From Pseudovibrio brasiliensis (GTDB lineage: Bacteria; Pseudomonadota; Alphaproteobacteria; Rhizobiales; Stappiaceae), in assembly GCF_018282095.1 (NCBI RefSeq), contig NZ_CP074126.1, positions 4,315,841 to 4,379,840 on the forward strand: a stretch of 64,000 bases of DNA, in the 5' to 3' direction. Under the pieces are notes generated by a model. That model saw only the letters and a program-made list of their open reading frames with translations. It had not been told where the DNA came from and searched no databases. Positions within the stretch are counted from its first letter, which is position 1; every line of letters starts with the position of its first letter. Positions 1-64,000 of this stretch are shown in pieces. Position numbers and translations under genes: made by a program.

Positions 1-486
1 CCCCTTAAGCCAACACTTATCATCCCATCCCCAAAACTTATGCCCGCTAAGACCCACACCACATAGCAGCAAACATAGTCAGACCAGATGCGTACATACC
101 TCGTTCGCATCAATAACCCCACCATTCCACCAAACGCTCAAACTAACTCCTCCTCAAGTCCCAACTTCACACCATTCCCAAACCGGAACTCTTTTCCAGC
201 CACTAGCTCACCAGCCCTGAAGTCTTAAGGAGAACATTACAGGAATAGACCACGACCAAAACAAGCTCCATGCTCTAACCATGCAACATCGCAGACGGAC
301 AAGTCCGGGTTCTTTGAAAACTGAAAAACGAAAAGCACCACCTCACCACAAAGCTGGAAGAAGTATGTAATGCAAGCCAGTCTCCCAGACTCTAGTCACG
401 CCAACAAGGGATCATGCATCTAATAGAAGCAGCAAATGACTGTCAGCAGCTAAAACTACGAAAGGAGAAACTACCGAAAGCCAACA
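1..486. other. Non-coding left edge, no gene recognised
   Basis: No open frame here looks like a protein. The plus strand is strikingly poor in G and rich in A and C, unlike the coding DNA to its right. It lies downstream of the minus-strand TetR gene. I see no convincing terminator hairpin, tRNA or repeat. It may be decayed sequence or the 3' flank of a gene outside the window. Confidence 0.4.
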
Positions 487-1110
487 TCATCGCTTATGCA
501 AAAATTGCTCCAACAGGTAACGCCCCTCAAACTGCCAATGCGACAGGCGTCCCGTATGTCCCATAACCAGAAGGCCCATACAGTGAGCAATGGAACCAGC
601 AGTCCATTCCTTTGCTCGCTCACCAAACTCAGCAGCAGCACTGCATTCAATCATATGAACGGTTGCACCGACCTGGCGATTGAGCACAGCATCAAGCTCA
701 CGGCCCAGACCAACCGGCTTGAGGCCGTTGAACAGATATAGGCCAAGCGCAAGGTCATCTGGGCGGCTGTCATAAAAGTCAAAGAAAGCAAGTACTCCGG
801 CAGAGGCAGACCGTGCAGGAGATGCAGCACCCTCGATTGCTTCAGTCACTGCATGATGAAGCTGTTCGAGCGTTTCTTGCAAGACAGCACAATAGAGTTC
901 TTCCTTACCGTGGAAGTAAGGATAGATGGCTCCTGTCGTACAACCTGCAGCGCGGGCGATAGAGCGCATTGACGCTCCATCAAGTCCGTCTTGCGAAAAC
1001 ACGTCGCGGGCTGCTTTGACTATGAGTGAACGGCGCGTTTCACGCAAATGCTCAGCCCGCTTTTGCCGCGCCTCAACTTCTGCATCTTCCTGGTGATTTA
1101 AGTTGGCCAT
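487..1110 (-). CDS. TetR/AcrR family transcriptional regulator
   Basis: A 207-residue one-component repressor. The N-terminal third carries the TetR helix-turn-helix, with the pattern AARDVFSQDGLDGASMRSIARAAGCTT followed by GAIYPYFHGKEEL (about residues 33-72). The rest is a divergent all-helical ligand-binding domain. It starts 11 bp downstream of the crotonase-like gene and must be co-transcribed with it. A perfect 9+1+9 palindrome upstream of that gene (2007-2025) is the likely operator, so the protein probably autoregulates the pair. The ligand is unknown; an acyl-CoA or aromatic acid would suit the neighbour, but this is inference. Confidence 0.88.
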   Translation of the reverse strand: MANLNHQEDAEVEARQKRAEHLRETRRSLIVKAARDVFSQDGLDGASMRSIARAAGCTTGAIYPYFHGKEELYCAVLQETLEQLHHAVTEAIEGAASPARSASAGVLAFFDFYDSRPDDLALGLYLFNGLKPVGLGRELDAVLNRQVGATVHMIECSAAAEFGERAKEWTAGSIAHCMGLLVMGHTGRLSHWQFEGRYLLEQFLHKR

Positions 1111-1121
1111 GATTTCTTACA

Positions 1122-1979
1122 TTATAGAGGAGCATTTATCGGTCTGTTTGCGGTCCAGTCAAAGGTACCTTGATCACGCTCACGAACAGCCTGCTTCCAG
1201 GAGACATCTTCAGCGCGCTTCTTGAAGTTCATCCCTTCCGGGCTATGGCGAGTAATACCATCAAACAGCGTGGCAATCATTTGTGTCTGATAAAGCCCCA
1301 TGGACTCGATCGCCTGATTGATCATGAGTTTTTGCATCATCAACTGATTTACCGGAATACCTGCCATACGCTCTGCCAGTCTTTCAACTTCCGCATTAAG
1401 CTGATCAGCTGGCACGGCTTTGTGAACCAGCCCAATGCGCTCAGCTTCACGGCCATCAATCTTGTCACCCGTCAGCAACATACGCTTCGCACGTTCAGCA
1501 CCAAGCCGGTACACCCACATCGCAGTCGTTGGGCAGCCCCAAACACGCACTGGCATGTAGCCGATGTGAGCATCTTCTGACATCACGATCATATCTGAAC
1601 AAAGAGCAATATCAGAACCACCTGCAACGGCATGGCCATGCACCTTAGCGATAACAGGCCGGTAACTGCGCCATAATGACATGAACAGGTCCGTGTTCTG
1701 CTTCATAAAGGCATAGTCCTTCATCGGATCCCATGGCATTTCTTGTACACCCGGGTTGTTGCCCTCGGTTTCGGCATAGGCCGTCAGATCATAACCTGCA
1801 CAAAACGCCGGGCCGTTTCCTCCCAGCACGACCACATGAACACCATCATCTACGTTGGCTCGTGCCACACAGGCAGCCAACTCATGCGGAATATCCATAT
1901 CAATGGCATTCATCACATCAGGTCGATTTAATGTAATGCGCGCAATCCGACCGTCTTTCTCATAAAGTACCTTTGCCAT
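1122..1979 (-). CDS. Crotonase-superfamily protein (enoyl-CoA hydratase/isomerase-like)
   Basis: This 285-residue protein has the crotonase fold, seen in the oxyanion-hole segment GPAFCAGYDL and in HGHAVAGGSDIAL followed by LLTGDKI. Classical enoyl-CoA hydratases use two glutamates, one after the second glycine-rich segment (GGxxE) and one in a PE pair about 20 residues later. Here those positions are Asp (GGSD) and Val (MPV). A simple hydratase is therefore unlikely; other superfamily reactions (thioester hydrolysis, dehalogenation, isomerisation, C-C cleavage) are possible. The ATG is preceded by the strong ribosome-binding site GGGAGGGG. It is first in an operon with the TetR gene. Confidence 0.85.
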   Translation of the reverse strand: MAKVLYEKDGRIARITLNRPDVMNAIDMDIPHELAACVARANVDDGVHVVVLGGNGPAFCAGYDLTAYAETEGNNPGVQEMPWDPMKDYAFMKQNTDLFMSLWRSYRPVIAKVHGHAVAGGSDIALCSDMIVMSEDAHIGYMPVRVWGCPTTAMWVYRLGAERAKRMLLTGDKIDGREAERIGLVHKAVPADQLNAEVERLAERMAGIPVNQLMMQKLMINQAIESMGLYQTQMIATLFDGITRHSPEGMNFKKRAEDVSWKQAVRERDQGTFDWTANRPINAPL

Positions 1980-2006
1980 AATCCCCTCCCATAACGACTC
2001 AATTAA

Positions 2007-2025
2007 AATATAACAGTGTTATATT
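2007..2025. promoter_or_regulatory. Perfect palindrome, probable TetR operator
   Basis: AATATAACA-G-TGTTATATT is a perfect 9+1+9 inverted repeat about 28 bp upstream of the crotonase ATG. Size, symmetry and position suit a TetR dimer. The best candidate ligand is the TetR protein encoded at the end of the same operon. Confidence 0.7.
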
Positions 2026-2084
2026 GAGAGGAATTGGCCAAAAGAAGAACCTGGCAACACCATCAGTTACCGGGTTGTAAGGAG

Positions 2085-3185
2085 CTAGAGCTTTTCCAGA
2101 TTGGGAAGTGCCATGCGATCAAGGACGAGAAGAGGCGTGATCCACTGATCCGGGCGATTGTAAGCACCGCAAAAAATAGTGACGACAATATCAAGGGCAG
2201 GCACCACAAAAAGTCGCTGACCACCATTCCCAGCACCGGAGATGACAGGAAAAGCGCGATTGGCCGCTGGTACGAAATGCTCCTGCCAATACCAGGAATT
2301 GCTGTAGTGCGAACCAAACGCAGTTCTCACCTGCGGCGCCATGTAAGTCTCAAGCCATTTTTGAGAAACAATCTGTCGCTCATTCCATCGCCCACCAGCA
2401 GCAACCATCTGACCAACGCGGGTCAATCCTTCCGCCGTCAATCTTAGGCCGGAAGCTGGAGAAGGAACCCCATCCGAGCCACGCATCCATTGGAACTGCG
2501 AAATGCCAAGAGGTTCGAACAGCTGCTCTTTGGCAAACACCTCAAGATCCTGCCCCGTTCCCGCAGAAATCAAATGCCCCAACAAAGCGGTACAACCGCC
2601 ATTATAATGCCAACGCACGCCCGGCTGCTCGATGATTGGACGATCCAGAATAAAGCGATATCTATCTGGAGCATTCTCCATCATGATTTCACTGTTGCGT
2701 GGGTCAGAGTACGGCAAATCTTCGTTCCACTCAGTACCCATCGTCATGTTCAGCGCATTGCTGATGGTCCAGGCCGCACGCTGCGGGTCTTTTTTCAGAT
2801 CCGCATAGTCTGGAAAAGCGTCGAGCAAAGGCGCATCGGGTGATGGCACCTTGCCCATCCCCAAAGCAATGCCATAGAGCAAGCTGGTGATGCTCTTGGT
2901 CACAGAGCGCAGATCATGCAGTGTGTCACGCTCAAATTGCACAGTGCCCAGATCATCTGCCCAAGCAAAATCCCGCCCTTCAAAAAAGTGCTCAAACACA
3001 ACCCTGTCGCCATGGGCAATCATCACGCCATGCAAATCAGTCAGCAGCCCCGACTTCACGCCAAGTTCAAGTTTCTCAGAAAGATCATACGCTGTTTGGA
3101 ACTGAGCCTGCACTGCTCCAGCTCCGGCAGCCAAGGTCATGCTTCCAACCGCCATTTTCAGCACACTCCGTCTGTTCAATGTCAT
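2085..3185 (-). CDS. Beta-lactamase-fold serine hydrolase with Tat-type signal
   Basis: A 366-residue serine hydrolase of the class C beta-lactamase / 6-aminohexanoate-dimer hydrolase superfamily. The SxxK nucleophile motif is SVTK at about residues 94-97. A tyrosine motif, YNGG, lies near 205, and a C-terminal GNGGQ segment stands for the third motif. The frame extends to a TTG at 3278, but the ATG at 3185 is preferred because the protein then begins MTLNRRSVLK, which matches a twin-arginine signal followed by a hydrophobic stretch and AQA-like cleavage site. Export to the periplasm is likely. The substrate (ester, amide or peptide) cannot be read from the sequence. It lies between the crotonase and dehalogenase genes on the same strand, about 290 bp after the latter. 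Confidence 0.85.
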   Translation of the reverse strand: MTLNRRSVLKMAVGSMTLAAGAGAVQAQFQTAYDLSEKLELGVKSGLLTDLHGVMIAHGDRVVFEHFFEGRDFAWADDLGTVQFERDTLHDLRSVTKSITSLLYGIALGMGKVPSPDAPLLDAFPDYADLKKDPQRAAWTISNALNMTMGTEWNEDLPYSDPRNSEIMMENAPDRYRFILDRPIIEQPGVRWHYNGGCTALLGHLISAGTGQDLEVFAKEQLFEPLGISQFQWMRGSDGVPSPASGLRLTAEGLTRVGQMVAAGGRWNERQIVSQKWLETYMAPQVRTAFGSHYSNSWYWQEHFVPAANRAFPVISGAGNGGQRLFVVPALDIVVTIFCGAYNRPDQWITPLLVLDRMALPNLEKL

Positions 3186-3475
3186 TCTGACGACCCTATT
3201 CCTGTGCCGAGATATATCCTTGCTCGCAAAACTCGTGAGATGGTTGAAAGAGATCCCGGCAGAAAAGCCAACTAGCAAAATCTAGTAGTATTTATTGTGG
3301 TTCCAAAACGGAAAAATCAAAGATTTTGGAAAGATCATTGAAGGCACACCAACGTGTCACCCTGCGCACAAAACGCAAGATCCAGATTTAAGATAGAAAC
3401 TACTTCCTACTCCATCAAGGAGGAAACAAGCATCCCCGCCCTGAAACCAAAAAGAAAACACTGCGTATTTTTCAC

Positions 3476-6400
3476 CTAAAGCTCAAGCAGAAGCTCTGCG
3501 CCTGCGTCTTTTGCACGGGAGCAGCATAGAACCAGAGTGTCTTCCTTCTCTTTTCCGCTCAGCACAAAGTCACGGTGCTCAACATCTGCACCTTTGTATT
3601 TTGCGGTGCAGACGCCACAAATACCGTCCGAGCACTTGGTTGGAACAGAAATACCCTTCTCATTCAGCACGTCCGCTGCGCTTTTGTCCTCAGGGATCTC
3701 AATGCGCTCACCCGTTGAGGCCAGTTTCACAAAGAAGCTGGTATTCACATAGTCACCCTGATCGGGAACGAAGAAGTATTCCTTGTGCAGGCTCTCTTCC
3801 GCCCAGCCATTGGCAGCAGCCGTATCCAACACCCCATCCATGAAGACATCAGGACCACACGTATAGACATGATAGCCATCCTCATAGTTGGCGAGAATGG
3901 ACTTCAGATCAGCGCGCGTGCCTTCGCTGGAACAATGAATGAAGGCTTTATCTGCCCAAGGTGCGTTTTGGATTTCTTCGATGAAGCCCGCTTTATGGCG
4001 ATGGCGGAAGCAGTAATGCAGCTCAAAAGGTTTGCCAAGCGCATGCAGCCGGTGCGCCATGGCAATCATCGGCGTTACCCCGATACCACCACCAAACAAG
4101 AGCGTCTTCTTGGCATCTTCATGCAGTGGGAAATGGTTGATCGGCTTGGAAATGAAGACACGGCGTCCTTCGTGGAAAATCCGGTGCATCAACGCTGAAC
4201 CGCCGCGCCCTTCTTTTTCTTCCAAAACGCCAATAACATACTTGCTGTTATCTGCCGGATCACCTGCCAGTGAGTATTGGCGCAGGAACTCAGGCGCAAC
4301 AACCACATCGATATGGGCGCCCGCCTCAAATACGGGAAGTGGAGAGCCATCATCCAGCGTAAACTCGTAACGAGACACGCCTTCAGCTTCCGCATTCACT
4401 TTGGATAGGCGCACCGCCAAGACAGGCGAGGAGCTTGCACTCACCTCGTAAACAGGAGCAAGGTCGTTAGACCCGAAAGCGAGGCGAGCCTTGTACTCTT
4501 CCGCAGAAATCATGCTCTGATAGGCTTTGATGCCCGCTTCACGGTCCATCATAAACGGGAACGGCCACGGATGCGGTGCGAGGTTGGCTGGGTATACGGC
4601 GAGGGTCTGGTCTTCGTATTTCAGGTCGAGGTCCAGCTGCAACTCACGCGCGTTGGTCTCCTCCGCAATCACGTAGTTGCCTTCGCCGCTGGCAACCAGA
4701 TCCCACCACCATTTTTTGACCGGATTGATGGAACCATTCCCCAGCTTGTCATCAAGCTTAGCAAGCATCTTGGCCGAAGATGGCATCTTCATAGCCGTCC
4801 AGCGGAATGGGGCTTCGCTGAACAGCCCTTCAAGGTTCCATGGACAGGTTTTCATACAGCGGCCACACAAGGAGCCAGCTGGTTGAGACACGCGGTAGCG
4901 AGCGCACTTCTCGGAGTCTGACTTCCAGATCTCGTAACCGTTGAACATACGCTTCGGTCCGGCAGTGATCGCGCCGGATGGGCACTCGCGGGCGCACTTG
5001 TTACAGCTTTCGCAGAACCGCTGCAGGCCGAAATCGATGGGCTTGTCGTAGGTGAACGGCATATCGGTGGTCACAACGCCGGACTTCAGACGCGGGCCGA
5101 GATATGGGTTCAGAATAACCTCGCCAATGCGGCTCACTTCGCCAAGGCCGGAAAGCAGCAGCAGCGGTGGTTGGAGCACTTCGCCGTCCACAACGGAGTG
5201 ACACCGCGCCGGATAACCAAGACGGCGGATTTGCTCAGCGACGATGCCGCCGATGATGGAGGTGCGCAGATAAGCACGCATAGACTGAGCGCCAGAGATC
5301 CAGTCATCTCCGCTAGCGCCTTCCATCGTCTCATGGCCCTGATCCACCAGAATGGAGATCGCGTTCTTATGATACGGCGTAATCGGCTCGCCGCGCGCAT
5401 CGTGGGAGTAATAGGCGTAGTCCGGGCAGCGGGACAGGCCAACGGCATCCGCGCCGAGGAAATACAACGCTGACTTCACGTTGGCCGCGTTCTTATCCGG
5501 ATCCATCGCGCTCCTTGAGACTTCCGGAGCTGTATCACCATCCTGCAGCAGGATCAGCGCAGCAAGGGCGCGGCGGGCGCAGTATCCCATCGGGTTCTTT
5601 GCCAAATAGCCGCCGTTTTTGGCAGCCTCCTGCAACGTCTTCCCCATATCGCCGAACAGCGCACGGGCAAACATGTCAGTTCGCTTGGGAACACGCGGCA
5701 CGCGCGGCTCATCAATGAAGGTGGTCGTCTCTTCAACCCGCTTGATCCGCTCAAACGGAAACGCCCCCATGTGATAGTCACGGTTTTCATAGGGCTTACG
5801 GTTGAAGGCGTTTTTGAACGTTCTCATACCCAGCTGCCAGGCAGGGCCGTGAGAACTCCAGATATCCGCAAGGTTGCGGGGCGCAAGCGGTTGATCCGGC
5901 GTCAACTCCAACATGGTGGTGATTGCGGCCAGAGTGAACTCGCGGCCAACATACGGATTGGAAACAACCGTCTCACCGTCCTTCTCCACCACCTCAACAA
6001 GACCGGCAGAAACAGCAAGCCGGTTCAGATCCACATCCGCACTGCTGGTGGTGTGCGCACGCGCTTCCACACCCAGCAGGCGCAGATAGTTGGCCAACAC
6101 CACCGCCACTTCTGCCGCCCGAATGGCAGAGCGCTGTTCGCAGGTGCCGGTGATCCAGTCCCCGCCCGGCTCGTCGGCTCTCGGCACCCGTGGATGTTCC
6201 ATCAACACAACAAGTGCAGACCCATGATGTGTCACGGGTCCGGGCGTGGCAGCCGCACTGTCGCGCACATCTGCCATAGTCACATCGATACCGGCAGCAA
6301 GCGTCTTCGGTTGGAATGTCTGCAGGTCTTTCGCAAGCTTATCCAGGTCCGGATTGCGCAATGGCTGATCAAGGAAGTGCTCAGGAACCAGATCACAGGT

Positions 6401-6700
6401 TCCCATCATGGTCGCATCAAAGAAGTAACCCGCGGCCTTCAGGTGATTGGCCCGCTCCTGCGGATCTTCAGGAATTTCAGAGAGCTTGGCATTGTGCGCG
6501 CCGTCACGGATCGCATCCATGATCGCACTGAACGATGCCATCGAGTTGCTTAGGATCTCGGGATTGTCAGCTTGAGAGTAAATCGTTGGCTGCACACGGG
6601 GCACACGCCCCAGATCAACAACCCTATGCGTCCGCTTCAGTCGTTCAGAAGGATACGGCCCAAGATGAACCTTTCTGTTTTTGTATGAAAACAGACGCAT
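3476..6700 (-). CDS. rdhA: Self-sufficient reductive dehalogenase (RdhA fused to FMN/NAD/2Fe-2S reductase)
   Basis: A 1074-residue cytoplasmic enzyme of the catabolic reductive dehalogenase type (BhbA/NpRdhA group), expected to remove halogen from halo-aromatics using cobalamin. Residues about 10-300 and 305-560 are an internal repeat: HLGPYPSERLKR is echoed by YHMGAFPFERIKR, and GGDWITG by GDDWISG. The second copy is the probable cobalamin-binding catalytic unit, with a Tyr-rich CPDYAYYS segment near 425. Two 4Fe-4S motifs follow (CESCNKCARECP and CGRCMKTCP, about 563-625). The C-terminal third is a phthalate-dioxygenase-reductase-like module: RQYSL (flavin, about 808), GGGIGVTPM (NAD, about 873) and a plant-type 2Fe-2S set (C-x4-C-x2-C, about 1022, plus a later Cys). 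There is no Tat signal and no RdhB anchor nearby. The ATG at 6700 follows GGGGGAG; the upstream TTG is rejected. Confidence 0.9.
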   Translation of the reverse strand: MRLFSYKNRKVHLGPYPSERLKRTHRVVDLGRVPRVQPTIYSQADNPEILSNSMASFSAIMDAIRDGAHNAKLSEIPEDPQERANHLKAAGYFFDATMMGTCDLVPEHFLDQPLRNPDLDKLAKDLQTFQPKTLAAGIDVTMADVRDSAAATPGPVTHHGSALVVLMEHPRVPRADEPGGDWITGTCEQRSAIRAAEVAVVLANYLRLLGVEARAHTTSSADVDLNRLAVSAGLVEVVEKDGETVVSNPYVGREFTLAAITTMLELTPDQPLAPRNLADIWSSHGPAWQLGMRTFKNAFNRKPYENRDYHMGAFPFERIKRVEETTTFIDEPRVPRVPKRTDMFARALFGDMGKTLQEAAKNGGYLAKNPMGYCARRALAALILLQDGDTAPEVSRSAMDPDKNAANVKSALYFLGADAVGLSRCPDYAYYSHDARGEPITPYHKNAISILVDQGHETMEGASGDDWISGAQSMRAYLRTSIIGGIVAEQIRRLGYPARCHSVVDGEVLQPPLLLLSGLGEVSRIGEVILNPYLGPRLKSGVVTTDMPFTYDKPIDFGLQRFCESCNKCARECPSGAITAGPKRMFNGYEIWKSDSEKCARYRVSQPAGSLCGRCMKTCPWNLEGLFSEAPFRWTAMKMPSSAKMLAKLDDKLGNGSINPVKKWWWDLVASGEGNYVIAEETNARELQLDLDLKYEDQTLAVYPANLAPHPWPFPFMMDREAGIKAYQSMISAEEYKARLAFGSNDLAPVYEVSASSSPVLAVRLSKVNAEAEGVSRYEFTLDDGSPLPVFEAGAHIDVVVAPEFLRQYSLAGDPADNSKYVIGVLEEKEGRGGSALMHRIFHEGRRVFISKPINHFPLHEDAKKTLLFGGGIGVTPMIAMAHRLHALGKPFELHYCFRHRHKAGFIEEIQNAPWADKAFIHCSSEGTRADLKSILANYEDGYHVYTCGPDVFMDGVLDTAAANGWAEESLHKEYFFVPDQGDYVNTSFFVKLASTGERIEIPEDKSAADVLNEKGISVPTKCSDGICGVCTAKYKGADVEHRDFVLSGKEKEDTLVLCCSRAKDAGAELLLEL

Positions 6701-6764
6701 AATATTCTCCCCCAAACCGGTGTGAGCTTGGCGATGCTCTTTCTCCGGCTTTTTTTAAGCAGCA

Positions 6765-6798
6765 GCAGTAGTACAGCCCTCCCCGACCGGACTACTGC
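6765..6798 (-). other. Stem-loop in the rdhA leader
   Basis: GCAGTAGT and ACTACTGC form a perfect 8-bp stem around an 18-nt loop, 65 to 98 bp upstream of the rdhA ATG. It is not followed by a U-run on the sense strand, so it is not a normal terminator. It could be a leader structure or an operator palindrome. I saw no cobalamin-riboswitch B12-box. Confidence 0.4.
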
Positions 6799-6815
6799 GA
6801 AAATTCAACAATCAA

Positions 6816-6843
6816 CTCATAGGCATTGCTGAGCTCATGTCAA
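6816..6843 (-). promoter_or_regulatory. Candidate sigma70-type promoter for rdhA
   Basis: On the minus strand TTGACA (6843-6838) and TATGAG (6821-6816) are separated by 16 bp. This would give a leader of about 110 nt containing the stem-loop at 6765-6798. The -10 match is imperfect. The rest of 6844-7114 shows no gene; the short plus-strand frames there have no family features. Confidence 0.3.
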
Positions 6844-7114
6844 CAATAAGCGCCTGGATCACGACGACGTGAAAGGAAAGCCGCAGCTAAACGACAATAT
6901 AATTGCCAGCAAAGCGATCACAATTGAGATTTTCACTCAAATCACCTCGCATTTAAGGGGATACTGCCAGTTTCAACCCGGCACTATCCAGTCTCAATCC
7001 CATCTACCGGAACCGGCTAGAGGCACACCAGCAAGCCGTAGAAGCAGCATATGATCACCAAATCCGTTTCAGCCAAATCACAGAAATGCGGAGGACTGCG
7101 CCATCATCCGCACA

Positions 7115-7150
7115 TAAAAAAGAGGCTCAGCATTTTCAGCTGAACCTCTT
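7115..7150 (-). terminator. Rho-independent terminator
   Basis: On the minus strand AAGAGGTTCAGC pairs with GCTGAGCCTCTT (one G-T pair, short loop) and is followed by a T-run. It sits 23 bp after the stop of the small secreted protein gene and separates it from rdhA. Confidence 0.85.
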
Positions 7151-7172
7151 ATGCGATGGAGTTTGCGAGCTT

Positions 7173-7556
7173 TTACTTGATCTCAATCTCATAGGTATTT
7201 CCGCCGGAGATCACGCGACCTGACGTGTACATCCGAAACTTCGTCACCACTTTATCTGTGCCGCGAAAGTCCTTGTCCGGCGAGTAGTACATGATCAAAT
7301 CATTCGTCACCTTACCCGCGCACTTACCTGCAGAGCTTGGCAGAGCAGAACGAGATTGCACAAAGCGCACAACACCATGCTCCGGCTTTTTGACGAAAGA
7401 GACCTTGGGCAGCGCTGCGGAGCCGCAGGTTTCTGGAACGTAATAGCTATAAACGTTGAGTTTTGCGGTGCGATTGGCTGCAACCTGCTTCCGGATGATC
7501 TCTGCATTTACACTGAATGAGAACATCACAAACACGAAGACTAAAAAATACTTCAT
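7173..7556 (-). CDS. Small secreted Ig-/cadherin-like protein
   Basis: A 127-residue protein starting with a clear signal peptide (MKYFLVFVFVMFSFSVNA). The ATG at 7556 is chosen over the upstream start because it places this peptide at the N-terminus and has GGGAG before it. The mature part is beta-rich. It contains a YSPDKDFRGTDKV segment that resembles the conserved turn of bacterial tandem Ig/cadherin-like domains (YxPxxDFxGxD). Two cysteines could form a disulfide. It is a single domain, monocistronic, and ended by a strong terminator. The role is unknown; a periplasmic binding or surface protein is plausible. Confidence 0.75.
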   Translation of the reverse strand: MKYFLVFVFVMFSFSVNAEIIRKQVAANRTAKLNVYSYYVPETCGSAALPKVSFVKKPEHGVVRFVQSRSALPSSAGKCAGKVTNDLIMYYSPDKDFRGTDKVVTKFRMYTSGRVISGGNTYEIEIK

Positions 7557-7781
7557 CGCAATTCTCCCAAAATTTAAATCAAAATTATATAAACTAGAGA
7601 ATCGACAAAGCACAATAAAACATATGTAATATTCATATTGAGCACACAGATAGATCTATTCTTTAATTTCAAGCATCTCCTTTACGTCAGGTTCCATTTT
7701 AGCAAAACAACACAAGCTAATATTTAGAATACGAAATCTAGTTCTACATCGAATTCTTATAAATCATTGATTGTGCAAGGC

Positions 7782-8318
7782 TCATGCAGATATTCGCAGC
7801 ACTTGAGTGACCAGTTCATCTCGCGTAAGCCGTCCATCCAACCGCAAAGCTGGCTTGCCGCAGCTTTTCATCCACGCCTCATGCCGATGCCGGCTTCTGC
7901 CATTAAAATCAGGATTTTCGTATTGTGATGCCCATTTAAAGAAGGCCTCATGGATCTCAAACATGTCCCCTCCTTCCAGAATGCGGTCTCCAAAACGCTC
8001 CTGCTCTCGCTTCTTCAGGCGTTCCAACCGCAACTCTTGCGGCAAGCTGAGAAAAACAATCAGGGTCGCATCCGCTATAAAATCTCTGGCCCAGTTCTCG
8101 CAAGCACCAGTCAACACCCAGCTTCCGTCTCCCAGAACTGGCGCCATAAGCTTCACCCGCTCTTCCTCAGACCGCTTAATGGAAAACGGAGGATCTGTTT
8201 GCTCCCAGAAGTAATCGTCTGAATCTGCATGAGGAATGGAAAGAGCTTGTGACAAGCCACACCCAAGCGTGGTTGACCCGGAACAGGAAGCCCCGAAAAC
8301 ATAAATTCGATTGTGCAT
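7782..8318 (-). CDS. P-loop nucleotide-binding protein (adenylate/shikimate kinase-like)
   Basis: A 178-residue P-loop protein. The Walker A-like loop at the N-terminus is GASCSGSTT, with Ser where the Lys of GxxxxGKS normally sits. This variant is common in a family of small AAA/adenylate-kinase-like proteins of unknown substrate. A DSDDYFW segment after the second strand and a basic lid (ERLKKREQERFGDR) follow, as in nucleotide and sugar kinases. It begins only 24 bp after the end of the decayed LuxR gene on the same strand, so it may be co-transcribed with the LuxR cluster. The substrate is unknown. Confidence 0.75.
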   Translation of the reverse strand: MHNRIYVFGASCSGSTTLGCGLSQALSIPHADSDDYFWEQTDPPFSIKRSEEERVKLMAPVLGDGSWVLTGACENWARDFIADATLIVFLSLPQELRLERLKKREQERFGDRILEGGDMFEIHEAFFKWASQYENPDFNGRSRHRHEAWMKSCGKPALRLDGRLTRDELVTQVLRISA

Positions 8319-8342
8319 CGCTAAAACCTTTTGGAAAGGAAA

Positions 8343-9477
8343 TCAGGAAGGAAACCGTGCGGCAAGGTCACTGGCAAACCGAACAAGCTCACTTTACGAG
8401 ACAAAGCCAACCTTCTCGGTTATTCGTGCCAGATGATTACGCGCAGTGTTATAACTAATCTGCATTTTGTCAGCTGTCTCGCGCATTGACAGCCCACTCA
8501 CAAGACATTGCACCAACTCAGCTTCTCGCGGTGAAATGCTCAGATAGCTCTGCAGCATCTGAACGTCTGCCACCGGAAGATCTGCCGGATCGATGAGAAT
8601 GCAAAGGACAGGCTGAAACTCACTGAGGAAGCAATCAAGATAAGACTGTGTCACCATCAAAGTTTCAAGCGGAACAGCAGCAAAAATCATTGAGGCTCGC
8701 TCTTCACTCTGAAGCACACAAGGAATCTGAGGCATCTGTATTGCACGCGCCATGTGAACAGAACGCTCAATATGCGCACGATGAGAACGACACTTGCTCA
8801 AAAGGGAGACACTTCGGTCAACAAACAACCTCTCTCCTTTACGCAGCACAGCTTCTCCCCGCTGGTTTGCAAGCGCAACATGCAGGCCATGGTCCAACAC
8901 GAAAGCAGCACTCGGTATACGCTCCAGCCAAAACAAATGATCATCACACTCAAACCGCCGCTGCTCCAGCTCCAACCCAAGGGCAAAAGCGGACTGAAAG
9001 CTCGGCTTGATAAACTCCAATATCGCGCAAAGCTCATCATCCTCCTGCCCCACAAACCTCTCTGGCATGGTCGCTGCGATGACGGCACCATCTGTGCCTT
9101 TCCGGTGCAGGATAATGCCACGTAAACGATCACACTTGTTCTGTCTGGAAAGAACACGCTCATAGAATTCAGAGCGCTTGACCTGATCAGGACTGATGAA
9201 CCGCTCGCTGTAAATCACTTCATCAAAAGCAGCAGCATCCATGAGAGCTGGAAACGGGTTCACACTTACCCCATCCCGCATGTCCTGCTCAAAGCCATCA
9301 TCGCAATTCCAAAAAGCAAGATGATGCGTTTTCAGTTTGCGAAAGCACTGGGCCTGCACGCCAAACAACACCTCCGGATACTTATGCGCCATCGGCTCAA
9401 GCGCACTGAAGATAGCCTCTCCAAGAGGTCGCACAGGCATACATGTGTTTCACAAGGGTATCTTGCAGCTTCTGCAA
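8343..9477 (-). pseudogene. Decayed LuxR-type regulator (frameshift plus premature stop)
   Basis: The open part (9440-8394, 348 codons) is a paralogue of the two LuxR-type regulators upstream, with a DNA-binding segment ETADKMQISYNTARNHLARI. Compared with them it is broken at both ends. From a TTG at 9477 (preceded by GGAG) another frame reads MQKLQDTLVKHMYA, matching MQGVHDEMVRKLYA of the third paralogue; one extra base then shifts it out of frame near 9427-9438. At the other end a TAA at 8394-8396 replaces the CAA of the paralogues' SQSELVRLASDL, and the frame continues after the stop as SELVRFASDLAARFPS to a TGA at 8343. The last helix of the HTH domain is lost, so function is doubtful. 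Confidence 0.75.
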
Positions 9478-9527
9478 CGGACTTCTCCAGAAGATGCTGG
9501 CAGATCAGCGACAACGAAATAGTCAGC

Positions 9528-10658
9528 CTAGCGAGGCACTCTCGCTGAAAGGTCACTGGCCAACCGCACCAGCTCACTTTGCGAGCCTAAGGACACCCGG
9601 TCGGTAATACGGGCCAGATGGTTACGCGCGGTGTTGTAGCTGATCTGCATTTTGTCGGCTGTTTCACGAACCGACAAACCAACCACAAGGTTCTGGATCA
9701 ACTCCGCTTCTCGTTTAGAAACATCCATACACTCCTGCAGATAAGTCACGGGTGCAACAGATAAACTGGACGGATCGATGACAATTGCAAGCACCGCCTC
9801 ATCCGCAGGAACAAAGCAATCAAGATAAGCAGGTGAGCGCTCCAGCACCCGAATGGGTGTCATCGCAAAAAGCGCGCCCGGCATAAACTCTCCGTGCAAG
9901 GCCAAAGGCCCGACAGGTCTCTTATTTAGCCGAACATTTGCCGCCGTATCTTCCAGCAATTTACGTTGGTTATGAGAGCGGGCGGAAAGCTCACCACGGC
10001 AATCCACGTCTATCAAATCTGAGGAGCGAAACATGCGTTCAGCTTCAGCATTGGCAACCGAAACATGTAAGCCACGATCAAGGACCATCGCCGCACTGGG
10101 AATACGCTCAAGCCAATGCGCTCCAAGATAAGCCTTCTGCTCTCGCTGCCTCAGCTCAAGTGCCAGAGAGAATGCACGCTGAAAATGAGGCCGAATGCGC
10201 TCCAATGTATCGCAAAGAAACAGATCCTCTTTGCCAACAAAATCATCCGGCATTGTAAATGCGACAATCGCTGCATCCCCGTCCTTCCGATGCATCAGAA
10301 AGCCACGGGAGCGATCAAACGTGTTTCGCTTGCCCAAAACTCGCTCATAAAACTCTGAGCGTTTGACCATTTCCGGTGCGATATAGCGCTCGCTGTAAAG
10401 AACGGACTGAAACGGGATAATCGCAGCCAATGGCGGAAACGGATTGCAGCCCCCAGCTTCATCCATGTCTTGCGCCATCCCTTCCTCAGCATTTTGAAAG
10501 GACATATAATAGTAGTCATTGTTCAGATAACACTGCACCTGAACACCAAACAAAACATCACGATTAGCAGCAGCAAGACCTTCAAAAACCTGCCCAAGAT
10601 CCTGCCCCAGTATCACACTGGAATACATTCTCCCAATCAGGTCTTCAGCAACGCTCAT
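9528..10658 (-). CDS. LuxR-type HTH transcriptional regulator (paralogue 2)
   Basis: A 376-residue regulator. The C-terminus is a complete LuxR/FixJ-type HTH (SKREAELIQNLVVGLSVRE, then ISYNTARNHLARI and a final SELVRLASDL helix). The middle (about 175-260) has a PAS-like segment, LERIPSAAMVLDRGLHVSVANA. The N-terminal 170 residues are a sensor domain of unrecognised type, not the classical acyl-homoserine-lactone-binding domain. It lies 8 bp after paralogue 3 and about 50 bp before the decayed paralogue 1, so the three form one minus-strand operon. Ligand and targets are unknown. Confidence 0.85.
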   Translation of the reverse strand: MSVAEDLIGRMYSSVILGQDLGQVFEGLAAANRDVLFGVQVQCYLNNDYYYMSFQNAEEGMAQDMDEAGGCNPFPPLAAIIPFQSVLYSERYIAPEMVKRSEFYERVLGKRNTFDRSRGFLMHRKDGDAAIVAFTMPDDFVGKEDLFLCDTLERIRPHFQRAFSLALELRQREQKAYLGAHWLERIPSAAMVLDRGLHVSVANAEAERMFRSSDLIDVDCRGELSARSHNQRKLLEDTAANVRLNKRPVGPLALHGEFMPGALFAMTPIRVLERSPAYLDCFVPADEAVLAIVIDPSSLSVAPVTYLQECMDVSKREAELIQNLVVGLSVRETADKMQISYNTARNHLARITDRVSLGSQSELVRLASDLSARVPR

Positions 10659-10666
10659 CTCACCCT

Positions 10667-11800
10667 CTATCGCGGCACTCTCGCTGCCAGATCACTCGCA
10701 AGACGCACCAACTCACTTTGTGAGTTCACGGAAACCTTGTCGGCAATGCGTGCCATATGATTGCGAGCAGTGTTGTAGCTGATATCCAGCGCATGCGAGG
10801 TCTCACCCATGGAAGCGCCCCGGACCAGATGCTGCAGCAACTCCGCCTCACGCTTTGAGATACCAAAGTAATGCTGGAGGTTCTCCAGCTCTGCCAGTGG
10901 TCGATCGCCCGGATCCATAATCATGCAAAGCAATGGCTGCAACCCGCGTACAAATGGAGCAAGATAGGCGGGCGTTTCAGCCAACACATCGATAGGCATC
11001 ACTACAAAGAATGGATTAGGTGCCGCCTCCCCTTCCAAGACCAAAGGCCCCAACGGCTTGCTCGTCACCCGGCATTTGGTAACCGCATCCTCAAACAACT
11101 TGCGATGCCCGTTGTGGCGGGAGGAAACCTCCCCCCGTCGATCAATGAAAAAGCTTTCGTTACTGCCAAAGAACACCTCAGCCTGCTTGTTCGCAAAGGC
11201 AACATGCATACCCTGATCCAGAATAAACGCAGCGCTCGGAATACGATCCAACCAGAACGTATAAGCATCCGTCAGCCCCCGCCGCTGCTCCAAATGCAAC
11301 GCCACCGAAAACGCACTTTGGAAATGGGGCCGTACCGTATCAAGGGTCTTATCTAGCTGTACGGCATCAGAACCGTCAAAGTCAGACTGCACGGCAACTG
11401 AAACCATGGCCGTATCCATACCATTGCGATGAAGTAGAAAGGCTCGAACACGGTCAAACGTGCCGTAGTCGCTGAACACAAGATCAAAGAAATCCGTATC
11501 ACGGATTTCATCCGGACTGATGAAATCCTCAGTATGGATCAGACCATTCATAGGCGCAAACTTGGCAAAGCGCGGAAGTGGGTTGCTCTGCCCAGCGGCA
11601 ATCATTTTTGCCGCCATGTCCTCCTGCGTGTTGTGGAAGGCCATGTGATGATACTGGAGCGAATTGAGAGAAACGATCTTGTAGCAAAGCATGGTTTCGC
11701 GAAAAGAGGATGCCATTGGTGCAAAAGCCTCCCCAATATCCTCTCCAAGAGCGATATTGGCGTAGAGCTTCCTCACCATCTCATCATGCACACCCTGCAT
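10667..11800 (-). CDS. LuxR-type HTH transcriptional regulator (paralogue 3)
   Basis: A 377-residue protein, first gene of the three-member LuxR-type operon. It has the same plan as its neighbours: an N-terminal sensor region, a PAS-like segment (LDRIPSAAFILDQGMHVAFAN) and an intact C-terminal HTH ending in SQSELVRLASDLAARVPR. Length and start agree with paralogue 2. The ATG at 11800 has GGGTGGG upstream. The promoter must lie in 11801-12023, which also holds a perfect 7+1+7 palindrome. Tandem duplication and divergence is the simplest origin of the cluster. Confidence 0.85.
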   Translation of the reverse strand: MQGVHDEMVRKLYANIALGEDIGEAFAPMASSFRETMLCYKIVSLNSLQYHHMAFHNTQEDMAAKMIAAGQSNPLPRFAKFAPMNGLIHTEDFISPDEIRDTDFFDLVFSDYGTFDRVRAFLLHRNGMDTAMVSVAVQSDFDGSDAVQLDKTLDTVRPHFQSAFSVALHLEQRRGLTDAYTFWLDRIPSAAFILDQGMHVAFANKQAEVFFGSNESFFIDRRGEVSSRHNGHRKLFEDAVTKCRVTSKPLGPLVLEGEAAPNPFFVVMPIDVLAETPAYLAPFVRGLQPLLCMIMDPGDRPLAELENLQHYFGISKREAELLQHLVRGASMGETSHALDISYNTARNHMARIADKVSVNSQSELVRLASDLAARVPR

Positions 11801-11960
11801 CAGCCCACCCGAATCGAATAAACACCCCTTCTATCTCTACGTAAATTAAATAGTAAAAATTCCAGATAGCAACAAATTGAGATAATATTTTCTTCCAGCT
11901 CCGATGAGAAAGACAATTCACACCGATAACTCTCGAGGAATACCCCTGAAAAAACTCAGA

Positions 11961-11975
11961 TATTCATGATGAATA
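11961..11975. promoter_or_regulatory. Perfect 15-bp palindrome upstream of the LuxR cluster
   Basis: TATTCAT-G-ATGAATA is a perfect 7+1+7 inverted repeat about 160 bp upstream of the first LuxR-type gene and 50 bp downstream of the histidine kinase stop. It may be the binding site of the cluster's own products or of the adjacent response regulator. No direct evidence exists for either. Confidence 0.4.
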
Positions 11976-12023
11976 CAGACAAATACGTACCCTACCTAGC
12001 GAACAACTTCTGCTCATCATCAC

Positions 12024-13340
12024 TTAAGGCTTGCGCGTCTCTTTCAACACCAGTCGCGTCACAATCGCATTGTCCCGCTCTTCCAGAGTGAACTCCCATC
12101 CCATCCTGCGGGCAATGCGCTCACACAGGGAAAGCCCAAAACCAAAGCTCTCTTCATAGATCGAGGCAGCTCCTTCTTTCTTGCCGGTGGCAACCGGGTT
12201 TTCGATCAGGAACACACCATCACGATAGCTGATCGTGATCTCACCTTTCTGGGCATGCTGGAACGCATTTCGGATCAGGTTGCCAAACAGAATAAGCAGC
12301 GGTGCCTTCGGAAGCTCAGCTTCATCCTCACTCAGGTCCAAATGCTCCGTCAGCGGCTTGTTGCCTTTCAGATAATCCAGCTCCTCAATGCAACCCATAA
12401 TCAGCTTGGCGGGTACAAGCTTCTCTACCCGCGGCGGTGCGGAGCTCTCCCGCCCCAACCACAACAGCGTCTCAACAATGATCCGCATGTTGAGGTTCGC
12501 CCGCTGAATGCGCTCCACCGGCACCGCATCCTCCGGATCACTCTCCCGGCTCTTCAGCAGCGAGATGTTGCCTGCAATCACCGTGATCGGCGTCCGCAGC
12601 TCATGGCTCGCATAGCGCAGGAACGTCTGCTCCCGCTCCACAAACTCCGAAATCCGCGCCACAGTGCGGGAGAGCTTCACGGCAAGATTATTCAGCTCCC
12701 GATACCGAAAGTCCGGCGGTGTCTCACCCACATTTTCGTTATCCAGAGACTGCGCCCAGTTTTCGAGCGCTGCAATTGGCTTGATCAGGCGCTTGGAAAG
12801 AATGCGGGCACACACAAAGGTCGCCAGCAGGTTGATGAAACCAACAATCGCGAAAGCTATGATGACGACCTGATCCTCTTCAGAGCCTTCAACATACTCC
12901 TCCGTGCTCTCAAGCGTGATGTAGAGATTCCGCCCATCTTCAAGCGGATAGATGTAGAGATAGAGGTAATACGTCGACTTGCAGTTGCCCTCCGCATCAC
13001 ACTCCTGATCCTCCTCACTGAAATACAGCTCCAGCGGCTCCAGCGTTTCATCTGCAAAGTGCCGCGCCATATCCGGCGGCAACGTCTCCAGCGAAAATGC
13101 GCTTCGGATCAGATAGGTCTCGGGCAGCGGCGCATTCGGGTCAACCTGTGCAGCCTCCTCATAGGACCGCCCCAGATCATCCATCATGTAAATGAGGCTC
13201 TCATCAGAGCCTGCGATAAAGAAGATCGGCAGCAAGAACGTATAGAGCAACAGCAGCAGGATAACGCTGATGAAGAACGTGATGCCAAGTTCACGAAAGA
13301 TGCTGCGACCGCGCACCCCAACGGCTGCCTTACTCGCCAT
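12024..13340 (-). CDS. Sensor histidine kinase
   Basis: A 438-residue membrane kinase. A first membrane helix (FFISVILLLLLYTFLLPIFF) is followed by a roughly 120-residue acidic periplasmic domain rich in Glu and Asp. A second helix (VIIAFAIVGFINLLATFVCA) leads into a HAMP linker. The phosphoacceptor box is YASHELRTPITVIAGN, and the ATPase N-box is NLIRNAFQHAQ. The ATPase lid region is short, with FGFGLSLCERIARRMGW as the late G-box. The ATG at 13340, overlapping the regulator's stop by 11 bp with GGGAG in front, is preferred over one 36 bp upstream. Translational coupling with the response regulator is likely. The acidic sensor domain suggests a cation or cationic-peptide signal, which is inference. 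Confidence 0.9.
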   Translation of the reverse strand: MASKAAVGVRGRSIFRELGITFFISVILLLLLYTFLLPIFFIAGSDESLIYMMDDLGRSYEEAAQVDPNAPLPETYLIRSAFSLETLPPDMARHFADETLEPLELYFSEEDQECDAEGNCKSTYYLYLYIYPLEDGRNLYITLESTEEYVEGSEEDQVVIIAFAIVGFINLLATFVCARILSKRLIKPIAALENWAQSLDNENVGETPPDFRYRELNNLAVKLSRTVARISEFVEREQTFLRYASHELRTPITVIAGNISLLKSRESDPEDAVPVERIQRANLNMRIIVETLLWLGRESSAPPRVEKLVPAKLIMGCIEELDYLKGNKPLTEHLDLSEDEAELPKAPLLILFGNLIRNAFQHAQKGEITISYRDGVFLIENPVATGKKEGAASIYEESFGFGLSLCERIARRMGWEFTLEERDNAIVTRLVLKETRKP

Positions 13341-14034
13341 CCACTTTCTCCCGAAGACTGTATCCCCCATTGGCATCGCGATAGATCACTTCAACCTCAT
13401 CGGGTTGCTGAAGTTGTTGGCGGAGCTTGTAAAGATGCACATTCAGGCTGTTGCTTTCCGGCGGTTCATCCCCCCACAACGCCCGTTCCAACTGCTCCCG
13501 TCTCACGGAGGCCGGACTGTGCTTGACTAAAACGCTCAGGATCTTCCAGGCCGCCGGCGACAGGCGCAAGACCCGATCCCCACGCTTGGCGATGTTGCGT
13601 GCAAAGTCCACCTGCAGATCAGCAAGCTCAAACAGCTTCGACTGTGCACTCCGCCGTCCCGACAAAGCCCGTATCCGCACCACAAGCTCCTCAAAGGCGA
13701 AAGGCTTGACCAGATAGTCATCGGTCCCGGCCTCAAACCCGGCCAGCTTGTCGGAAAGCTCATCTCGCGCTGTCAGCATCAGCACCGGCCGGTCAATCCC
13801 CTCACTCCGCAAGGTCTCGCAAACGGTCAGTCCATCCATCTTCGGCAGCGTCAGATCAAGGATGATGACGTCGAAGTACCCTTCCCGCGCAAACTCCAGT
13901 CCCGCCTCACCGTTATAAGCGTGATCGCAGCTGATGCCGTGCATCTTCAGCACATCAGAAATCGTGCCCGCCAGATCCAGATCATCTTCAATCAGAAGCG
14001 CTAGCAAGTTCTCTTTTTCGGTTTGTGCCATCAT
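13330..14034 (-). CDS. OmpR-family response regulator
   Basis: A 234-residue two-domain regulator. The receiver domain (1-125) has the acidic pocket EDD near residue 16, the phosphoacceptor Asp at about residue 60 (VIILDLTLPKMDG), TA at the switch Thr and the conserved Lys in LVKPFAF. The C-terminal winged helix (about 140-228) shows the OmpR/PhoB pattern SLNVHLYKLRQQL with a terminal YRDANGGYSL hairpin. It is the first gene of an operon with the histidine kinase, read leftward, and is divergent from osmC-like DNA across about 210 bp. Confidence 0.93.
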   Translation of the reverse strand: MMAQTEKENLLALLIEDDLDLAGTISDVLKMHGISCDHAYNGEAGLEFAREGYFDVIILDLTLPKMDGLTVCETLRSEGIDRPVLMLTARDELSDKLAGFEAGTDDYLVKPFAFEELVVRIRALSGRRSAQSKLFELADLQVDFARNIAKRGDRVLRLSPAAWKILSVLVKHSPASVRREQLERALWGDEPPESNSLNVHLYKLRQQLQQPDEVEVIYRDANGGYSLREKVDGE

Positions 14035-14244
14035 CTCATTTGCCCAACGCGCTCAACCACCACAAAACTCTCAGGTACACAGCACCCCATAGCAGCATGC
14101 ATCCCACTCTCAGCATTCATCAATAGGCCATCGCCAATAACCAACGAGTGAACGCTGACGCACTTTCTGCCAACCACAGATATTTACCTGGAGCCTCCAC
14201 AGGCCATATACATAGCCAAACAGCACATCACCCGGAAATGTAAT

Positions 14245-14655
14245 ATGCCAATCAGAATGAAACCCAAATCCTATGGCCCCCTCACCGTCGCGTCTCATGA
14301 GTACGGCCAGTTCTGGGTGACCAACGAGTTCGGGCATCAATACTCAGCAGGTCTGGGAGAATCCGATGAATTCTCCGCACCATCAGACCTGATCATGTCC
14401 GCCCTTGGGTCGTGTATGGCAATCTCTTTGGAAATGGTCGCCAAGCAGCAAAAGGTAGCGCTTGGCAATGTCTACATCACTGTAAACGCGGAAAAGGCAA
14501 CCACATTGCCCCACCGCTTTGGCAGCTTCCATCTGGAGTTTGCTCTGCCAGAGTTTGAGGACCGCGAGAAAGCAGAGGCCATGCTCAGAGCTGCCAAAGA
14601 AATTTGTACGGTGTCCAACACGCTCAACGCAGAGATCAGCTTCTCACTCGTCTAG
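14245..14655 (+). CDS. OsmC/Ohr-family protein
   Basis: A 136-residue protein of the OsmC/Ohr fold, a thiol peroxidase family that reduces organic hydroperoxides. The two redox cysteines are in the expected contexts: LGSCMAISLEM on the central helix and CTVSNTL near the C-terminus. Length is typical. It stands alone, divergent from the two-component operon and convergent with the PhzF-like gene. The start has only a weak ribosome-binding site; an ATG four codons later is possible. Whether it acts as a peroxidase or has another thiol role is not shown. Confidence 0.85.
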   Translation: MPIRMKPKSYGPLTVASHEYGQFWVTNEFGHQYSAGLGESDEFSAPSDLIMSALGSCMAISLEMVAKQQKVALGNVYITVNAEKATTLPHRFGSFHLEFALPEFEDREKAEAMLRAAKEICTVSNTLNAEISFSLV

Positions 14656-14765
14656 CGCAGAACACCAGCCTCAGGCTTTCTTAGAGCTCTCGCTCGTTTT
14701 GGCATAAAGAAATGCCCGGGACAAACCTGCCCCGGACAAAAAATTCAACTCTTCAAAAGGCAGTA

Positions 14766-15617
14766 TCAGCGCATCTGGCGCGCACTGCCGGAAATGCGAA
14801 TGGAAGAACCTGCTTCAGCAGGAATATGAGCGGTAATGAGAGATTTTGATCCCATATCCTCGCCCTGCACAATGTGGATTTCACCGCTATGAGCCCAGCC
14901 GATATCCCGCAGATAACCGGAAAATGCCGCAGCAGCAGCCCCCGTGGCAGGGTCTTCAAACACCCCCGCTGAGGCAAACGCATTACGCACATCAAACTCT
15001 TGCAGTCCACGAACATAAACCAGCATGATCGTCACCAGCCCCTGCCCTAGCATAAACTGCTTCATGGCTTCCAGATCATAGGCCATTCCAGCCAGCTTGG
15101 CTCTGTCATTCAGCACGAGCACCAGATGGTTTGCACCACCATGAATGCGAGCTGGCGGAATGCGAAGGTCCAGATCACTTTCATTTAAACCAAGCAGACC
15201 AAGCAACTCAGCTTTCACGTCATCTTCCAAGCCCGCACTCTTGGTCTGCGGAGATTGCAAAGCGGCTTGCAGCTGCCCATTCTCCTGCCAGCTCTCAACG
15301 GAGATGACGGTTTCATTCAGTTCAAGCTGATGCGTTTTTCGGCCATATTGCTGAGCCAGCACCGCACCCAGTGCAATCGTTGCATGCCCGCAAAACGGCA
15401 CTTCATTTTCTGGCGAAAAATACCGCACCCGATACCCATTTTTATCAGCAAGAGGCACCGCAAACACGGTCTCAGAATAGCCGAGATCAGCCGCAATAGA
15501 CTGCATCTGCGCCTCTGGAAGCATCGTCTCCCCCACCAGAACACCAGCAGGGTTGCCACCCTCCTCTCCATGGGAGAATGCCGAGATGTGTTGAAGCGCT
15601 AAAAGATCTGTCTGCAT
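14766..15617 (-). CDS. PhzF-family isomerase
   Basis: A 283-residue protein of the PhzF/diaminopimelate-epimerase-like superfamily. Typical segments are GGNPAGVLVG near the N-terminus, GYSETVF with the catalytic Glu, PFCGHATIALG, and the C-terminal DPATGAAAAAFSGYL. Members catalyse isomerisation of small molecules; only in phenazine producers is this phenazine synthesis, and no phz genes are seen here. The ATG at 15617 has GGAGG five bases upstream; the TTG at 15629 lies inside that site and is rejected. The gene is divergent from an Lrp-type regulator with 114 bp between, so that regulator may control it. Confidence 0.88.
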   Translation of the reverse strand: MQTDLLALQHISAFSHGEEGGNPAGVLVGETMLPEAQMQSIAADLGYSETVFAVPLADKNGYRVRYFSPENEVPFCGHATIALGAVLAQQYGRKTHQLELNETVISVESWQENGQLQAALQSPQTKSAGLEDDVKAELLGLLGLNESDLDLRIPPARIHGGANHLVLVLNDRAKLAGMAYDLEAMKQFMLGQGLVTIMLVYVRGLQEFDVRNAFASAGVFEDPATGAAAAAFSGYLRDIGWAHSGEIHIVQGEDMGSKSLITAHIPAEAGSSIRISGSARQMR

Positions 15618-15731
15618 GAGAACCTCCAATCGTCATGACTGAAAAAATAGCCAGCAACGGCTCTCTGCTATATAGAGAATGAAAGGCGAATTGCACGAAA
15701 TGCCCTCACATTTTAAAGCGAGAGAACAAAA

Positions 15732-16187
15732 GTGCCTAAAGAGATAAAACATCTGGACGAAACTGCCTGCAAAATCCTCGAGGTTCTGGAGCGTGATGCC
15801 CGCATATCCATCAGCGAACTGGCCAGTCGTATTGGCCTCTCCGCCCCCAGCACCACAGAGCGCGTCCGCAAGCTGGAGCAGGACGGCATCATCACAGGCT
15901 TTACGGTAGAGATAAATCCAAAGGCACTTGGCTACATTCTGGAAGCAATCGTGCGCGTCAAACCAAGCCCGGGCAACCTCCATGTAGTGGAACAGCTCAT
16001 CCTCAACGAGCCCCGCTTCATCTCCTGCGACAAAGTCACCGGAGAAGACTGCTTCGTCACCCGCATCTACCTAAAAGACGTCAGCGAACTCGACGACCTA
16101 CTCGACCCTCTCCACGAAAAAGCAATGACCAACACCTCAATTGTGAAGGCTTCTCCGATTAAGAACCGGATGGTACCACTACGATGA
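15732..16187 (+). CDS. Lrp/AsnC-family transcriptional regulator
   Basis: A 151-residue feast/famine regulator. The N-terminal HTH (DARISISELASRIGLSAPSTTERVRKLEQDGII) is followed by the RAM/AsnC ligand-binding domain with the expected GEDCFVTRIYLKDVSELDDLL segment. The start is a GTG preceded by a GAGAG-type site. It is divergent from the PhzF-family gene, which is the likely target along with its own promoter. Such proteins usually sense an amino acid; which one is unknown. Confidence 0.9.
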   Translation: MPKEIKHLDETACKILEVLERDARISISELASRIGLSAPSTTERVRKLEQDGIITGFTVEINPKALGYILEAIVRVKPSPGNLHVVEQLILNEPRFISCDKVTGEDCFVTRIYLKDVSELDDLLDPLHEKAMTNTSIVKASPIKNRMVPLR

Positions 16188-16231
16188 GTTCTGCTTTAAC
16201 CAATTAATGAAACTCAGCACGAGGTATTCGA

Positions 16232-16891
16232 ATGAAAAGCTATTTTGCAGCATTCATAATTTTACTTTTTGCTGCAAACTACCAAGCCGATGCGGCATCC
16301 GTTTCAAGCCTATTAAGTAAGGGTAAATGCATCAAACTCAGCACCTTACTTGAAGTAGATATGGAGAGTTATCTCGAAAACGAAAAACGCTATATGATGG
16401 ATCGTAACCCATGCGATGCATTTGGCCTTTTGTATGTCCTCGGCCTTGGTCTCAATCCACCTCCATCAAATCACTTCGATATAAATGTGGGCGCTGCGTA
16501 CCAATTCTACTATTTTGCCAAAACATACCTTTGGAAGAAATCAAAACCGGCAAATACACCTGAGTATACCCAAGAACTCAACGTCTTGAGAAGTTTGACC
16601 CTAACAACATTATCAGACGGGGAAATCGAGATCTCCAAGGATAGAAAAGATATCTATCGGGTATTTCTGCTGCGAGAACTTTTCTTTACGTCAAAAAATT
16701 CAGATGCAGCGAAAAGTGGGCTTCTAATAAGCTTTATCGAGGTATACGCCTATGGCATACCTTTAAGTACTTACAGCGAGGTGGACTGCTTCATCAAACA
16801 TGACATTCCAAAGTACTCTATCGCAGAAATAAAAACATCTCCCAGTTTTCTACATTGCGTCCAGAACTTGCAGCAAGAAGAAGACGGCTAG
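16232..16891 (+). CDS. Secreted protein of unknown function
   Basis: A 219-residue protein with an N-terminal signal peptide (MKSYFAAFIILLFAANYQADA). I do not recognise a family. The mature part is mixed helix and contains four cysteines (near positions 33, 61, and two in the C-terminal 50 residues), consistent with periplasmic disulfides. The codon use is more A+T rich than that of its neighbours. Its last four bases overlap the 3' end of plsY, which is convergent. An AGG-type ribosome-binding site precedes the ATG. Confidence 0.7.
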   Translation: MKSYFAAFIILLFAANYQADAASVSSLLSKGKCIKLSTLLEVDMESYLENEKRYMMDRNPCDAFGLLYVLGLGLNPPPSNHFDINVGAAYQFYYFAKTYLWKKSKPANTPEYTQELNVLRSLTLTTLSDGEIEISKDRKDIYRVFLLRELFFTSKNSDAAKSGLLISFIEVYAYGIPLSTYSEVDCFIKHDIPKYSIAEIKTSPSFLHCVQNLQQEEDG

Positions 16892-17511
16892 AAGCTCAGT
16901 TTATTCTCAGTACCGGAGAGCAGTCTACCGATATTCGCGCGGTGCTTGGCAACCACCATGGATGCCATCGCCAGTGCGAAGATCTGGAAGTAGATTGTGT
17001 GACCAAACATCGGGATGAAGGAAAGCGCTACGAACAGCAGCGCGGCGCAGATAGAACCCAGAGAAACATAGCGGGTCGCAGCAACGATGAGCACAAAAGA
17101 CCCCAGACAGCTTGCGGCAATAATCGGATCCAGCATGAACAGCACAGCAGCAGCCGTCAGGACACCCTTACCGCCTCTGAAGCCGAAAAACACAGGCCAG
17201 TTGTGACCAACAATAGCACCAGCCCCAGCAAGCAACATGCTCACACTGTCCACCGCAACACCAGAACTTGCATAAACGCCAAGGTACAGGCCAACCAAAC
17301 AGGCAACGACGCCTTTCAGGATATCTCCAAAAAGAACAACCAAAGCAGCAGGTTTCCCCAGTACACGCAGTGTGTTGGTCAATCCGGCAGACTTACTGCC
17401 ATACTCACGGATATCCTTGCCATAGGCTTTCCCAACCAACACAGCCGTGCTGATACTGCCCAGCAGATAACCCGCCCCAAGAGCTACAAATAGCTTAATC
17501 AGATCAATCAC
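16888..17511 (-). CDS. plsY: Glycerol-3-phosphate acyltransferase PlsY
   Basis: A 207-residue integral membrane enzyme that transfers an acyl group from acyl-phosphate to glycerol-3-phosphate, the first step of phospholipid synthesis. The conserved cytoplasmic motifs are present: GSIST near the N-terminus, GSKSAGLTNTLRVLGK (the G-x-N-x-G-x-TN region), and GHNWPVFFGFRGGKGV. About five to six hydrophobic helices are seen. The motif carries Ser where many PlsY have Asn (GSKSAG), a modest deviation. It lies 11 bp after the divergent-regulator gene at 17523 on the same strand and ends convergently with the secreted protein gene. Confidence 0.88.
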   Translation of the reverse strand: MIDLIKLFVALGAGYLLGSISTAVLVGKAYGKDIREYGSKSAGLTNTLRVLGKPAALVVLFGDILKGVVACLVGLYLGVYASSGVAVDSVSMLLAGAGAIVGHNWPVFFGFRGGKGVLTAAAVLFMLDPIIAASCLGSFVLIVAATRYVSLGSICAALLFVALSFIPMFGHTIYFQIFALAMASMVVAKHRANIGRLLSGTENKLSF

Positions 17512-17522
17512 AGAATTAGCCC

Positions 17523-18131
17523 CTAGCCCACAACGCCCTGTAGCACCAGTTTCTGATGCACCTCGATAATCTCATCGATACTAAGGCGTCCGTCGGGACG
17601 ATACCAGAAGCAAACGCCAGTCAGCATGGCGATAATGGCGAAAGCAGCGACTTCCAGATCCACTTTGGGGAACGCACCAGCCTTCACACCATCAGAGAGG
17701 ATGCTGCGCAGGTTCGCCTCGTACTGGCTGCGTTTGGTCACAACATCCGCGCGGTAGTCCTCCCCCAGAGACCGCAGCTCCAGATTCGCAATCACAACAT
17801 CTGCGCGGCGCTCAATGTGATAGCGAATGTGAAACGCAACAAAAGCTTTGAGACGGGAAACCGGATCATCCCCCTTGCCTTCCAACTTCTCCCAGTTCTC
17901 AATCAGGCTCACCATATGCTGGTTCATCAGCGCCTGAAGCAGCTCGTCCTTGCTCTCCACATAACGATAAACAGACCCCGGCTGAACGCCTACCTCAGCC
18001 GCAAGCTGGCGAAGCGTCATCGCCTCAAAGCCCTTGGCTTCAATCAGCTTCTTTGCTGCTGCATAAATCGCAGTTTTTGTATCTGCGCCAACGGAGCCTT
18101 TGGTTCGTGCCACGATCTGAGCCTTTATCAT
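17523..18131 (-). CDS. TetR-family regulator, probable repressor of the liu operon
   Basis: A 202-residue TetR protein. The N-terminal HTH reads TLRQLAAEVGVQPGSVYRYVESKDELL (about residues 39-66), and the C-terminal domain is typical of regulators that bind acyl-CoA thioesters. It is divergent from the isovalerate/leucine degradation genes. A 30-bp near-perfect palindrome sits in the shared intergenic region and is the obvious operator. The layout matches TetR-type (LiuQ-like) control of liu genes known in other proteobacteria; that link is inferred from position. plsY follows closely on the same strand and may be read through. Confidence 0.85.
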   Translation of the reverse strand: MIKAQIVARTKGSVGADTKTAIYAAAKKLIEAKGFEAMTLRQLAAEVGVQPGSVYRYVESKDELLQALMNQHMVSLIENWEKLEGKGDDPVSRLKAFVAFHIRYHIERRADVVIANLELRSLGEDYRADVVTKRSQYEANLRSILSDGVKAGAFPKVDLEVAAFAIIAMLTGVCFWYRPDGRLSIDEIIEVHQKLVLQGVVG

Positions 18132-18250
18132 TCAACATGGGAGACGCAGTGTTTCAGCGCATGCCCGAGCGATGCCTAGCAGTTTTCGAGAAAGAATACG
18201 CAACAGGAAATGCGCCCTAAGGGTTATTGCATAGTAGCTGAGCCCCTGCT

Positions 18251-18280
18251 ATTAATCAAACGAACGTTCGTTTAATTAAT
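18251..18280. promoter_or_regulatory. 30-bp near-perfect palindrome, probable TetR operator
   Basis: The core AAACGAACGTTCGTTT (16 bp, 18258-18273) is a perfect palindrome flanked by ATTAAT on both sides, with a single mismatched pair (C against A) between core and flank. It lies 68 bp upstream of the liuA start and 120 bp upstream of the TetR start. It should serve both divergent promoters. Confidence 0.8.
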
Positions 18281-18347
18281 TTACGATCCACTGGGAAGCT
18301 TGTCAAAGAGCGTGGATCGCAGAGCTTCGGTAGCAGGAGGAAGCGCC

Positions 18348-19511
18348 GTGTTTGACGCTGTAATGAATTTTGGTCTTGGTGAAGATATTGACGCTCTGCG
18401 CGAAACCATTCGCCGTTGGGCACAGGACAAACTCGCACCGCGCGCCGCTGAGATCGACGAGACCAACGAGTTCCCGAATGATCTCTGGAAAGAGATGGGT
18501 GATCTTGGCGTGCTTGGCATGACAGCTGACCCGGAATACGGTGGCACCGGCATGGGCTACCTCGCCCACGTTGTTGCGGTTGAGGAAATCTCCCGCGCGT
18601 CTGCTTCCGTCGGCCTCTCCTACGGCGCACACTCCAACCTGTGTGTGAACCAGATCAACCGTCACGGCACACCTGAGCAAAAGGCAAAGTATCTGCCAAA
18701 GCTCTGCTCCGGCGAGCATGTGGGCTCTCTGGCCATGTCCGAGCCGGGCGCAGGCTCTGACGTTGTTTCCATGAAGCTGCGCGCTGAAAAGCGCAACGAC
18801 CGCTACGTGCTCAACGGCAACAAAATGTGGATCACAAACGGCCCAGACGCCTCTACTCTGGTCGTCTACGCCAAGACCGATCCGGACGCTGGCCCACGCG
18901 GCATGACAGCCTTCCTCATCGAAAAAGGCATGAAAGGTTTCTCCACTGCACAGAAGCTGGACAAACTCGGTATGCGCGGCTCCAACACCTGTGAGCTAGT
19001 GTTTGAAGACTGCGAAGTCCCTTACGAGAACGTCCTTGGCGAAGAAGGCAAAGGCGTAAACGTGCTGATGTCCGGTTTGGACTACGAGCGCGTCGTTCTT
19101 TCCGGCGGCCCACTGGGCATCATGGCAGCAGCGATGGACATCGTAGTGCCTTACATCCACGAGCGTAAGCAGTTCGGCAAGTCCATCGGCGAGTTCCAGC
19201 TGATGCAGGGCAAGATCGCAGACATGTACACCCTGATGAACGCCTCCCGCTCCTACGTGTATGCAGTGGCTGCCGCGTGTGACCGCGGCGAAACCACCCG
19301 TAAGGACTCCGCTGGCTGTATCCTCTACTCCGCAGAGAACGCAACCAAGCTGGCGCTGGAAGCCATCCAGTCCCTCGGCGGCAATGGTTACATCAACGAG
19401 TACCCAACCGGTCGCCTGCTGCGCGATGCGAAACTCTATGAAATCGGCGCTGGCACATCTGAAATCCGCCGCATGCTGATTGGCCGTGAGCTCTTCCAGG
19501 AAACCAAGTAA
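18348..19511 (+). CDS. liuA: Isovaleryl-CoA dehydrogenase
   Basis: A 387-residue FAD-dependent acyl-CoA dehydrogenase that converts isovaleryl-CoA to 3-methylcrotonyl-CoA in leucine catabolism. Signatures are [15 protein letters not shown] (flavin site) and [13 protein letters not shown]. The catalytic Glu is in [16 protein letters not shown], the position used by isovaleryl-CoA dehydrogenase rather than by short/medium-chain enzymes, which supports the assignment. The GTG at 18348 with AGGAGG nine bases upstream is chosen; a TTG 48 bp earlier would add an unusual N-terminal tail. It overlaps the next start by one base (TAATG). Confidence 0.93.
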
Positions 19512-21118
19512 TGGCTGTCATCAAGTCTCAGGCTGCAACGGGTTCGGAAAGCTACAAGAACAACCGCACCCAGCACCTCGCCGCGATGGATGAGGTCCGC
19601 GCAGCAAGCCAGCAAGCACTGTTAGGCGGGGGCGAAGGCCCTCGCAAACGGCACGTGTCTCGTGGGAAAATCCTCCCGCGCGAGCGCGTTGCCCGTCTGA
19701 TCGATCCAGGTTCTCCATTTCTGGAAGTCGGTCAGTTTGCTGCCCATAACATGTATGAGGGCGCCTCCCCTTCGGCTGGCATTGTCACCGGCATCGGTCG
19801 GGTCAACGGCATCGAATGTATGATTGTTGCCAACGATGCCACGGTTAAGGGCGGCACTTATTATCCGCTGACGGTAAAGAAACACCTCCGCGCCCAAGAA
19901 ATCGCCATGGAGAACAATCTCACATGCATTTACTTGGTGGATTCCGGTGGAGCGAACCTGCCTCAGCAGGATGAAGTGTTCCCGGATAAAGAGCACTTCG
20001 GTCGTATTTTCTACAATCAAGCCAACATGTCTGCAAAAGGCATTCCGCAAATCGCGGTGGTCATGGGCTCCTGTACCGCTGGCGGCGCATACGTGCCGGC
20101 CATGTGCGATGAGACCATCATCGTGAAAGAGCAAGGCACCATCTTCCTCGCCGGTCCTCCACTGGTGAAAGCCGCCACGGGCGAAGTGGTTTCTGCTGAA
20201 GATCTGGGCGGCGGGGATGTTCACACCCGCCTCTCCGGTGTGGCAGACCACTTGGCCCGTGACGACGCTCATGCGCTGGCACTGGCCCGTCAGGCCGTGT
20301 CCAACCTCAACCGCCGCAAGCCGGACCAGCTTCTGCTGCAAACGCCGGAAGATCCGCTCTACGACCCGGAAGAAATCCTCGGCGTTGTCCCGGCTGACCT
20401 GAAAACCCCATACGATGTGCGCGAAGTGATCGCTCGCGTGGTAGACGGTTCCCGCTTCGACGAGTTCAAAGCCCGCTACGGCACCACGCTCGTCACCGGT
20501 TTTGCGCACATTCACGGCATGCCAGTCGGCATCATCGCCAACAACGGCATCCTGTTCTCCGAAGCTGCCCTGAAAGGCGCGCACTTCGTTGAACTGTGCT
20601 GCCAGCGCAAAATCCCGCTGGTCTTCCTGCAAAACATCACCGGCTTCATGGTCGGGCAGAGGTATGAGGCAGGCGGCATCGCAAAAGACGGCGCTAAGCT
20701 GGTAACAGCCGTGGCATGTGCCAAAGTTCCAAAGATCACCATGCTCATCGGCGGTTCCTTCGGCGCTGGCAACTACGGCATGTGTGGCCGCGCCTACTCT
20801 CCGCGCATGCTCTGGACATGGCCAAGCTCCCGCATCTCCGTCATGGGTGGCCCGCAGGCTGCTGGCGTGCTGGCAACTGTGCGTCGTGATGGCATTGAGC
20901 GTAAAGGCGGCACATGGTCAACAGAAGAGGAAGCAACCTTCAAACAGCCGATCATCGATCAGTTTGAAGAGCAAGGGCACCCGCTCTACGCTTCCGCTCG
21001 CCTCTGGGATGATGGCATTGTCGACCCGCGCAAAACCCGCGACGTGCTGGCTCTTTCCATCGCTGCAACCCTCAACGCACCAATCGAAGACACGCCATTC
21101 GGCGTCTTCCGCATGTAA
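19511..21118 (+). CDS. liuB: Methylcrotonyl-CoA carboxylase, carboxyltransferase (beta) subunit
   Basis: A 535-residue carboxyltransferase with the two crotonase-like halves of acyl-CoA carboxylase beta subunits (about 40-280 and 290-530). Segments such as [19 protein letters not shown] and [15 protein letters not shown] are characteristic of the methylcrotonyl-CoA enzyme. It transfers carboxyl from biotin to 3-methylcrotonyl-CoA. The start overlaps the liuA stop, and liuD follows 12 bp later, so subunits are made together. Confidence 0.93.
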
Positions 21119-21130
21119 GGGGGCAGCATA

Positions 21131-23119
21131 ATGTTCAAGAAAATCCTTATTGCCAACCGCGGTGAAATTGCTTGCCGTGTTGCAAAGTCTGCAAAAGCCC
21201 TCGGCATCAAAGTTGTGGCCGTCTACTCAGACGCCGACCGCGACGCCCGTCATGTGCAAATGGCAGATGAAGCTTACCGCCTCGGCCCAGCGCCAGTGGC
21301 AGAAAGCTACCTCAATATTCCTGAGCTGCTCGCAGCAGCTAAGACCAGTGGTGCAGACGCCATCCATCCGGGCTACGGTTTCCTTTCAGAAAACCCAGAG
21401 TTCGTGGAAGCGGTTGAAGCAGCTGGCCTCGTCTTCATCGGCCCACCAGCGGACGCAATCCGCGCAATGGGCCTGAAAGACGCTGCAAAGAAGCTGATGG
21501 AAGAATCCGGCGTTCCTGTCGTGCCTGGCTACCATGGTGACAACCAAGACGGCGAGTTCCTGAAAGCGGAGGCTGAAAAGATCGGCTATCCGGTTCTCAT
21601 CAAAGCCCGCGCAGGGGGTGGCGGTAAAGGCATGCGCCGCGTTGACGACCCGGCAAACTTCATCGAAGCGCTGGAAGGCGCTCAGCGTGAAGGCCAGTCC
21701 AGCTTTGGCGATCCACGCGTGCTCATCGAGAAGTACATCCTGTCCCCTCGCCACATCGAGGTTCAGGTCTTCTGTGATGGCCATGGCAACGCTGTTCACC
21801 TGTTCGAGCGCGACTGCTCCCTGCAGCGTCGCCACCAGAAGGTGATCGAAGAAGCTCCTGCCCCCGGCATGACTGAAGAGATGCGCAACGCCATGGGCGA
21901 AGCTGCTGTGAAAGCTGCTCAGGCCGTGGGTTATGAAGGGGCTGGTACTGTTGAGTTCATCGTTGATGGCTCTGATGGTCTGCGTCCTGACCGCTTCTGG
22001 TTCATGGAAATGAACACCCGCTTGCAGGTGGAACACCCTGTGACCGAGGCCATCACCGGTCAAGATCTGGTCAACTGGCAGCTCTCCGTAGCAGCTGGTG
22101 GCACTCTGCCTCTGATGCAGGACGAGCTCACAATCTTCGGCCACGCATTCGAGGCACGTATCTACGCTGAGGATGCAGAAGCAGGCTTCCTGCCAGCAAC
22201 CGGAACGCTGAACGAGCTAAAGCTGCCAGAACTGTTTGCCCGCATCGATAGCGGCGTACGCAAAGGTGACACGATCACCCCTTACTACGATCCAATGATC
22301 GCAAAGGTGATTTGCCACGGCGAAACCCGTGAAGCTGCTCTAGCCAAGATGTCTCTGGCATTGGAAAAGAGCCACGCAGTCGGCTGCACCACCAACATCA
22401 CCTTCCTGCACCGCCTGTGTAATCACGAGGGCTTTGCAAAAGGTGAGATGGACACGGGCCTTATTGACCGTGAACTGGAAGCTCTCACCAAGCCGACAGC
22501 ACCAACCAAGCACGCGTTCGCAATGGCCGCTCTCATCGAGCTCGGCTTTGCAACTGAGACTGCCGTGGTCGACGATGATCCATGGGTAAGCCTCACCGGT
22601 TGGCGTCATTGGACCGCAGCAAAACAGTTCGCACACCTCTCATGGCGTGATGAAGTCACTGAGGTCGTTGCAAGCCGTCATCATGATGGCAGCCTGACCG
22701 TGACAGTTGATGGTGAGACGTTCGATCTGCAGATCCTCTCCGTAGATAACAACCACATGCGGGTGGACTTCTCCGGTCAGATCACCTCTGCAGATTTCTT
22801 CGTCGAAGACACCAGCCTCACATTGTTCTCTGATGGTGTGACATGGCGCTTTGACCTGCCGGATCATCTGGCAGAACAGGACGACAGTGCAGCATCAGGC
22901 AATGCAATCACCTCTCCAATGCCGGGCCTCGTGCGAGCAGTAAACTGCAAGCCGGGTGATAAGGTATCTGAGGGCGACACCCTGATCGTCACTGAAGCCA
23001 TGAAGATGGAACACTCGCTTAAAGCACCACGTGATGGTGTGGTAGCAGAAGTGATGGCAAACGCAGGTGACCAGGTGGAAGAAGGCGTTATACTCCTCAC
23101 GCTTGAGGAGGAGGAATAA
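21131..23119 (+). CDS. liuD: Methylcrotonyl-CoA carboxylase, biotin-containing (alpha) subunit
   Basis: A 662-residue biotin carboxylase fused to a biotin carrier domain. The N-terminal 450 residues show the ATP-grasp biotin carboxylase (KILIANRGEIACRV, KARAGGGGKGMR, EMNTRLQVEHPVTE). A middle domain of about 120 residues is specific to acyl-CoA carboxylase alpha subunits. The C-terminal biotinyl domain carries TEAMKMEH with the biotin lysine. Together with LiuB it makes 3-methylglutaconyl-CoA. It is separated from the next gene by only 3 bp. Confidence 0.94.
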   Translation: MFKKILIANRGEIACRVAKSAKALGIKVVAVYSDADRDARHVQMADEAYRLGPAPVAESYLNIPELLAAAKTSGADAIHPGYGFLSENPEFVEAVEAAGLVFIGPPADAIRAMGLKDAAKKLMEESGVPVVPGYHGDNQDGEFLKAEAEKIGYPVLIKARAGGGGKGMRRVDDPANFIEALEGAQREGQSSFGDPRVLIEKYILSPRHIEVQVFCDGHGNAVHLFERDCSLQRRHQKVIEEAPAPGMTEEMRNAMGEAAVKAAQAVGYEGAGTVEFIVDGSDGLRPDRFWFMEMNTRLQVEHPVTEAITGQDLVNWQLSVAAGGTLPLMQDELTIFGHAFEARIYAEDAEAGFLPATGTLNELKLPELFARIDSGVRKGDTITPYYDPMIAKVICHGETREAALAKMSLALEKSHAVGCTTNITFLHRLCNHEGFAKGEMDTGLIDRELEALTKPTAPTKHAFAMAALIELGFATETAVVDDDPWVSLTGWRHWTAAKQFAHLSWRDEVTEVVASRHHDGSLTVTVDGETFDLQILSVDNNHMRVDFSGQITSADFFVEDTSLTLFSDGVTWRFDLPDHLAEQDDSAASGNAITSPMPGLVRAVNCKPGDKVSEGDTLIVTEAMKMEHSLKAPRDGVVAEVMANAGDQVEEGVILLTLEEEE

Positions 23120-23122
23120 CCG

Positions 23123-24754
23123 TTGTTGCCATCTGCGAATACCTATGAGGAACTCCGAGAAAAGTTTCAGTGGGACATCCCGGAGTTCTTCAACATTGGC
23201 GTAGATATCTGTGACAAGTGGGCGGACAAACATGCCGCCCGCGAAGCACTCATCTTCGCTGAAGAAGAAGGGCCAACAACCACCTACACATTCGGTGACT
23301 TGAAAAAGCTGAGCAATCAGCTGGCCAACCTGCTCGTTTCACAAGGCATCAATCGCGGTGATCGTGTTGGCATCCTGTTGCCGCAAGCACCAGAAACAGC
23401 CTTCTCCCATATCGCAATTCACAAGCTCGGTGGCATCTCCATTCCGCTCTTCTCCCTGTTTGGCGAAGAAGCACTGGAGTACCGACTGGGTAACTCCGGC
23501 GCCAAAGCTCTCATCACCAACAATGCAGGTGCTGAGAAGCTCGCAAAAATCCGCAGCAGCCTGCCGGAGCTTGAACTGATCCTGAACATTGAAGGCACTG
23601 ACTTCGGCACCCGCTCACTCCATGCTGAAATGGCAGAGCAGAGCCATGACTTCACACCGGTGAAGACGAAGGCCGAAGATCCAGCCATTATCATCTACAC
23701 CTCCGGCACCACAGGCCAGCCGAAAGGCGCGTTGCACGCACACCGCACACTGCTCGGCCACCTGCCCGGCGTAGAGATGCCGCACAACATGTTCCCGAAG
23801 GAGGGTGACCGTTTCTGGACGCCTGCGGATTGGGCATGGATTGGCGGTTTGATTGATGTTCTCCTGCCGAGCCTGCACCACGGCGTTACAGTCGTCGCCT
23901 GTCGCTTTAAGAAGTTCAGCGGTGAAGCAGCTTTCCAGCTGATGCAGGATCTGAAAATTCGCAATGCCTTCATCCCACCAACCGCGTTGAAGATGATGCG
24001 GCAGGTTGAGAACCCGTCGGATCGCTGGAACTATTCCCTCCGCTCCCTCGGCAGTGGCGGCGAGGCTCTTGGCGCTGAACTGATCCAATGGGGCCGCGAT
24101 ACATTTGGCCTGACAATCAGCGAGTTTTACGGACAGACCGAGTGCAATCTGGTTGTTTCCACCTGCGCAGAGTTGATGGAAACCCGTCCAGGTGTCACCG
24201 GCAAAGCCGTACCGGGCTTTGATGTGCAGATTGTAGACGATAACGGCACCATTCTGGAAACCGGTCAGCTCGGCAACATCGGCGTTCGCGCTCCAAACCC
24301 TATTATGTTCCTGCAGTACTGGAACAACCCGGAAGCCACAAAGAAGAAGTTCTCCGGCGACTTCCTCATCACGGGCGATAAAGGCGTGATGGATAAGGAC
24401 GGCTGGATCCAGTTTGTAGGCCGCGATGATGATGTCATTACGTCTTCCGGCTATCGCATTGGCCCGGGTGAGATTGAAGACTGCTTGCTGAAACACGACG
24501 CTGTCGCCATGGCAGGTGTAATCGGCAAGCCGGACAAACTGCGGACCGAGATCGTCAAAGCCTACATTGTGCTCAAGGAAGGCATTGAGCCCTCTGATGA
24601 ACTCGCCAAAGAACTTTCTGAGTTCGTTAAGCAGCGTCTGGCTGCCCATGAATATCCAAGAGAACTGGAATTTGTCGAAGCCCTGCCAATGACAACAACC
24701 GGTAAGGTGATCCGCAGAGAACTTCGTGCCCGCGCTATCGACGAGGAGGTTTGA
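23123..24754 (+). CDS. AMP-forming acyl-CoA synthetase
   Basis: A 543-residue ANL-superfamily adenylating enzyme. The phosphate loop is YTSGTTGQPKGALH, the aromatic motif FYGQTE, the hinge region GDKGVMDKDGWIQFVGRDDD, and the C-terminal catalytic lysine is in TTTGKVIRREL. It is in the liu operon between liuD and liuE, so a branched short-chain acid or acetoacetate is a likely substrate. The N-terminus lacks the long extension of classical acetoacetyl-CoA synthetases and is closer to acetyl-/medium-chain acyl-CoA synthetases. The start is TTG, with GGAGGAGGAA just upstream inside the end of liuD. Confidence 0.88.
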   Translation: MLPSANTYEELREKFQWDIPEFFNIGVDICDKWADKHAAREALIFAEEEGPTTTYTFGDLKKLSNQLANLLVSQGINRGDRVGILLPQAPETAFSHIAIHKLGGISIPLFSLFGEEALEYRLGNSGAKALITNNAGAEKLAKIRSSLPELELILNIEGTDFGTRSLHAEMAEQSHDFTPVKTKAEDPAIIIYTSGTTGQPKGALHAHRTLLGHLPGVEMPHNMFPKEGDRFWTPADWAWIGGLIDVLLPSLHHGVTVVACRFKKFSGEAAFQLMQDLKIRNAFIPPTALKMMRQVENPSDRWNYSLRSLGSGGEALGAELIQWGRDTFGLTISEFYGQTECNLVVSTCAELMETRPGVTGKAVPGFDVQIVDDNGTILETGQLGNIGVRAPNPIMFLQYWNNPEATKKKFSGDFLITGDKGVMDKDGWIQFVGRDDDVITSSGYRIGPGEIEDCLLKHDAVAMAGVIGKPDKLRTEIVKAYIVLKEGIEPSDELAKELSEFVKQRLAAHEYPRELEFVEALPMTTTGKVIRRELRARAIDEEV

Positions 24755-24760
24755 TCAGCG

Positions 24761-25624
24761 ATGAGCAAGAAACTAAACATTTTTGAAATGGGTCCACGCG
24801 ATGGCCTGCAAAATGAAAAAACGCTGATCCCGACAGCAAACAAAATCGAACTGATCAATCGCCTTTCCGAATGCGGGTTTGAGAAGATCGAAACATCCAG
24901 CTTCGTTTCTCCTAAATGGGTGCCTCAAATGGCGGATGCTGCAGAAGTGTTTGCAGGCATCAGCCGCAAGCCCGGCATTCGCTACACCGCACTGACGCCA
25001 AACATCAAAGGCTACGAGCGTGCTAAAGCATCCGGTGCGGATGAAGTTGCAATCTTCGCATCTGCGTCTGAGGGTTTCTCTCAAAAGAACATCAACTGTT
25101 CCATTGAAGAGAGCTTCGAGCGGTTCGCTCCAATCGTGGAAGCCGCAAAAGCGGACGGCATTCCGGTTCGAGGTTACGTCTCCTGCGTTGTCGAGTGCCC
25201 ATATGATGGCCCGACACCGGTTGAGAACACTGCCATGGTTTCCGAACGCTTGCTGCAGATGGGCTGCTACGAGGTATCCCTCGGCGACACCATCGGGGCT
25301 GCAACTCCGGAAACAACCGAAGCCATGCTGGATGCAGTGCTGAAGGTTGTTCCGGTAGAGCAGCTTGCCGGCCATTTCCACGACACTAAGGATCTTGCTC
25401 TGGCCAACATCATGTCCAGCATCAAGATGGGCCTGCGGACATTTGACTCCGCAATCGGTGGCTTGGGCGGATGCCCTTATGCTCCGGGCGCCAAAGGCAA
25501 CGTCAGCACACTGGCAGTCGCAAAAATGGCGAAACTTCTGGACTACGACACCGGTCTGGACATCGAAAAGCTGGAACAAACGCAAGAGTTCATTCTCTCC
25601 ATTAAAGAGGCAGCCGCCGCATGA
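24761..25624 (+). CDS. liuE: Hydroxymethylglutaryl-CoA lyase
   Basis: A 287-residue TIM-barrel lyase that splits HMG-CoA into acetyl-CoA and acetoacetate, the last step of leucine breakdown. Diagnostic segments are EMGPRDGLQNE with the catalytic Arg-Asp, the metal-binding GHFHDTKDL near 205, and the C-terminal GLGGCPYAPGAKGN with the catalytic Cys. Length is typical of bacterial enzymes. Its stop overlaps the liuC start (ATGA). Confidence 0.94.
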   Translation: MSKKLNIFEMGPRDGLQNEKTLIPTANKIELINRLSECGFEKIETSSFVSPKWVPQMADAAEVFAGISRKPGIRYTALTPNIKGYERAKASGADEVAIFASASEGFSQKNINCSIEESFERFAPIVEAAKADGIPVRGYVSCVVECPYDGPTPVENTAMVSERLLQMGCYEVSLGDTIGAATPETTEAMLDAVLKVVPVEQLAGHFHDTKDLALANIMSSIKMGLRTFDSAIGGLGGCPYAPGAKGNVSTLAVAKMAKLLDYDTGLDIEKLEQTQEFILSIKEAAAA

Positions 25625-26406
25625 CCTTTGAGAACATTCGCATCGAGAAAGCCGAAAACGGCATCACCACTCTCTGGCTGGCACGTTCTGAAAAGCACAA
25701 CGCCATGAATGCTGAAATGATGGACGAACTTGCAGCAGCAGCCGAAGAGCTGGACAACTGCGAGCAGACCCGCGCTGTCATTCTGGCAGCAGATGGTGAA
25801 ACCTTCTGCGCTGGCGGCGACCTCAAATGGATGCAGGCACAGGCTGAGAAGGACCGCATCGGTAAGATGCAGGAAGCCAACCGTCTGGCAGGCATGCTCA
25901 AACGCCTCGACAGCATGAAAAAGCCTCTAATCGCCCGCGTCCACGGCCCAGCCTACGGCGGCGGCGTTGGCATGCTCAGTGTGTGTGATCTGGTGGTCGC
26001 AGCCGACAACACCAAGTTCGCCCTCACTGAAACCCGCCTCGGCCTGATCCCTGCAACCATCGGCCCGTATGTTGTACGCCGTCTGGGTGAAGGTCATGCC
26101 CGTCAGGTATTCATGAACGCCCGCCCATTTGGTGCTGAAAGAGCTCATCATCTGGGTCTGGTTTCACTGGTGACAACAGCGGAAGACCTGCACGCAGTAA
26201 CGCAGAAAGAAGCAGAAGCTTATCTGAACTGCGCACCGGGCGCAGTTGCCGATGCGAAAGCACTTTGCCAGAACTTAGCACGCATGCCAGTAGAAAATCA
26301 GATTGACTACACAGCAAATGCCCTAGCGGACAGATGGGAAACCACTGAAGCTCAGGCTGGAATTTCTGCTTTCTTTGCTAAAGAAACACCACCGTGGCGT
26401 AAATAA
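25621..26406 (+). CDS. liuC: 3-methylglutaconyl-CoA hydratase
   Basis: A 261-residue crotonase-fold hydratase that turns 3-methylglutaconyl-CoA into HMG-CoA. ETFCAGGDLKWM forms the oxyanion-hole segment. HGPAYGGGVGMLS with Gly at the first Glu position and LTETRLGLIPA with a retained Glu at the second is the pattern I associate with bacterial LiuC. It ends the liu operon. No clear terminator hairpin is seen in the 108 bp before the MFS gene. Confidence 0.9.
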   Translation: MTFENIRIEKAENGITTLWLARSEKHNAMNAEMMDELAAAAEELDNCEQTRAVILAADGETFCAGGDLKWMQAQAEKDRIGKMQEANRLAGMLKRLDSMKKPLIARVHGPAYGGGVGMLSVCDLVVAADNTKFALTETRLGLIPATIGPYVVRRLGEGHARQVFMNARPFGAERAHHLGLVSLVTTAEDLHAVTQKEAEAYLNCAPGAVADAKALCQNLARMPVENQIDYTANALADRWETTEAQAGISAFFAKETPPWRK

Positions 26407-26514
26407 ATCTTCATGACAACTGTTTGACCTGCGGCATATGCACAAATGCTGAGTTTTTTCTTTACTTGCTGGAGCGCTTTGTTACATAGCATTTAGCGAA
26501 AAAACGAGAAAAGA

Positions 26515-27795
26515 ATGCTGCCGGCACTGCAAGCTATCAGGTCAAAACAGGATTTTCATACCCTTGTCTTCATTGCAGGGACTGTTTTGCTGAACGCGAT
26601 TGGTGCTGGCTTGATCATTCCAGTGACCCCGGCATTGGTCGCAGAACTCAGCCAGACCACCATTGCAGACGCAGCCCTTTGGGGTGGCTACATCGCAGCA
26701 AGCTACGCTGCCATGCAGTTCCTCTTCGGCCCTGCCGTTGGTGCAATTTCAGACCGATTTGGCCGTCGCCCAGTGCTGCTGATCTCGCTGGCTGTCCTGA
26801 CAATCGACTACCTGATCATGACCTTCGCAGGCTCGCTCTGGGTCTTGTTCATTGGCAGACTACTCGCCGGAGTGGCCAGCGCCACCTACGCCACCGCTTA
26901 CGCAGCCGTCTCCGACATCTCCCACAACGGCAAACGCGCCACCCGCTTCGGCATGGTCGGTGCAGCCATCGGCTTCGGCTTTGTGATCGGCCCTGTCATC
27001 GGCGGCACTCTCGCCCTTTTCGGCATCCGCGTTCCATTCTACATCTCAGCAATCCTGATCGCCATCACCTTCGTCTACGGCCTGTTTTATATGCCGGAAA
27101 CTCTGCCAAAAGCAGCAAGAAAAGCCATCCGCTGGCGCAGAGCTAACCCTATTGGCGCAGCCATGGACATCGCGCAGTCATCAGTGCTGATGTGGCTGTT
27201 CATCGCCCTTTTCCTGTTTGAAATGGCAAACTTCGTGTACCCGGCCATCTGGCCCTACTACACCATCGAAGCCTTCCACTGGACCACCGCACAGGTCGGC
27301 CTCTCACTCGCCATTGTCGGTATAGGCTTCTCCAGCGTCAAAGGCGGCCTCATCCGCTGGATCATCCCTCGCAAAGGGGAAGCCAAAACGGTTCTCTACG
27401 GCTTCTTCTTCGCTGTAATCGCCCTGTTGGGCTTTGCTTTCGCACCCAACACACTCACCGTCATCCTGCTGCTTCCACCAGCAGCGCTTGGTGCCATGAT
27501 CCCACCTGCTATGATCGCGCTGATGAGTCACCATGTCTCTCAGGACAAACAGGGCCGTCTGCAAGGTGCACTGACCAGCATCATCGGCCTCACACTGGTG
27601 CTCTCTACACTGATGATGACCCAGCTCTTCACCTACTACACAGCTGATGGAGCAGAGCTTTATTACCCTGGCGCACCGTTCCTGCTCGCAGCCACATTCA
27701 TGGTGCTCGCCATCGGTCCATTCCTGATCGGCTTGAAGAAAATCAGCGGCAACTCCCAACCCGTTGCCCTGCCAGAAAGCACACTCGCAGAGTAA
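26515..27795 (+). CDS. MFS transporter, TetA/TCR-like drug:proton antiporter family
   Basis: A 426-residue integral membrane protein with 12 predicted helices. Motif A is GAISDRFGRRPVLL between helices 2 and 3, and a drug-antiporter-type GFVIGPVIGGTLALFGIRVPF follows helix 5. This arrangement is typical of the TetA (DHA1/2) exporters. It follows the liu operon by 108 bp and ends 4 bp from the convergent isochorismatase-fold gene. It probably exports a drug or metabolite by proton exchange; the substrate is unknown. Confidence 0.88.
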   Translation: MLPALQAIRSKQDFHTLVFIAGTVLLNAIGAGLIIPVTPALVAELSQTTIADAALWGGYIAASYAAMQFLFGPAVGAISDRFGRRPVLLISLAVLTIDYLIMTFAGSLWVLFIGRLLAGVASATYATAYAAVSDISHNGKRATRFGMVGAAIGFGFVIGPVIGGTLALFGIRVPFYISAILIAITFVYGLFYMPETLPKAARKAIRWRRANPIGAAMDIAQSSVLMWLFIALFLFEMANFVYPAIWPYYTIEAFHWTTAQVGLSLAIVGIGFSSVKGGLIRWIIPRKGEAKTVLYGFFFAVIALLGFAFAPNTLTVILLLPPAALGAMIPPAMIALMSHHVSQDKQGRLQGALTSIIGLTLVLSTLMMTQLFTYYTADGAELYYPGAPFLLAATFMVLAIGPFLIGLKKISGNSQPVALPESTLAE

Positions 27796-27799
27796 CCCC

Positions 27800-28360
27800 T
27801 CAGGCTATCGAGTTTCGCTGTAGATACTCTGTTGTTGAGACGATATTGCTGCAAATGAACGACAGCGAAGCCATGATCGCAGCCTGCACAAATTCCTGTT
27901 GCGACGACTGGTCATTAGCTCCCGGCTCACGCGTCGCACAAGCATCATATATAATCGTAATCGGATACCCCAGTTCCGTCGTCGCATGCGCTGCCGCGGC
28001 GATGCAGTCCTTGCTCATGGATCCGCAAATCACCAGTTCCTCAACATTCTCATCATCTAGAATTTGCTTGAGGTTGTTATTGAGGAAGATGTTGGAGGTG
28101 TACTTGGTCACCACAGGCTCATGTGGCAACGGCTTGGCCATGTCATGGATCTCCGCCCCGATGGTCCCCTCAACGGTAAACGGTGCATCCTTCTCTTTGA
28201 AGTGATGCTGGATGTGAACGATGGTCTGATCCTGAGCACGCGCATTTGTGAGCAACATTTGAATGTTCCCCGCAGCCTCGAGTTGCCCTTCCAACTCACA
28301 TTTCCCACCGGGAAAGAAGTCATTTTGACAATCAATTATCAGCAGCGCTGTCCTCGTCAT
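27800..28360 (-). CDS. Isochorismatase-fold cysteine hydrolase, paralogue A
   Basis: A 186-residue member of the isochorismatase/nicotinamidase cysteine-hydrolase superfamily. The Asp-Lys-Cys triad is intact: D10 in LLIIDCQNDFFPGG, K86 in VVTKY, C119 in CGSMSKDC. It is last of four genes read leftward from the AraC regulator. The ATG at 28360 with AGGAGG upstream is chosen over a GTG 24 bp earlier. The substrate is probably a small amide or ureido compound, but it is not known. The C-terminal half carries a REPGANDQSSQQE insertion region that differs from the siblings. Confidence 0.85.
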   Translation of the reverse strand: MTRTALLIIDCQNDFFPGGKCELEGQLEAAGNIQMLLTNARAQDQTIVHIQHHFKEKDAPFTVEGTIGAEIHDMAKPLPHEPVVTKYTSNIFLNNNLKQILDDENVEELVICGSMSKDCIAAAAHATTELGYPITIIYDACATREPGANDQSSQQEFVQAAIMASLSFICSNIVSTTEYLQRNSIA

Positions 28361-28513
28361 TTTCCGTTCAACACCTCCTGTCACAGGCTGTTTGCTAACA
28401 CTCTAATAGATATCGATTGACGGAACTGAGCCAGAAAAACCCGCATTTTTCATAAAATCTAGAGGTAAAAGCCAGAGCTTATCAAAGTCGGGCATCAGGC
28501 ACTGAAGTCTATC

Positions 28514-29062
28514 TCAAACTGCCAAATACTCATCTGTTGAGATAACCTTGCCATAGGCAAATGAGAGTGCTGCCATAATCGCTCCCTGCACGTACTTTGC
28601 AGGCACGATTTCCCCTTCGAACTCAAGGTCACAGGTAGCACATGCATCATAAATAACAGTAATAGGATACCCCAGATCAACAGTTGCTCGTGCAGCTGCA
28701 TCTATACAAATATGAGACATCCCCCCACAGATCACAATCTCATCTATTTCCGCCCCCTCCAGAAGCTCCTGTAGGTTTGTATTTAAAAAGCAATTTGCAG
28801 TGTATTTGTATACGACCTGCTCTCCTTTTTGAGGCGTGCAGGACTTATGCGGCTCAGCTCCAATAGTTCCTTCGGCAAGAAACGGTGCTGCCTTATCTTT
28901 GAAAAGATGCCGAATATGGACAATGAAATCATTGTTAGCCCGAGCTGCATTGAGCAAACGTTGGATATTTGCTGCAGCCTCAACTTGACCCTCCAGCTCA
29001 CATTTTCCACCAGGGAAAAAGTCATTCTGACAGTTAAAGATGATAAGGGCCTTTTTGGTCAT
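28514..29062 (-). CDS. Isochorismatase-fold protein, paralogue B (catalytic Asp replaced by Asn)
   Basis: A 182-residue paralogue of its neighbours, aligning with paralogue A without gaps through residue 120. The expected catalytic Asp at position 10 is Asn (ALIIFNCQNDFF; codon AAC). Lys 86 (VVYKY) and Cys 119 (CGGMSHIC) are kept. Loss of the Asp usually cripples deprotonation of the Cys in this family, so the protein may be a pseudoenzyme, have altered chemistry, or partner another paralogue. A GAGGGG site precedes the ATG. It is in the middle of the four-gene array. Confidence 0.85.
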   Translation of the reverse strand: MTKKALIIFNCQNDFFPGGKCELEGQVEAAANIQRLLNAARANNDFIVHIRHLFKDKAAPFLAEGTIGAEPHKSCTPQKGEQVVYKYTANCFLNTNLQELLEGAEIDEIVICGGMSHICIDAAARATVDLGYPITVIYDACATCDLEFEGEIVPAKYVQGAIMAALSFAYGKVISTDEYLAV

Positions 29063-29096
29063 GTCCCCTCTACAGGTTGTTCATGAAGAAAGTCAG

Positions 29097-29657
29097 TTAC
29101 GCTCCATTCACCGTGTCCAGAAACTCATCTGTCGAAATCACGTTACTATGCGCAAACCGCAAGGACGCCATCATTGCGGTATGAACATGATCCGCTGGAA
29201 CAGTCACACCATTGAACTCAAGATCTTCCGTCGCACAGGCGTCATAGATGATCGTCAGCGGATAGCCCAGATCCAGAGTTTGTCGCGCAGTCGCATTCAC
29301 GCAGTTCTGGCTCATGGAGCCGCACATCACAATTTCATCGATACCCGCCTCAACAAGGATCTGCTGCAAGTTGGTATCCTTATAGCCGTTCATGTAGTTT
29401 TTAACGACAACCGGCTCTCCATTCACGGGCTTGGCGCACTCGTTAATCTCTACTCCGGGAGATCCTTCAACCAGATAAGGCTCTGACTTATCTTTATACA
29501 TATGTTGGAGATGAATGACGTTCTCGTTGTTGTCGCGAACCACCTCCAGAAGGCGGGCAATGTTTTTTCCTGCTTCAACTTGCCCAGCTAAAGGGCAGGC
29601 ACCGCCTGGAAAATAATCATTCTGGCAGTCGACAATAATTAGGGCCCTTTTTGGCAT
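29097..29657 (-). CDS. Isochorismatase-fold cysteine hydrolase, paralogue C
   Basis: A 186-residue paralogue with the full triad: D10 (ALIIVDCQNDYFPGG), K86 (VVVKNY) and C119 (CGSMSQNC). Spacing between the three residues equals that of the other array members. The ATG at 29657 with GAGGT six bases upstream is preferred over a GTG two codons earlier. It lies 34 bp upstream of paralogue B and 159 bp downstream of paralogue D, all read leftward. Substrate unknown. Confidence 0.85.
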   Translation of the reverse strand: MPKRALIIVDCQNDYFPGGACPLAGQVEAGKNIARLLEVVRDNNENVIHLQHMYKDKSEPYLVEGSPGVEINECAKPVNGEPVVVKNYMNGYKDTNLQQILVEAGIDEIVMCGSMSQNCVNATARQTLDLGYPLTIIYDACATEDLEFNGVTVPADHVHTAMMASLRFAHSNVISTDEFLDTVNGA

Positions 29658-29816
29658 ATGCACACCTCAGTCCTATTGGTCTTTTCAGCGCAGACAATAA
29701 GGGCAACACGTTTAAGCATGCCGGATTTTAAGAAGCAGATTTTATAAAATCCCGAGCTAACAACGCCAAAAGCCAGCTTGAACAGCTGGCTCCTGAACTC
29801 ACCTGAAAGTGCGCGT

Positions 29817-30365
29817 TTATCCCGCCAGATAGTCGTCTGTCGTGATCACCTTTCCATAAGCAAAAGCCAGAGACGCCATAAAGGCACCGTGCACGTACTT
29901 CGCAGGAATCACTTCACCATTGTGCTCCATGTCCAAAGTTGCACAGGCATCATCAATGATGGTTGCGGTGTAACCCAGATCAACAGCGCCGCGCACTGTC
30001 GCATCAATGCAGTTATGAGACATGGAACCAACAACAACCAGATGCTCAATACCCTGCGCGTCCAGCAGCTCTTTCAGGTTGGTCTCAAGGAAGCTGTTTG
30101 CAAACCGCTTCACAACAAGCGGCTCCCCATCCTGAGGAACAACAGTCTCATGTATCTTCACGCCTTCAGTGCCTTTGTTGAAGAACGGTGCATCACCTGT
30201 TTCCACCACATGTTGGATGTGGATGATTGGTGTGTTCTTGCTACGGCTGTCTTCCAGCAGACGTTTCACGTTCTGAGCAGCTTCGACCTGCCCCTTCAGT
30301 TCCCAGGCTCCGCCAGGAAAGTAATCGTTCTGCACATCGACGATAACCAGTGCTGACTTGGACAT
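29817..30365 (-). CDS. Isochorismatase-fold cysteine hydrolase, paralogue D
   Basis: A 182-residue paralogue, first gene of the leftward array. The triad is complete (D10 in ALVIVDVQNDYFPGG, K86 in LVVKRF, C119 in VGSMSHNC). The ATG at 30365 has GGAGG eight bases upstream; upstream in-frame starts are rejected. It differs most from the siblings (DVQND instead of DCQND, GYTATIIDDACAT). It is divergent from the AraC/GlxA-type regulator with 98 bp between the starts, so it is the likely direct target of that regulator. Confidence 0.87.
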   Translation of the reverse strand: MSKSALVIVDVQNDYFPGGAWELKGQVEAAQNVKRLLEDSRSKNTPIIHIQHVVETGDAPFFNKGTEGVKIHETVVPQDGEPLVVKRFANSFLETNLKELLDAQGIEHLVVVGSMSHNCIDATVRGAVDLGYTATIIDDACATLDMEHNGEVIPAKYVHGAFMASLAFAYGKVITTDDYLAG

Positions 30366-30426
30366 GTATGCCTCCATCGGTTTGATCTTATGCAGCCAAC
30401 CTAATCCGCATCCACTAATCCCTCGA

Positions 30427-30457
30427 TTGGCATATACGACATAAAACATGCTATAAT
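30427..30457 (+). promoter_or_regulatory. Candidate promoter of the AraC-type gene, leaderless mRNA predicted
   Basis: A perfect TATAAT (30452-30457) lies only 6 bp before the ATG at 30464, with TTGGCA (30427-30432) 19 bp further upstream. Transcription would start at or next to the ATG. No Shine-Dalgarno sequence is present, which agrees with a leaderless transcript. Confidence 0.5.
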
Positions 30458-30463
30458 CGCCAG

Positions 30464-31399
30464 ATGAGCAAATCAGACAAACATCATCGCATTGGCATCC
30501 TCTCCTATACGGGTGCCCAGCTCTCAGCCATTTACGGCCTTGTGGACATGCTCAACGCCGCAAACAAGGACGAAGCAACACGCATGGAAGCTGTAATCCT
30601 GCAGCAAGATCACCTACCGAAGATCGAGAACAGCACGTTCTCAGCAGTTATCCTCCCTCCCAGTTTAGCGGCTCAACCACCCACAGTTTCCGCTACTCTG
30701 ACCAGATGGTTGAAACAACAGCATGAGCACGGTGCAATCCTCTGCTCCATCTGCGTTGGCGCTGCATTGCTTGCCGAAACAGGCATTCTGGATGGCAGAC
30801 CCGCAACAACCCACTGGGCAATAACTGAGAGTTTTGCGGAACGGTTCCCGCTTGTGAAGCTCGATACTGACAAGATGATCATTGATGAAGGCGACGTCAT
30901 CACCGCCGGCGGCATCATGGCATGGACGGATCTCGGCCTAAGACTCATCGATCACTTCGCAGGCCATGCAACCATGCTGGAGGTCGCCCGTCATTTTCTC
31001 ATAGATCCAGCTGGACGGGAGCAAAAATATTATCGCCGCTTCTATCCAAACCTCTCCCATGGCGATCAGGCCATCCTCAAAGCCCAGCACTGGCTGCAGG
31101 TGGCTTACAAACAAAAGCTGACTGTGCCCAACATGGCAGAGAAAGCTGGCCTCACTGGCAGAACTTTCCTGCGCCGCTTTGAGGCCGCAACAGGCCACAC
31201 ACCCAACGCTTACCTCCAACAACTGCGCATCACTGAAGCTCGTCAGCAACTGGAGCAAACCAAACGCTCTTTTAATGAGATCGCATGGGAGGTTGGCTAC
31301 GACGACCCAACCGCCTGTCGCCGTGTCTTCATCAAAACCACTGGTCTAAGCCCCGGTCAGTACCGGCAGAAGTTCGGCTATCAAAGCCATACAGTTTAG
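30464..31399 (+). CDS. GlxA-type AraC-family regulator (DJ-1/PfpI plus AraC HTH)
   Basis: A 311-residue regulator. The N-terminal 170 residues form a DJ-1/PfpI-like glutamine-amidotransferase fold with a Cys at the nucleophile elbow (ILCSICVGAALLAETGIL). The C-terminal 100 residues carry the AraC double HTH (VPNMAEKAGLTGRTFLRRFEAATGHTPNAYLQQLRI, and a second unit ending GLSPGQYRQKFG). It sits between one isochorismatase-fold gene (convergent, 4-bp overlap at the 3' ends) and four divergent ones. It is thus the prime candidate regulator of the whole array. GlxA-type regulators often respond to amides, amines or quaternary amines. Confidence 0.9.
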   Translation: MSKSDKHHRIGILSYTGAQLSAIYGLVDMLNAANKDEATRMEAVILQQDHLPKIENSTFSAVILPPSLAAQPPTVSATLTRWLKQQHEHGAILCSICVGAALLAETGILDGRPATTHWAITESFAERFPLVKLDTDKMIIDEGDVITAGGIMAWTDLGLRLIDHFAGHATMLEVARHFLIDPAGREQKYYRRFYPNLSHGDQAILKAQHWLQVAYKQKLTVPNMAEKAGLTGRTFLRRFEAATGHTPNAYLQQLRITEARQQLEQTKRSFNEIAWEVGYDDPTACRRVFIKTTGLSPGQYRQKFGYQSHTV

Positions 31400-31953
31400 T
31401 GCGGATGTGTCAGAAACTCATCCGTCGACACTACAGACGCATTTGAGAAGATGAGCGACGCCATGATCGCAGCCTGCACATCATCAACGGAGACTTCGCG
31501 CCCGCGGAACTCCATGCAGCTCGCCGCACAGGCATCATAAATTACGGTCACCGGATACCCTAGATCCATGGTGGCACGCGCTGTCTCAACAATGCAGTAC
31601 TGGGTCATCGATCCACAAATCACCAAGTCATCAATCTTGTGATCCGTCAGCAACTGCTTGAGATTGGTACCTTCCAGTGCATTGAAACTGTACTTGGTGA
31701 CAATCGGTTCGTCTTGTTTTGGCCAGACCATCTTGTTGATCTCAGCCCCAAATGATCCCTCAGCCATGAAAGGAGAATTAGGGTCTTTGTAGACATGCTT
31801 GATATGAATGACGAACTCGTGGTGCTGCCTCGCATCTTTCAGCAGTTCAACAATGTTCCCCGCAGCTTCCATCTGCTTGGGCAACTCAAACTTCCCACCC
31901 GGGAAATGGTCATTCTGGCATGCAATGATGAGCAAAGCGGTGTTATGCGTCAT
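31396..31953 (-). CDS. Isochorismatase-fold protein, paralogue E (catalytic Asp replaced by Ala)
   Basis: A 185-residue fifth paralogue on the other side of the AraC-type gene. The catalytic Asp is Ala at position 11 (LLIIACQNDHFPGG; codon GCA). Lys 87 (IVTKY) and Cys 120 (CGSMTQYC) remain. The frame is intact and a good GAGGG site precedes the ATG at 31953, so this is not ordinary gene decay. Together with paralogue B it makes two of five members that lost the same residue. Its 3' end overlaps that of the regulator by 4 bp. A non-catalytic or changed role is likely. Confidence 0.85.
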   Translation of the reverse strand: MTHNTALLIIACQNDHFPGGKFELPKQMEAAGNIVELLKDARQHHEFVIHIKHVYKDPNSPFMAEGSFGAEINKMVWPKQDEPIVTKYSFNALEGTNLKQLLTDHKIDDLVICGSMTQYCIVETARATMDLGYPVTVIYDACAASCMEFRGREVSVDDVQAAIMASLIFSNASVVSTDEFLTHPH

Positions 31954-32158
31954 ACTCAACCCTCTACAGCGCATCCCTGCTGGACGGTTCAGCATCCCAA
32001 AGGATACGCGCAACAAGCGTCAGAGCCTGAAGAAAGATGCTCATAAGCACGTCAGGCTCTAGTGAAAATTCACCAGCCCGCATACTAGGCCCCAAATCAT
32101 TTAGGCGACGCGCATGCAATCAGTCGGATTTTAGAGAACTGTGCGGGTTGCTCGCCTA

Positions 32159-32497
32159 CTACGATCCTCTTCGTGTTCCTTGATGATAAATCATAGACCA
32201 CTGCTCGCCCTCGAACTTCCAAATAGAAGTCCGCTGCGTTTCATTCTCAACGATGCTGTAAAACACCTGAACAAGCCCCTCGCTCAACTCCCGCAGGCGA
32301 AAATTCTCTATTGTTCTGACAGGATAATCCGCGGCCTCTTCCGGAAGCTCATCGAGTATCTGCGCCCGATCATACATCCGACCACTCGCACCAATCTCGA
32401 TGAAATCTGGATGCAGCAACAACTCAAGCTTCTGCTGATCTCCACGAACTGAGGGCTGAAGAAGTTGGCTTTCCAGGGAAAGGAGATGGTCGAGCAT
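32159..32497 (-). CDS. SnoaL/DUF4440-like NTF2-fold protein
   Basis: A 112-residue single-domain protein of the NTF2 fold, DUF4440-like. An N-terminal helix (LLSLESQLLQPSVRGDQQKLELLL) precedes HPDFIEIGASGRMYDRAQIL, and the C-terminus ends in the usual SIWKFEGEQWSMIYHQGT strand pair. Such proteins bind small ligands or are enzymes; the ligand is unknown. The ATG at 32497 with AGAAGG is preferred over a TTG two codons earlier. It directly follows the membrane-protein gene and is probably co-transcribed with it. Confidence 0.8.
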   Translation of the reverse strand: MLDHLLSLESQLLQPSVRGDQQKLELLLHPDFIEIGASGRMYDRAQILDELPEEAADYPVRTIENFRLRELSEGLVQVFYSIVENETQRTSIWKFEGEQWSMIYHQGTRRGS

Positions 32498-32503
32498 AAT
32501 CAA

Positions 32504-33118
32504 CTAGCCTTCTGTTTTAATAAGCTTTTCAGCAAACCATTTGCCAACAACTAGTCCCAATGCAGAGCAAAGCGCCATGCCCAGAAAATGGAGCAACAGC
32601 AAGAACAACAATCCAAAAGAGACAGAAAATTCAATCCCAAATCCAGAAAACAGTACGGCAACCAAACCAAATATAAAATGCGCAGTGAAGTCCAATGGGG
32701 TTTGGCTAAGAGGGCTGACTATCAATAGCTCTCGCTCAAATCCCGGGAGATCAAAGCCATTACCAACAAGACCACTCTTGCTGAAATACTGCTCAATAAT
32801 ATGAAGGAGAATGGTACTGTTGGTAGCTTCTTTAAAAACCAGAACAAACAAGTAAGCACATGCAGAACAGGCCAATGCCAACTTGCACAAGTCCATTGTT
32901 TTGATTTTTTGATGATTTGAACGAAACAGATTGAACCCGATAATAATACCTGAAATCACCAGCAAATTCGTAGGAAGGCTATTAGCTGTGATCGCAACAC
33001 TAAAAAGCTCTTGAGTGTAATGAAAAACCAGCCAAATGCTTAAATAAAGCAGGATGTAAATGATCCCATATGTGACTGCTATTTTTTCAACTCGCCACAA
33101 AGATTTAGCATTCGGCAT
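32504..33118 (-). CDS. Integral membrane protein of unknown function
   Basis: A 204-residue protein with about five hydrophobic helices (for example IIYILLYLSIWLVFHY, LLVISGIIIGFNLF, LALACSACAYLFVLVF, a long C-terminal FGLLFLLLLHFLGMALCSALGLVVG). One soluble loop of about 50 residues lies between helices 3 and 4. No family is recognised. The ATG at 33118 is chosen because it gives a positively charged N-terminus before the first helix. The A+T content is higher than in the adjacent nqr genes. The next gene starts just after its stop. Confidence 0.65.
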   Translation of the reverse strand: MPNAKSLWRVEKIAVTYGIIYILLYLSIWLVFHYTQELFSVAITANSLPTNLLVISGIIIGFNLFRSNHQKIKTMDLCKLALACSACAYLFVLVFKEATNSTILLHIIEQYFSKSGLVGNGFDLPGFERELLIVSPLSQTPLDFTAHFIFGLVAVLFSGFGIEFSVSFGLLFLLLLHFLGMALCSALGLVVGKWFAEKLIKTEG

Positions 33119-33256
33119 GCATGAACTCTCCACTCCCAAAAACTGAGCACATAAACACATGCAATTATGGGTTTAGTCAAGTGAACCCTAAACGCACTTT
33201 GCAAGTGTGCCTATATTACGCCGCTATAAGTCTGACATCATTAAGTCCCATGAGAA

Positions 33257-33286
33257 TAAAAAACCCGGCGCCTCTCGACACCGGGT
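33257..33286 (-). terminator. Rho-independent terminator of the nqr operon
   Basis: On the minus strand ACCCGGTGTC-GAGA-GGCGCCGGGT forms a 10-bp stem (two G-T pairs) with a tetraloop, followed by a run of T. It lies 29 bp after the nqrF stop. Confidence 0.9.
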
Positions 33287-33314
33287 CTCTAAATTCTCGC
33301 AGTACTTTCAGCGT

Positions 33315-34538
33315 TTAGCCGCCGAAGTCGTCCAGCATGATGTCTTCACGTTCCACGCCCAGATCAAGCAGCATGTTGATCACGGACTGGTTCATGATCG
33401 GAGGACCACACATGTAGTACTCGCAGTCTTCTGGCGCAGCATGGTCCTTCAGGTACTCGTTGTAGAGTACGTTGTGAATGAACCCGGTGTAACCGTCCCA
33501 GTCATCATCTGGCTGCGGATCAGAAAGTGCCACATGCCATGTGAAGTTCGGGAACTCTTTCGCCAGCTGATCGAAGTCCTCAACGAAGAACATCTCTTTC
33601 TTGGAACGCGCACCATACCAGAAAGTGATCTTACGATCGCGGTTCTCAAGACGCTTCAGCTGATCGAAGATGTGCGAACGCATAGGCGCCATACCAGCAC
33701 CACCACCGATGAACACCATTTCCTTGTTGGTTTCGCGAGCAAAGAACTCACCAAACGGACCGGAGATGGTCACCTTGTCACCTGGCTTCAGGTTGAAGAT
33801 GAACGAAGACATCTTACCAGCCGGAATGCCTGTGGTGCCAGGAGGTGGGGAAGCTACACGAACGTTCAGCATGATCATGCCTTTTTCGTCCGGGTAGTTC
33901 GCCATGGAATAAGCACGCTCAACTGGCTCGTCCACGATGGACTCATACTGCCACAGATTGAACTTGTCCCAATCTTCGCGATACTGCTCTTCAATGTCGA
34001 AGTCGGTGTACTTCAGCTTGTGCGCAGGCGCTTCAATCTGAATGTAACCACCAGCACGGAAGTTCACGTCTTCGCCTTCTGGCAGGTCCAGAACCAGCGC
34101 CTTAATGAAGGTCGCAACGTTTTCGTTGGAGCGAACAGTACACTCCCACTTTTTCACGCCGAACACTTCTTCAGGCACTTCAATCTTCATGTCCTGCTTC
34201 ACAGCAACCTGACAGGAAAGACGGTCACCACAGCGTGCTTCACGCTTGGTGATGTGGCTTTCCTCAGTTGCCAGAATGGAACCACCACCCTCGTGCACTT
34301 TCACGCGGCACTGAGCACAGGTACCACCGCCACCACAGGCGGAAGGAACGAAGATCTTCTGATCAGCCAGAACGTTGAGCAGCTTACCGCCCGCAGGAAC
34401 GGAAACAGTGCGCTCACCGTTGATTTCGATGTTAACGTCGCCAGAAGCAACCAGCTTGCTGCGCGCCATGAGAATGACGATCACCAGCGCAAGCACGATC
34501 AAAGTGAATAGCGTAATGCCCCAGGTAAAGTCTTGCAT
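33315..34538 (-). CDS. nqrF: Na+-translocating NADH:quinone reductase subunit F
   Basis: A 407-residue subunit that takes electrons from NADH into the complex. An N-terminal membrane helix ([18 protein letters not shown]) is followed by a plant-type 2Fe-2S domain ([10 protein letters not shown] plus a later Cys near 110). Then come an FAD domain with RAYSMANYP and an NADH domain with [13 protein letters not shown], ending MLDDFGG as is usual. It is the last gene of nqrABCDEF and is followed by a strong terminator. Confidence 0.96.
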
Positions 34539-34551
34539 CTGCTCGTCTCCC

Positions 34552-35160
34552 TTACAGCTTCACGCCTGAGAAAGCCATGAAACCCATAGCCATCAGACCA
34601 GCGGTGATGAAGGTGATGCCAAGACCCTGCAGTCCATCAGGAACGTCAGAGTACTTCAGCTTTTCACGTACACCAGCCATTGCAGTAATCGCGAGCGCCC
34701 AACCAATACCGGAAGCAACACCGTAAACGGAGGACTCTGCCAGGTTGTAGTCACGCTCCACCATGAACAGAGAACCACCCATGATGGCGCAGTTCACAGT
34801 GATCAGCGGTAGGAAGATACCCAGCGCGTTGTACAGCGCAGGAACATAGCGATCGAGGAACATTTCAAGGATCTGCACCACAGCAGCGATAACGCCGATG
34901 TAAGAGATCAGACCCAGGAAGCGCAGGTCAGTACCTTCAAGACCAGCCCACTCCAGCGCACCTTCGTTCAGCAGCGTGGTGTAGAGCAGGTTGTTGATTG
35001 GCACAGTCAGAGCCTGCACAACAACAACAGAGATACCCAGACCCAGCGCAGTTTCAACCTTCTTGGAAACCGCAAGGAACGTACACATTCCAAGGAAGAA
35101 GGAGAGCGCAAGGTTTTCGATAAAGATCGCCTTTACGGCGAGGGAAAGAAGCCCTTCCAT
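34552..35160 (-). CDS. nqrE: Na+-translocating NADH:quinone reductase subunit E
   Basis: A 202-residue membrane subunit with six helices, homologous to NqrD and to Rnf subunits. [20 protein letters not shown] near the N-terminus contains the Cys that contributes to the intramembrane iron site in this family. A second conserved Cys lies in [13 protein letters not shown]. It is 13 bp upstream of nqrF and 2 bp after nqrD. Confidence 0.95.
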
Positions 35161-35162
35161 AA

Positions 35163-35818
<656 letters not shown>

Positions 35819-35819
<1 letters not shown>

Positions 35820-36640
35820 TACGCCTCTCCTTTTTTCAGATTGTCGAGGAAGGTTTTGAAGCCCTGCTCGCCCATCCAGAATTTGACGAGGTTGTCGACA
35901 CCACGGGAGGTCAGCGTTGCACCTGCAATCGCGTCAATGTGGTGTTTGGAGCCATCAATACCTGCTGGAGCAGCTTTACCGACGCCAATGTTAACTGCGC
36001 CGTTGTCACCGTAAACCAGCTTACCAGGCCACTGAGCCATCCATTTTGGATTGTCTACTTCAGCACCGAGACCAGGTGTCTCGCCATGAGCGTAGAAACG
36101 CAGGCCGTACACTTCATTGCCATCAGCATTCAGGGCGATGAAGCCATAAAGCGTGGACCACAGGCCGTAACCGTGAACCGGCAAAACAATGCGTTCGATT
36201 TCCCCCGCATCATCACGAAGCAGATAAACGGAAGCCAGTTTTGCCTGACGCTTGATGGATGCCGGATCGTTTGCCAGAGCGATGGAACGAGCTGGATCTT
36301 TCGCAGCAACACGCTGGTCATAGGTTGCAGCGTCTTCTGCATCAGAAAACTTACCACTCGCAACATCAACAAGGCGAGGTTCGAATGCACCAAATGCCTT
36401 CTCAACATCGATGCCGTCCTGATATAGGCCAGCAACCTTGAGGATGTTGGTCTTCTTATCCAGTGTCTTGTTGATTTCCTGCTGTGGCTTCAGCATCACC
36501 GCAGCACCGGAAACAATCATGGAACAGATCAGACACAGAACCACAGCAACGGTAATCGTGCGCGGTGCAGAGTCTAGAGGCATCGCGTTGAAGCGCGCCC
36601 ACAGACCTGTTGGGGCTGTTGTGTTTTCAGCATTAGGCAT
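35819..36640 (-). CDS. nqrC: Na+-translocating NADH:quinone reductase subunit C
   Basis: A 273-residue subunit with one N-terminal membrane helix ([23 protein letters not shown]) and a periplasmic FMN-binding domain. The covalent FMN-threonine site is in [14 protein letters not shown] near residue 246, the sequence modified by the ApbE flavin transferase encoded across the divergent region. It overlaps nqrB by 8 bp. Confidence 0.95.
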
Positions 36641-37841
36641 GGCGCTTCATCCTCCGTGTGATGTTCGCCTTCACAACGAAGTAGTCGATCAGCGGGGAGA
36701 AGATGTTACCGAACAGAATTGCCAGCATCATACCTTCAGGGAAGGCTGGGTTGATGACACGGATCAGGATACACATCACGCCAATCAGTGCAGCGTAGAT
36801 GTAACGGCCCGGATTGGTCATCGCAGCCGTCACAGGCTCAGTCACCATGAACACCAGACCGAACATGAAGCCGCCAGTGACAAGGTGCCAGTACCAAGGC
36901 ATTGCAAACATTGGATTGGTGTCGGAGCCGATCAGGTTCAGCAATAAGCTGAAGCCGATCATGCCAGCCAGACAGCCAAGAATGAGACGATAGTTCGCGA
37001 TACCCGTGGTCACGAGGAACACGCCACCAATTGCAATTGCAATCGTTGAAGTCTCACCGAAGGAACCCTGAATGGTGCCGATGAAGGAGCTGGTCCATGT
37101 GATGCCGTTCGCAGCGAGGCCCTGCATGCCGTCAGCAGCAGCGACACCCAGTGCAGTCGCACCAGAGAAGCCGTCAACTGGCGTCCAAACCGCGTCACCG
37201 GACATTGCTGCCGGATAAGCGAAGTACAGGAACGCACGACCAACAAGCGCCGGGTTCAGGAAGTTTTTGCCAGTACCACCGAACACTTCCTTACCGATAA
37301 CCACACCAAACGCGATACCAAGACCAACCTGCCACAGCGGCGTAGAAGCTGGAAGGATCAGCGTGTAGAGCATGGAGGAAACGAAGAAGCCTTCGTTCAC
37401 TTCGTGGCCACGTACAATGGCGAACAGCACTTCGAAGATACCACCAACACCGAGCGTGACGATGTAGATTGGCAGGAAGTACAGAGCACCATGCGCCATG
37501 TTGGCGAAGATGTTGTCCGGATTAAAGCCAATACCCAGCAGAGACAGGATCGCAGCACGCCAGCCAGCTGGCTCGGTGATGCCCATCGCAGCCAGTGCTG
37601 AGTTGGTCTGCATGCCGGTGTTGTACATACCAAACAGGATCGCAGGGATCGTCGCCAGCACAACGTAGGTCATGACACGCTTAAGGTCAGCATGGTCACG
37701 AGCGTGCGGTGCAACGCTGGTCACTGTTTTGGGAGTATAGATGAAAGTGTCCACCATCTCGTAGACGGCGTAAAACTTTTCGTATTTGCCACCCTTTTCA
37801 AAGAGCGGCGCAATACGATCAAACTTATCGCGCAAGCTCAC
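36633..37841 (-). CDS. nqrB: Na+-translocating NADH:quinone reductase subunit B
   Basis: A 402-residue polytopic subunit, the main Na+-pumping and quinone-binding membrane part. The FMN-threonine site is DGFSGATALGVAA near residue 225. About ten hydrophobic helices are present, with conserved NPGRYIYAALIG near the C-terminus. It starts 3 bp after nqrA and overlaps nqrC. Confidence 0.95.
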   Translation of the reverse strand: MSLRDKFDRIAPLFEKGGKYEKFYAVYEMVDTFIYTPKTVTSVAPHARDHADLKRVMTYVVLATIPAILFGMYNTGMQTNSALAAMGITEPAGWRAAILSLLGIGFNPDNIFANMAHGALYFLPIYIVTLGVGGIFEVLFAIVRGHEVNEGFFVSSMLYTLILPASTPLWQVGLGIAFGVVIGKEVFGGTGKNFLNPALVGRAFLYFAYPAAMSGDAVWTPVDGFSGATALGVAAADGMQGLAANGITWTSSFIGTIQGSFGETSTIAIAIGGVFLVTTGIANYRLILGCLAGMIGFSLLLNLIGSDTNPMFAMPWYWHLVTGGFMFGLVFMVTEPVTAAMTNPGRYIYAALIGVMCILIRVINPAFPEGMMLAILFGNIFSPLIDYFVVKANITRRMKRHA

Positions 37842-37844
37842 GGG

Positions 37845-39197
37845 TTAGCCCTCTTTCTCGATTTTATCAAGATTTGCACGCAGCGCAGCTCCGTATTCAT
37901 TCTTGGAATGGCAGATGAAGGTGCATAGCGCCAAATCTTCTTCGTCCAACTCCAGAGCACCAAGCTTCTGCGCCATGTCAGTGTCCAGCACCATCAGGGC
38001 ACGGAGCAGCTGAGTTGGAAGAACATCGAGCGGCATTACCTTCTCATAAGTACCCAGTGGAACGATCGCACGGATGGAGCCGTTCTTGTTGGTACCAAAC
38101 GGGAACTTCAGCTTGCTGCGGAAGAAACCGGAAGGATGCACATTTAGGTTAGACCACTTGGTCATGAATGGGCGAACCCAGCCAACAACGTCTTGCTTGC
38201 GGTCTTCTTCCATCAGCGTCACCTGAGTATGGTAACGGCCAAGGAAGGCAAACTGGTCTTCGGCAATCGTGCCGGAGAGAATAGAGCCGGAAACCACGCG
38301 GGCAGGAACACCTGGAAGAGTTTCACCAGCCAGCAACTCAGTCAGATCAGCGCCAACGCGAGTTGTTACCAGGCGCGGCTTGGTCGCCAGCGGGCCAGCA
38401 ACAGAAACAACGCGGGAAACATCCAGCTCACCTGTCAGGAACAGATTACCGATTGCCATGACATCCTGATAACCGATGGTCCAGACTGTCTTGTTCTCGT
38501 TGACCGGGTCGAGGAAGTGAATGTGAGTACCCGCATTACCTGCTGGGTGCTTACCTTCAAAGCTTTCCATCTGCACATCAGCAACATCAGCACCTGGGAG
38601 CTTGTCCTTAGGGCTGTGGCAGACGAATGTACGGCCATCAGTCAGTTTAGAGACAACCTGAAGCCCTGCTTCAAACGCGCCAGCATTCGCATTGATGATC
38701 ACACCAGCATCCGCAGCAAGCGGATTGGTGTCCATCGCAGTTACGAAAATGGAACGCGGCTGCGTTTCAAAAACCGGAACCTTGGAGTATGGGCGGGTGC
38801 GGAAGCTTGTCCAAAGACCAGACTTGGCAAGCTGCTCACGAACGACATTTGCGTCCAGAGTAGCCAAAGCGCCAGCTTCAAACTTTGAGAAAGCGATCTG
38901 TTCTTCGTTGCCACCATCCAGTTTAATGACGATGGTTTCCAGAACGCGACGTGCACCACGATTGACTGCTTCAACGACACCAGCACCCGGAGCAACATAG
39001 TTGATTTCAGGAGAGCGTTTGTCGATGAAAAGTGGTTGACCCTTTACGACGCGATCGCCTTCAGCAACCAGCATACGCGGTTTCAACCCGTTGTAATCTC
39101 CACCATTCACGGCAACACGACGAACCGCTTGACCCTTGTGGATCTCTTGGTTCGGAGCACCGGTGATCGGCAGATCCAATCCTTTTGTAATCTTCAT
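37845..39197 (-). CDS. nqrA: Na+-translocating NADH:quinone reductase subunit A
   Basis: A 450-residue cytoplasmic subunit, first gene of nqrABCDEF. It begins MKITKGLDLPITGAP with the family's usual GxAVRRVAVNGGDYNGLKPRM and LFIDKRSPEINYVAPGAG segments. It helps form the ubiquinone-binding side of the complex. The promoter lies in the 533-bp gap to apbE. The operon makes the respiratory sodium pump, suited to a marine bacterium. Confidence 0.95.
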   Translation of the reverse strand: MKITKGLDLPITGAPNQEIHKGQAVRRVAVNGGDYNGLKPRMLVAEGDRVVKGQPLFIDKRSPEINYVAPGAGVVEAVNRGARRVLETIVIKLDGGNEEQIAFSKFEAGALATLDANVVREQLAKSGLWTSFRTRPYSKVPVFETQPRSIFVTAMDTNPLAADAGVIINANAGAFEAGLQVVSKLTDGRTFVCHSPKDKLPGADVADVQMESFEGKHPAGNAGTHIHFLDPVNENKTVWTIGYQDVMAIGNLFLTGELDVSRVVSVAGPLATKPRLVTTRVGADLTELLAGETLPGVPARVVSGSILSGTIAEDQFAFLGRYHTQVTLMEEDRKQDVVGWVRPFMTKWSNLNVHPSGFFRSKLKFPFGTNKNGSIRAIVPLGTYEKVMPLDVLPTQLLRALMVLDTDMAQKLGALELDEEDLALCTFICHSKNEYGAALRANLDKIEKEG

Positions 39198-39360
39198 CCC
39201 TTACCCTGTCAGGCTTCTTATAGGGCAAACCACTAGATGTTCACGGGATATCTACGGGTAAGTGATGCTAAGTCATTCTGCTACGTACAAAATGCCGCGC
39301 ACGCGGATTATTGACTTTGGCAAGTCGAACCGAGATAAATCCCCCCACAGATCGCATTTT
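39198..39360. other. nqrA-side part of the divergent nqrA/apbE region
   Basis: No gene. It holds a small inverted repeat, GACTT-TGGC-AAGTC (39313-39326), and must contain the nqr promoter on the minus strand. On the minus strand 39340-39376 reads GGGCTTTGTTGCTGAAAATG, which is loosely like the ends of IS5-group insertion sequences (GGCTTTGTTG type). No transposase is present, so an IS relic is only a possibility. Confidence 0.35.
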
Positions 39361-39477
39361 CAGCAACAAAGCCCGAGCATTGCTGAACGTAACTCATCCG
39401 TGGCTCCGGTTAGGAGTAACCGCCCGCATACCATTAAAGTGTGCTGCGGTCAGCTATTCCTACGGATTTATGCGGGC
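39361..39477. ncRNA. Candidate structured RNA or repeat with three consecutive hairpins
   Basis: Three perfect stems follow one another: CAGCAA/TTGCTG (39361-39366 with 39380-39385), GGTTA/TAACC (39408-39412 with 39417-39421) and GCCCGCATA/TATGCGGGC (39422-39430 with 39469-39477). The last encloses a smaller GCTG/CAGC hairpin (39443-39454). It lies between nqrA and apbE, about 250 bp from the apbE ATG. Strand is unknown. It may be a leader RNA, a small RNA or a dispersed repeat. From 39478 to 39730 I see no gene. Confidence 0.4.
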
Positions 39478-39730
39478 CAATACCCTGATATACCGCAAAT
39501 TTCAATAGGGATTCGTGATATTGACGCAACGGCAATAAGGGTGTTTCGCGAAAATTTTATCTCAAATAAGTTTTCCCCGAACTTTTCACATGCACGTAGT
39601 ACCACCTACGACTTTCTTCATCTTCAACTAATGCTGATCTTGGTCGCGGCAGTAACCTCCCCCTATTTAACTTGACAGAAAACCAGAATAAGCCGATTAC
39701 GCGGGGAAATGAAAAAACTCTGAGGCCGAA

Positions 39731-40759
39731 ATGCGCTTCCTCATTACAGCTCTCGTACTCATCTTTGTCACTGCATGTGTACCCAATGACAAAAGCCGCG
39801 AAGAAATCGTACTTCATGGCAAAACCATGGGCACAACATTTAATGTCAAAGCCATCAAAGGGTCGTCTTCTGTAACCCAGCAGGAGCTGCAAAAGCAGGT
39901 CGATGATGCTCTCGTTGGCGTCAACAAGGCCATGTCCAACTGGGACAAAAACTCAGAGATTAGCCGTTTTAACCGCTCCACCAGCACCGAATGGACGCCA
40001 ATCTCTCGCGATTTCAGCATCGTGATGCAGGAAGCTCTGCGCATCCATAATCTGACGGGCGGCTACTTTGACGTCACCCTCGCACCGCTCATCGAGCTGT
40101 GGGGCTTCGGCACCAAGCAGGACACTCCTCCACAGCCGAGCCCACTTGAAATCCGCGAGGCTCTCGAGTCCGTCGGCATGAGCACCATGCTTGAGTTTGA
40201 GACCGATCCACCAGCACTGCGCAAGGTCAACACGGACACCTCCGTAAACCTCTCCGCAATCGCAAAAGGCTTCGGCATCGACAAAGTTGCCTCCGTTCTG
40301 GAGCAAAACGGCATCAACGAATACCTCGTCGAAATCGGCGGCGATCTGGTCACCAAAGGCAACAACGCCAAGAATGAACCTTGGGTCGTTGGCATCGAAA
40401 AGCCGGATTCCGCAACGCGAACAGTTCAGCAAATCGTTCGCATCAGCGATAAAGGCATGGCAACCTCTGGCGACTATCGCATATATAAGGAAGTCAACGG
40501 CAAGCGCTTCTCACACATTATTGATGCTGCATCAGGGCGCCCTGTGACGCATAAACTTGCATCAGTAACTGTAATTGCTGACAATGCGATGCGCGCTGAC
40601 GGTCTGGCAACAGCTCTCCTGGCAATGGGAGACAAGCGCGGCATGGCTCTGGCAGAGCGTGAAGGGATTGCCGCATTTTTCATCGTTCGTGAAGGGGACC
40701 ACTTCATCACCCGGTCTTCCAGCGCGTTTAGAAAATTCGAGCAGTCTGCAGAGAAATAA
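39731..40759 (+). CDS. apbE: FAD:protein FMN transferase ApbE
   Basis: A 342-residue periplasmic lipoprotein that attaches FMN to threonine in NqrB and NqrC. The signal ends in a lipobox (LIFVTAC). The core shows GKTMGTTFNVKAI, the nucleotide segment YLVEIGGDLVTKG, SGDYRIYKEVNGKRFSHIIDAASGRPV, and the metal-binding DNAMRADGLATALLAMG. In most genomes apbE is downstream of nqrF; here it is on the opposite strand, divergent from nqrA, with nqrM after it. Function is secure from motifs and context. Confidence 0.94.
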   Translation: MRFLITALVLIFVTACVPNDKSREEIVLHGKTMGTTFNVKAIKGSSSVTQQELQKQVDDALVGVNKAMSNWDKNSEISRFNRSTSTEWTPISRDFSIVMQEALRIHNLTGGYFDVTLAPLIELWGFGTKQDTPPQPSPLEIREALESVGMSTMLEFETDPPALRKVNTDTSVNLSAIAKGFGIDKVASVLEQNGINEYLVEIGGDLVTKGNNAKNEPWVVGIEKPDSATRTVQQIVRISDKGMATSGDYRIYKEVNGKRFSHIIDAASGRPVTHKLASVTVIADNAMRADGLATALLAMGDKRGMALAEREGIAAFFIVREGDHFITRSSSAFRKFEQSAEK

Positions 40760-40771
40760 CGGAATATCGAA

Positions 40772-41005
40772 ATGGCAACTTTCATCATCGCGTTTGTCAT
40801 GCTGATCCTGATCGTAGCAGGAATGGCAATTGGCGCCGTTTTCAGAAACAAGCCAATCACTGGCAGCTGCGGCGGCTTGAACGCTATTGAAGGCGCAGAC
40901 CACTGCGTCGTCTGTAAGCGTGAAATCGACCCAAACAGTCCGCTGCGTGAAAAGCTGCAGCCTTGCAAACGCAAACAGGCGATGGAAGAGCAAAGCGCAG
41001 CTTAA
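40772..41005 (+). CDS. nqrM: Na+-NQR maturation protein NqrM
   Basis: A 77-residue membrane protein with one N-terminal helix (FIIAFVMLILIVAGMAIGAVF) and four cysteines (C33, C45, C48, C65: GSCGG, CVVCKR, PCKRK). This is the DUF539/NqrM pattern. NqrM is needed to deliver iron to the NqrD/NqrE membrane site. It starts 12 bp after apbE and is followed by a strong terminator, so apbE-nqrM is a two-gene maturation operon. Confidence 0.93.
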   Translation: MATFIIAFVMLILIVAGMAIGAVFRNKPITGSCGGLNAIEGADHCVVCKREIDPNSPLREKLQPCKRKQAMEEQSAA

Positions 41006-41029
41006 CGGCACTCCATTTCAGCAAATCCG

Positions 41030-41052
41030 AAGGGGCCACACGGCCCCTTTTT
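41030..41052 (+). terminator. Rho-independent terminator after nqrM
   Basis: AAGGGGCC-ACAC-GGCCCCTT is a perfect 8-bp stem with a four-base loop followed by a T-run. It lies 25 bp after the nqrM stop. Confidence 0.92.
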
Positions 41053-41060
41053 CATGCCTG

Positions 41061-41573
41061 CTACTTGTCGGCTGTGTAATCCCGCGCTGCATCCGGCCCT
41101 TCACCACCAATCAGCTTGGCAAAGAAGCCAGCCACGATCCCAAAGCCAATGCCAATAGCGACAAAGCCGATGCCGAGTAACAAGCTTCCCAGTGTCGGAA
41201 AGATCCCCTGCCCGATCGACGTAAGACTATCTCCACCAATCAGCCAGAGCAGCAAGTTCATCCATCCGCAGATGAAACCGCCAGAAAACCAGCTCGGCAT
41301 GCTCGATTTCAGCAGCGGGTGGTAGTTGATCACACCAATCAGCGCCACCAGACCACCAAGCGTAATGCACCAGAGGATCAGGCCGAACTGAACCACAAAC
41401 GACACATTCAGATTAAGCCAGGCAATGAGGTAGAGACACAGAAGCCCAAACGCCAGTCCAAACAACTTGGCGGTTATCCCTCGTCTGAGCAGTGACGGTT
41501 TAGAAAACATAACTTCTGGCTCCCATCGGTTCATGCGGCTGGCCAATGCCATGAGTATACCACCATAAACCAA
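41061..41573 (-). CDS. Integral membrane protein of unknown function
   Basis: A protein of up to 170 residues with four hydrophobic helices (GLAFGLLCLYLIAWL, VVQFGLILWCITLGGLVALIG, FICGWMNLLLWLIGG, LGSLLLGIGFVAIGIGFGIVAGFFAKL). The C-terminal tail is polar. I do not recognise a family. The true start is uncertain; internal ATG codons 7, 13 and 21 residues in are alternatives. It is convergent with nqrM and lies 33 bp after the small membrane protein gene. Confidence 0.6.
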   Translation of the reverse strand: MVYGGILMALASRMNRWEPEVMFSKPSLLRRGITAKLFGLAFGLLCLYLIAWLNLNVSFVVQFGLILWCITLGGLVALIGVINYHPLLKSSMPSWFSGGFICGWMNLLLWLIGGDSLTSIGQGIFPTLGSLLLGIGFVAIGIGFGIVAGFFAKLIGGEGPDAARDYTADK

Positions 41574-41606
41574 GGGTCTTAAAACTAGTTTTCTGCAATC
41601 AGAAGA

Positions 41607-41822
41607 TTATCTGTTCGCCCAGCCAAAGTCGAAGACGCCGAACACCATCAGGCAGAAGCTGACAAGCGCCAGCAGACCAAACACCCAACACTTAAGCTTC
41701 CAGCGACCAGTCTGGCCTTTCCAGGCATCACGGAACAAGCGACCGCTCAGCACAAACACCACAAGCAGGATCACGCCGACCCAGGATGGTATGTCGCTAA
41801 AGAAGTTTGAGAGCTGACCCAT
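41607..41822 (-). CDS. Small two-helix membrane protein
   Basis: A 71-residue protein with two hydrophobic helices (WVGVILLVVFVLSGRLF and CWVFGLLALVSFCLMVFGVF) joined by a basic linker, an unrecognised type. The ATG at 41822 has GGAGG eight bases upstream and removes a Cys/Arg-rich N-terminus that looks like leader translation. It is 33 bp upstream of the four-helix membrane protein on the same strand, suggesting a small operon. Confidence 0.6.
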   Translation of the reverse strand: MGQLSNFFSDIPSWVGVILLVVFVLSGRLFRDAWKGQTGRWKLKCWVFGLLALVSFCLMVFGVFDFGWANR

Positions 41823-42259
41823 TGTGCCTCCGCATTGTTGTTGCCTCTCTTTAGTTCTGCCTTTCCAAAAAGGCAAACGCTCAAAGCAATCACACCGCCA
41901 CCTTGTCAAAACCAGAAGTCGAAATGCTCAGCTGCCCCAGCAGCACATCCAACACCAAAGCCTCATTTCCTGAGGGAGCAAAACAATGTCAGGCCATTGC
42001 CAGAGCAATCAACCTCCCCATTACCTCGCCCTATTAAACGCCTGAATACAGCCAACTTACATGCATCTTTCATATCTATTTTTCATATTTCATTGACCTT
42101 TTCAGCTAGGCAGACTACAAGGCCCACGAAGAAAAGAGCTCGCTTGCCATTTGCCGCCTCATGATCTCCCCGTTTCGGTCCATGAGTGAGCGGAAGCGAT
42201 GGGTAGGGCAACAAAGCTCTTGCTTTACAGATAATGACCCTCCTCGAAAGAAATACTAA
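41823..42259. other. Intergenic region upstream of the DEAD-box helicase
   Basis: 437 bp without a convincing gene. The plus-strand frame at 41835-42164 has no protein-like features. The region must hold the divergent promoters of the small membrane protein and the helicase. A long leader for the helicase, as in cold-inducible relatives, is possible, but I see no clear structure. Confidence 0.4.
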
Positions 42260-44086
42260 ATGACGATACCTGAAGGGGTTTCCCCGGCGCTTTCTACCGC
42301 ACTAGAAAAGCGCGAATACACGTCTCTCACCCCGGTCCAGACCGCCGTTCTTGATGAAGAGCTGAAAGGCAAAGACCTTTTGGTTTCTGCTCAGACAGGC
42401 TCTGGTAAAACCGTTGCATTCGGCATCGCAATTGCGCCGGAACTGCTGGGTGACGAAGAGCGTATGGGCCGGGCAAACGAACCTCTTGCATTGTGTGTTG
42501 CGCCAACCCGTGAGCTGGCAATCCAGGTCTCCAAAGAACTGGAATGGCTCTACGGCGAAGCTGGAGCTCGTATCACCACCTGTGTGGGTGGTATGGACAT
42601 GCGCCGTGAACGCCGCAATCTTTCTGCAGGCGCACACATCGTAGTCGGCACCCCAGGCCGCCTGCGTGACCATATTGAACGCGGTTCTTTTGACACCTCC
42701 GCTCTGCGCACTGTTGTGCTCGACGAAGCGGACGAAATGCTGGACCTCGGTTTCCGCGAAGACCTTGAATTTATTCTCGACGCAGCACCAGAAGAACGCC
42801 GCACTCTGCTGTTCTCTGCAACTGTTCCTCCGCAGATCGAAAGCCTCGCGAAGCGTTTCCAGCGGGATGCACAGCGCATCTCCACTGTAACCAATCGCGA
42901 ACAGCACGCAGACATTGAATACCGCGCAATGCAGGTCGCTCCCAACGACCGCGAAAACGCGATCATCAACGTCCTGCGCTTCTACGAAGCACAGAACACC
43001 ATCATCTTCTGCGGCACCCGCGAGATGGTGAAACACCTTTCCGCACGCCTCGGCAACCGTGGTTTCGCAGTTGTGGCTCTCTCCGGTGAGCTGAGCCAGG
43101 CTGAACGTAACCATGCGCTCGGTGCAATGCGTAATGGCCGTGCCCGCGTTTGTGTGGCAACCGACGTCGCAGCACGCGGCATCGACTTGCCAAACCTGGA
43201 TCTCGTGATCCACGCAGACCTGCCAAACAACGCAGAAACCCTGCTGCACCGCTCCGGTCGTACCGGTCGTGCAGGCCGTAAGGGCGTTTGTACGCTGGTT
43301 GTGCCACACACCCGCCGCCGCTCCGCAACGCGCCTCCTTGGCTTTGCGAAAGTGAAGGCAGAATGGGGTCCGGCACCAACAGCACAGCAAATCCGCGACA
43401 AAGACCGTGAGCGCATCCTTGCCTCTACCGATCTGCAGGAAGCACCAAGCGAAGAAGATCTGCCAATGGTTCAGGAACTTCTCGAGAAGTTCACACCAGA
43501 ACAGATCGCAGCCGCTTACATGCGCCAGATCCATCAGGGTCTGCCTGCACCGGAAGAACTGCTGGCAAGCTCCTTCGAAGACCGCGAGCGCAAGCCACGC
43601 AAAGACTTCGACAACGGTGTTTGGTTCCGCCTCAACGTTGGCCGCAAGCACAACGCAGAACCTCGTTGGCTCCTGCCAATGATCTGCCGCGCAGGTCACA
43701 TCACCAAAAAAGACATCGGCTCCATCCGCATCTTTGATGCAGACAGCCGCTTCGAGCTCGACGCAAAACTCGCTGACAAGTTCCAGGAAACCGTCAAAGA
43801 AAACGGCACCGGTGAAAAGTCAATCACCATCACCCGTATCGAAGGCAATCCTGAGCGCGGCAGCAGCGGTCGTCCAGGCGGTCGTCGCAACCACCGTGGC
43901 GGTGGCGGCGGTGGTTACCGTGGCGAAGGCGGACGCGGCGAAGGTGGCCGTGGCCGTGGTCGTGGTGGCGAAGGCGGCGGTTACCGCGGTCGTCGTGATC
44001 GTGATGGCGAAGGTCGTGGTCGTGGCCGCGGCGAAAACAAGCCAGGCGGCGGCAAAAGCTTCCGCGACAACCGCGGCGGCGAATAA
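42260..44086 (+). CDS. DEAD-box ATP-dependent RNA helicase with RGG-rich tail
   Basis: A 608-residue helicase of the DeaD/CsdA-DbpA type. Domain 1 has the Q-motif, SAQTGSGKT, PTRELAIQ, DEAD and SAT. Domain 2 has IIFCGTR, ATDVAARGIDLP and HRSGRTGRAG. A DbpA-like RNA-binding domain follows (WFRLNVGRKHNAEPRWLLPMI near 455-530). The last 70 residues are Gly/Arg-rich repeats likely to bind RNA non-specifically and promote condensates. It probably acts in ribosome assembly, RNA decay or cold adaptation. The gene is single and ends at a strong terminator. The long open frame on the opposite strand is a codon-bias shadow. Confidence 0.93.
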   Translation: MTIPEGVSPALSTALEKREYTSLTPVQTAVLDEELKGKDLLVSAQTGSGKTVAFGIAIAPELLGDEERMGRANEPLALCVAPTRELAIQVSKELEWLYGEAGARITTCVGGMDMRRERRNLSAGAHIVVGTPGRLRDHIERGSFDTSALRTVVLDEADEMLDLGFREDLEFILDAAPEERRTLLFSATVPPQIESLAKRFQRDAQRISTVTNREQHADIEYRAMQVAPNDRENAIINVLRFYEAQNTIIFCGTREMVKHLSARLGNRGFAVVALSGELSQAERNHALGAMRNGRARVCVATDVAARGIDLPNLDLVIHADLPNNAETLLHRSGRTGRAGRKGVCTLVVPHTRRRSATRLLGFAKVKAEWGPAPTAQQIRDKDRERILASTDLQEAPSEEDLPMVQELLEKFTPEQIAAAYMRQIHQGLPAPEELLASSFEDRERKPRKDFDNGVWFRLNVGRKHNAEPRWLLPMICRAGHITKKDIGSIRIFDADSRFELDAKLADKFQETVKENGTGEKSITITRIEGNPERGSSGRPGGRRNHRGGGGGGYRGEGGRGEGGRGRGRGGEGGGYRGRRDRDGEGRGRGRGENKPGGGKSFRDNRGGE

Positions 44087-44107
44087 GCCTCACATCTTAA
44101 GATTTGC

Positions 44108-44136
44108 AAACGGGCCTCTCGGGGCCCGTTTTCTTT
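44108..44136 (+). terminator. Rho-independent terminator after the helicase
   Basis: AAACGGGCC and GGCCCGTTT form a 9-bp stem with a six-base loop, followed by TTCTTTT. It lies 22 bp after the stop. Confidence 0.9.
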
Positions 44137-44173
44137 TGCAGCTATAAGAAATTGTTTTCTGACTAAGCAGCGC

Positions 44174-44548
44174 TTAATAGGCGTCTGCCTTCCTTTTGAT
44201 CTTCAGCTCTGCTTTCACAATGCCGGCTTCCTTCCAACCTCGCAGATACCCCGACCAAAGATTGCCTCTTAGGTTAGAATTTTCGGAGAAGCGATCTGCA
44301 TGCCATATAGAAATGTTCTTTGAGCCATCTGCTTTGTGAATGATTACTTCGGCACATTTATGCAACATGAGTTGCTTCTTGAACTCACGCTCATCTTGAG
44401 GATCAAACACAAGCTCAGGCTTGCTTTCTAACGTAGTTGAGGTCTTCAAGAGTAGTCTTTGAATGACATTGTCTGGGCTCTCGAAGCCCGATGCGAGTTT
44501 CTCAAGCTGACTATATGTTGTATCCGAGATCTCAATAGTCTTTGCCAT
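44174..44548 (-). CDS. Hypothetical protein with N-terminal ribbon-helix-helix-like segment
   Basis: A 124-residue protein. The first 45 residues (KTIEISDTTYSQLEKLASGFESPDNVIQRLL) look like a ribbon-helix-helix DNA-binding or dimerisation unit, of the kind found in antitoxins and SeqA N-termini. The remainder (about 55-124) is mixed and basic, with TSI-like and WxGYLRGWKEAGI segments, and is unrecognised. The ATG at 44548 with GAGGAGC upstream is preferred to a TTG three codons before. No partner toxin is adjacent. Codon use is A+T richer than the helicase gene. Confidence 0.6.
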   Translation of the reverse strand: MAKTIEISDTTYSQLEKLASGFESPDNVIQRLLLKTSTTLESKPELVFDPQDEREFKKQLMLHKCAEVIIHKADGSKNISIWHADRFSENSNLRGNLWSGYLRGWKEAGIVKAELKIKRKADAY

Positions 44549-45217
44549 GTTCTTCAAAGCTCCTCTCAGTCGTCCTTCGAGTTTATTTGAGCGCCATCAT
44601 ATTTGATCACCACAGCCCTCGGTACTCAGACATTTGCGTTGAGTAAAAAACTGCCAACCAAACTGCACAAACACGAACAGCACCGCATGGCATTCCATGC
44701 AGTGGTGAGGCTGAAAGTCCCCGCAAGGCGGGTGGAGCAAGACGAACAGGCTGAGCCTGCGCTACTTGTTAGAAATGAGTCTTCGGCAACAGCTGGTCGC
44801 CTCGCTCGGGTCTTTTAATATGGACAACATCGCCTCTTATCCTGAAAGACACGATGGCCAGTTTCCTGGAAAGACAAAGCTGCCCTCGCAACGGGTTTCC
44901 CCAAGAGCAAAAGCTCTTTGCCTCTGGCATTCACCGCTCTGACCAGTAAATGCCACCGCTTGATGCCCTTCAGACTTGGGCCCTTCCTCCCAGACCATGC
45001 GGTCACGCCTGAAAATCGGTTCCACCGGACAACCGAAAGATGCGTTACTTCTCCCGAAAGCCCAACCCCGCCCACGCCGCGAGATGGACGGTCCACCCCG
45101 GCCCGATTGCGTGGGCACACAACAAAGATAATGCCGCTAAGTAGGAGGGGGATAAGTTTTCTAGACCCCTCGTATCCTGACCACCGCCAACCAGCATGCG
45201 ATGCAGGAGCCTCCCCA

Positions 45218-45260
45218 GCACTGGATACCAGATCTCCGCTTCGCTCCGTCCGGCATGACG
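45218..45260. repeat. 43-bp dispersed repeat, copy 1
   Basis: A block beginning GCACTGGATACC and ending CCGTCCGGCATGACG. It matches the block at 46276-46318 at 40 of 43 positions in the same orientation. It is the kind of short intergenic repeat found in many copies in alphaproteobacterial genomes. Confidence 0.85.
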
Positions 45261-45318
45261 ACGGGGCATAAAGCACAGTCCTCAGCGACATTCACTCAGA
45301 AAATGCCCTCTCTCCGAC

Positions 45319-45350
45319 GTCATCCCTGACTTGATCAGGGACCCATAACC
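45319..45350. repeat. GTCATCCC stem-loop repeat, copy 1
   Basis: GTCATCCCTGA-CTTGA-TCAGGGACCCATAAC contains a CCCTGA/TCAGGG stem. It has the same frame sequence as 46339-46371 (GTCATCCC ... GGGATCCATAAC), where the stem is CCCGGC/GCCGGG, so stem bases co-vary while ends are conserved. Confidence 0.75.
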
Positions 45351-45547
45351 CCTTGAGTTTGTGGGTTAACAGAACACATCCCACAAAGAACATGCCCTAA
45401 ATCCAACCCTCACAAACGTATCCATCCACGCACACAAAAACGCTGGCCTGCGGGCAAGAGGCGCCCGGCCGCAGACCAGCAGGACACTCATGAAGGGCTG
45501 TGCAAGGGTAGGTAGAGACCAGCCCTTGGAGTGTCGATCACAGTGAT

Positions 45548-45874
45548 CTAATCCAGAGACACAATATTGGTGTTGACCGGTGTAGGAGAGGCGACGCTGC
45601 GTGTCGCGCTGTCGGATGCTCCTCTAGGGGAGAAGGTGCCGAACAACGCATCAGTTAAAATTCCGCAGGTCTTATCAAGTGCCTCTAGGCGGTCAGAGAG
45701 TGCATAGTGCAAGGTGATCAAAGCATCACGCTCACTGCTGTTCTTCATCCGCTCGCTCAGCACCAAATGCTGAACGTAAACAAGGTTCTGAAGATCAGAA
45801 ACAGAAACGTTCACTTCGTCAATTTCATTCTGAAGAGTATTTGTGGCGCCACAGGCGCATGCAGTGTCGTCCAT
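45548..45874 (-). CDS. Hypothetical small protein downstream of a structured element
   Basis: A 108-residue protein, Cys-Ala-Cys near the N-terminus (DDTACACGATNT), then about 70 residues of predicted amphipathic helices (EIDEVNVSVSDLQNLVYVQHLVLSERM and ALITLHYALSDRLEALDKTCGILTDAL) and a disordered Ser/Thr/Pro tail. It faintly recalls small helical proteins encoded next to similar leader elements in other proteobacteria, but I cannot name the family. The ATG at 45874 has AGAAGG eight bases upstream. The C4-like RNA element lies just upstream. Confidence 0.55.
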   Translation of the reverse strand: MDDTACACGATNTLQNEIDEVNVSVSDLQNLVYVQHLVLSERMKNSSERDALITLHYALSDRLEALDKTCGILTDALFGTFSPRGASDSATRSVASPTPVNTNIVSLD

Positions 45875-45941
45875 ATTCAAAGCCTTCTTTTCTGGCTGTT
45901 GAAGTTCCGCACGACAGATGAGTTTTCTACGACCCACTGGC

Positions 45942-46023
45942 GAGCGGGAGGTTAGAAACCTGGAAAAGACAGGCGAGTTTATTCCCCCCCGAAGGAGGTG
46001 TTGTATTCACCGCCCTCCCGCTC
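45942..46023. ncRNA. Structured element resembling C4 antisense RNA
   Basis: GAGCGGGAGG (45942-45951) pairs perfectly with CCTCCCGCTC (46014-46023), closing a multi-hairpin domain. Inside are AGGTT-AGA-AACCT (45949-45961) and GGTG...CACC (45997-46011, with TATTCACC). This layout and the GGTTAGAAACC and TATTCACCGCC strings resemble my memory of the phage P1/P7 C4 antisense RNA class. The plus strand is favoured because a sequence complementary to the AGAAACCT loop lies downstream at 46091-46115. The minus strand would instead make it a leader of the small-protein gene. Confidence 0.5.
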
Positions 46024-46090
46024 ATAGCAAAGGGTTTGCGCCCTCAGAAAAAAGACACAAAAAATCCGCTAGTTAACGGGAGCGGTAGCC

Positions 46091-46115
46091 GCTTTTCAGA
46101 GGTTTCTACGCCTCA
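46091..46115 (+). promoter_or_regulatory. Possible target site of the C4-like RNA
   Basis: CTTTTCAGAGGTTTCTACGCCTC is the near complement of GAGGTTAGAAACCTGGAAAAG in the element upstream (AGGTTTCT against AGAAACCT exact, flanks matching with small gaps). In phage C4 systems such a site precedes the repressed genes. A 37-codon frame starts at 46119 just after it (MNVEWNRPPVNEKLQ...), too short to name. Confidence 0.4.
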
Positions 46116-46212
46116 CATATGAATGTGGAATGGAACCGCCCACCTGTCAACGAAAAGTTGCAGAAGCCGACAAGGTGTTGCCGCAGGGATACGCTGGTGA
46201 GATCCCACTACC

Positions 46213-46252
46213 GTCATCCCACACAAGCGTAGCGCGATGCGGGACCTAGAGC
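46213..46252. repeat. GTCATCCC-type repeat, variant
   Basis: GTCATCCCACACAAGCG followed by TAGCGCGATGCGGGACC. It shares the GTCATCCC start and a GGGA(C/T)C end with the two other stem-loops, but has a different, longer middle. Confidence 0.55.
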
Positions 46253-46275
46253 CACACACTCGAACCTCTCACCCC

Positions 46276-46318
46276 GCACTGGATACCGGATCTCCACTCC
46301 GCTCCGTCCGGCATGACG
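46276..46318. repeat. 43-bp dispersed repeat, copy 2
   Basis: Matches 45218-45260 at 40 of 43 positions (three transitions). It is followed, as copy 1 is, by a GTCATCCC stem-loop (here 21 bp later, there 59 bp later), so the two elements form a compound repeat unit. Confidence 0.85.
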
Positions 46319-46338
46319 GCAGGGGCGCTCTCTTCGGT

Positions 46339-46371
46339 GTCATCCCGGCCACCGAGCCGGGATCCATAACC
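46339..46371. repeat. GTCATCCC stem-loop repeat, copy 2
   Basis: GTCATCCCGGC-CACCGA-GCCGGGATCCATAAC with a CCCGGC/GCCGGG stem. It lies 32 bp from the 3' end of the glycoside-hydrolase-like gene. Confidence 0.75.
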
Positions 46372-46402
46372 ACAAACGCTCCACCAACGGCTTCCTCAGC
46401 AA

Positions 46403-47470
46403 CTACTCAAAGCAGCCAAGAACGTCCTTCTCGAAATACGGCTCCTGATTGACCCAGAACATGTAGTCCGCCTTCAGAAAATCCTCCGCAAATGCATGCA
46501 GCAGGGGGACGATATTTTGTTTGCTGTCAATCACTTCGGTGGTTCCGGTGCGGCCCGTGTAGTTGCCGTCCTGAATAGCGATGCCAAGGGGTGCGGTGTA
46601 ATCCCGCTCGTGCATCATCGCAATTGGGTGGTTCAGTTGTCCTTTGCGCTTGACCATCAGATCCGGAGAACCCAGACCAACGCCAATGCTTTCGCCATGC
46701 TCATAGACGGACTTCAGATAGCCCTCGTCCTCAAACGGAAGCCACTCACCCGGCATAAAGTTGGCGTACTGCATCACCACCGAGGTGGAAAATGCAGCCT
46801 TCATGGAGGACATGTTGTGCCTCAAACCATCGGCATACTTGGCTGGCGTGAACTGCTGGTCCTGCTCTTTGGAAACACCAATTGCAGACTCTTGCAGATT
46901 GATCCCTTCAATCCGCCCATCAAAGGACTCTCCAAGCGCTTGAAGAAGCTTAGCAAACCGCTCCTGCACCTTGCTATTCCAACGCTTCGCAACCCAGCCT
47001 TCGGCGCGGTTGTCATCATCAAACTGCTGAATAGCCCCACCAGCATATGCATCCGCTAAAAGATAATCAGGAACAGGCACATAGTCAGGATTGAACGAAG
47101 CATCCTGAAGCTGGACAAAAAGCGTCTTCCCCTTGGACTGGAGATAGGCAAGATCAGCCTCAATCAGGGAGAAATCGTAGTCCCCCTCACCTTTCTCAAG
47201 CTCCCGCCACGGATACATGATCTGCGCGCCCTCAAACCGAGCATGATCGAGAAACGGATGATCCTTAATCGCTTCGCGGTCTCTCGCAAAATAGACAAAG
47301 TGCTTCATGCCATCTTGAGCAATCGGGCAAGACGCCCCCAGATACTGCTTGTAGGTCTCAGCATACCGGTCAGCAGAGTTCTTCCACTTGGCAAATGCAG
47401 ATGGGGCGGAGAATGAAAAAAGCGCAACAAGGCCAATGGCAACAGAAGTGCGCGCATTAAGAACTGGCAT
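46403..47470 (-). CDS. Secreted TIM-barrel glycoside-hydrolase-like protein
   Basis: A 355-residue exported protein. The signal peptide is VAIGLVALFSFSAPSAFA; the ATG at 47470 is preferred because AGGT lies upstream and the signal then starts normally. The mature part has the strand-helix rhythm of a clan A glycoside hydrolase barrel: GAQIMYPWRELEKGEGDYDFSLIEADL early, RIEGINLQESAIGV with a candidate acid/base Glu in the middle, and MFWVNQEPYF with a candidate nucleophile Glu near the end. Substrate and family number are not known. Repeats lie on its downstream side. Confidence 0.6.
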   Translation of the reverse strand: MPVLNARTSVAIGLVALFSFSAPSAFAKWKNSADRYAETYKQYLGASCPIAQDGMKHFVYFARDREAIKDHPFLDHARFEGAQIMYPWRELEKGEGDYDFSLIEADLAYLQSKGKTLFVQLQDASFNPDYVPVPDYLLADAYAGGAIQQFDDDNRAEGWVAKRWNSKVQERFAKLLQALGESFDGRIEGINLQESAIGVSKEQDQQFTPAKYADGLRHNMSSMKAAFSTSVVMQYANFMPGEWLPFEDEGYLKSVYEHGESIGVGLGSPDLMVKRKGQLNHPIAMMHERDYTAPLGIAIQDGNYTGRTGTTEVIDSKQNIVPLLHAFAEDFLKADYMFWVNQEPYFEKDVLGCFE

Positions 47471-47618
47471 AGAGGAATAACCTGACATCTATCGAAAATA
47501 GATCATCAGAAAACCGCGCAACTTTGTCGACAAAGAGGCTTACAGCACGGCGGACGCCACTTACACCAAGCTAATGCGTCAACGCCGTACTCTTACATAA
47601 GGGAGGAGAGCCTCTTCC

Positions 47619-48095
47619 TTAAACAGCAAAGCCCTGACGCTTCAACTGCTGTACAATCTGATCCATCTTCTGCAAAAACTGCGAGCGATCTTTCTGAGAG
47701 AACGGCCTTGGCCCACCTGTCTGCTCCCCAAAGCTGCGCAGGTCTTCCATCAGGTTACGTGTTGCCAGAGCCATGCCGATGGACGCCTCATCAAACACCT
47801 TCCCTTTTGGCGAAAGCGCAATCGCACCGGCCTTCACAACACGATCAGCCAGCGGAATGTCTTGGGTTACGACGATATCACCCGGCACAGCACGCTCAGC
47901 AATCCAGTCATCCGCCACATCCGGCCCATCCGGCACAATCACCCGCTCAACATCCATGTCGCGCGGTGTGTTGATGAAGCTGTTAGCGACAACAAACACC
48001 TTCAGGCGATACCGATCCGCGACTTTGTAAACCTCGTCTTTGACAGGGCAAGCATCAGCATCAATGTAAATAAGTATTTTTTTCGCGCTGGTCAC
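47619..48095 (-). CDS. yaiI: YaiI/YqxD family (UPF0178) protein
   Basis: A 158-residue protein of the PIN-like UPF0178 family. Conserved blocks are [13 protein letters not shown] at the N-terminus, [25 protein letters not shown] in the middle and [26 protein letters not shown]. These acidic residues fit a nuclease-type metal site, but the cellular role is unknown. A GTG at 48095 with AGGAG upstream is preferred over an in-frame start 12 codons earlier, as it begins at the family's usual N-terminus. Confidence 0.88.
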
Positions 48096-48166
48096 AGCCG
48101 CATATCTCCTGCAATGCAGCGCATACTCCAATGTGGGTCCGATTTTCGGGCAGGAATGCGCTCAAC

Positions 48167-49501
48167 TCACGCCTTTACTCGCGCAGGAGCTATCACCTTG
48201 TCAATCAGACTTGCCATTTCAAGCACATGCCAGTCACTTCCGGCGCGGCCAAACAGCATCAAACCTGTGCCCGGCGTGCCATAGGTGTTCATCGGAATAG
48301 TCGCAGCACAGCCATCCACCCAGTTCACCGCCCGCGTATTCTGCGAAAGCTGAGAACCAATCTTCTCCAGATTGCTGTCAATGTCACTCAGCATCGGCGC
48401 AATGATTGGCACAGTCGGTGCAATCAAAATATCAAACTTGCCCGCCATCTCTTTAAAGGCCCGAATAGCTTCCACCCGCTTGGACCGCGCCTCTTCCATC
48501 TCTTTGCTGGTCACCTCAGCAGACTGGAGAATCCGCTCAAGCACATAAGGATCCGCAGTTTGCTTGAGCCCTTCCAGATACCCGGAAACCAACGCAGTCG
48601 CCTCGTAACTACAGATCGTACCAAGGCAAGTTGTGCTGTGACACAGCGCAGGCTCTGAAACCGGAGCAATGATAGCTCCAGCATCCCGGATCGCCAACAT
48701 CGCGCGATCAAAGTCAGCGCTGACTTGCGTGTCCAACCCCTCCGCCAAGGGCGAAGCAACCAGCCCAACATGCAAGCCATCAAGGCTACTGATCTTGCGC
48801 GGTACAAGACATTGCCCTGAAAGCACAGCATGCAATCGGGTACACATATGCAGTGATCGCGCAATAAAGCCGACCGTATCAAAAGAGGGACAAATCGAGA
48901 AAACGCCCTTGGTAGATATGGCCGCACGCGTCGGTTTGAATCCATAAAGGCTGTTTAAAGCTGCCGGAATGCGCACAGAACCGCCCGTATCCGTCGCCAG
49001 TGCAGCATCACACAGCCCAAGCCCAACACTCGCCATCGCACCGGAGGATGACCCACCAGGAATACGCAGTGCATCAAGAATATTCTCGGGAGATCCAAAA
49101 TGAGGATTGAGCCCTAACCCGGTGAAGGCCAGCTCACTCATATTGGTACGGCCACATGTAAAAGCCCCAGCAGCCTTCAGCGCAGAAACCACCTTGGCAT
49201 CTTCACAAGCTGGAGCCCGATTGCGCAGGAACGAAGAGCCTGCACTGGTGACAATGCCAAACTCATCAAACAGATCCTTGAGAGAAACCGCAACGCCATG
49301 CAGAGGCAGCGTGCCATACGCATCCTTCTGCCGCTGATCAGCAGCCTCAGCTGAGCGCATGATCCGCTCAGCGTCAAACTCCAGAAAGATACGCTCAACA
49401 TATCCATCAGGCAGGTCCATTGCCCGATCAATATACCGACGCGCTACATCTACCGCTCTGAAGTGTATACGAGGATCCGTCGACAAGTTAGCTCCACTCA
49501 T
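48167..49501 (-). CDS. Amidase-signature family hydrolase
   Basis: A 444-residue amidase of the Ser-cisSer-Lys type. The lysine is in VSLKDLFD (near 75), the cis-serine in GGSSSGAMASV and the nucleophile serine in TDTGGSVRIPAALN. The family includes GatA, fatty-acid amide hydrolases and many catabolic amidases. No gatB/gatC genes are near, so a catabolic role is more likely. The substrate is unknown. An ATG at 49501 and a GTG one codon earlier are both possible starts. Confidence 0.88.
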   Translation of the reverse strand: MSGANLSTDPRIHFRAVDVARRYIDRAMDLPDGYVERIFLEFDAERIMRSAEAADQRQKDAYGTLPLHGVAVSLKDLFDEFGIVTSAGSSFLRNRAPACEDAKVVSALKAAGAFTCGRTNMSELAFTGLGLNPHFGSPENILDALRIPGGSSSGAMASVGLGLCDAALATDTGGSVRIPAALNSLYGFKPTRAAISTKGVFSICPSFDTVGFIARSLHMCTRLHAVLSGQCLVPRKISSLDGLHVGLVASPLAEGLDTQVSADFDRAMLAIRDAGAIIAPVSEPALCHSTTCLGTICSYEATALVSGYLEGLKQTADPYVLERILQSAEVTSKEMEEARSKRVEAIRAFKEMAGKFDILIAPTVPIIAPMLSDIDSNLEKIGSQLSQNTRAVNWVDGCAATIPMNTYGTPGTGLMLFGRAGSDWHVLEMASLIDKVIAPARVKA

Positions 49502-49621
49502 CACACATGCATATTATCGCAGTCTGATGGTTGTCGCTCGTTTTGCGCTTAAGTTCAATCATCTCCAAACAAAAGAGATACCAGTCTGTTAATCCGCCAC
49601 CGTGAAGCGCAGCAAACCTCG

Positions 49622-49999
49622 TTATGCAGCGAGAGAAGAAGCGGCAGAGCTTAACGCGTCCACACTCTCCAGCAGATCCGGCAGGGCCAACCCGCTCAGA
49701 GCCAGGCGAGACCACAACACCACGGAGCCATCCTCTCCCTGCCCGACGATGATCGGATGTCCCGAAACATCCGGCAAATTCAGCGTCAGCAGATTGCCAT
49801 CACTCAGGCTTTCATGAATGACCTCACGCTCAACCCGAACCAGCAGCTTGATGTAATCTGGCTCATTCCCCACAAAGTACATGCAGAACTGGCCATCAAC
49901 ATCCACCTGATAAACCTCATTCTCCTCGTACTCGTTGATCAGGTACTGCCGCATGAGGTCTCTCATCAGGTGGTGGAAGTTCACATTGTTAGAAACCAT
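49622..49999 (-). CDS. CesT-like type III secretion chaperone
   Basis: A 125-residue acidic protein with the alpha-beta layout of class I type III secretion chaperones: an N-terminal helix (NFHHLMRDLMRQYL), then strands such as YQVDVDGQFCMYFVG, YIKLLVRVE and NLLTLNLP, and a C-terminal helix LPDLLESVDALSSAASSL. It overlaps the stop of the upstream effector-like gene by 11 bp, with AAGAAG as ribosome-binding site. Such overlap with a dedicated effector gene is the classic arrangement. No secretion apparatus genes are in the window. The assignment is from fold pattern and context. Confidence 0.65.
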   Translation of the reverse strand: MVSNNVNFHHLMRDLMRQYLINEYEENEVYQVDVDGQFCMYFVGNEPDYIKLLVRVEREVIHESLSDGNLLTLNLPDVSGHPIIVGQGEDGSVVLWSRLALSGLALPDLLESVDALSSAASSLAA

Positions 50000-50870
50000 G
50001 CTTCTTCCCTGCCTTCAGCCCCGCATACTTCTCATTGAAATACGCACCCGTTATCTCATCCGCCTGCACGGTATCCGCAGTCCAATCCGTTACATAAGTC
50101 GTCGCCGGGTTCTCCATGGTGCTCAGGTGTGAGGACATAAATTTAGATCTGGAGTTTTGCTCGACAATAAAACGCTCAAGTTTCTTGCCCGGCTCACTGG
50201 GAACATCCAGTGACTTGAAGAAATCCTGAATCTCCTCAAAAGGAACTGGCTTCAGCCCCTCAACATCCAACGTCAGTGAAGGTTTTGGGCCAGCTTTCGT
50301 CCACGACACCACGGTTGGCGCCTCACCCATGATCGTTTGCTTCCCGTCCTGAAGCCGAAAAGCCCCCGGAAACGTCGGCCAGGCATCCACAACCACAGCC
50401 TCTTGCGTCGGATCTCTGGGATCACCAATCATGCAAAACGCATGATCCACCATCGAAGAGGAAACGCGAGCCACCGGACGCTCCGTTTCAGATGCTGCCA
50501 GAAGCTTGTAACTCACCTCCGCATGGCCAGAACAGTTTCCGGCCTGCACACGCAAAGAACTCTCTGCTAAACCGCCATTTTGTGATGCTTTAGCCAGCCC
50601 ATAATTAGCCCGCAGATAACTCTCACCGCGCGAAGCAAAGACGTCCGACGGTAAGTTACCTGCTCCATGAGGCAACAACTGCTTGGTCTGCCAGATAATT
50701 TTCTGCGCTGTCTTCAAGTCCTCAAAAGTCTGCGCAGACACACGCACTTCCTGCCCTTGGAACTCACCAAGGTACTTCTGTGCTTTCTTAACTGTCGTGA
50801 AGTTAACAGTGTCAGGAGCATCAGTAGTATTCGAACGCAGACAATGAACAAGCGAACTAAACGTCGGCAC
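49989..50870 (-). CDS. Probable type III effector with papain/transglutaminase-like Cys-His-Asp triad
   Basis: A 293-residue protein without a signal peptide. A Cys-His-Asp triad can be read in order: C113 in QAGNCSGHAEVSYKLL, H143 in MVDHAFCMIGD and D162 in EAVVVDAWPTFPG. This is the pattern of papain- and transglutaminase-fold proteases, deamidases and acyltransferases, common among effectors injected into eukaryotic cells. The first 50 residues are polar and Ser/Thr-rich, as in type III secretion signals. The CesT-like chaperone follows with 11-bp overlap. The start is GTG with GGGAGG upstream. The host target is unknown. Confidence 0.6.
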   Translation of the reverse strand: MPTFSSLVHCLRSNTTDAPDTVNFTTVKKAQKYLGEFQGQEVRVSAQTFEDLKTAQKIIWQTKQLLPHGAGNLPSDVFASRGESYLRANYGLAKASQNGGLAESSLRVQAGNCSGHAEVSYKLLAASETERPVARVSSSMVDHAFCMIGDPRDPTQEAVVVDAWPTFPGAFRLQDGKQTIMGEAPTVVSWTKAGPKPSLTLDVEGLKPVPFEEIQDFFKSLDVPSEPGKKLERFIVEQNSRSKFMSSHLSTMENPATTYVTDWTADTVQADEITGAYFNEKYAGLKAGKKHGF

Positions 50871-51189
50871 CTGAACCTCCCATTACACAACCTAAAATAG
50901 AAATAATCTCTCAAAACCAATAGTAATAGCGAGAGAAAATCTAACTGTCAGATTCAGCACAGGAGTCGATTACATAAAATTGAAGATCAGAAACCAAAAA
51001 CTCGATAAAGCATACAACCATATGATTTTCATAAGTTTTGCCAGATCTTCATCCCAACCGCCTAATCCAAAGCAAATAAAATTTATTTAAAACAACTTCA
51101 TTTCAGCCATAAAAAAGCCCGCGAGCGAAGAGCATCTTGGGATTACTATTTGACTTTTTTTTAGGCAATTGGACTGTTTACGCCCATGC
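50871..51189. other. A+T-rich intergenic region upstream of the effector gene
   Basis: 319 bp with no gene. It is clearly more A+T rich than the surrounding genes, and must contain the effector promoter on the minus strand. No terminator for the hypothetical gene upstream and no palindrome stands out. Confidence 0.5.
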
Positions 51190-51597
51190 TCAATCAGGCT
51201 CAAAGATTTGCCGTGTTAGAGCAAAAATCAGCAGACCCAGCAACAATAACCATACACTAACATTGATGTTCACTCGTCGAGGCTGATCACTACAGACATT
51301 TGAGTGGCACTGAACACGCACCAATTTACTCTGAAGTGGGCCTCCTTGTAAGAGCCTATGCACATATGGTGAAAACAGGTATGTCTTTTTTACAGACTGG
51401 TACGAGTAAAAATATCTCCGAAGGCCCGCAACATCCAAGGGCTTTAGGGTATTTAAGTTTACCTTTTCATCACTGGGAACTTCATACCAAAAACTCGCAA
51501 AGCGCAAAAGCGCAGCCCAATGAGTAAGTCCTCCACTCTCAGCTGTTCCGCTCAAAAAAACAACAACAAGAAGTGCTTTAACTAGCTTATCTGCCAT
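51190..51597 (-). CDS. Hypothetical membrane-anchored protein
   Basis: A 135-residue protein with an N-terminal hydrophobic segment (KLVKALLVVVFLSGTA) that may be a signal peptide and a C-terminal membrane helix (VSVWLLLLGLLIFAL). The middle has three closely spaced Cys/His residues (RVQCHSNVCSD) that could form a disulfide or bind metal. I do not recognise a family. Like its effector neighbour it is A+T-richer than the flanking housekeeping genes. It lies 47 bp after the tex stop on the same strand, with the tex terminator between. Confidence 0.5.
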   Translation of the reverse strand: MADKLVKALLVVVFLSGTAESGGLTHWAALLRFASFWYEVPSDEKVNLNTLKPLDVAGLRRYFYSYQSVKKTYLFSPYVHRLLQGGPLQSKLVRVQCHSNVCSDQPRRVNINVSVWLLLLGLLIFALTRQIFEPD

Positions 51598-51606
51598 CAC
51601 GCACCC

Positions 51607-51640
51607 AAAAATTAGGCTCGCTATTAAGCGAGCCTAATAA
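51607..51640 (-). terminator. Rho-independent terminator of tex
   Basis: On the minus strand TTAGGCTCGC and GCGAGCCTAA form a perfect 10-bp stem with a six-base loop, followed by a T-run. It lies 10 bp after the tex stop. Confidence 0.92.
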
Positions 51641-51649
51641 AACAATTAA

Positions 51650-54091
51650 CTATCGCTTCGGCTTATTAAACGCAGCCGCCAAAGCCGCCGCCATGGCATT
51701 GTTGCTACCACCACCGTTATCCGCTGGCTTATTACCTCCACGGCCACCACCGCGGTTGCCACCATTCGGGCGATTGCCGCCACCCGGACGACCACCACCA
51801 TGGTTACGGTTACCGCCACGCTCGGCCTGACGCTCTCGTGCATTCTCGCGAGCATCCGCACTGTCTTTGCGCATGGTCAGACCGATACGTTTGCGGGCAA
51901 TGTCCACCTCAACAACACGCACCTTCACGATGTCACCAGCCTTCACCACCGTATGCGGATCATCCACGAACCTGTCCGCCAGCTGAGATACGTGCACCAA
52001 ACCATCCTGATGCACACCGATATCAACGAAGGCACCGAAGTTGGTTACGTTGGTCACTGTGCCTTCCAGCATCATACCCGGCTTCAGATCCTGCATGGTC
52101 TCAACGCCATCCTGGAAGGAGGCAGTCTTGAACTCTGGACGCGGATCACGGCCCGGCTTTTCCAGCTCTGAGAAGATATCCTTCACAGTCGGCAAACCGA
52201 ACTTCTCGTCCGTAAACTCTTTCGGATCCAGATTGCTCAGCAGGTTGGAACCCATGATCTCACGAATGTCACGGCCACACGCTTTAATGATCTTCTGCGC
52301 CACCGGATAAGCTTCCGGGTGAACAGAAGACGCATCCAGCGGGTTATCTCCGTCCGCAATCCGCAGGAAGCCAGCACACTGCTCAAACGCCTTCGGCCCA
52401 AGGCGAGCCACCTTCAGCAACTGCTTGCGGTTCTTGAACACACCGACAGTGTCACGATACTCAACCACCGCCTTTGCAAGGCTATCAGTCAGGCCGGAGA
52501 TATGTGCCAGCAGTGGAGCCGACGCTGTATTGAGATCAACCCCAACCGCGTTCACCGCATCTTCAACAACACCATCCAGAGAACGCGCCAGCTTGGTCTG
52601 GTTCACATCATGCTGATACTGCCCAACACCAATGGATTTCGGCTCAATCTTCACCAGTTCTGCCAGCGGATCCTGCAAACGACGACCGATAGAAGCCGCG
52701 CCGCGAAGCGATACATCCACATCCGGCATTTCCTTCGCAGCCAGCGCAGACGCGGAATAAACAGAAGCCCCCGCCTCGTTCACCATTACCTTGGTTGGGC
52801 GATGCTCAGCAGGAATGTCCTTCAGCAGATCAGCAGCCAGTTTATCCGTCTCACGGCTCGCAGTACCGTTACCAATCGCAATCAGGCTCACACCATGCTT
52901 GGCAACCAGTGCCCGAAGCGTTGCTAGCGAACCTTGAATGTCATTGCGTGGCTGGAATGGATAGATCGTTGCCGTGTCCACCAGCTTGCCCGTTGCATCG
53001 ACAACAGCGACCTTCACACCGGTACGAATACCCGGATCAAGACCCAGCGTCGCACGCGGCCCAGCAGGAGCCGCCAACAGCAAGTCCTTCAGGTTACGGG
53101 CAAAAACCTTGATCGCTTCTTCTTCCGCCTTGTCGCGCAGCTCGCTCATCAGGTCCAGCTCAACATGAAGGCCAATCTTCACCTTCCACGTCCAGCGGCA
53201 CACATCAGAAAGCCACTTATCCGCAGGGCGGCCCTTATTCTCGATACCGGCCGCATCTGCAATCATCTGCTCCACCGGTTTCACAGCGGAAACGTCGTCT
53301 TCATCCACCTTCAGGTCCAGCGCCAGAATGCCTTCATTGCGGCCACGCAGCAGCGCCAGTGCACGGTGACTTGGAATGTTCTTCCAATTCTCGGAGTAGC
53401 CGAAGTAATCGGAGAACTTCGCACCTTCCTGCTCTTTGCCCGCAACAACTTCCGCCTTCACAGCACCCTGACGCGCCACGTAGTTACGCAGCTTGCCAAC
53501 CAGCTGAGCGTTCTCTGAAAACCGCTCCATCAGGATCTGACGTGCACCATCCAGCACGGCCTTGGTGTCCGCAAAGCCTTTCTCCGCATCAACAAAGCTG
53601 CCCGCTTCACTCTCAGGCATCTTGTTCGGATCACCCAGCAGTAAATCCGCCAGCGGCTCAATGCCAGCCTCACGCGCAATCTGCGCTTTGGTGCGGCGCT
53701 TCTTTTTGTAAGGCAAGTAGAGATCTTCCAGCGCAGCTTTGTTATCCGCCGCCGCAATCTGTTTTACCAGCTCATCGGTGAGCTTGCCCTGCTCATCAAT
53801 CGATTTCACAATCGCTTTGCGGCGATCTTCCATCTCACGCATATAAATCAGGCGCTCTTCCAACGTACGCAGCTGCGTATCGTCCAACCCGCCTGTCGCT
53901 TCTTTACGGTAGCGCGCAATAAACGGAACCGTAGAGCCTTCATCCAGCAACTGCACAGCAGAATTCACCTGTCCCGGCGCACAGCCAATTTCACCAGCAA
54001 TCCGCTGAGAAATCCGCAAAGCAACATCCGCAGGCAATGCACCAGCTTTGGCAGGAGAGGAAGAGGAAGCAACAGAGCTCAGATCAGACAT
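51650..54091 (-). CDS. tex: Tex family S1 RNA-binding protein
   Basis: An 813-residue protein of the Tex/Spt6-like family, which binds nucleic acid and influences transcription. An N-terminal helical bundle with [17 protein letters not shown] is followed by a YqgF/RuvC-like domain ([23 protein letters not shown]), helix-hairpin-helix repeats ([27 protein letters not shown]) and an S1 domain ([29 protein letters not shown], about 645-715). The last 60 residues are Gly/Asn/Arg-rich, an added low-complexity tail. It is monocistronic and ended by a strong terminator. Confidence 0.95.
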
Positions 54092-54298
54092 TCAAATCTC
54101 ATAGGCTTATTAATACTGAAGCCCACCCTAGGTCCCCAATGCGGGCAAAACTAGGTGCGAGAAGGGAATATGAACAGGGAAAGAAAGGGGTGACACCTGC
54201 AAGAGCATCATCCGGAAGATCAGCTCCATTTTCTGTCTTCTCAAGACAACACAATTTGTAGATGGTGATACTATAAATCATAGAAATGGAGCTTTGCT

Positions 54299-54577
54299 AT
54301 GAAATCACGGATCACATTATCAATAAGGAGCGACGGCTCTTTTGAAATGTTTCTCAATGAAGCTGGCCGTGATGATCTTGTAGAACTGCTTCAGTCCCTT
54401 TCCAAAGAAAACGACCACTTCCACCTCGCACCTAAGGAACTTGAGTTGGATTGCGAGATATCAGAGATCCCCTATCGAGAATCCGACCAATTATTGTCGA
54501 ACGGTAAAGTGCTTTTTCGCCCCGACGATTGGGACCGTCTTTATTTCCCACACGTGATGAATGACGAGCCTTGTTGA
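54299..54577 (+). CDS. Small acidic protein, possibly Imm32-like immunity protein
   Basis: A 92-residue acidic protein. It begins with a beta strand pair, then FLNEAGRDDLVELLQSL, then HFHLAPKELE. That EAGRDDL...HxHL pattern recalls the Imm32 family of contact-toxin immunity proteins, but the resemblance is weak. No toxin gene is visible. It precedes the alpha/beta-hydrolase gene by 25 bp and the two are probably co-transcribed. Both are A+T-richer than the neighbouring tex gene. Confidence 0.5.
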   Translation: MKSRITLSIRSDGSFEMFLNEAGRDDLVELLQSLSKENDHFHLAPKELELDCEISEIPYRESDQLLSNGKVLFRPDDWDRLYFPHVMNDEPC

Positions 54578-54602
54578 GTGTGTGAATTAAGAGGGATATC
54601 TC

Positions 54603-55286
54603 ATGGAAATGAAAATCGTCATTTTACCAGGTTTAGATGGTACAGGAGTTCTCTCCTGCAAGATCCGTGAGTCTCTTTCTACAAATTACAAAGTTGAGAC
54701 GATTTCATATCCGCCAAACCTATCCCATTATAATGAGCTTTTGGACTGGCTTTATGCGTTACTTCCCAGTGAAGATTTCATCATTGTAGCTGAGTCATTC
54801 TCAGGCCCCCTCGCAGCCATGATCGCTGCAAAGCACCCCAAATTCTTAAAAGGTGTTGTGTTCGTCGCAACCTTTGCTCAAAGGCCACGAAACCTGCCCG
54901 CATCATTCGCGTACATCTTTCAAGTTGTTCCAATAAAATCTAGTTATCTAGCGCAGATGGTACAGCCAATCTTGATGGGAAAGTGGTCTAACCGTGATTT
55001 TACGAGCACATTCAAACAGGCATTGAATAAGGTTCCAGCATCGACTCTTTCCAAACGGCTGGCGGAAGTTCTTAAAGTTGATGTGATTTCGCAACTTACT
55101 GAGATAAGTGTGCCTATATTGTATTTGCAGGCAAAAAACGACCGATTAGTACCACAGAGAATGTCAGCCCCCTTTAATCGCGCGTCAGCTACATTCTGCG
55201 CGATTGAGGGGCCGCACTTCCTACTGCAAGCAAATGCTGGAGAGGCTGCTACAAAAATATCGGAGTTCATAGGAAGTCTGGATTGA
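54603..55286 (+). CDS. Alpha/beta-hydrolase
   Basis: A 227-residue hydrolase. An oxyanion segment LPGLDGTGVL starts the domain. The nucleophile elbow is AESFSGPLA, with small residues in the GxSxG positions. The acid is in LQAKNDRLVP and the base in EGPHFLL near the C-terminus. The short cap suggests an esterase or thioesterase-type enzyme. Substrate unknown. The Imm32-like gene is immediately upstream. Confidence 0.8.
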   Translation: MEMKIVILPGLDGTGVLSCKIRESLSTNYKVETISYPPNLSHYNELLDWLYALLPSEDFIIVAESFSGPLAAMIAAKHPKFLKGVVFVATFAQRPRNLPASFAYIFQVVPIKSSYLAQMVQPILMGKWSNRDFTSTFKQALNKVPASTLSKRLAEVLKVDVISQLTEISVPILYLQAKNDRLVPQRMSAPFNRASATFCAIEGPHFLLQANAGEAATKISEFIGSLD

Positions 55287-55343
55287 ACTTTAACTCAAGA
55301 AGACTGTGATAGTTGAACTTGTTACTACCATAGCCAGACAACA

Positions 55344-55454
55344 CTATCCCTCCAGCGCTTCAGTCATTTCAACACGCGTTGCATGTCGCCCGCCTTCGTA
55401 CTGAGCGGATAAGAACGCATCCACGATATCGAGAGCAACTCCTTTGCAAATCAC
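55344..55454 (-). pseudogene. C-terminal remnant of ribose-5-phosphate isomerase B
   Basis: A 36-codon frame without its own start reads VICKGVALDIVDAFLSAQYEGGRHATRV and then stops. It matches the C-terminal end of RpiB-like sugar-phosphate isomerases (VIGxxxALEIVDAFLxxxFEGGRHxxRV). Everything before it is missing and it overlaps the end of the EamA gene. A deletion that joined the EamA gene to the tail of an rpiB-like gene explains this. Confidence 0.6.
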
Positions 55455-56365
55455 ACCGTCTCACCAGTCTGCTCAGCAACTCTTCCCCTCCCCTTCGTCG
55501 TCCCCAGATAGACCGAACCGATGATGACAAGCAACGCAATAAAGCGTTGAGAGGTCATCGCTTCACCCAGCAGAACAACACTCAGAATAGCGCCGCCAAC
55601 AGGCACCGCGAAGTTGACCTGAGACATCCTGTTGGCACCAATTTTTGGTACCAGATAGAAGTAAATCAGATTGGCGCACGCTGTTGAGATCACGCCTAGA
55701 TAGACAACGGCGCCCAAAGAAGAACCAGTCAGCTCAATCACTGAAAAGTCTGTGCCTGTAGCAACAGCATAAATCCCGATAGTGACCGTCCCCACAATCA
55801 TTGAACCTGCCGCCATCTCCAACGGTGGGCGCTTCACATACTTTCTGATGTAAACCGTTGAGATTGCGTAAGAAGCTGTGGCAGCAAGGATGGCGAACTG
55901 TCCCGTAACCTGCACACCCAATCCAGAAAGCGCCTCTGGTCCAACAAGGATTGCGACACCAGTCAATCCACCCAGCACACCAAGTGTGGTTCTAAGCGTG
56001 AGTGCTTCTTCAGGCACAAGCCACGCAGCAAGTAACAGTGTCACCATCGGCGACGTCCCCATGAGAATGGAGGTCAAAGCGCTATCAACCGATTGCTCTC
56101 CATAAGTGATGAGCAGGAAAGGAAGTGCACTGCCGAGCAACCCTGTCACCGCATAGAAAATCCAGTCGGCGGGATCTTTGGAAAGAGAAAGATCCCGCAT
56201 TTTCAAAGCACTAAAGATTATCAAACTGCCAACAAGCATCCGCCCGAATACTAGCAATGCCGGTTCTAGGGAAGCGACGCCAATCTTGATCACAACATAG
56301 GACGAGCTCCACATGGCAGCGAGCAGTAGCCATAAGGAAAGATGAAAAAGAGTTGTCTTGTGCAT
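55451..56365 (-). CDS. EamA/DMT-family transporter
   Basis: A 304-residue transporter with ten predicted helices in two EamA repeats (about 10-140 and 155-290). The family exports amino acids, metabolites or drugs. It ends in a basic tail (TTKGRGRVAEQ). The gene is divergent from the HxlR regulator, with 76 bp between starts; repeated GAAGC/GCTTC half-sites in the gap suit control by that regulator. Its stop overlaps an rpiB remnant. Confidence 0.88.
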   Translation of the reverse strand: MHKTTLFHLSLWLLLAAMWSSSYVVIKIGVASLEPALLVFGRMLVGSLIIFSALKMRDLSLSKDPADWIFYAVTGLLGSALPFLLITYGEQSVDSALTSILMGTSPMVTLLLAAWLVPEEALTLRTTLGVLGGLTGVAILVGPEALSGLGVQVTGQFAILAATASYAISTVYIRKYVKRPPLEMAAGSMIVGTVTIGIYAVATGTDFSVIELTGSSLGAVVYLGVISTACANLIYFYLVPKIGANRMSQVNFAVPVGGAILSVVLLGEAMTSQRFIALLVIIGSVYLGTTKGRGRVAEQTGETV

Positions 56366-56394
56366 TCTCTGAAATCCGATAAATTGCTACTATA

Positions 56395-56427
56395 TTAGAA
56401 GCATTACATCGCTTCGATTTTAGAAGC
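56395..56427. promoter_or_regulatory. Repeated inverted half-sites between EamA and HxlR genes
   Basis: TTAGAAGC (56395-56402), GCTTC (56411-56415) and TTTAGAAGC (56419-56427) make two overlapping inverted repeats of the GAAGC/GCTTC type. They lie between the two divergent genes and are the likely operator of the HxlR protein. Confidence 0.5.
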
Positions 56428-56441
56428 AAGGAACATGCACT

Positions 56442-56780
56442 ATGAGTGAAGAAGACCGTCCAGTCGCAAAACATGGCGAGCCAGTACCAGGCTCCCAAAG
56501 CGGGCAGCCGATCATGGTCCTGTTCGACCTGCTCAGCAGACGGTGGGCGATGGGCATACTGTGGGGACTGAGCGAGAAAAACCGCACATTTCGCGAACTT
56601 CAGGCCTATTGCGGCTCAGCCTCACCAAGCGTTCTGAACACCCGCCTCAAAGAGCTACGTAGCGTCGGCCTCATCGAAAAAGCCTCCGATGGCTACACCC
56701 TGACCAAGACAGGCCGGGAACTCTATAACCGCCTGGAACCTTTAGGCGACTGGGCTATGGAATGGGTGCCGACGATTTAG
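56442..56780 (+). CDS. HxlR-family transcriptional regulator
   Basis: A 112-residue winged-helix regulator of the HxlR type (LLSRRWAMGILWGLSEKNRTFRELQAYCGSASPSVLNTRLKELRSVGLIEKASDGYTLTKTGREL). A Cys in the recognition region (AYCGSAS) might be a redox or electrophile sensor as in some relatives. It is divergent from the EamA transporter, the probable target. Confidence 0.9.
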   Translation: MSEEDRPVAKHGEPVPGSQSGQPIMVLFDLLSRRWAMGILWGLSEKNRTFRELQAYCGSASPSVLNTRLKELRSVGLIEKASDGYTLTKTGRELYNRLEPLGDWAMEWVPTI

Positions 56781-56808
56781 AGAGGACGTTTTTCTGGCCA
56801 GCGACAGC

Positions 56809-56823
56809 TTGTCAAATTGACAA
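56809..56823. promoter_or_regulatory. Palindrome over the parDE promoter
   Basis: TTGTCAA-A-TTGACAA is a perfect 7+1+7 palindrome. It contains the -35 hexamer TTGACA (56817-56822), with CATAAT (56841-56846) 18 bp downstream as -10. A ParD or ParDE complex bound here would block its own promoter. Confidence 0.7.
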
Positions 56824-56865
56824 TTTTTGCCAATATATGCCATAATCTACATAGGAGGCTCTACC

Positions 56866-57114
56866 ATGGCTACTATGAACGTATCTCTTCCAACGCCTAT
56901 GAAAGACTGGGTTGAACAGCAGGCAAAAGGTGGTCGCTACAGCAACGCCAGTGATTACGTGCGCGACCTAATCCGTAAGGATCAAGATCGCCGATCAAAA
57001 ATTGCTCAAATGCAGCAGCTGGTTGAGGAAGGTCAACAGAGCGGCGCGGTCACAGATAACATGTCCGACATATTAGCTGAAGCGCAAGCGCAGCTTCACA
57101 AACAATCTCAATGA
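56866..57114 (+). CDS. parD: ParD-type antitoxin
   Basis: An 82-residue ribbon-helix-helix antitoxin. MATMNVSLPTPMKDWVEQQAK and YSNASDYVRDLIRKDQ match ParD/CC2985-type antitoxins. The C-terminus (AQMQQLVEEGQQSG...) is the toxin-wrapping arm. The ATG at 56866 has AGGAGG ten bases upstream; the longer frame is rejected. Its stop overlaps the toxin start (ATGA). Confidence 0.92.
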   Translation: MATMNVSLPTPMKDWVEQQAKGGRYSNASDYVRDLIRKDQDRRSKIAQMQQLVEEGQQSGAVTDNMSDILAEAQAQLHKQSQ

Positions 57115-57419
57115 GATATCGGCTAACGCAAAAAGCCAAAGAAGATATCATTGGCATATTTTTGCATGGGGCAGCTGAGTTTGGCGAGCATCTGGCACAA
57201 GCCTACCATCAGCAGATGGAACAGACATTTGAGCTGATCGCACAATATCCAGAGCTTGCTCCTGAACGCACAGAGATCTCATCGCCAGTGCGTATCTATC
57301 CCTTCAAAAGCCACATCATTATCTATCGTGTTGAGGAGAACCGAAACATTCTGATCATTCGCGTACGCCACGGCAAAGAAGACTGGATTGCACATCCGAT
57401 TGAAGCTGGTGATCACTAG
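57111..57419 (+). CDS. parE: ParE-type toxin
   Basis: A 102-residue RelE/ParE-superfamily toxin. It starts MRYRLTQKAKEDIIGIF and has the usual PELAPERTEI and SHIIIYRVEENRNILIIRVRHGKEDW segments. ParE toxins usually poison DNA gyrase; some relatives act otherwise. It follows parD with a 4-bp overlap and is convergent with the RecD-like helicase gene. Confidence 0.92.
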   Translation: MRYRLTQKAKEDIIGIFLHGAAEFGEHLAQAYHQQMEQTFELIAQYPELAPERTEISSPVRIYPFKSHIIIYRVEENRNILIIRVRHGKEDWIAHPIEAGDH

Positions 57420-57434
57420 CTTCCTCAGCAAACT

Positions 57435-58544
57435 TCACCGCACAACCGTAATCTTCTTCGCAGCGCGGGTCACAGCGGTGTAAAGCCAGCGGGTTTTGTG
57501 CTCACGAAAGGCCCAGCTTTCATCAAACAGCACCACATCATCCCATTGAGAACCCTGAGATTTGTGCACGGTCAGCGCGTAGCCGTAGTCGAACTCGTCA
57601 GCGCGGCGACGGATGGCGTAAGGGAGCTGTTCACTACCCTCTTCAAACATCGCCGGCAGCACCTTCACCTTCACGGCTTTCTTGGAAAAATCATCCTCTG
57701 AGATTACATCAAAGCGCAGCGTGTTACCACGTGGCGGACGCAAGCGGGAGACTTCCCAGAGGCCGCCATTCAGCAAGCCCTTGGTCTTGTCATTGCGCAG
57801 GCAAACCAGTTTGTCACCTACAGACGGCATCTGCGTGGTGAAACCTTTCAGGTCACGGATACGGCCATTGTAGAGACGGCGCGTCTTATTGGTACCAACC
57901 AGAACCTGATCAGAACCAAGGATCCGTTCTTTATCGATATCACGGCGGGAAATCACAGAGCTGTCGCCATATTGGCCAAAGTCCAGCTCTTCCCCATCAC
58001 GAATATCCATGGACATGCGCACGATCGGATTGTCTTTCGCCTGGCGGTGAACCTCGGTGAGCATGATATCCGGCTCAGCCTCGGTGAAGAAACCACCACC
58101 ACGAACAGGTGGCAACTGCGCAGGATCACCCAGCACCAGCACCTTTTTGCCAAAGGAAAGCAAATCGCGGCCCAGCTCTTCATCCACCATGGAACATTCA
58201 TCGATGATGATCAGATCCACCTTGGCGGCAGGACTATCGCGGTTGATAGCAAACTGCGGGCTTTCATCCTCATCTTCATCATCCTTCTTCGTCCCCTTGG
58301 GGCGATAGATCAACGAGTGAATGGTCGACGCATCTGCACAGCCCTTTTGACGCAAAACATGAGCAGCTTTACCGGTGAATGCACCAAAGGCAACTTCACC
58401 ATCCAAACCCTCTGCCAAATGACGGGCCAGCGTAGTCTTGCCTGTTCCGGCATACCCGAACAAACGAAACACCTGCGGCCCGTGAGAACGCGACCAGCGC
58501 GCCACTTCAGTGAGTGCATCATCTTGTTGCGGAGACCAATCCAT
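57435..58544 (-). CDS. RecD-like SF1 helicase/ATPase
   Basis: A 369-residue helicase. Walker A is GYAGTGKTTLARHL, motif Ia GAFTGKAAHVL, Walker B IIIDECSMVD, motif III LGDPAQLPPV, and the C-terminal UvrD-like segment is YALTVHKSQGSQWDDVVLFDE with YTAVTRAAKK. It is the shortened RecD2/Dda type without RecBC partners. An acidic insertion (KKDDEDEDESP) is unusual. It probably unwinds DNA in repair or replication-restart. It is single and divergent from gadB. Confidence 0.88.
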   Translation of the reverse strand: MDWSPQQDDALTEVARWSRSHGPQVFRLFGYAGTGKTTLARHLAEGLDGEVAFGAFTGKAAHVLRQKGCADASTIHSLIYRPKGTKKDDEDEDESPQFAINRDSPAAKVDLIIIDECSMVDEELGRDLLSFGKKVLVLGDPAQLPPVRGGGFFTEAEPDIMLTEVHRQAKDNPIVRMSMDIRDGEELDFGQYGDSSVISRRDIDKERILGSDQVLVGTNKTRRLYNGRIRDLKGFTTQMPSVGDKLVCLRNDKTKGLLNGGLWEVSRLRPPRGNTLRFDVISEDDFSKKAVKVKVLPAMFEEGSEQLPYAIRRRADEFDYGYALTVHKSQGSQWDDVVLFDESWAFREHKTRWLYTAVTRAAKKITVVR

Positions 58545-58723
58545 TCCAGACCACCTGTAATAACTTTCTCAAACGTCAATGAGTAATAAACGAAGCTGAC
58601 CTGAAACGCCCCCGTTTTCTTAAAAAGGTCAACAGGACACTCCAAATTGAACGTGTGAAACTTACGCGGAATTCAGGCACTGTCGCTAGGGTTGCATCAG
58701 CCTATCAATTTCGGAGCAACCCC

Positions 58724-60100
58724 ATGCCACTGTGGAAGACATGTGCCAGTGAAAGTCCCGACATCTACGCCACGGCCCGTGCCGTTGAAGGCTTAGCCAA
58801 AGCCCGCATTCCAGAAACCGGAGTGAGCCCGGAAGAAGCCTACAATCTTGTGCGGGACGAACTGTATCTGGATGGTAACGCACGGCAAAATCTTGCCACC
58901 TTCTGCACCACGTGGGTGGAGGATGAAGTCCACAAACTCATGGCTGATTGCATCGATAAGAACATGATCGATAAGGATGAGTACCCGCAAACGGCTGAGA
59001 TTGAAGCCCGCTGCGTCCACATCATCGCCAGCCTCTGGAACTCGCCGGAAGCCGAGGAAACAATCGGCTGCTCCACAACCGGCTCCTCAGAAGCTGCCAT
59101 GTTGGGCGGTTTAGCCCTGAAATGGGCATGGAGAGACCGCCGCAAGAAGGAAGGCAAACCCGACGACAAGCCCAATATGGTGTGTGGCCCTGTTCAGGTG
59201 TGCTGGCATAAGTTCGCAAAGTATTTTGATGTGGAACTGCGCCAGATACCACTCAGCGAAGGCTCCCTCCACATGCGGCCAGAGCAGTTGAAAGACTACG
59301 TGGACGAAAACACAATCTGTGTCGTCCCCACTCTGGGCGTAACTTTCACTGGCGTTTACGAACCCGTCAAAGAAATCTGCCTGGAACTGGACAGGCTTCA
59401 AAACGAAACCGGTCTGGACATCCCTGTCCACGTGGATGCCGCATCCGGCGGCTTTGTCGCTCCCTTCCTCCATCCGGAACTGCTGTGGGATTTCCGCCTC
59501 GACCGCGTGAAGTCCATCAACGCGTCCGGCCACAAGTTCGGCCTCGCACCTCTGGGCGTGGGCTGGGTAATCTGGCGCGATAAGAAAGAGCTGCCGTCTG
59601 ATTTGGTGTTCAACGTCGATTATCTGGGCGGCAACATGCCCACCTTCGCGCTGAACTTCTCCCGCCCCGGCGGACAGATCGTCATCCAGTATTACAACTT
59701 CATGCGATTAGGATGGGATGGCTACCGGGACATTCAGTCCGCCTGCGCAGAAAACGCTCAGTATCTGGCGGAAAAGCTAGCGGAACTGCCGGAACTCGAT
59801 GTCCTTTACGATGGCAACGGCGCCCTGCCATGCGTATGCTATCGCCTCAAACACCCGGAAAAGGCTCACTATTCGCTCTACGACCTTTCAGAGCGCGTGC
59901 GTATGAATGGATGGCAAATCGCATCTTATCCGCTCCCATCAGATATGGAAGATACGATTGTCCAACGCGTCATGATCCGCCACGGCGTCTCTCACGATGC
60001 CGTCGAGCAGCTCTATTTGGACATCAAAAAAGCCCTGAACTATCTGGACAAAAACAACATTAAGTGGTCCGAAGCAGGACCAAGTTTCTCTCACGGATAG
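58724..60100 (+). CDS. gadB: Glutamate decarboxylase
   Basis: A 458-residue PLP enzyme that converts glutamate to GABA using a proton. It is close to E. coli GadA/GadB throughout: [53 protein letters not shown] and [14 protein letters not shown] with the PLP lysine. The C-terminus SFSHG keeps the penultimate His used by E. coli GadB to close the site at neutral pH, so acid-gated activity is likely. The ATG at 58724 with CGGAG is preferred over a GTG 69 bp upstream. No gadC antiporter is adjacent. Confidence 0.93.
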
Positions 60101-60130
60101 AGCATATCCGTGAGAGACAGTCTGTGAGTA

Positions 60131-61084
60131 TCAGGCCAGCTGTTCCAGCAGCTGCGCCAGATATTCTGGTTCATCAAGATGGTTCTCAACCATCAACTCA
60201 AACTCTTTGTAAGTCGCCACGTACTGCACGGCCCCCATCAGATCACGGATTTCATTCTCCCGTGTCGCCAATGGGTGAGACGAGCCTTTAAGCCCTGCAA
60301 AGTAAGCATCAACAAACGCTTCGCCCAGCGATTTGTCGATCTCGCAGAGGAACGGATAGACGCCAGCCACATCGTAAACTGGCAGATCCCAACGGCATTC
60401 ATCCCAATCCAGAATACCAACCAGCTCACCAGAGTTCTCGCTGATCAGTGTGTTCGGCGGGCCAAAATCACCATGGATCAGATGTTTGGTCTCGCTCAGC
60501 TTCGCCAGCGCACCAAGGGCATCATTCAATGAAGCCTCGACATCAGTCCAGTACTCAGAGGTTAGGTACTTACCATCGATGTTTTTGGAAGCCTCCATCC
60601 CGGAAAGCGCTTCCAGCAACGCAGCGCCAGATTTCAGCGTATCCTTGCTGACACCCGGACGTTCTTCCTCCGCAAATTTAAACGCATCCCGCTCCTCCCA
60701 AAGCTTGATGTGCAGATTTGCCAGAGCCTGACCGCTTTGCTTGCAGGTCTCAACCTTGTCCAGCGGAGGTGTTTCCCCTTCGATCAGCTCAAAAAGAGAG
60801 TAATGCGCACCTTCCACCTCGGTCACACGTTCCTGATTAACACCATAAAGCGCCTTCGGAACCTCATAACCAATCAGATCATGAAGCAGGTCCAGACATT
60901 TGAACTCAGAGAGGATCTGCTCTTCGGTTCTGTTTGGATTGTGACGACGAAGAACCACAGGCTCGTCACCGTCTATCTCTCCCAACCATGTTTCATTGGC
61001 ATGGCCTTCTCCAAAAGAGGACCACTTGGTGTTTTCCGGCAAGGCAAAAGCTTCATCAAGGAGCTTGATTTCCTGCTTATTCAT
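60131..61084 (-). CDS. APH-family phosphotransferase
   Basis: A 317-residue protein of the aminoglycoside-phosphotransferase/choline-kinase-like fold. The catalytic loop is LIHGDFGPPNTLI and the metal-binding motif GILDWDECRWDLPVYD. The N-lobe has FGEGHANETWLGEI. It is more likely a small-metabolite kinase than a resistance gene; the substrate is unknown. The ATG at 61084 overlaps the end of the P1 peptidase gene by 8 bp, with a GGGGAT site, so the two are translationally coupled. Confidence 0.85.
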   Translation of the reverse strand: MNKQEIKLLDEAFALPENTKWSSFGEGHANETWLGEIDGDEPVVLRRHNPNRTEEQILSEFKCLDLLHDLIGYEVPKALYGVNQERVTEVEGAHYSLFELIEGETPPLDKVETCKQSGQALANLHIKLWEERDAFKFAEEERPGVSKDTLKSGAALLEALSGMEASKNIDGKYLTSEYWTDVEASLNDALGALAKLSETKHLIHGDFGPPNTLISENSGELVGILDWDECRWDLPVYDVAGVYPFLCEIDKSLGEAFVDAYFAGLKGSSHPLATRENEIRDLMGAVQYVATYKEFELMVENHLDEPEYLAQLLEQLA

Positions 61085-62120
61085 TTGCATCCCCCATTAA
61101 CTCGCCAAAATCTCCCAGTGCATAGCGCGTGTTGCCATCACGACCCGTCACGCGTTCTGCATTCAACATTGAATTGACGATTGCTTCTTCTGTAGCTTCT
61201 GCTGCTGCTCTAAACACTCTGTCAATTCGCCGCTCATCCATTTGTTCCACCGAATGCGTACGTTTTCTGCTCTTAATGTCCACTGGATCCGCAGTTGTGA
61301 ACGCTAAAGCTATATCGCCACTTCCATGACCAAGGAATGAACCAGTTCGTGCAAGTCCTACGGATGTCCGTCTGGCTACTCGTTTCAGCTGTCGTTCGCT
61401 CAGTGGCAGATCCGTTCCAACGATCATGATGATGGAACCTTTCTCAGGCCCACTCTCATCACGTGCCAGCTTCTCTTCAATCTGCGGACCAATGTGCTGC
61501 CCAGCCAATGTAAAGTCCGGCATACGGCCCATATTGGAAAGCACCAGAGCACCCACATGGTACTCTTTATTGCCCAGTTTCACCTGACGAGAGGCACTCC
61601 CGATGCCCCCTTTCAGCCCATAACAGGACATGCCGCGTCCTGCACCAACTGCACCTTGTTCAAACTCGTCTGAAACTGCAGAAATCGCCTCCAGAGCATG
61701 ATTTGGACGAACATACAACGCACTGATCTTGTTCAGAAAAGCATCATTACATTCAAACACAACAGGGTTGATGGTTCCCATCACGAAATCGATGTCTGGC
61801 GTTTCTGCCAGCGTATGCTGGATAAGCCCCTCACTCACCGCACCAACACTCAACGTGTTGGTCAGCAGGATAGGTGTTTCCAGCTCTCCCAGTTCCTCAA
61901 CCTGCACCAGCCCGACGCTTTTGCCGAACCCATTGAAAACATGGGAAGCCGCGCGGGTTCTCAGGTTAAAGGCGTTCTCATTGTGAGTGGTAATTGCTGT
62001 CACGCCAGTCTGGCAGTCTCCATCTGAAAGCGTCACGTGCCCAACTTTGACACCCGGAACATCACAGATTGTGTTCCGCTGACCCTTTGGCAAAGACCCA
62101 ATATTGATTTTCTGAAACAT
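61077..62120 (-). CDS. P1-family peptidase, DmpA/BapA-like
   Basis: A 347-residue N-terminal nucleophile peptidase, which in its family matures by self-cleavage and removes N-terminal residues or hydrolyses beta-aminopeptides. Typical segments are TICDVPGVKVGHVTL, GKSVGLVQVEELGELETPILLTNTLSVG, GVGAGRGMSCYGLKGGIGSAS and VGALVLSNMGRMPD. The Ser in VLSNMG is a candidate nucleophile. The ATG at 62120 with GAGGTTGGA in front replaces a longer poorly conserved N-terminus. An APH-family kinase gene follows with overlap. Confidence 0.9.
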   Translation of the reverse strand: MFQKINIGSLPKGQRNTICDVPGVKVGHVTLSDGDCQTGVTAITTHNENAFNLRTRAASHVFNGFGKSVGLVQVEELGELETPILLTNTLSVGAVSEGLIQHTLAETPDIDFVMGTINPVVFECNDAFLNKISALYVRPNHALEAISAVSDEFEQGAVGAGRGMSCYGLKGGIGSASRQVKLGNKEYHVGALVLSNMGRMPDFTLAGQHIGPQIEEKLARDESGPEKGSIIMIVGTDLPLSERQLKRVARRTSVGLARTGSFLGHGSGDIALAFTTADPVDIKSRKRTHSVEQMDERRIDRVFRAAAEATEEAIVNSMLNAERVTGRDGNTRYALGDFGELMGDANE

Positions 62121-62238
62121 TCCAACCTCTGGCACAAATCGTATTCCACTCAGGTGTACCAGTCCTATTTCATAGTTAATCAGCAAACAACGCCACCAAG
62201 GCAAATGGTGGCTCTTTTCAGGAAAGATCCGCCTCAAT

Positions 62239-62252
62239 ATTGGCCGACCAAT
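62239..62252. promoter_or_regulatory. Inverted repeat ATTGG-CCGA-CCAAT, possible GntR-type site
   Basis: A perfect 5+4+5 palindrome with core TGG-N4-CCA, the same spacing as the site at 62382. It lies about 120 bp upstream of the peptidase ATG. FCD-type GntR proteins often use such TGG...CCA operators, which makes the GntR at the right edge a candidate. Confidence 0.4.
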
Positions 62253-62346
62253 TCCACCTCCAGTATAACCTCCCTGTAGATATCCGATGGTTTTCCCGTT
62301 TTAACTCATCAAGAATTTCAATAAAATCAACGAAAATAAGTGTAAG

Positions 62347-62399
62347 CAGCTAATTGCAAAATACCCCGAAATATCGGAAAATGGTCTACCAATTAGCTG
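62347..62399. promoter_or_regulatory. Long inverted repeat with TGGTCTACCA operator
   Basis: CAGCTAATTG (62347-62356) and CAATTAGCTG (62390-62399) are perfect 10-bp arms, enclosing a small CCGA/TCGG hairpin. Next to the right arm, TGGTCTACCA (62382-62391) is a perfect palindrome of the TGGT-N2-ACCA type used by UxuR/ExuR and related FCD-GntR regulators. It lies 130 bp upstream of the sugar-acid kinase, consistent with control by the neighbouring GntR. The remaining 62121-62522 interval holds no gene. Confidence 0.55.
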
Positions 62400-62522
62400 T
62401 CACCAAATTCCAAGCATCAGAATCTTTCCTGCATCATATCAACCGCTCCGGCTACAGGAAACTGATAGGACTGGCCAAAAGTGACGCATGCTGCCTGATA
62501 CACTTTGAACAATGAGGACAAA

Positions 62523-63458
62523 ATGACCGCAGAAATCATCAGCTTTGGGGAGCCGTTGTTCGAGTTCAATCAGGTCAAGGAATACAGCGGTGAAGACCCG
62601 GACTATCTCTCCGGCTTCGGTGGTGATGCCTCCAACTTCGCGTGCTGCGCTGCCCGTCAGGGCGCCAGCGTCGCAATCCTAACCCATCTGGGCACTGATG
62701 TTTTCGGCAACAAGTTCATTGATCTTTGGGAGAAAGAAGGCGTCCAGACGCACCTTGTTGAACGCAACGCCATTGCGCCGACGGGTATCTACTTCATCTC
62801 TCATGACGAGCAAGGCCACCACTTCAGCTTTGCCCGCAAAGGCTCCGCCGCATCGCAGATCACACCAGAGCAGCTGCCAGCAGATGCAATCCGCGCAGCG
62901 AAGCTGTTCCACGTCACCGCAATCACACAGGCCATCTCCACCAGCTCCTGCGACAGCGTATTCAAAGGCATCGAAATTGCTAAAGAGGGCGGCACGCTCA
63001 CCTCTTTCGACACCAACCTGCGCCTCAAACTGTGGGATCTGAACCGTGCCCGTGGCATCATTCACGAAACCGCTCGCCTCGTTGATTTCATCATGCCAAG
63101 CTTGGATGAAGCCGAAGTATTGACCGGCCTGTCTGACCCAGACAAAATCTGCGACTTCTACCTCAACCTCGGCTCAAAGAACGTTATTCTGAAGCTGGGT
63201 AAAGAAGGCGCCATGTACGCCACCGCATCTGAGAGAAAACGCGTGGCAGGTAATCCGGTTGAGGCTATCGATGCAACAGGCGCTGGCGACTGCTTCTCCG
63301 GCTCGTTCTTCACCAACGTAGTGGCAGGCAAGTCACTGGAAGACAGCCTCAAATACGCCAACGCTGCAGCAGCGTTGACCACTCAGGGCTACGGCGCAGT
63401 TGCTCCAATCCCAACACGGGATCAGGTCGAGGCCTTTATGAAGGCCCGAGATATCTGA
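62523..63458 (+). CDS. kdgK: PfkB-family carbohydrate kinase, 2-dehydro-3-deoxygluconate kinase-like
   Basis: A 311-residue ribokinase-superfamily enzyme. It begins AEIISFGEPLFEFNQ, has the GGDASNFACCAARQGA and HLGTDVFGNK segments, and ends with the catalytic loop IDATGAGDCFSGSF (anion hole and Asp base). The N-terminal sequence and the neighbouring GntR favour a 2-keto-3-deoxygluconate kinase, but other sugar kinases are possible. The ATG at 62523 has AGGACA before it; a TTG 18 bp upstream is rejected. Confidence 0.85.
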   Translation: MTAEIISFGEPLFEFNQVKEYSGEDPDYLSGFGGDASNFACCAARQGASVAILTHLGTDVFGNKFIDLWEKEGVQTHLVERNAIAPTGIYFISHDEQGHHFSFARKGSAASQITPEQLPADAIRAAKLFHVTAITQAISTSSCDSVFKGIEIAKEGGTLTSFDTNLRLKLWDLNRARGIIHETARLVDFIMPSLDEAEVLTGLSDPDKICDFYLNLGSKNVILKLGKEGAMYATASERKRVAGNPVEAIDATGAGDCFSGSFFTNVVAGKSLEDSLKYANAAAALTTQGYGAVAPIPTRDQVEAFMKARDI

Positions 63459-63475
63459 TAGGCAGGTATGAGAGT

Positions 63476-63505
63476 AGGCTCGCTCTAAAACAGCGGGCCT
63501 TTTTC
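63476..63505 (+). terminator. Rho-independent terminator after the sugar-acid kinase
   Basis: AGGCTCGCT and AGCGGGCCT form a 9-bp stem (one G-T pair) with a seven-base loop, followed by TTTTT. It ends at the stop codon of the convergent GntR gene. Confidence 0.9.
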
Positions 63506-64000
63506 TATTTGAACTGATCGCCAAAGAAGCCGATGTGATTGCGCATTTCCCGGCGCGCACCTTCCACATCCCGCGCACGGATCGCATCCAGAATGGCTTT
63601 ATGCTCTTCAATGCCATGACGACGCGCAAATTCCGGCAGCAGCGGGTAAAGCCCCTTGCTCATGTTCATGCCCACGAGGATCTGCGGCTTCATTAGCTCA
63701 TAAACAGCAGCGGCATATTCATTCTTCGCAGCCTTCACCACTGCAGCATGGAACCGCATATCACCATCAATGGTACCGACGGAGTCCAATCCATCGCTAT
63801 GGATCTGCGCCAACGCGGCATCCAGCTCTTCCATTTCCTCATCTGTCCAGCGCTCAGCAGCTAGTGCCGCCATCTCACCTTCAAACGCCATACGGGTTTC
63901 CTGGCATTGGATGACATCGCCAATACCAGAGATCGCAAACTCACCAAGGGTTGGAGCAAATGGAGTTGGAGTGACGTGCTCTTTGATGACAAAGCTGCCA
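63505..64000 (-). CDS. GntR-family regulator, FCD type (partial, runs off the right edge)
   Basis: Only the C-terminal part is in the window (about 164 codons to the stop at 63505). It starts in the end of the winged helix (GSFVIKEH) and continues with the all-helical FCD ligand domain: QCQETRMAFEGEMAALAAERW, MRFHAAVVKAAKNEYAAAVYE and RHGIEEHKAILDAIRARDVEGARREMRNHI, whose Asp/His residues bind a metal and sugar acid in this family. It is convergent with the sugar-acid kinase, whose promoter carries a matching operator-type palindrome. Confidence 0.9.
   Translation of the reverse strand, partial: GSFVIKEHVTPTPFAPTLGEFAISGIGDVIQCQETRMAFEGEMAALAAERWTDEEMEELDAALAQIHSDGLDSVGTIDGDMRFHAAVVKAAKNEYAAAVYELMKPQILVGMNMSKGLYPLLPEFARRHGIEEHKAILDAIRARDVEGARREMRNHIGFFGDQFK

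What the first reader, a model, noticed from the sequence alone, without database searches (positions are those of the whole stretch)
3476..6700. Self-sufficient reductive dehalogenase with internal duplication of its cobalamin-domain half
One chain combines two RdhA-like repeats, two 4Fe-4S clusters, and a full FMN/NAD/2Fe-2S reductase. The first repeat retains the HLGPYPSERLKR and GGDWITG landmarks but no iron-sulfur motif, so it looks like a degenerate copy. No membrane anchor (RdhB), Tat signal or maturation genes are nearby, so the enzyme should work in the cytoplasm on NAD(P)H alone. This is consistent with catabolic dehalogenases of aerobic marine bacteria.
Basis: partly seen in the sequence, partly recalled or inferred. 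Interest (0 to 1): 0.8.

Follow-up and report, generated by a model that had tools for sequence, protein, structure and literature searches.

The report
Self-sufficient catabolic reductive dehalogenase, Pseudovibrio
A marine bacterium that looks like a Pseudovibrio carries a vitamin-B12 enzyme that probably strips bromine or iodine from phenol-like compounds using NADPH; the enzyme, including its duplicated and partly disused half, belongs to an already described group, so the finding is real but ordinary.

The parts
3476..6700 (-). rdhA, self-sufficient catabolic reductive dehalogenase, 1074 aa plus stop
   Evidence: ORF and translation; NCBIfam RDH TIGR02486 197.7 bits, cut-off 160.35; 50.5% identity to BhbA over 1-1074
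5831..6700 (-). repeat 1 (residues 1-290): catalytically dead copy of the cobalamin-core fold
   Evidence: aligns with repeat 2; of 84 rows, the positions equivalent to S473, M474, Y477 and K539 hold that residue in 1, 0, 0 and 0
6230..6379 (-). 50-aa insert in repeat 1 (residues 108-157), absent from NpRdhA
   Evidence: gap against 4ras; 50 aa in 83 of 83 other self-sufficient rows, 49 in BhbA; skipped in 9 of 9 NpRdhA-like rows
5036..5788 (-). repeat 2 (residues 305-555): working cobalamin core with S473, M474, Y477, K539
   Evidence: NpRdhA 4ras alignment, offset 51; these residues in 84 of 84 rows
4706..5035 (-). two 4Fe-4S cluster domain (residues 556-665), includes R603
   Evidence: C563/566/569/573 and C599/612/615/619 in 84 of 84 rows
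4421..4705 (-). linker (residues 666-760), partly homologous to the NpRdhA C-terminus
   Evidence: 4ras alignment to residue 740
3746..4420 (-). FMN- and NAD(P)H-binding reductase part (residues 761-985)
   Evidence: 2pia phthalate dioxygenase reductase over 766-1073, E 8.6e-57; FMN inferred from homology
3479..3745 (-). 2Fe-2S ferredoxin part (residues 986-1074), C1023, C1028, C1031, C1059
   Evidence: Pfam Fer2, E 4e-09; cysteines in 84 of 84 rows

Best explanation
It is a cytoplasmic, self-sufficient catabolic RdhA of the BhbA/JtRdhA subfamily. Inferred electron path: NADPH to FMN, to 2Fe-2S, to the two 4Fe-4S clusters, to cobalamin in repeat 2. There the reduced cobalt takes an ortho-bromine or -iodine from a phenolic ring, with Y477 as proton donor and K539, R603 and S473 binding the phenol. 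The dehalogenated phenol then presumably enters ordinary aromatic catabolism. Repeat 1 is an old copy of the cobalamin core that has lost catalytic residues. It probably takes the place of the second monomer at the dimer-like interface and carries a 50-aa insert that may cap the active site or dock the reductase. Shown here: domain order, homology, residue conservation, grouping of repeat 1 units in one clade, purifying selection, CobN in the host. Inferred from characterised homologues: cofactors, electron path, substrate class, role of repeat 1.
For: Full-length co-linear match to BhbA, WP_015585978 on pBHB. NpRdhA 4ras, E 1.7e-159. TIGR02486 above cut-off. 2pia, E 8.6e-57. S473, M474, Y477, K539, R603 and the twelve cluster cysteines in 84 of 84 aligned rows and in BhbA. 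Full-length orthologues in 12 of 16 genomes of the genus, own included. No Tat-like RRxFxK in the N-terminus MRLFSYKNRK. CobN 1603.3 bits, cut-off 822.05. Published biochemistry of JtRdhA (PMC10463259) and of the NpRdhA active site (PMC7565698, passages).
Against: No structure model could be made. The genes next to it (TetR, enoyl-CoA hydratase, serine hydrolase) do not point to halophenol use. The MarR-like neighbour found in 12 of 80 relatives' loci was not among the neighbours examined here. Residue 470, equivalent to NpRdhA's pocket residue A419, is Gly here and Val in 58 of 84 rows, so the substrate range may differ from that of relatives.
Confidence: 0.93

Rival explanations
1. A respiratory, membrane-tethered RdhA using organohalide as terminal electron acceptor.
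For: Member of the same superfamily (TIGR02486; 4uqu PceA, E 2.8e-26). A review says of BhbA that it is associated with the cell membrane (PMC5316534, passage).
Against: Fused NAD(P)H-type reductase; no Tat motif; no plausible small multi-TM anchor gene in window 1-14000: the one ORF found (84 aa, two predicted TM, 2063-2317) lies in another frame over the serine hydrolase gene. RdhB was not searched genome-wide.
Confidence: 0.02
2. An enzyme with two working cobalamin sites, one in each repeat.
For: Of 104 repeat-2 positions at least 97% conserved, 92 align with repeat 1 and 39 have the same residue there in this protein, among them G179, W182, H216, G233, G252.
Against: The positions equivalent to S473, M474, Y477 and K539 hold that residue in 1, 0, 0 and 0 of 84 rows; R603 and the clusters lie outside the repeat. 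[quoted passage not shown]
Confidence: 0.02
3. An RdhA-type enzyme whose main job is not halophenol dehalogenation (another C-X substrate or another reduction).
For: Genomic context is uninformative; pocket residue G470 is unusual (13 of 84 rows).
Against: The phenol-binding and proton-transfer residues S, Y, K and R of NpRdhA are present in 84 of 84 rows. PMC10463259 states that all catabolic RdhAs characterised to date are specific for ortho-halogenated phenols.
Confidence: 0.06

Closest known systems
BhbA, Comamonas sp. 7D-2, WP_015585978 (plasmid pBHB, NC_021077)
   Same: Full domain order, 50.5% identity over 1-1074, catalytic and cluster residues, an insert of similar length
   Different: On an IncP plasmid near protocatechuate 4,5-dioxygenase genes; this one lies on a 4.8-Mb contig beside TetR and enoyl-CoA hydratase genes
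JtRdhA, Jhaorihella thermophila (PMC10463259)
   Same: Self-sufficient RdhA with duplicated cobalamin domain, 2x[4Fe-4S] and PDOR module, as described in the paper
   Different: Sequence not compared directly here; no biochemistry exists for the window protein
Pseudovibrio sp. FO-BEG1 RdhA WP_014287181 and Tun.PSC04-5.I4 RdhA WP_093185424
   Same: Same genus; already in the published RdhA tree
   Different: Their sequences were not in hand, so their domain group and identity to the window protein were not computed
NpRdhA, Nitratireductor pacificus (PDB 4ras, 6zxu)
   Same: Both repeats and clusters; catalytic residues
   Different: Lacks the reductase module and the 50-aa insert in repeat 1

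Membership tests
Self-sufficient catabolic RdhA (BhbA/JtRdhA type) | Reductive dehalogenase family profile | tested here: met
   TIGR02486 197.7 bits, cut-off 160.35
Self-sufficient catabolic RdhA (BhbA/JtRdhA type) | Duplicated cobalamin-core domain, first copy vestigial | tested here: met
   Halves align E 1e-22; catalytic residues lost in repeat 1; absence of bound cobalamin not testable here
Self-sufficient catabolic RdhA (BhbA/JtRdhA type) | Two 4Fe-4S motifs and catalytic Y, K, R | tested here: met
   84 of 84 rows
Self-sufficient catabolic RdhA (BhbA/JtRdhA type) | C-terminal PDOR-type reductase | tested here: met
   2pia over 766-1073, E 8.6e-57
Self-sufficient catabolic RdhA (BhbA/JtRdhA type) | No Tat signal | tested here: met
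   N-terminus MRLFSYKNRKVHLGPYP, read by eye against RRXFXK as given in PMC13101508 (passage); no signal-peptide program was run
Self-sufficient catabolic RdhA (BhbA/JtRdhA type) | NADPH-dependent dehalogenation of ortho-halophenols | not testable with these tools
   Needs purified enzyme
Respiratory RdhA | Tat signal and RdhB anchor | tested here: not met
   an anchor was looked for only in window 1-14000, by hydropathy
Epoxyqueuosine reductase QueG | QueG equivalog score | tested here: not met
   24.9 bits against cut-off 200; host has its own QueG at 445.5 bits

The most novel reading that the evidence does not exclude
The first repeat is not a leftover: in the reductase-fused lineage it has been rebuilt into a lid or docking platform. 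Its insert at 108-157, 50 aa long in 83 of 83 other self-sufficient rows (49 in BhbA) and skipped in 9 of 9 NpRdhA-like relatives whose frames hold no such reductase, would gate the active site and receive the 2Fe-2S domain, so a dead enzyme copy would have become the electron-delivery adaptor of the living one.
Probability: 0.3. Interest if true: 0.4.

Novelty: already known. Interest (0 to 1): 0.17.

Why it matters
It adds one more well-supported member to a subfamily of interest for bromophenol turnover in the sea and for bioremediation, and shows that full-length copies occur in 12 of 16 Pseudovibrio-group genomes examined. The repeat tree gives a modest added point: one old duplication probably underlies both the fused and the reductase-less catabolic enzymes, and the dead copy stays under selection.

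Tried and rejected
Respiratory RdhA, QueG, two working cobalamin sites and a decaying pseudogene were considered and rejected. An independent duplication within the self-sufficient lineage was rejected (p-AU 1.5e-6), with the caveat that the groups were tested after the tree had been seen. Whether the duplicated enzymes arose from, or gave rise to, single-core ones could not be resolved: the second repeats form one group only at support 79/58, and holding the duplicated units together apart from the single-core ones is not rejected, p-AU 0.458. The tree program flagged L124_1_NP_r1 as a long branch and L129_0_NP_r1 for odd composition. Neighbourhood analysis gave no substrate clue: the most frequent neighbour cluster within 6 kb in 80 loci was a MarR-like gene in 12 (the name is my reading of the sequence, no family search was run on it). 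The idea that the insert is more conserved than the rest of repeat 1 failed: mean identity to the query 0.506, against 0.508 for residues 158-285 and 0.67 for 1-24. dN/dS: for the two repeats the pairs with L026, L028 and L030 are usable (dS 0.28-1.16); L031 (dS 2.5 and 4.6) is saturated, and L032 (dS 1.6 and 1.3) gives 0.137 for repeat 1 and 0.047 for repeat 2, the same direction.

Rows dropped: the family alignment of 84 rows is the query, the 80 loci that the search for related loci kept of 489 confirmed, and L013, L018, L021. Left out were 13 loci that were the query itself or looked like second fetches of these, and loci that did not cover the whole protein, such as L002 and L022-L025. 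These rows are the nearest relatives, so '84 of 84' does not describe the whole superfamily. For the tree 12 of the 84 rows were used, plus 9 NpRdhA-like, 5 single-core and 5 distant proteins. RdhB was not searched genome-wide. JtRdhA and FO-BEG1 sequences were not fetched.

Full report
WHAT IS THERE. The ORF at 3476-6700 on the minus strand encodes 1074 aa from an ATG at 6700. NCBIfam's reductive dehalogenase model scores 197.7 bits against a cut-off of 160.35. The cysteines I assign to the 4Fe-4S clusters are 563, 566, 569, 573, 599, 612, 615 and 619, and those assigned to the 2Fe-2S cluster are 1023, 1028, 1031 and 1059.

THE DUPLICATION. Residues 1-300 against 301-665 give BLASTP E 1e-22 (26% identity over 291 columns). 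Against 301-560 the Smith-Waterman score is 212; 1000 shuffles have mean 33, sd 4.9, maximum 60. Profiles of 44 first repeats and 12 second repeats match at probability 99.7, E 1.8e-25. So the duplication is real.

WHICH COPY WORKS. Numbering from NpRdhA by the gap-free part of the alignment (offset 51), the published active-site residues S422, M423, Y426, K488 and R552 (PMC7565698, passages read) are S473, M474, Y477, K539 and R603. Each is present in 84 of 84 aligned rows and in BhbA. The equivalent places in repeat 1 are E188, Q189, A192 and, depending on gap placement, T256 or L257. Across the 84 rows they hold the catalytic letter in 1 (S, in L021), 0 (M), 0 (Y) and 0 (K, at either place). 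R603 and the clusters lie outside the repeat. Of 104 positions of repeat 2 that are at least 97% conserved, 92 align with repeat 1 and 39 have the same residue there in this protein; that is a result on the side of a kept fold. Mean identity of 72 non-Pseudovibrio rows to the query is 0.50 in repeat 1 and 0.69 in repeat 2. dN/dS for the pairs with usable dS (L026, L028, L030) is 0.045-0.053 in repeat 1 and 0.018-0.022 in repeat 2. Repeat 1 is thus freer to vary, but far from neutral.

AGE OF THE DUPLICATION. In a tree of 52 core units, all 21 first repeats (12 self-sufficient, 9 NpRdhA-like) form one group with support 100/100. Holding the self-sufficient first and second repeats together is rejected, p-AU 1.5e-6 (groups named after the tree was seen). 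One old duplication shared by the fused and the reductase-less enzymes is the simplest reading. The second repeats group together only weakly (79/58). Five single-core RdhAs without an obvious Tat signal fall near the second repeats; whether they are ancestral or secondary losses is unresolved (p-AU 0.458).

THE INSERT. Against NpRdhA the protein has about 40-50 extra residues between 107 and 158. The segment 108-157 is 50 aa long in 83 of 83 other self-sufficient rows, 49 aa in BhbA with little sequence similarity, and skipped in 9 of 9 NpRdhA-like proteins. Of those nine, seven have frames of 695-742 aa, one ends at 579 aa soon after its clusters, and one runs into an AMP-binding domain. PMC10463259 mentions an insert specific to RdhA-PDOR fusions that folds over the active site in a model. 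That the two are the same is my inference; the passages read give no residue numbers. The insert is no more conserved than the rest of repeat 1.

CLOSEST KNOWN. BhbA, the enzyme of the bromoxynil pathway, is WP_015585978 in PMC10463259. The plasmid search finds this protein on pBHB at 50.5% identity over 1-1074, near protocatechuate 4,5-dioxygenase genes. It is one of 8 plasmid records, of 136 with any match at E up to 1e-50, that cover at least 80% of the query. [quoted passage not shown] Its subject, JtRdhA, as purified held 0.4 cobalamin, 0.53 FMN and 9.4 irons per protein, uses NADPH on bromo- and iodophenols, and is only inhibited by the chlorinated compounds tested. Other papers seen: PMC13101508 (first of seven parts; passages), PMC7565698 (passages), PMC5316534 (passages).

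HOST AND SURROUNDINGS. The nearest named relative is Pseudovibrio denitrificans JCM 12308 at 98% (records very near the window's own may be left out there). In the genus 12 of 16 genomes (own included) have the full-length gene; in the rest of the family 4 of 21 examined do. The own genome shows no second RdhA match with this protein at E up to 0.001: the other five matches lie in the reductase part, though that search also did not pick up QueG, so its reach is limited. It has CobN and a separate QueG. Downstream on the same strand lie a serine hydrolase (2085-3278), an enoyl-CoA hydratase (1122-1979) and a TetR gene (487-1110); upstream come a gene without a Pfam match, a gene with a sub-threshold AAA_18 match, three LuxR-type genes and a two-component pair. 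Near rdhA, enoyl-CoA hydratase is kept at 93-97% identity in 7 of the 10 loci whose record names Pseudovibrio, TetR in 6 and the serine hydrolase in 2; of the three without the hydratase, two (L034, L036) end within about 170 bases after rdhA. This context does not reveal the substrate.

PUBLICATION CHECK. Searches for Pseudovibrio with reductive dehalogenase and with dehalogenase and genome gave 4 papers each; going by the listings and the passages read, I found none that characterises the Pseudovibrio enzyme. Searches were the other literature searches.

VERDICT. Observation confirmed, interpretation supported, novelty absent.

Noticed in passing
In relatives G352 and G356 matches to the two parts lie next to each other as separate matches. 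This may be a gene fusion that hands the product to CoA activation, or a local sequence error.
   Followed up: partly
L107, L108, L109, L110, L113 (surroundings L140-L144): Single-core RdhAs of about 440-460 aa (L110 in a longer frame) without an evident Tat signal sit close to the working repeat of catabolic RdhAs in the tree. They may be the form before the duplication or forms that lost it. A Tat-less catabolic RDase whose first cluster motif lies at 283-294, so presumably also single-core, is in print (Ros_A3X954, PMC13101508); whether it belongs with these was not tested.
   Followed up: partly
window 5291-5293 (residue 470): The pocket position equivalent to NpRdhA A419 is Gly in all 12 Pseudovibrio rows of the alignment and in L039, but Val in 58 of 84 rows, which could alter substrate range in this genus.
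   Followed up: no
window 8394-11800: Three consecutive genes of 348, 376 and 377 aa with a LuxR-type GerE domain, in tandem upstream of rdhA; copy number appears to differ between Pseudovibrio loci.
   Followed up: no
window 33315-40759: A set of genes with Pfam domains of the Na+-translocating NADH:quinone reductase (Nqr) at 33315-39197 and an ApbE gene at 39731-40759 on the other strand.
   Followed up: no
L106, about 7000-12000 (outside the window, just before its start): A stretch of about 5 kb just before the window reads as N in the held genome; in several relatives the contig ends 2-3 kb after rdhA. An rRNA operon would fit, but this was not tested.
   Followed up: no
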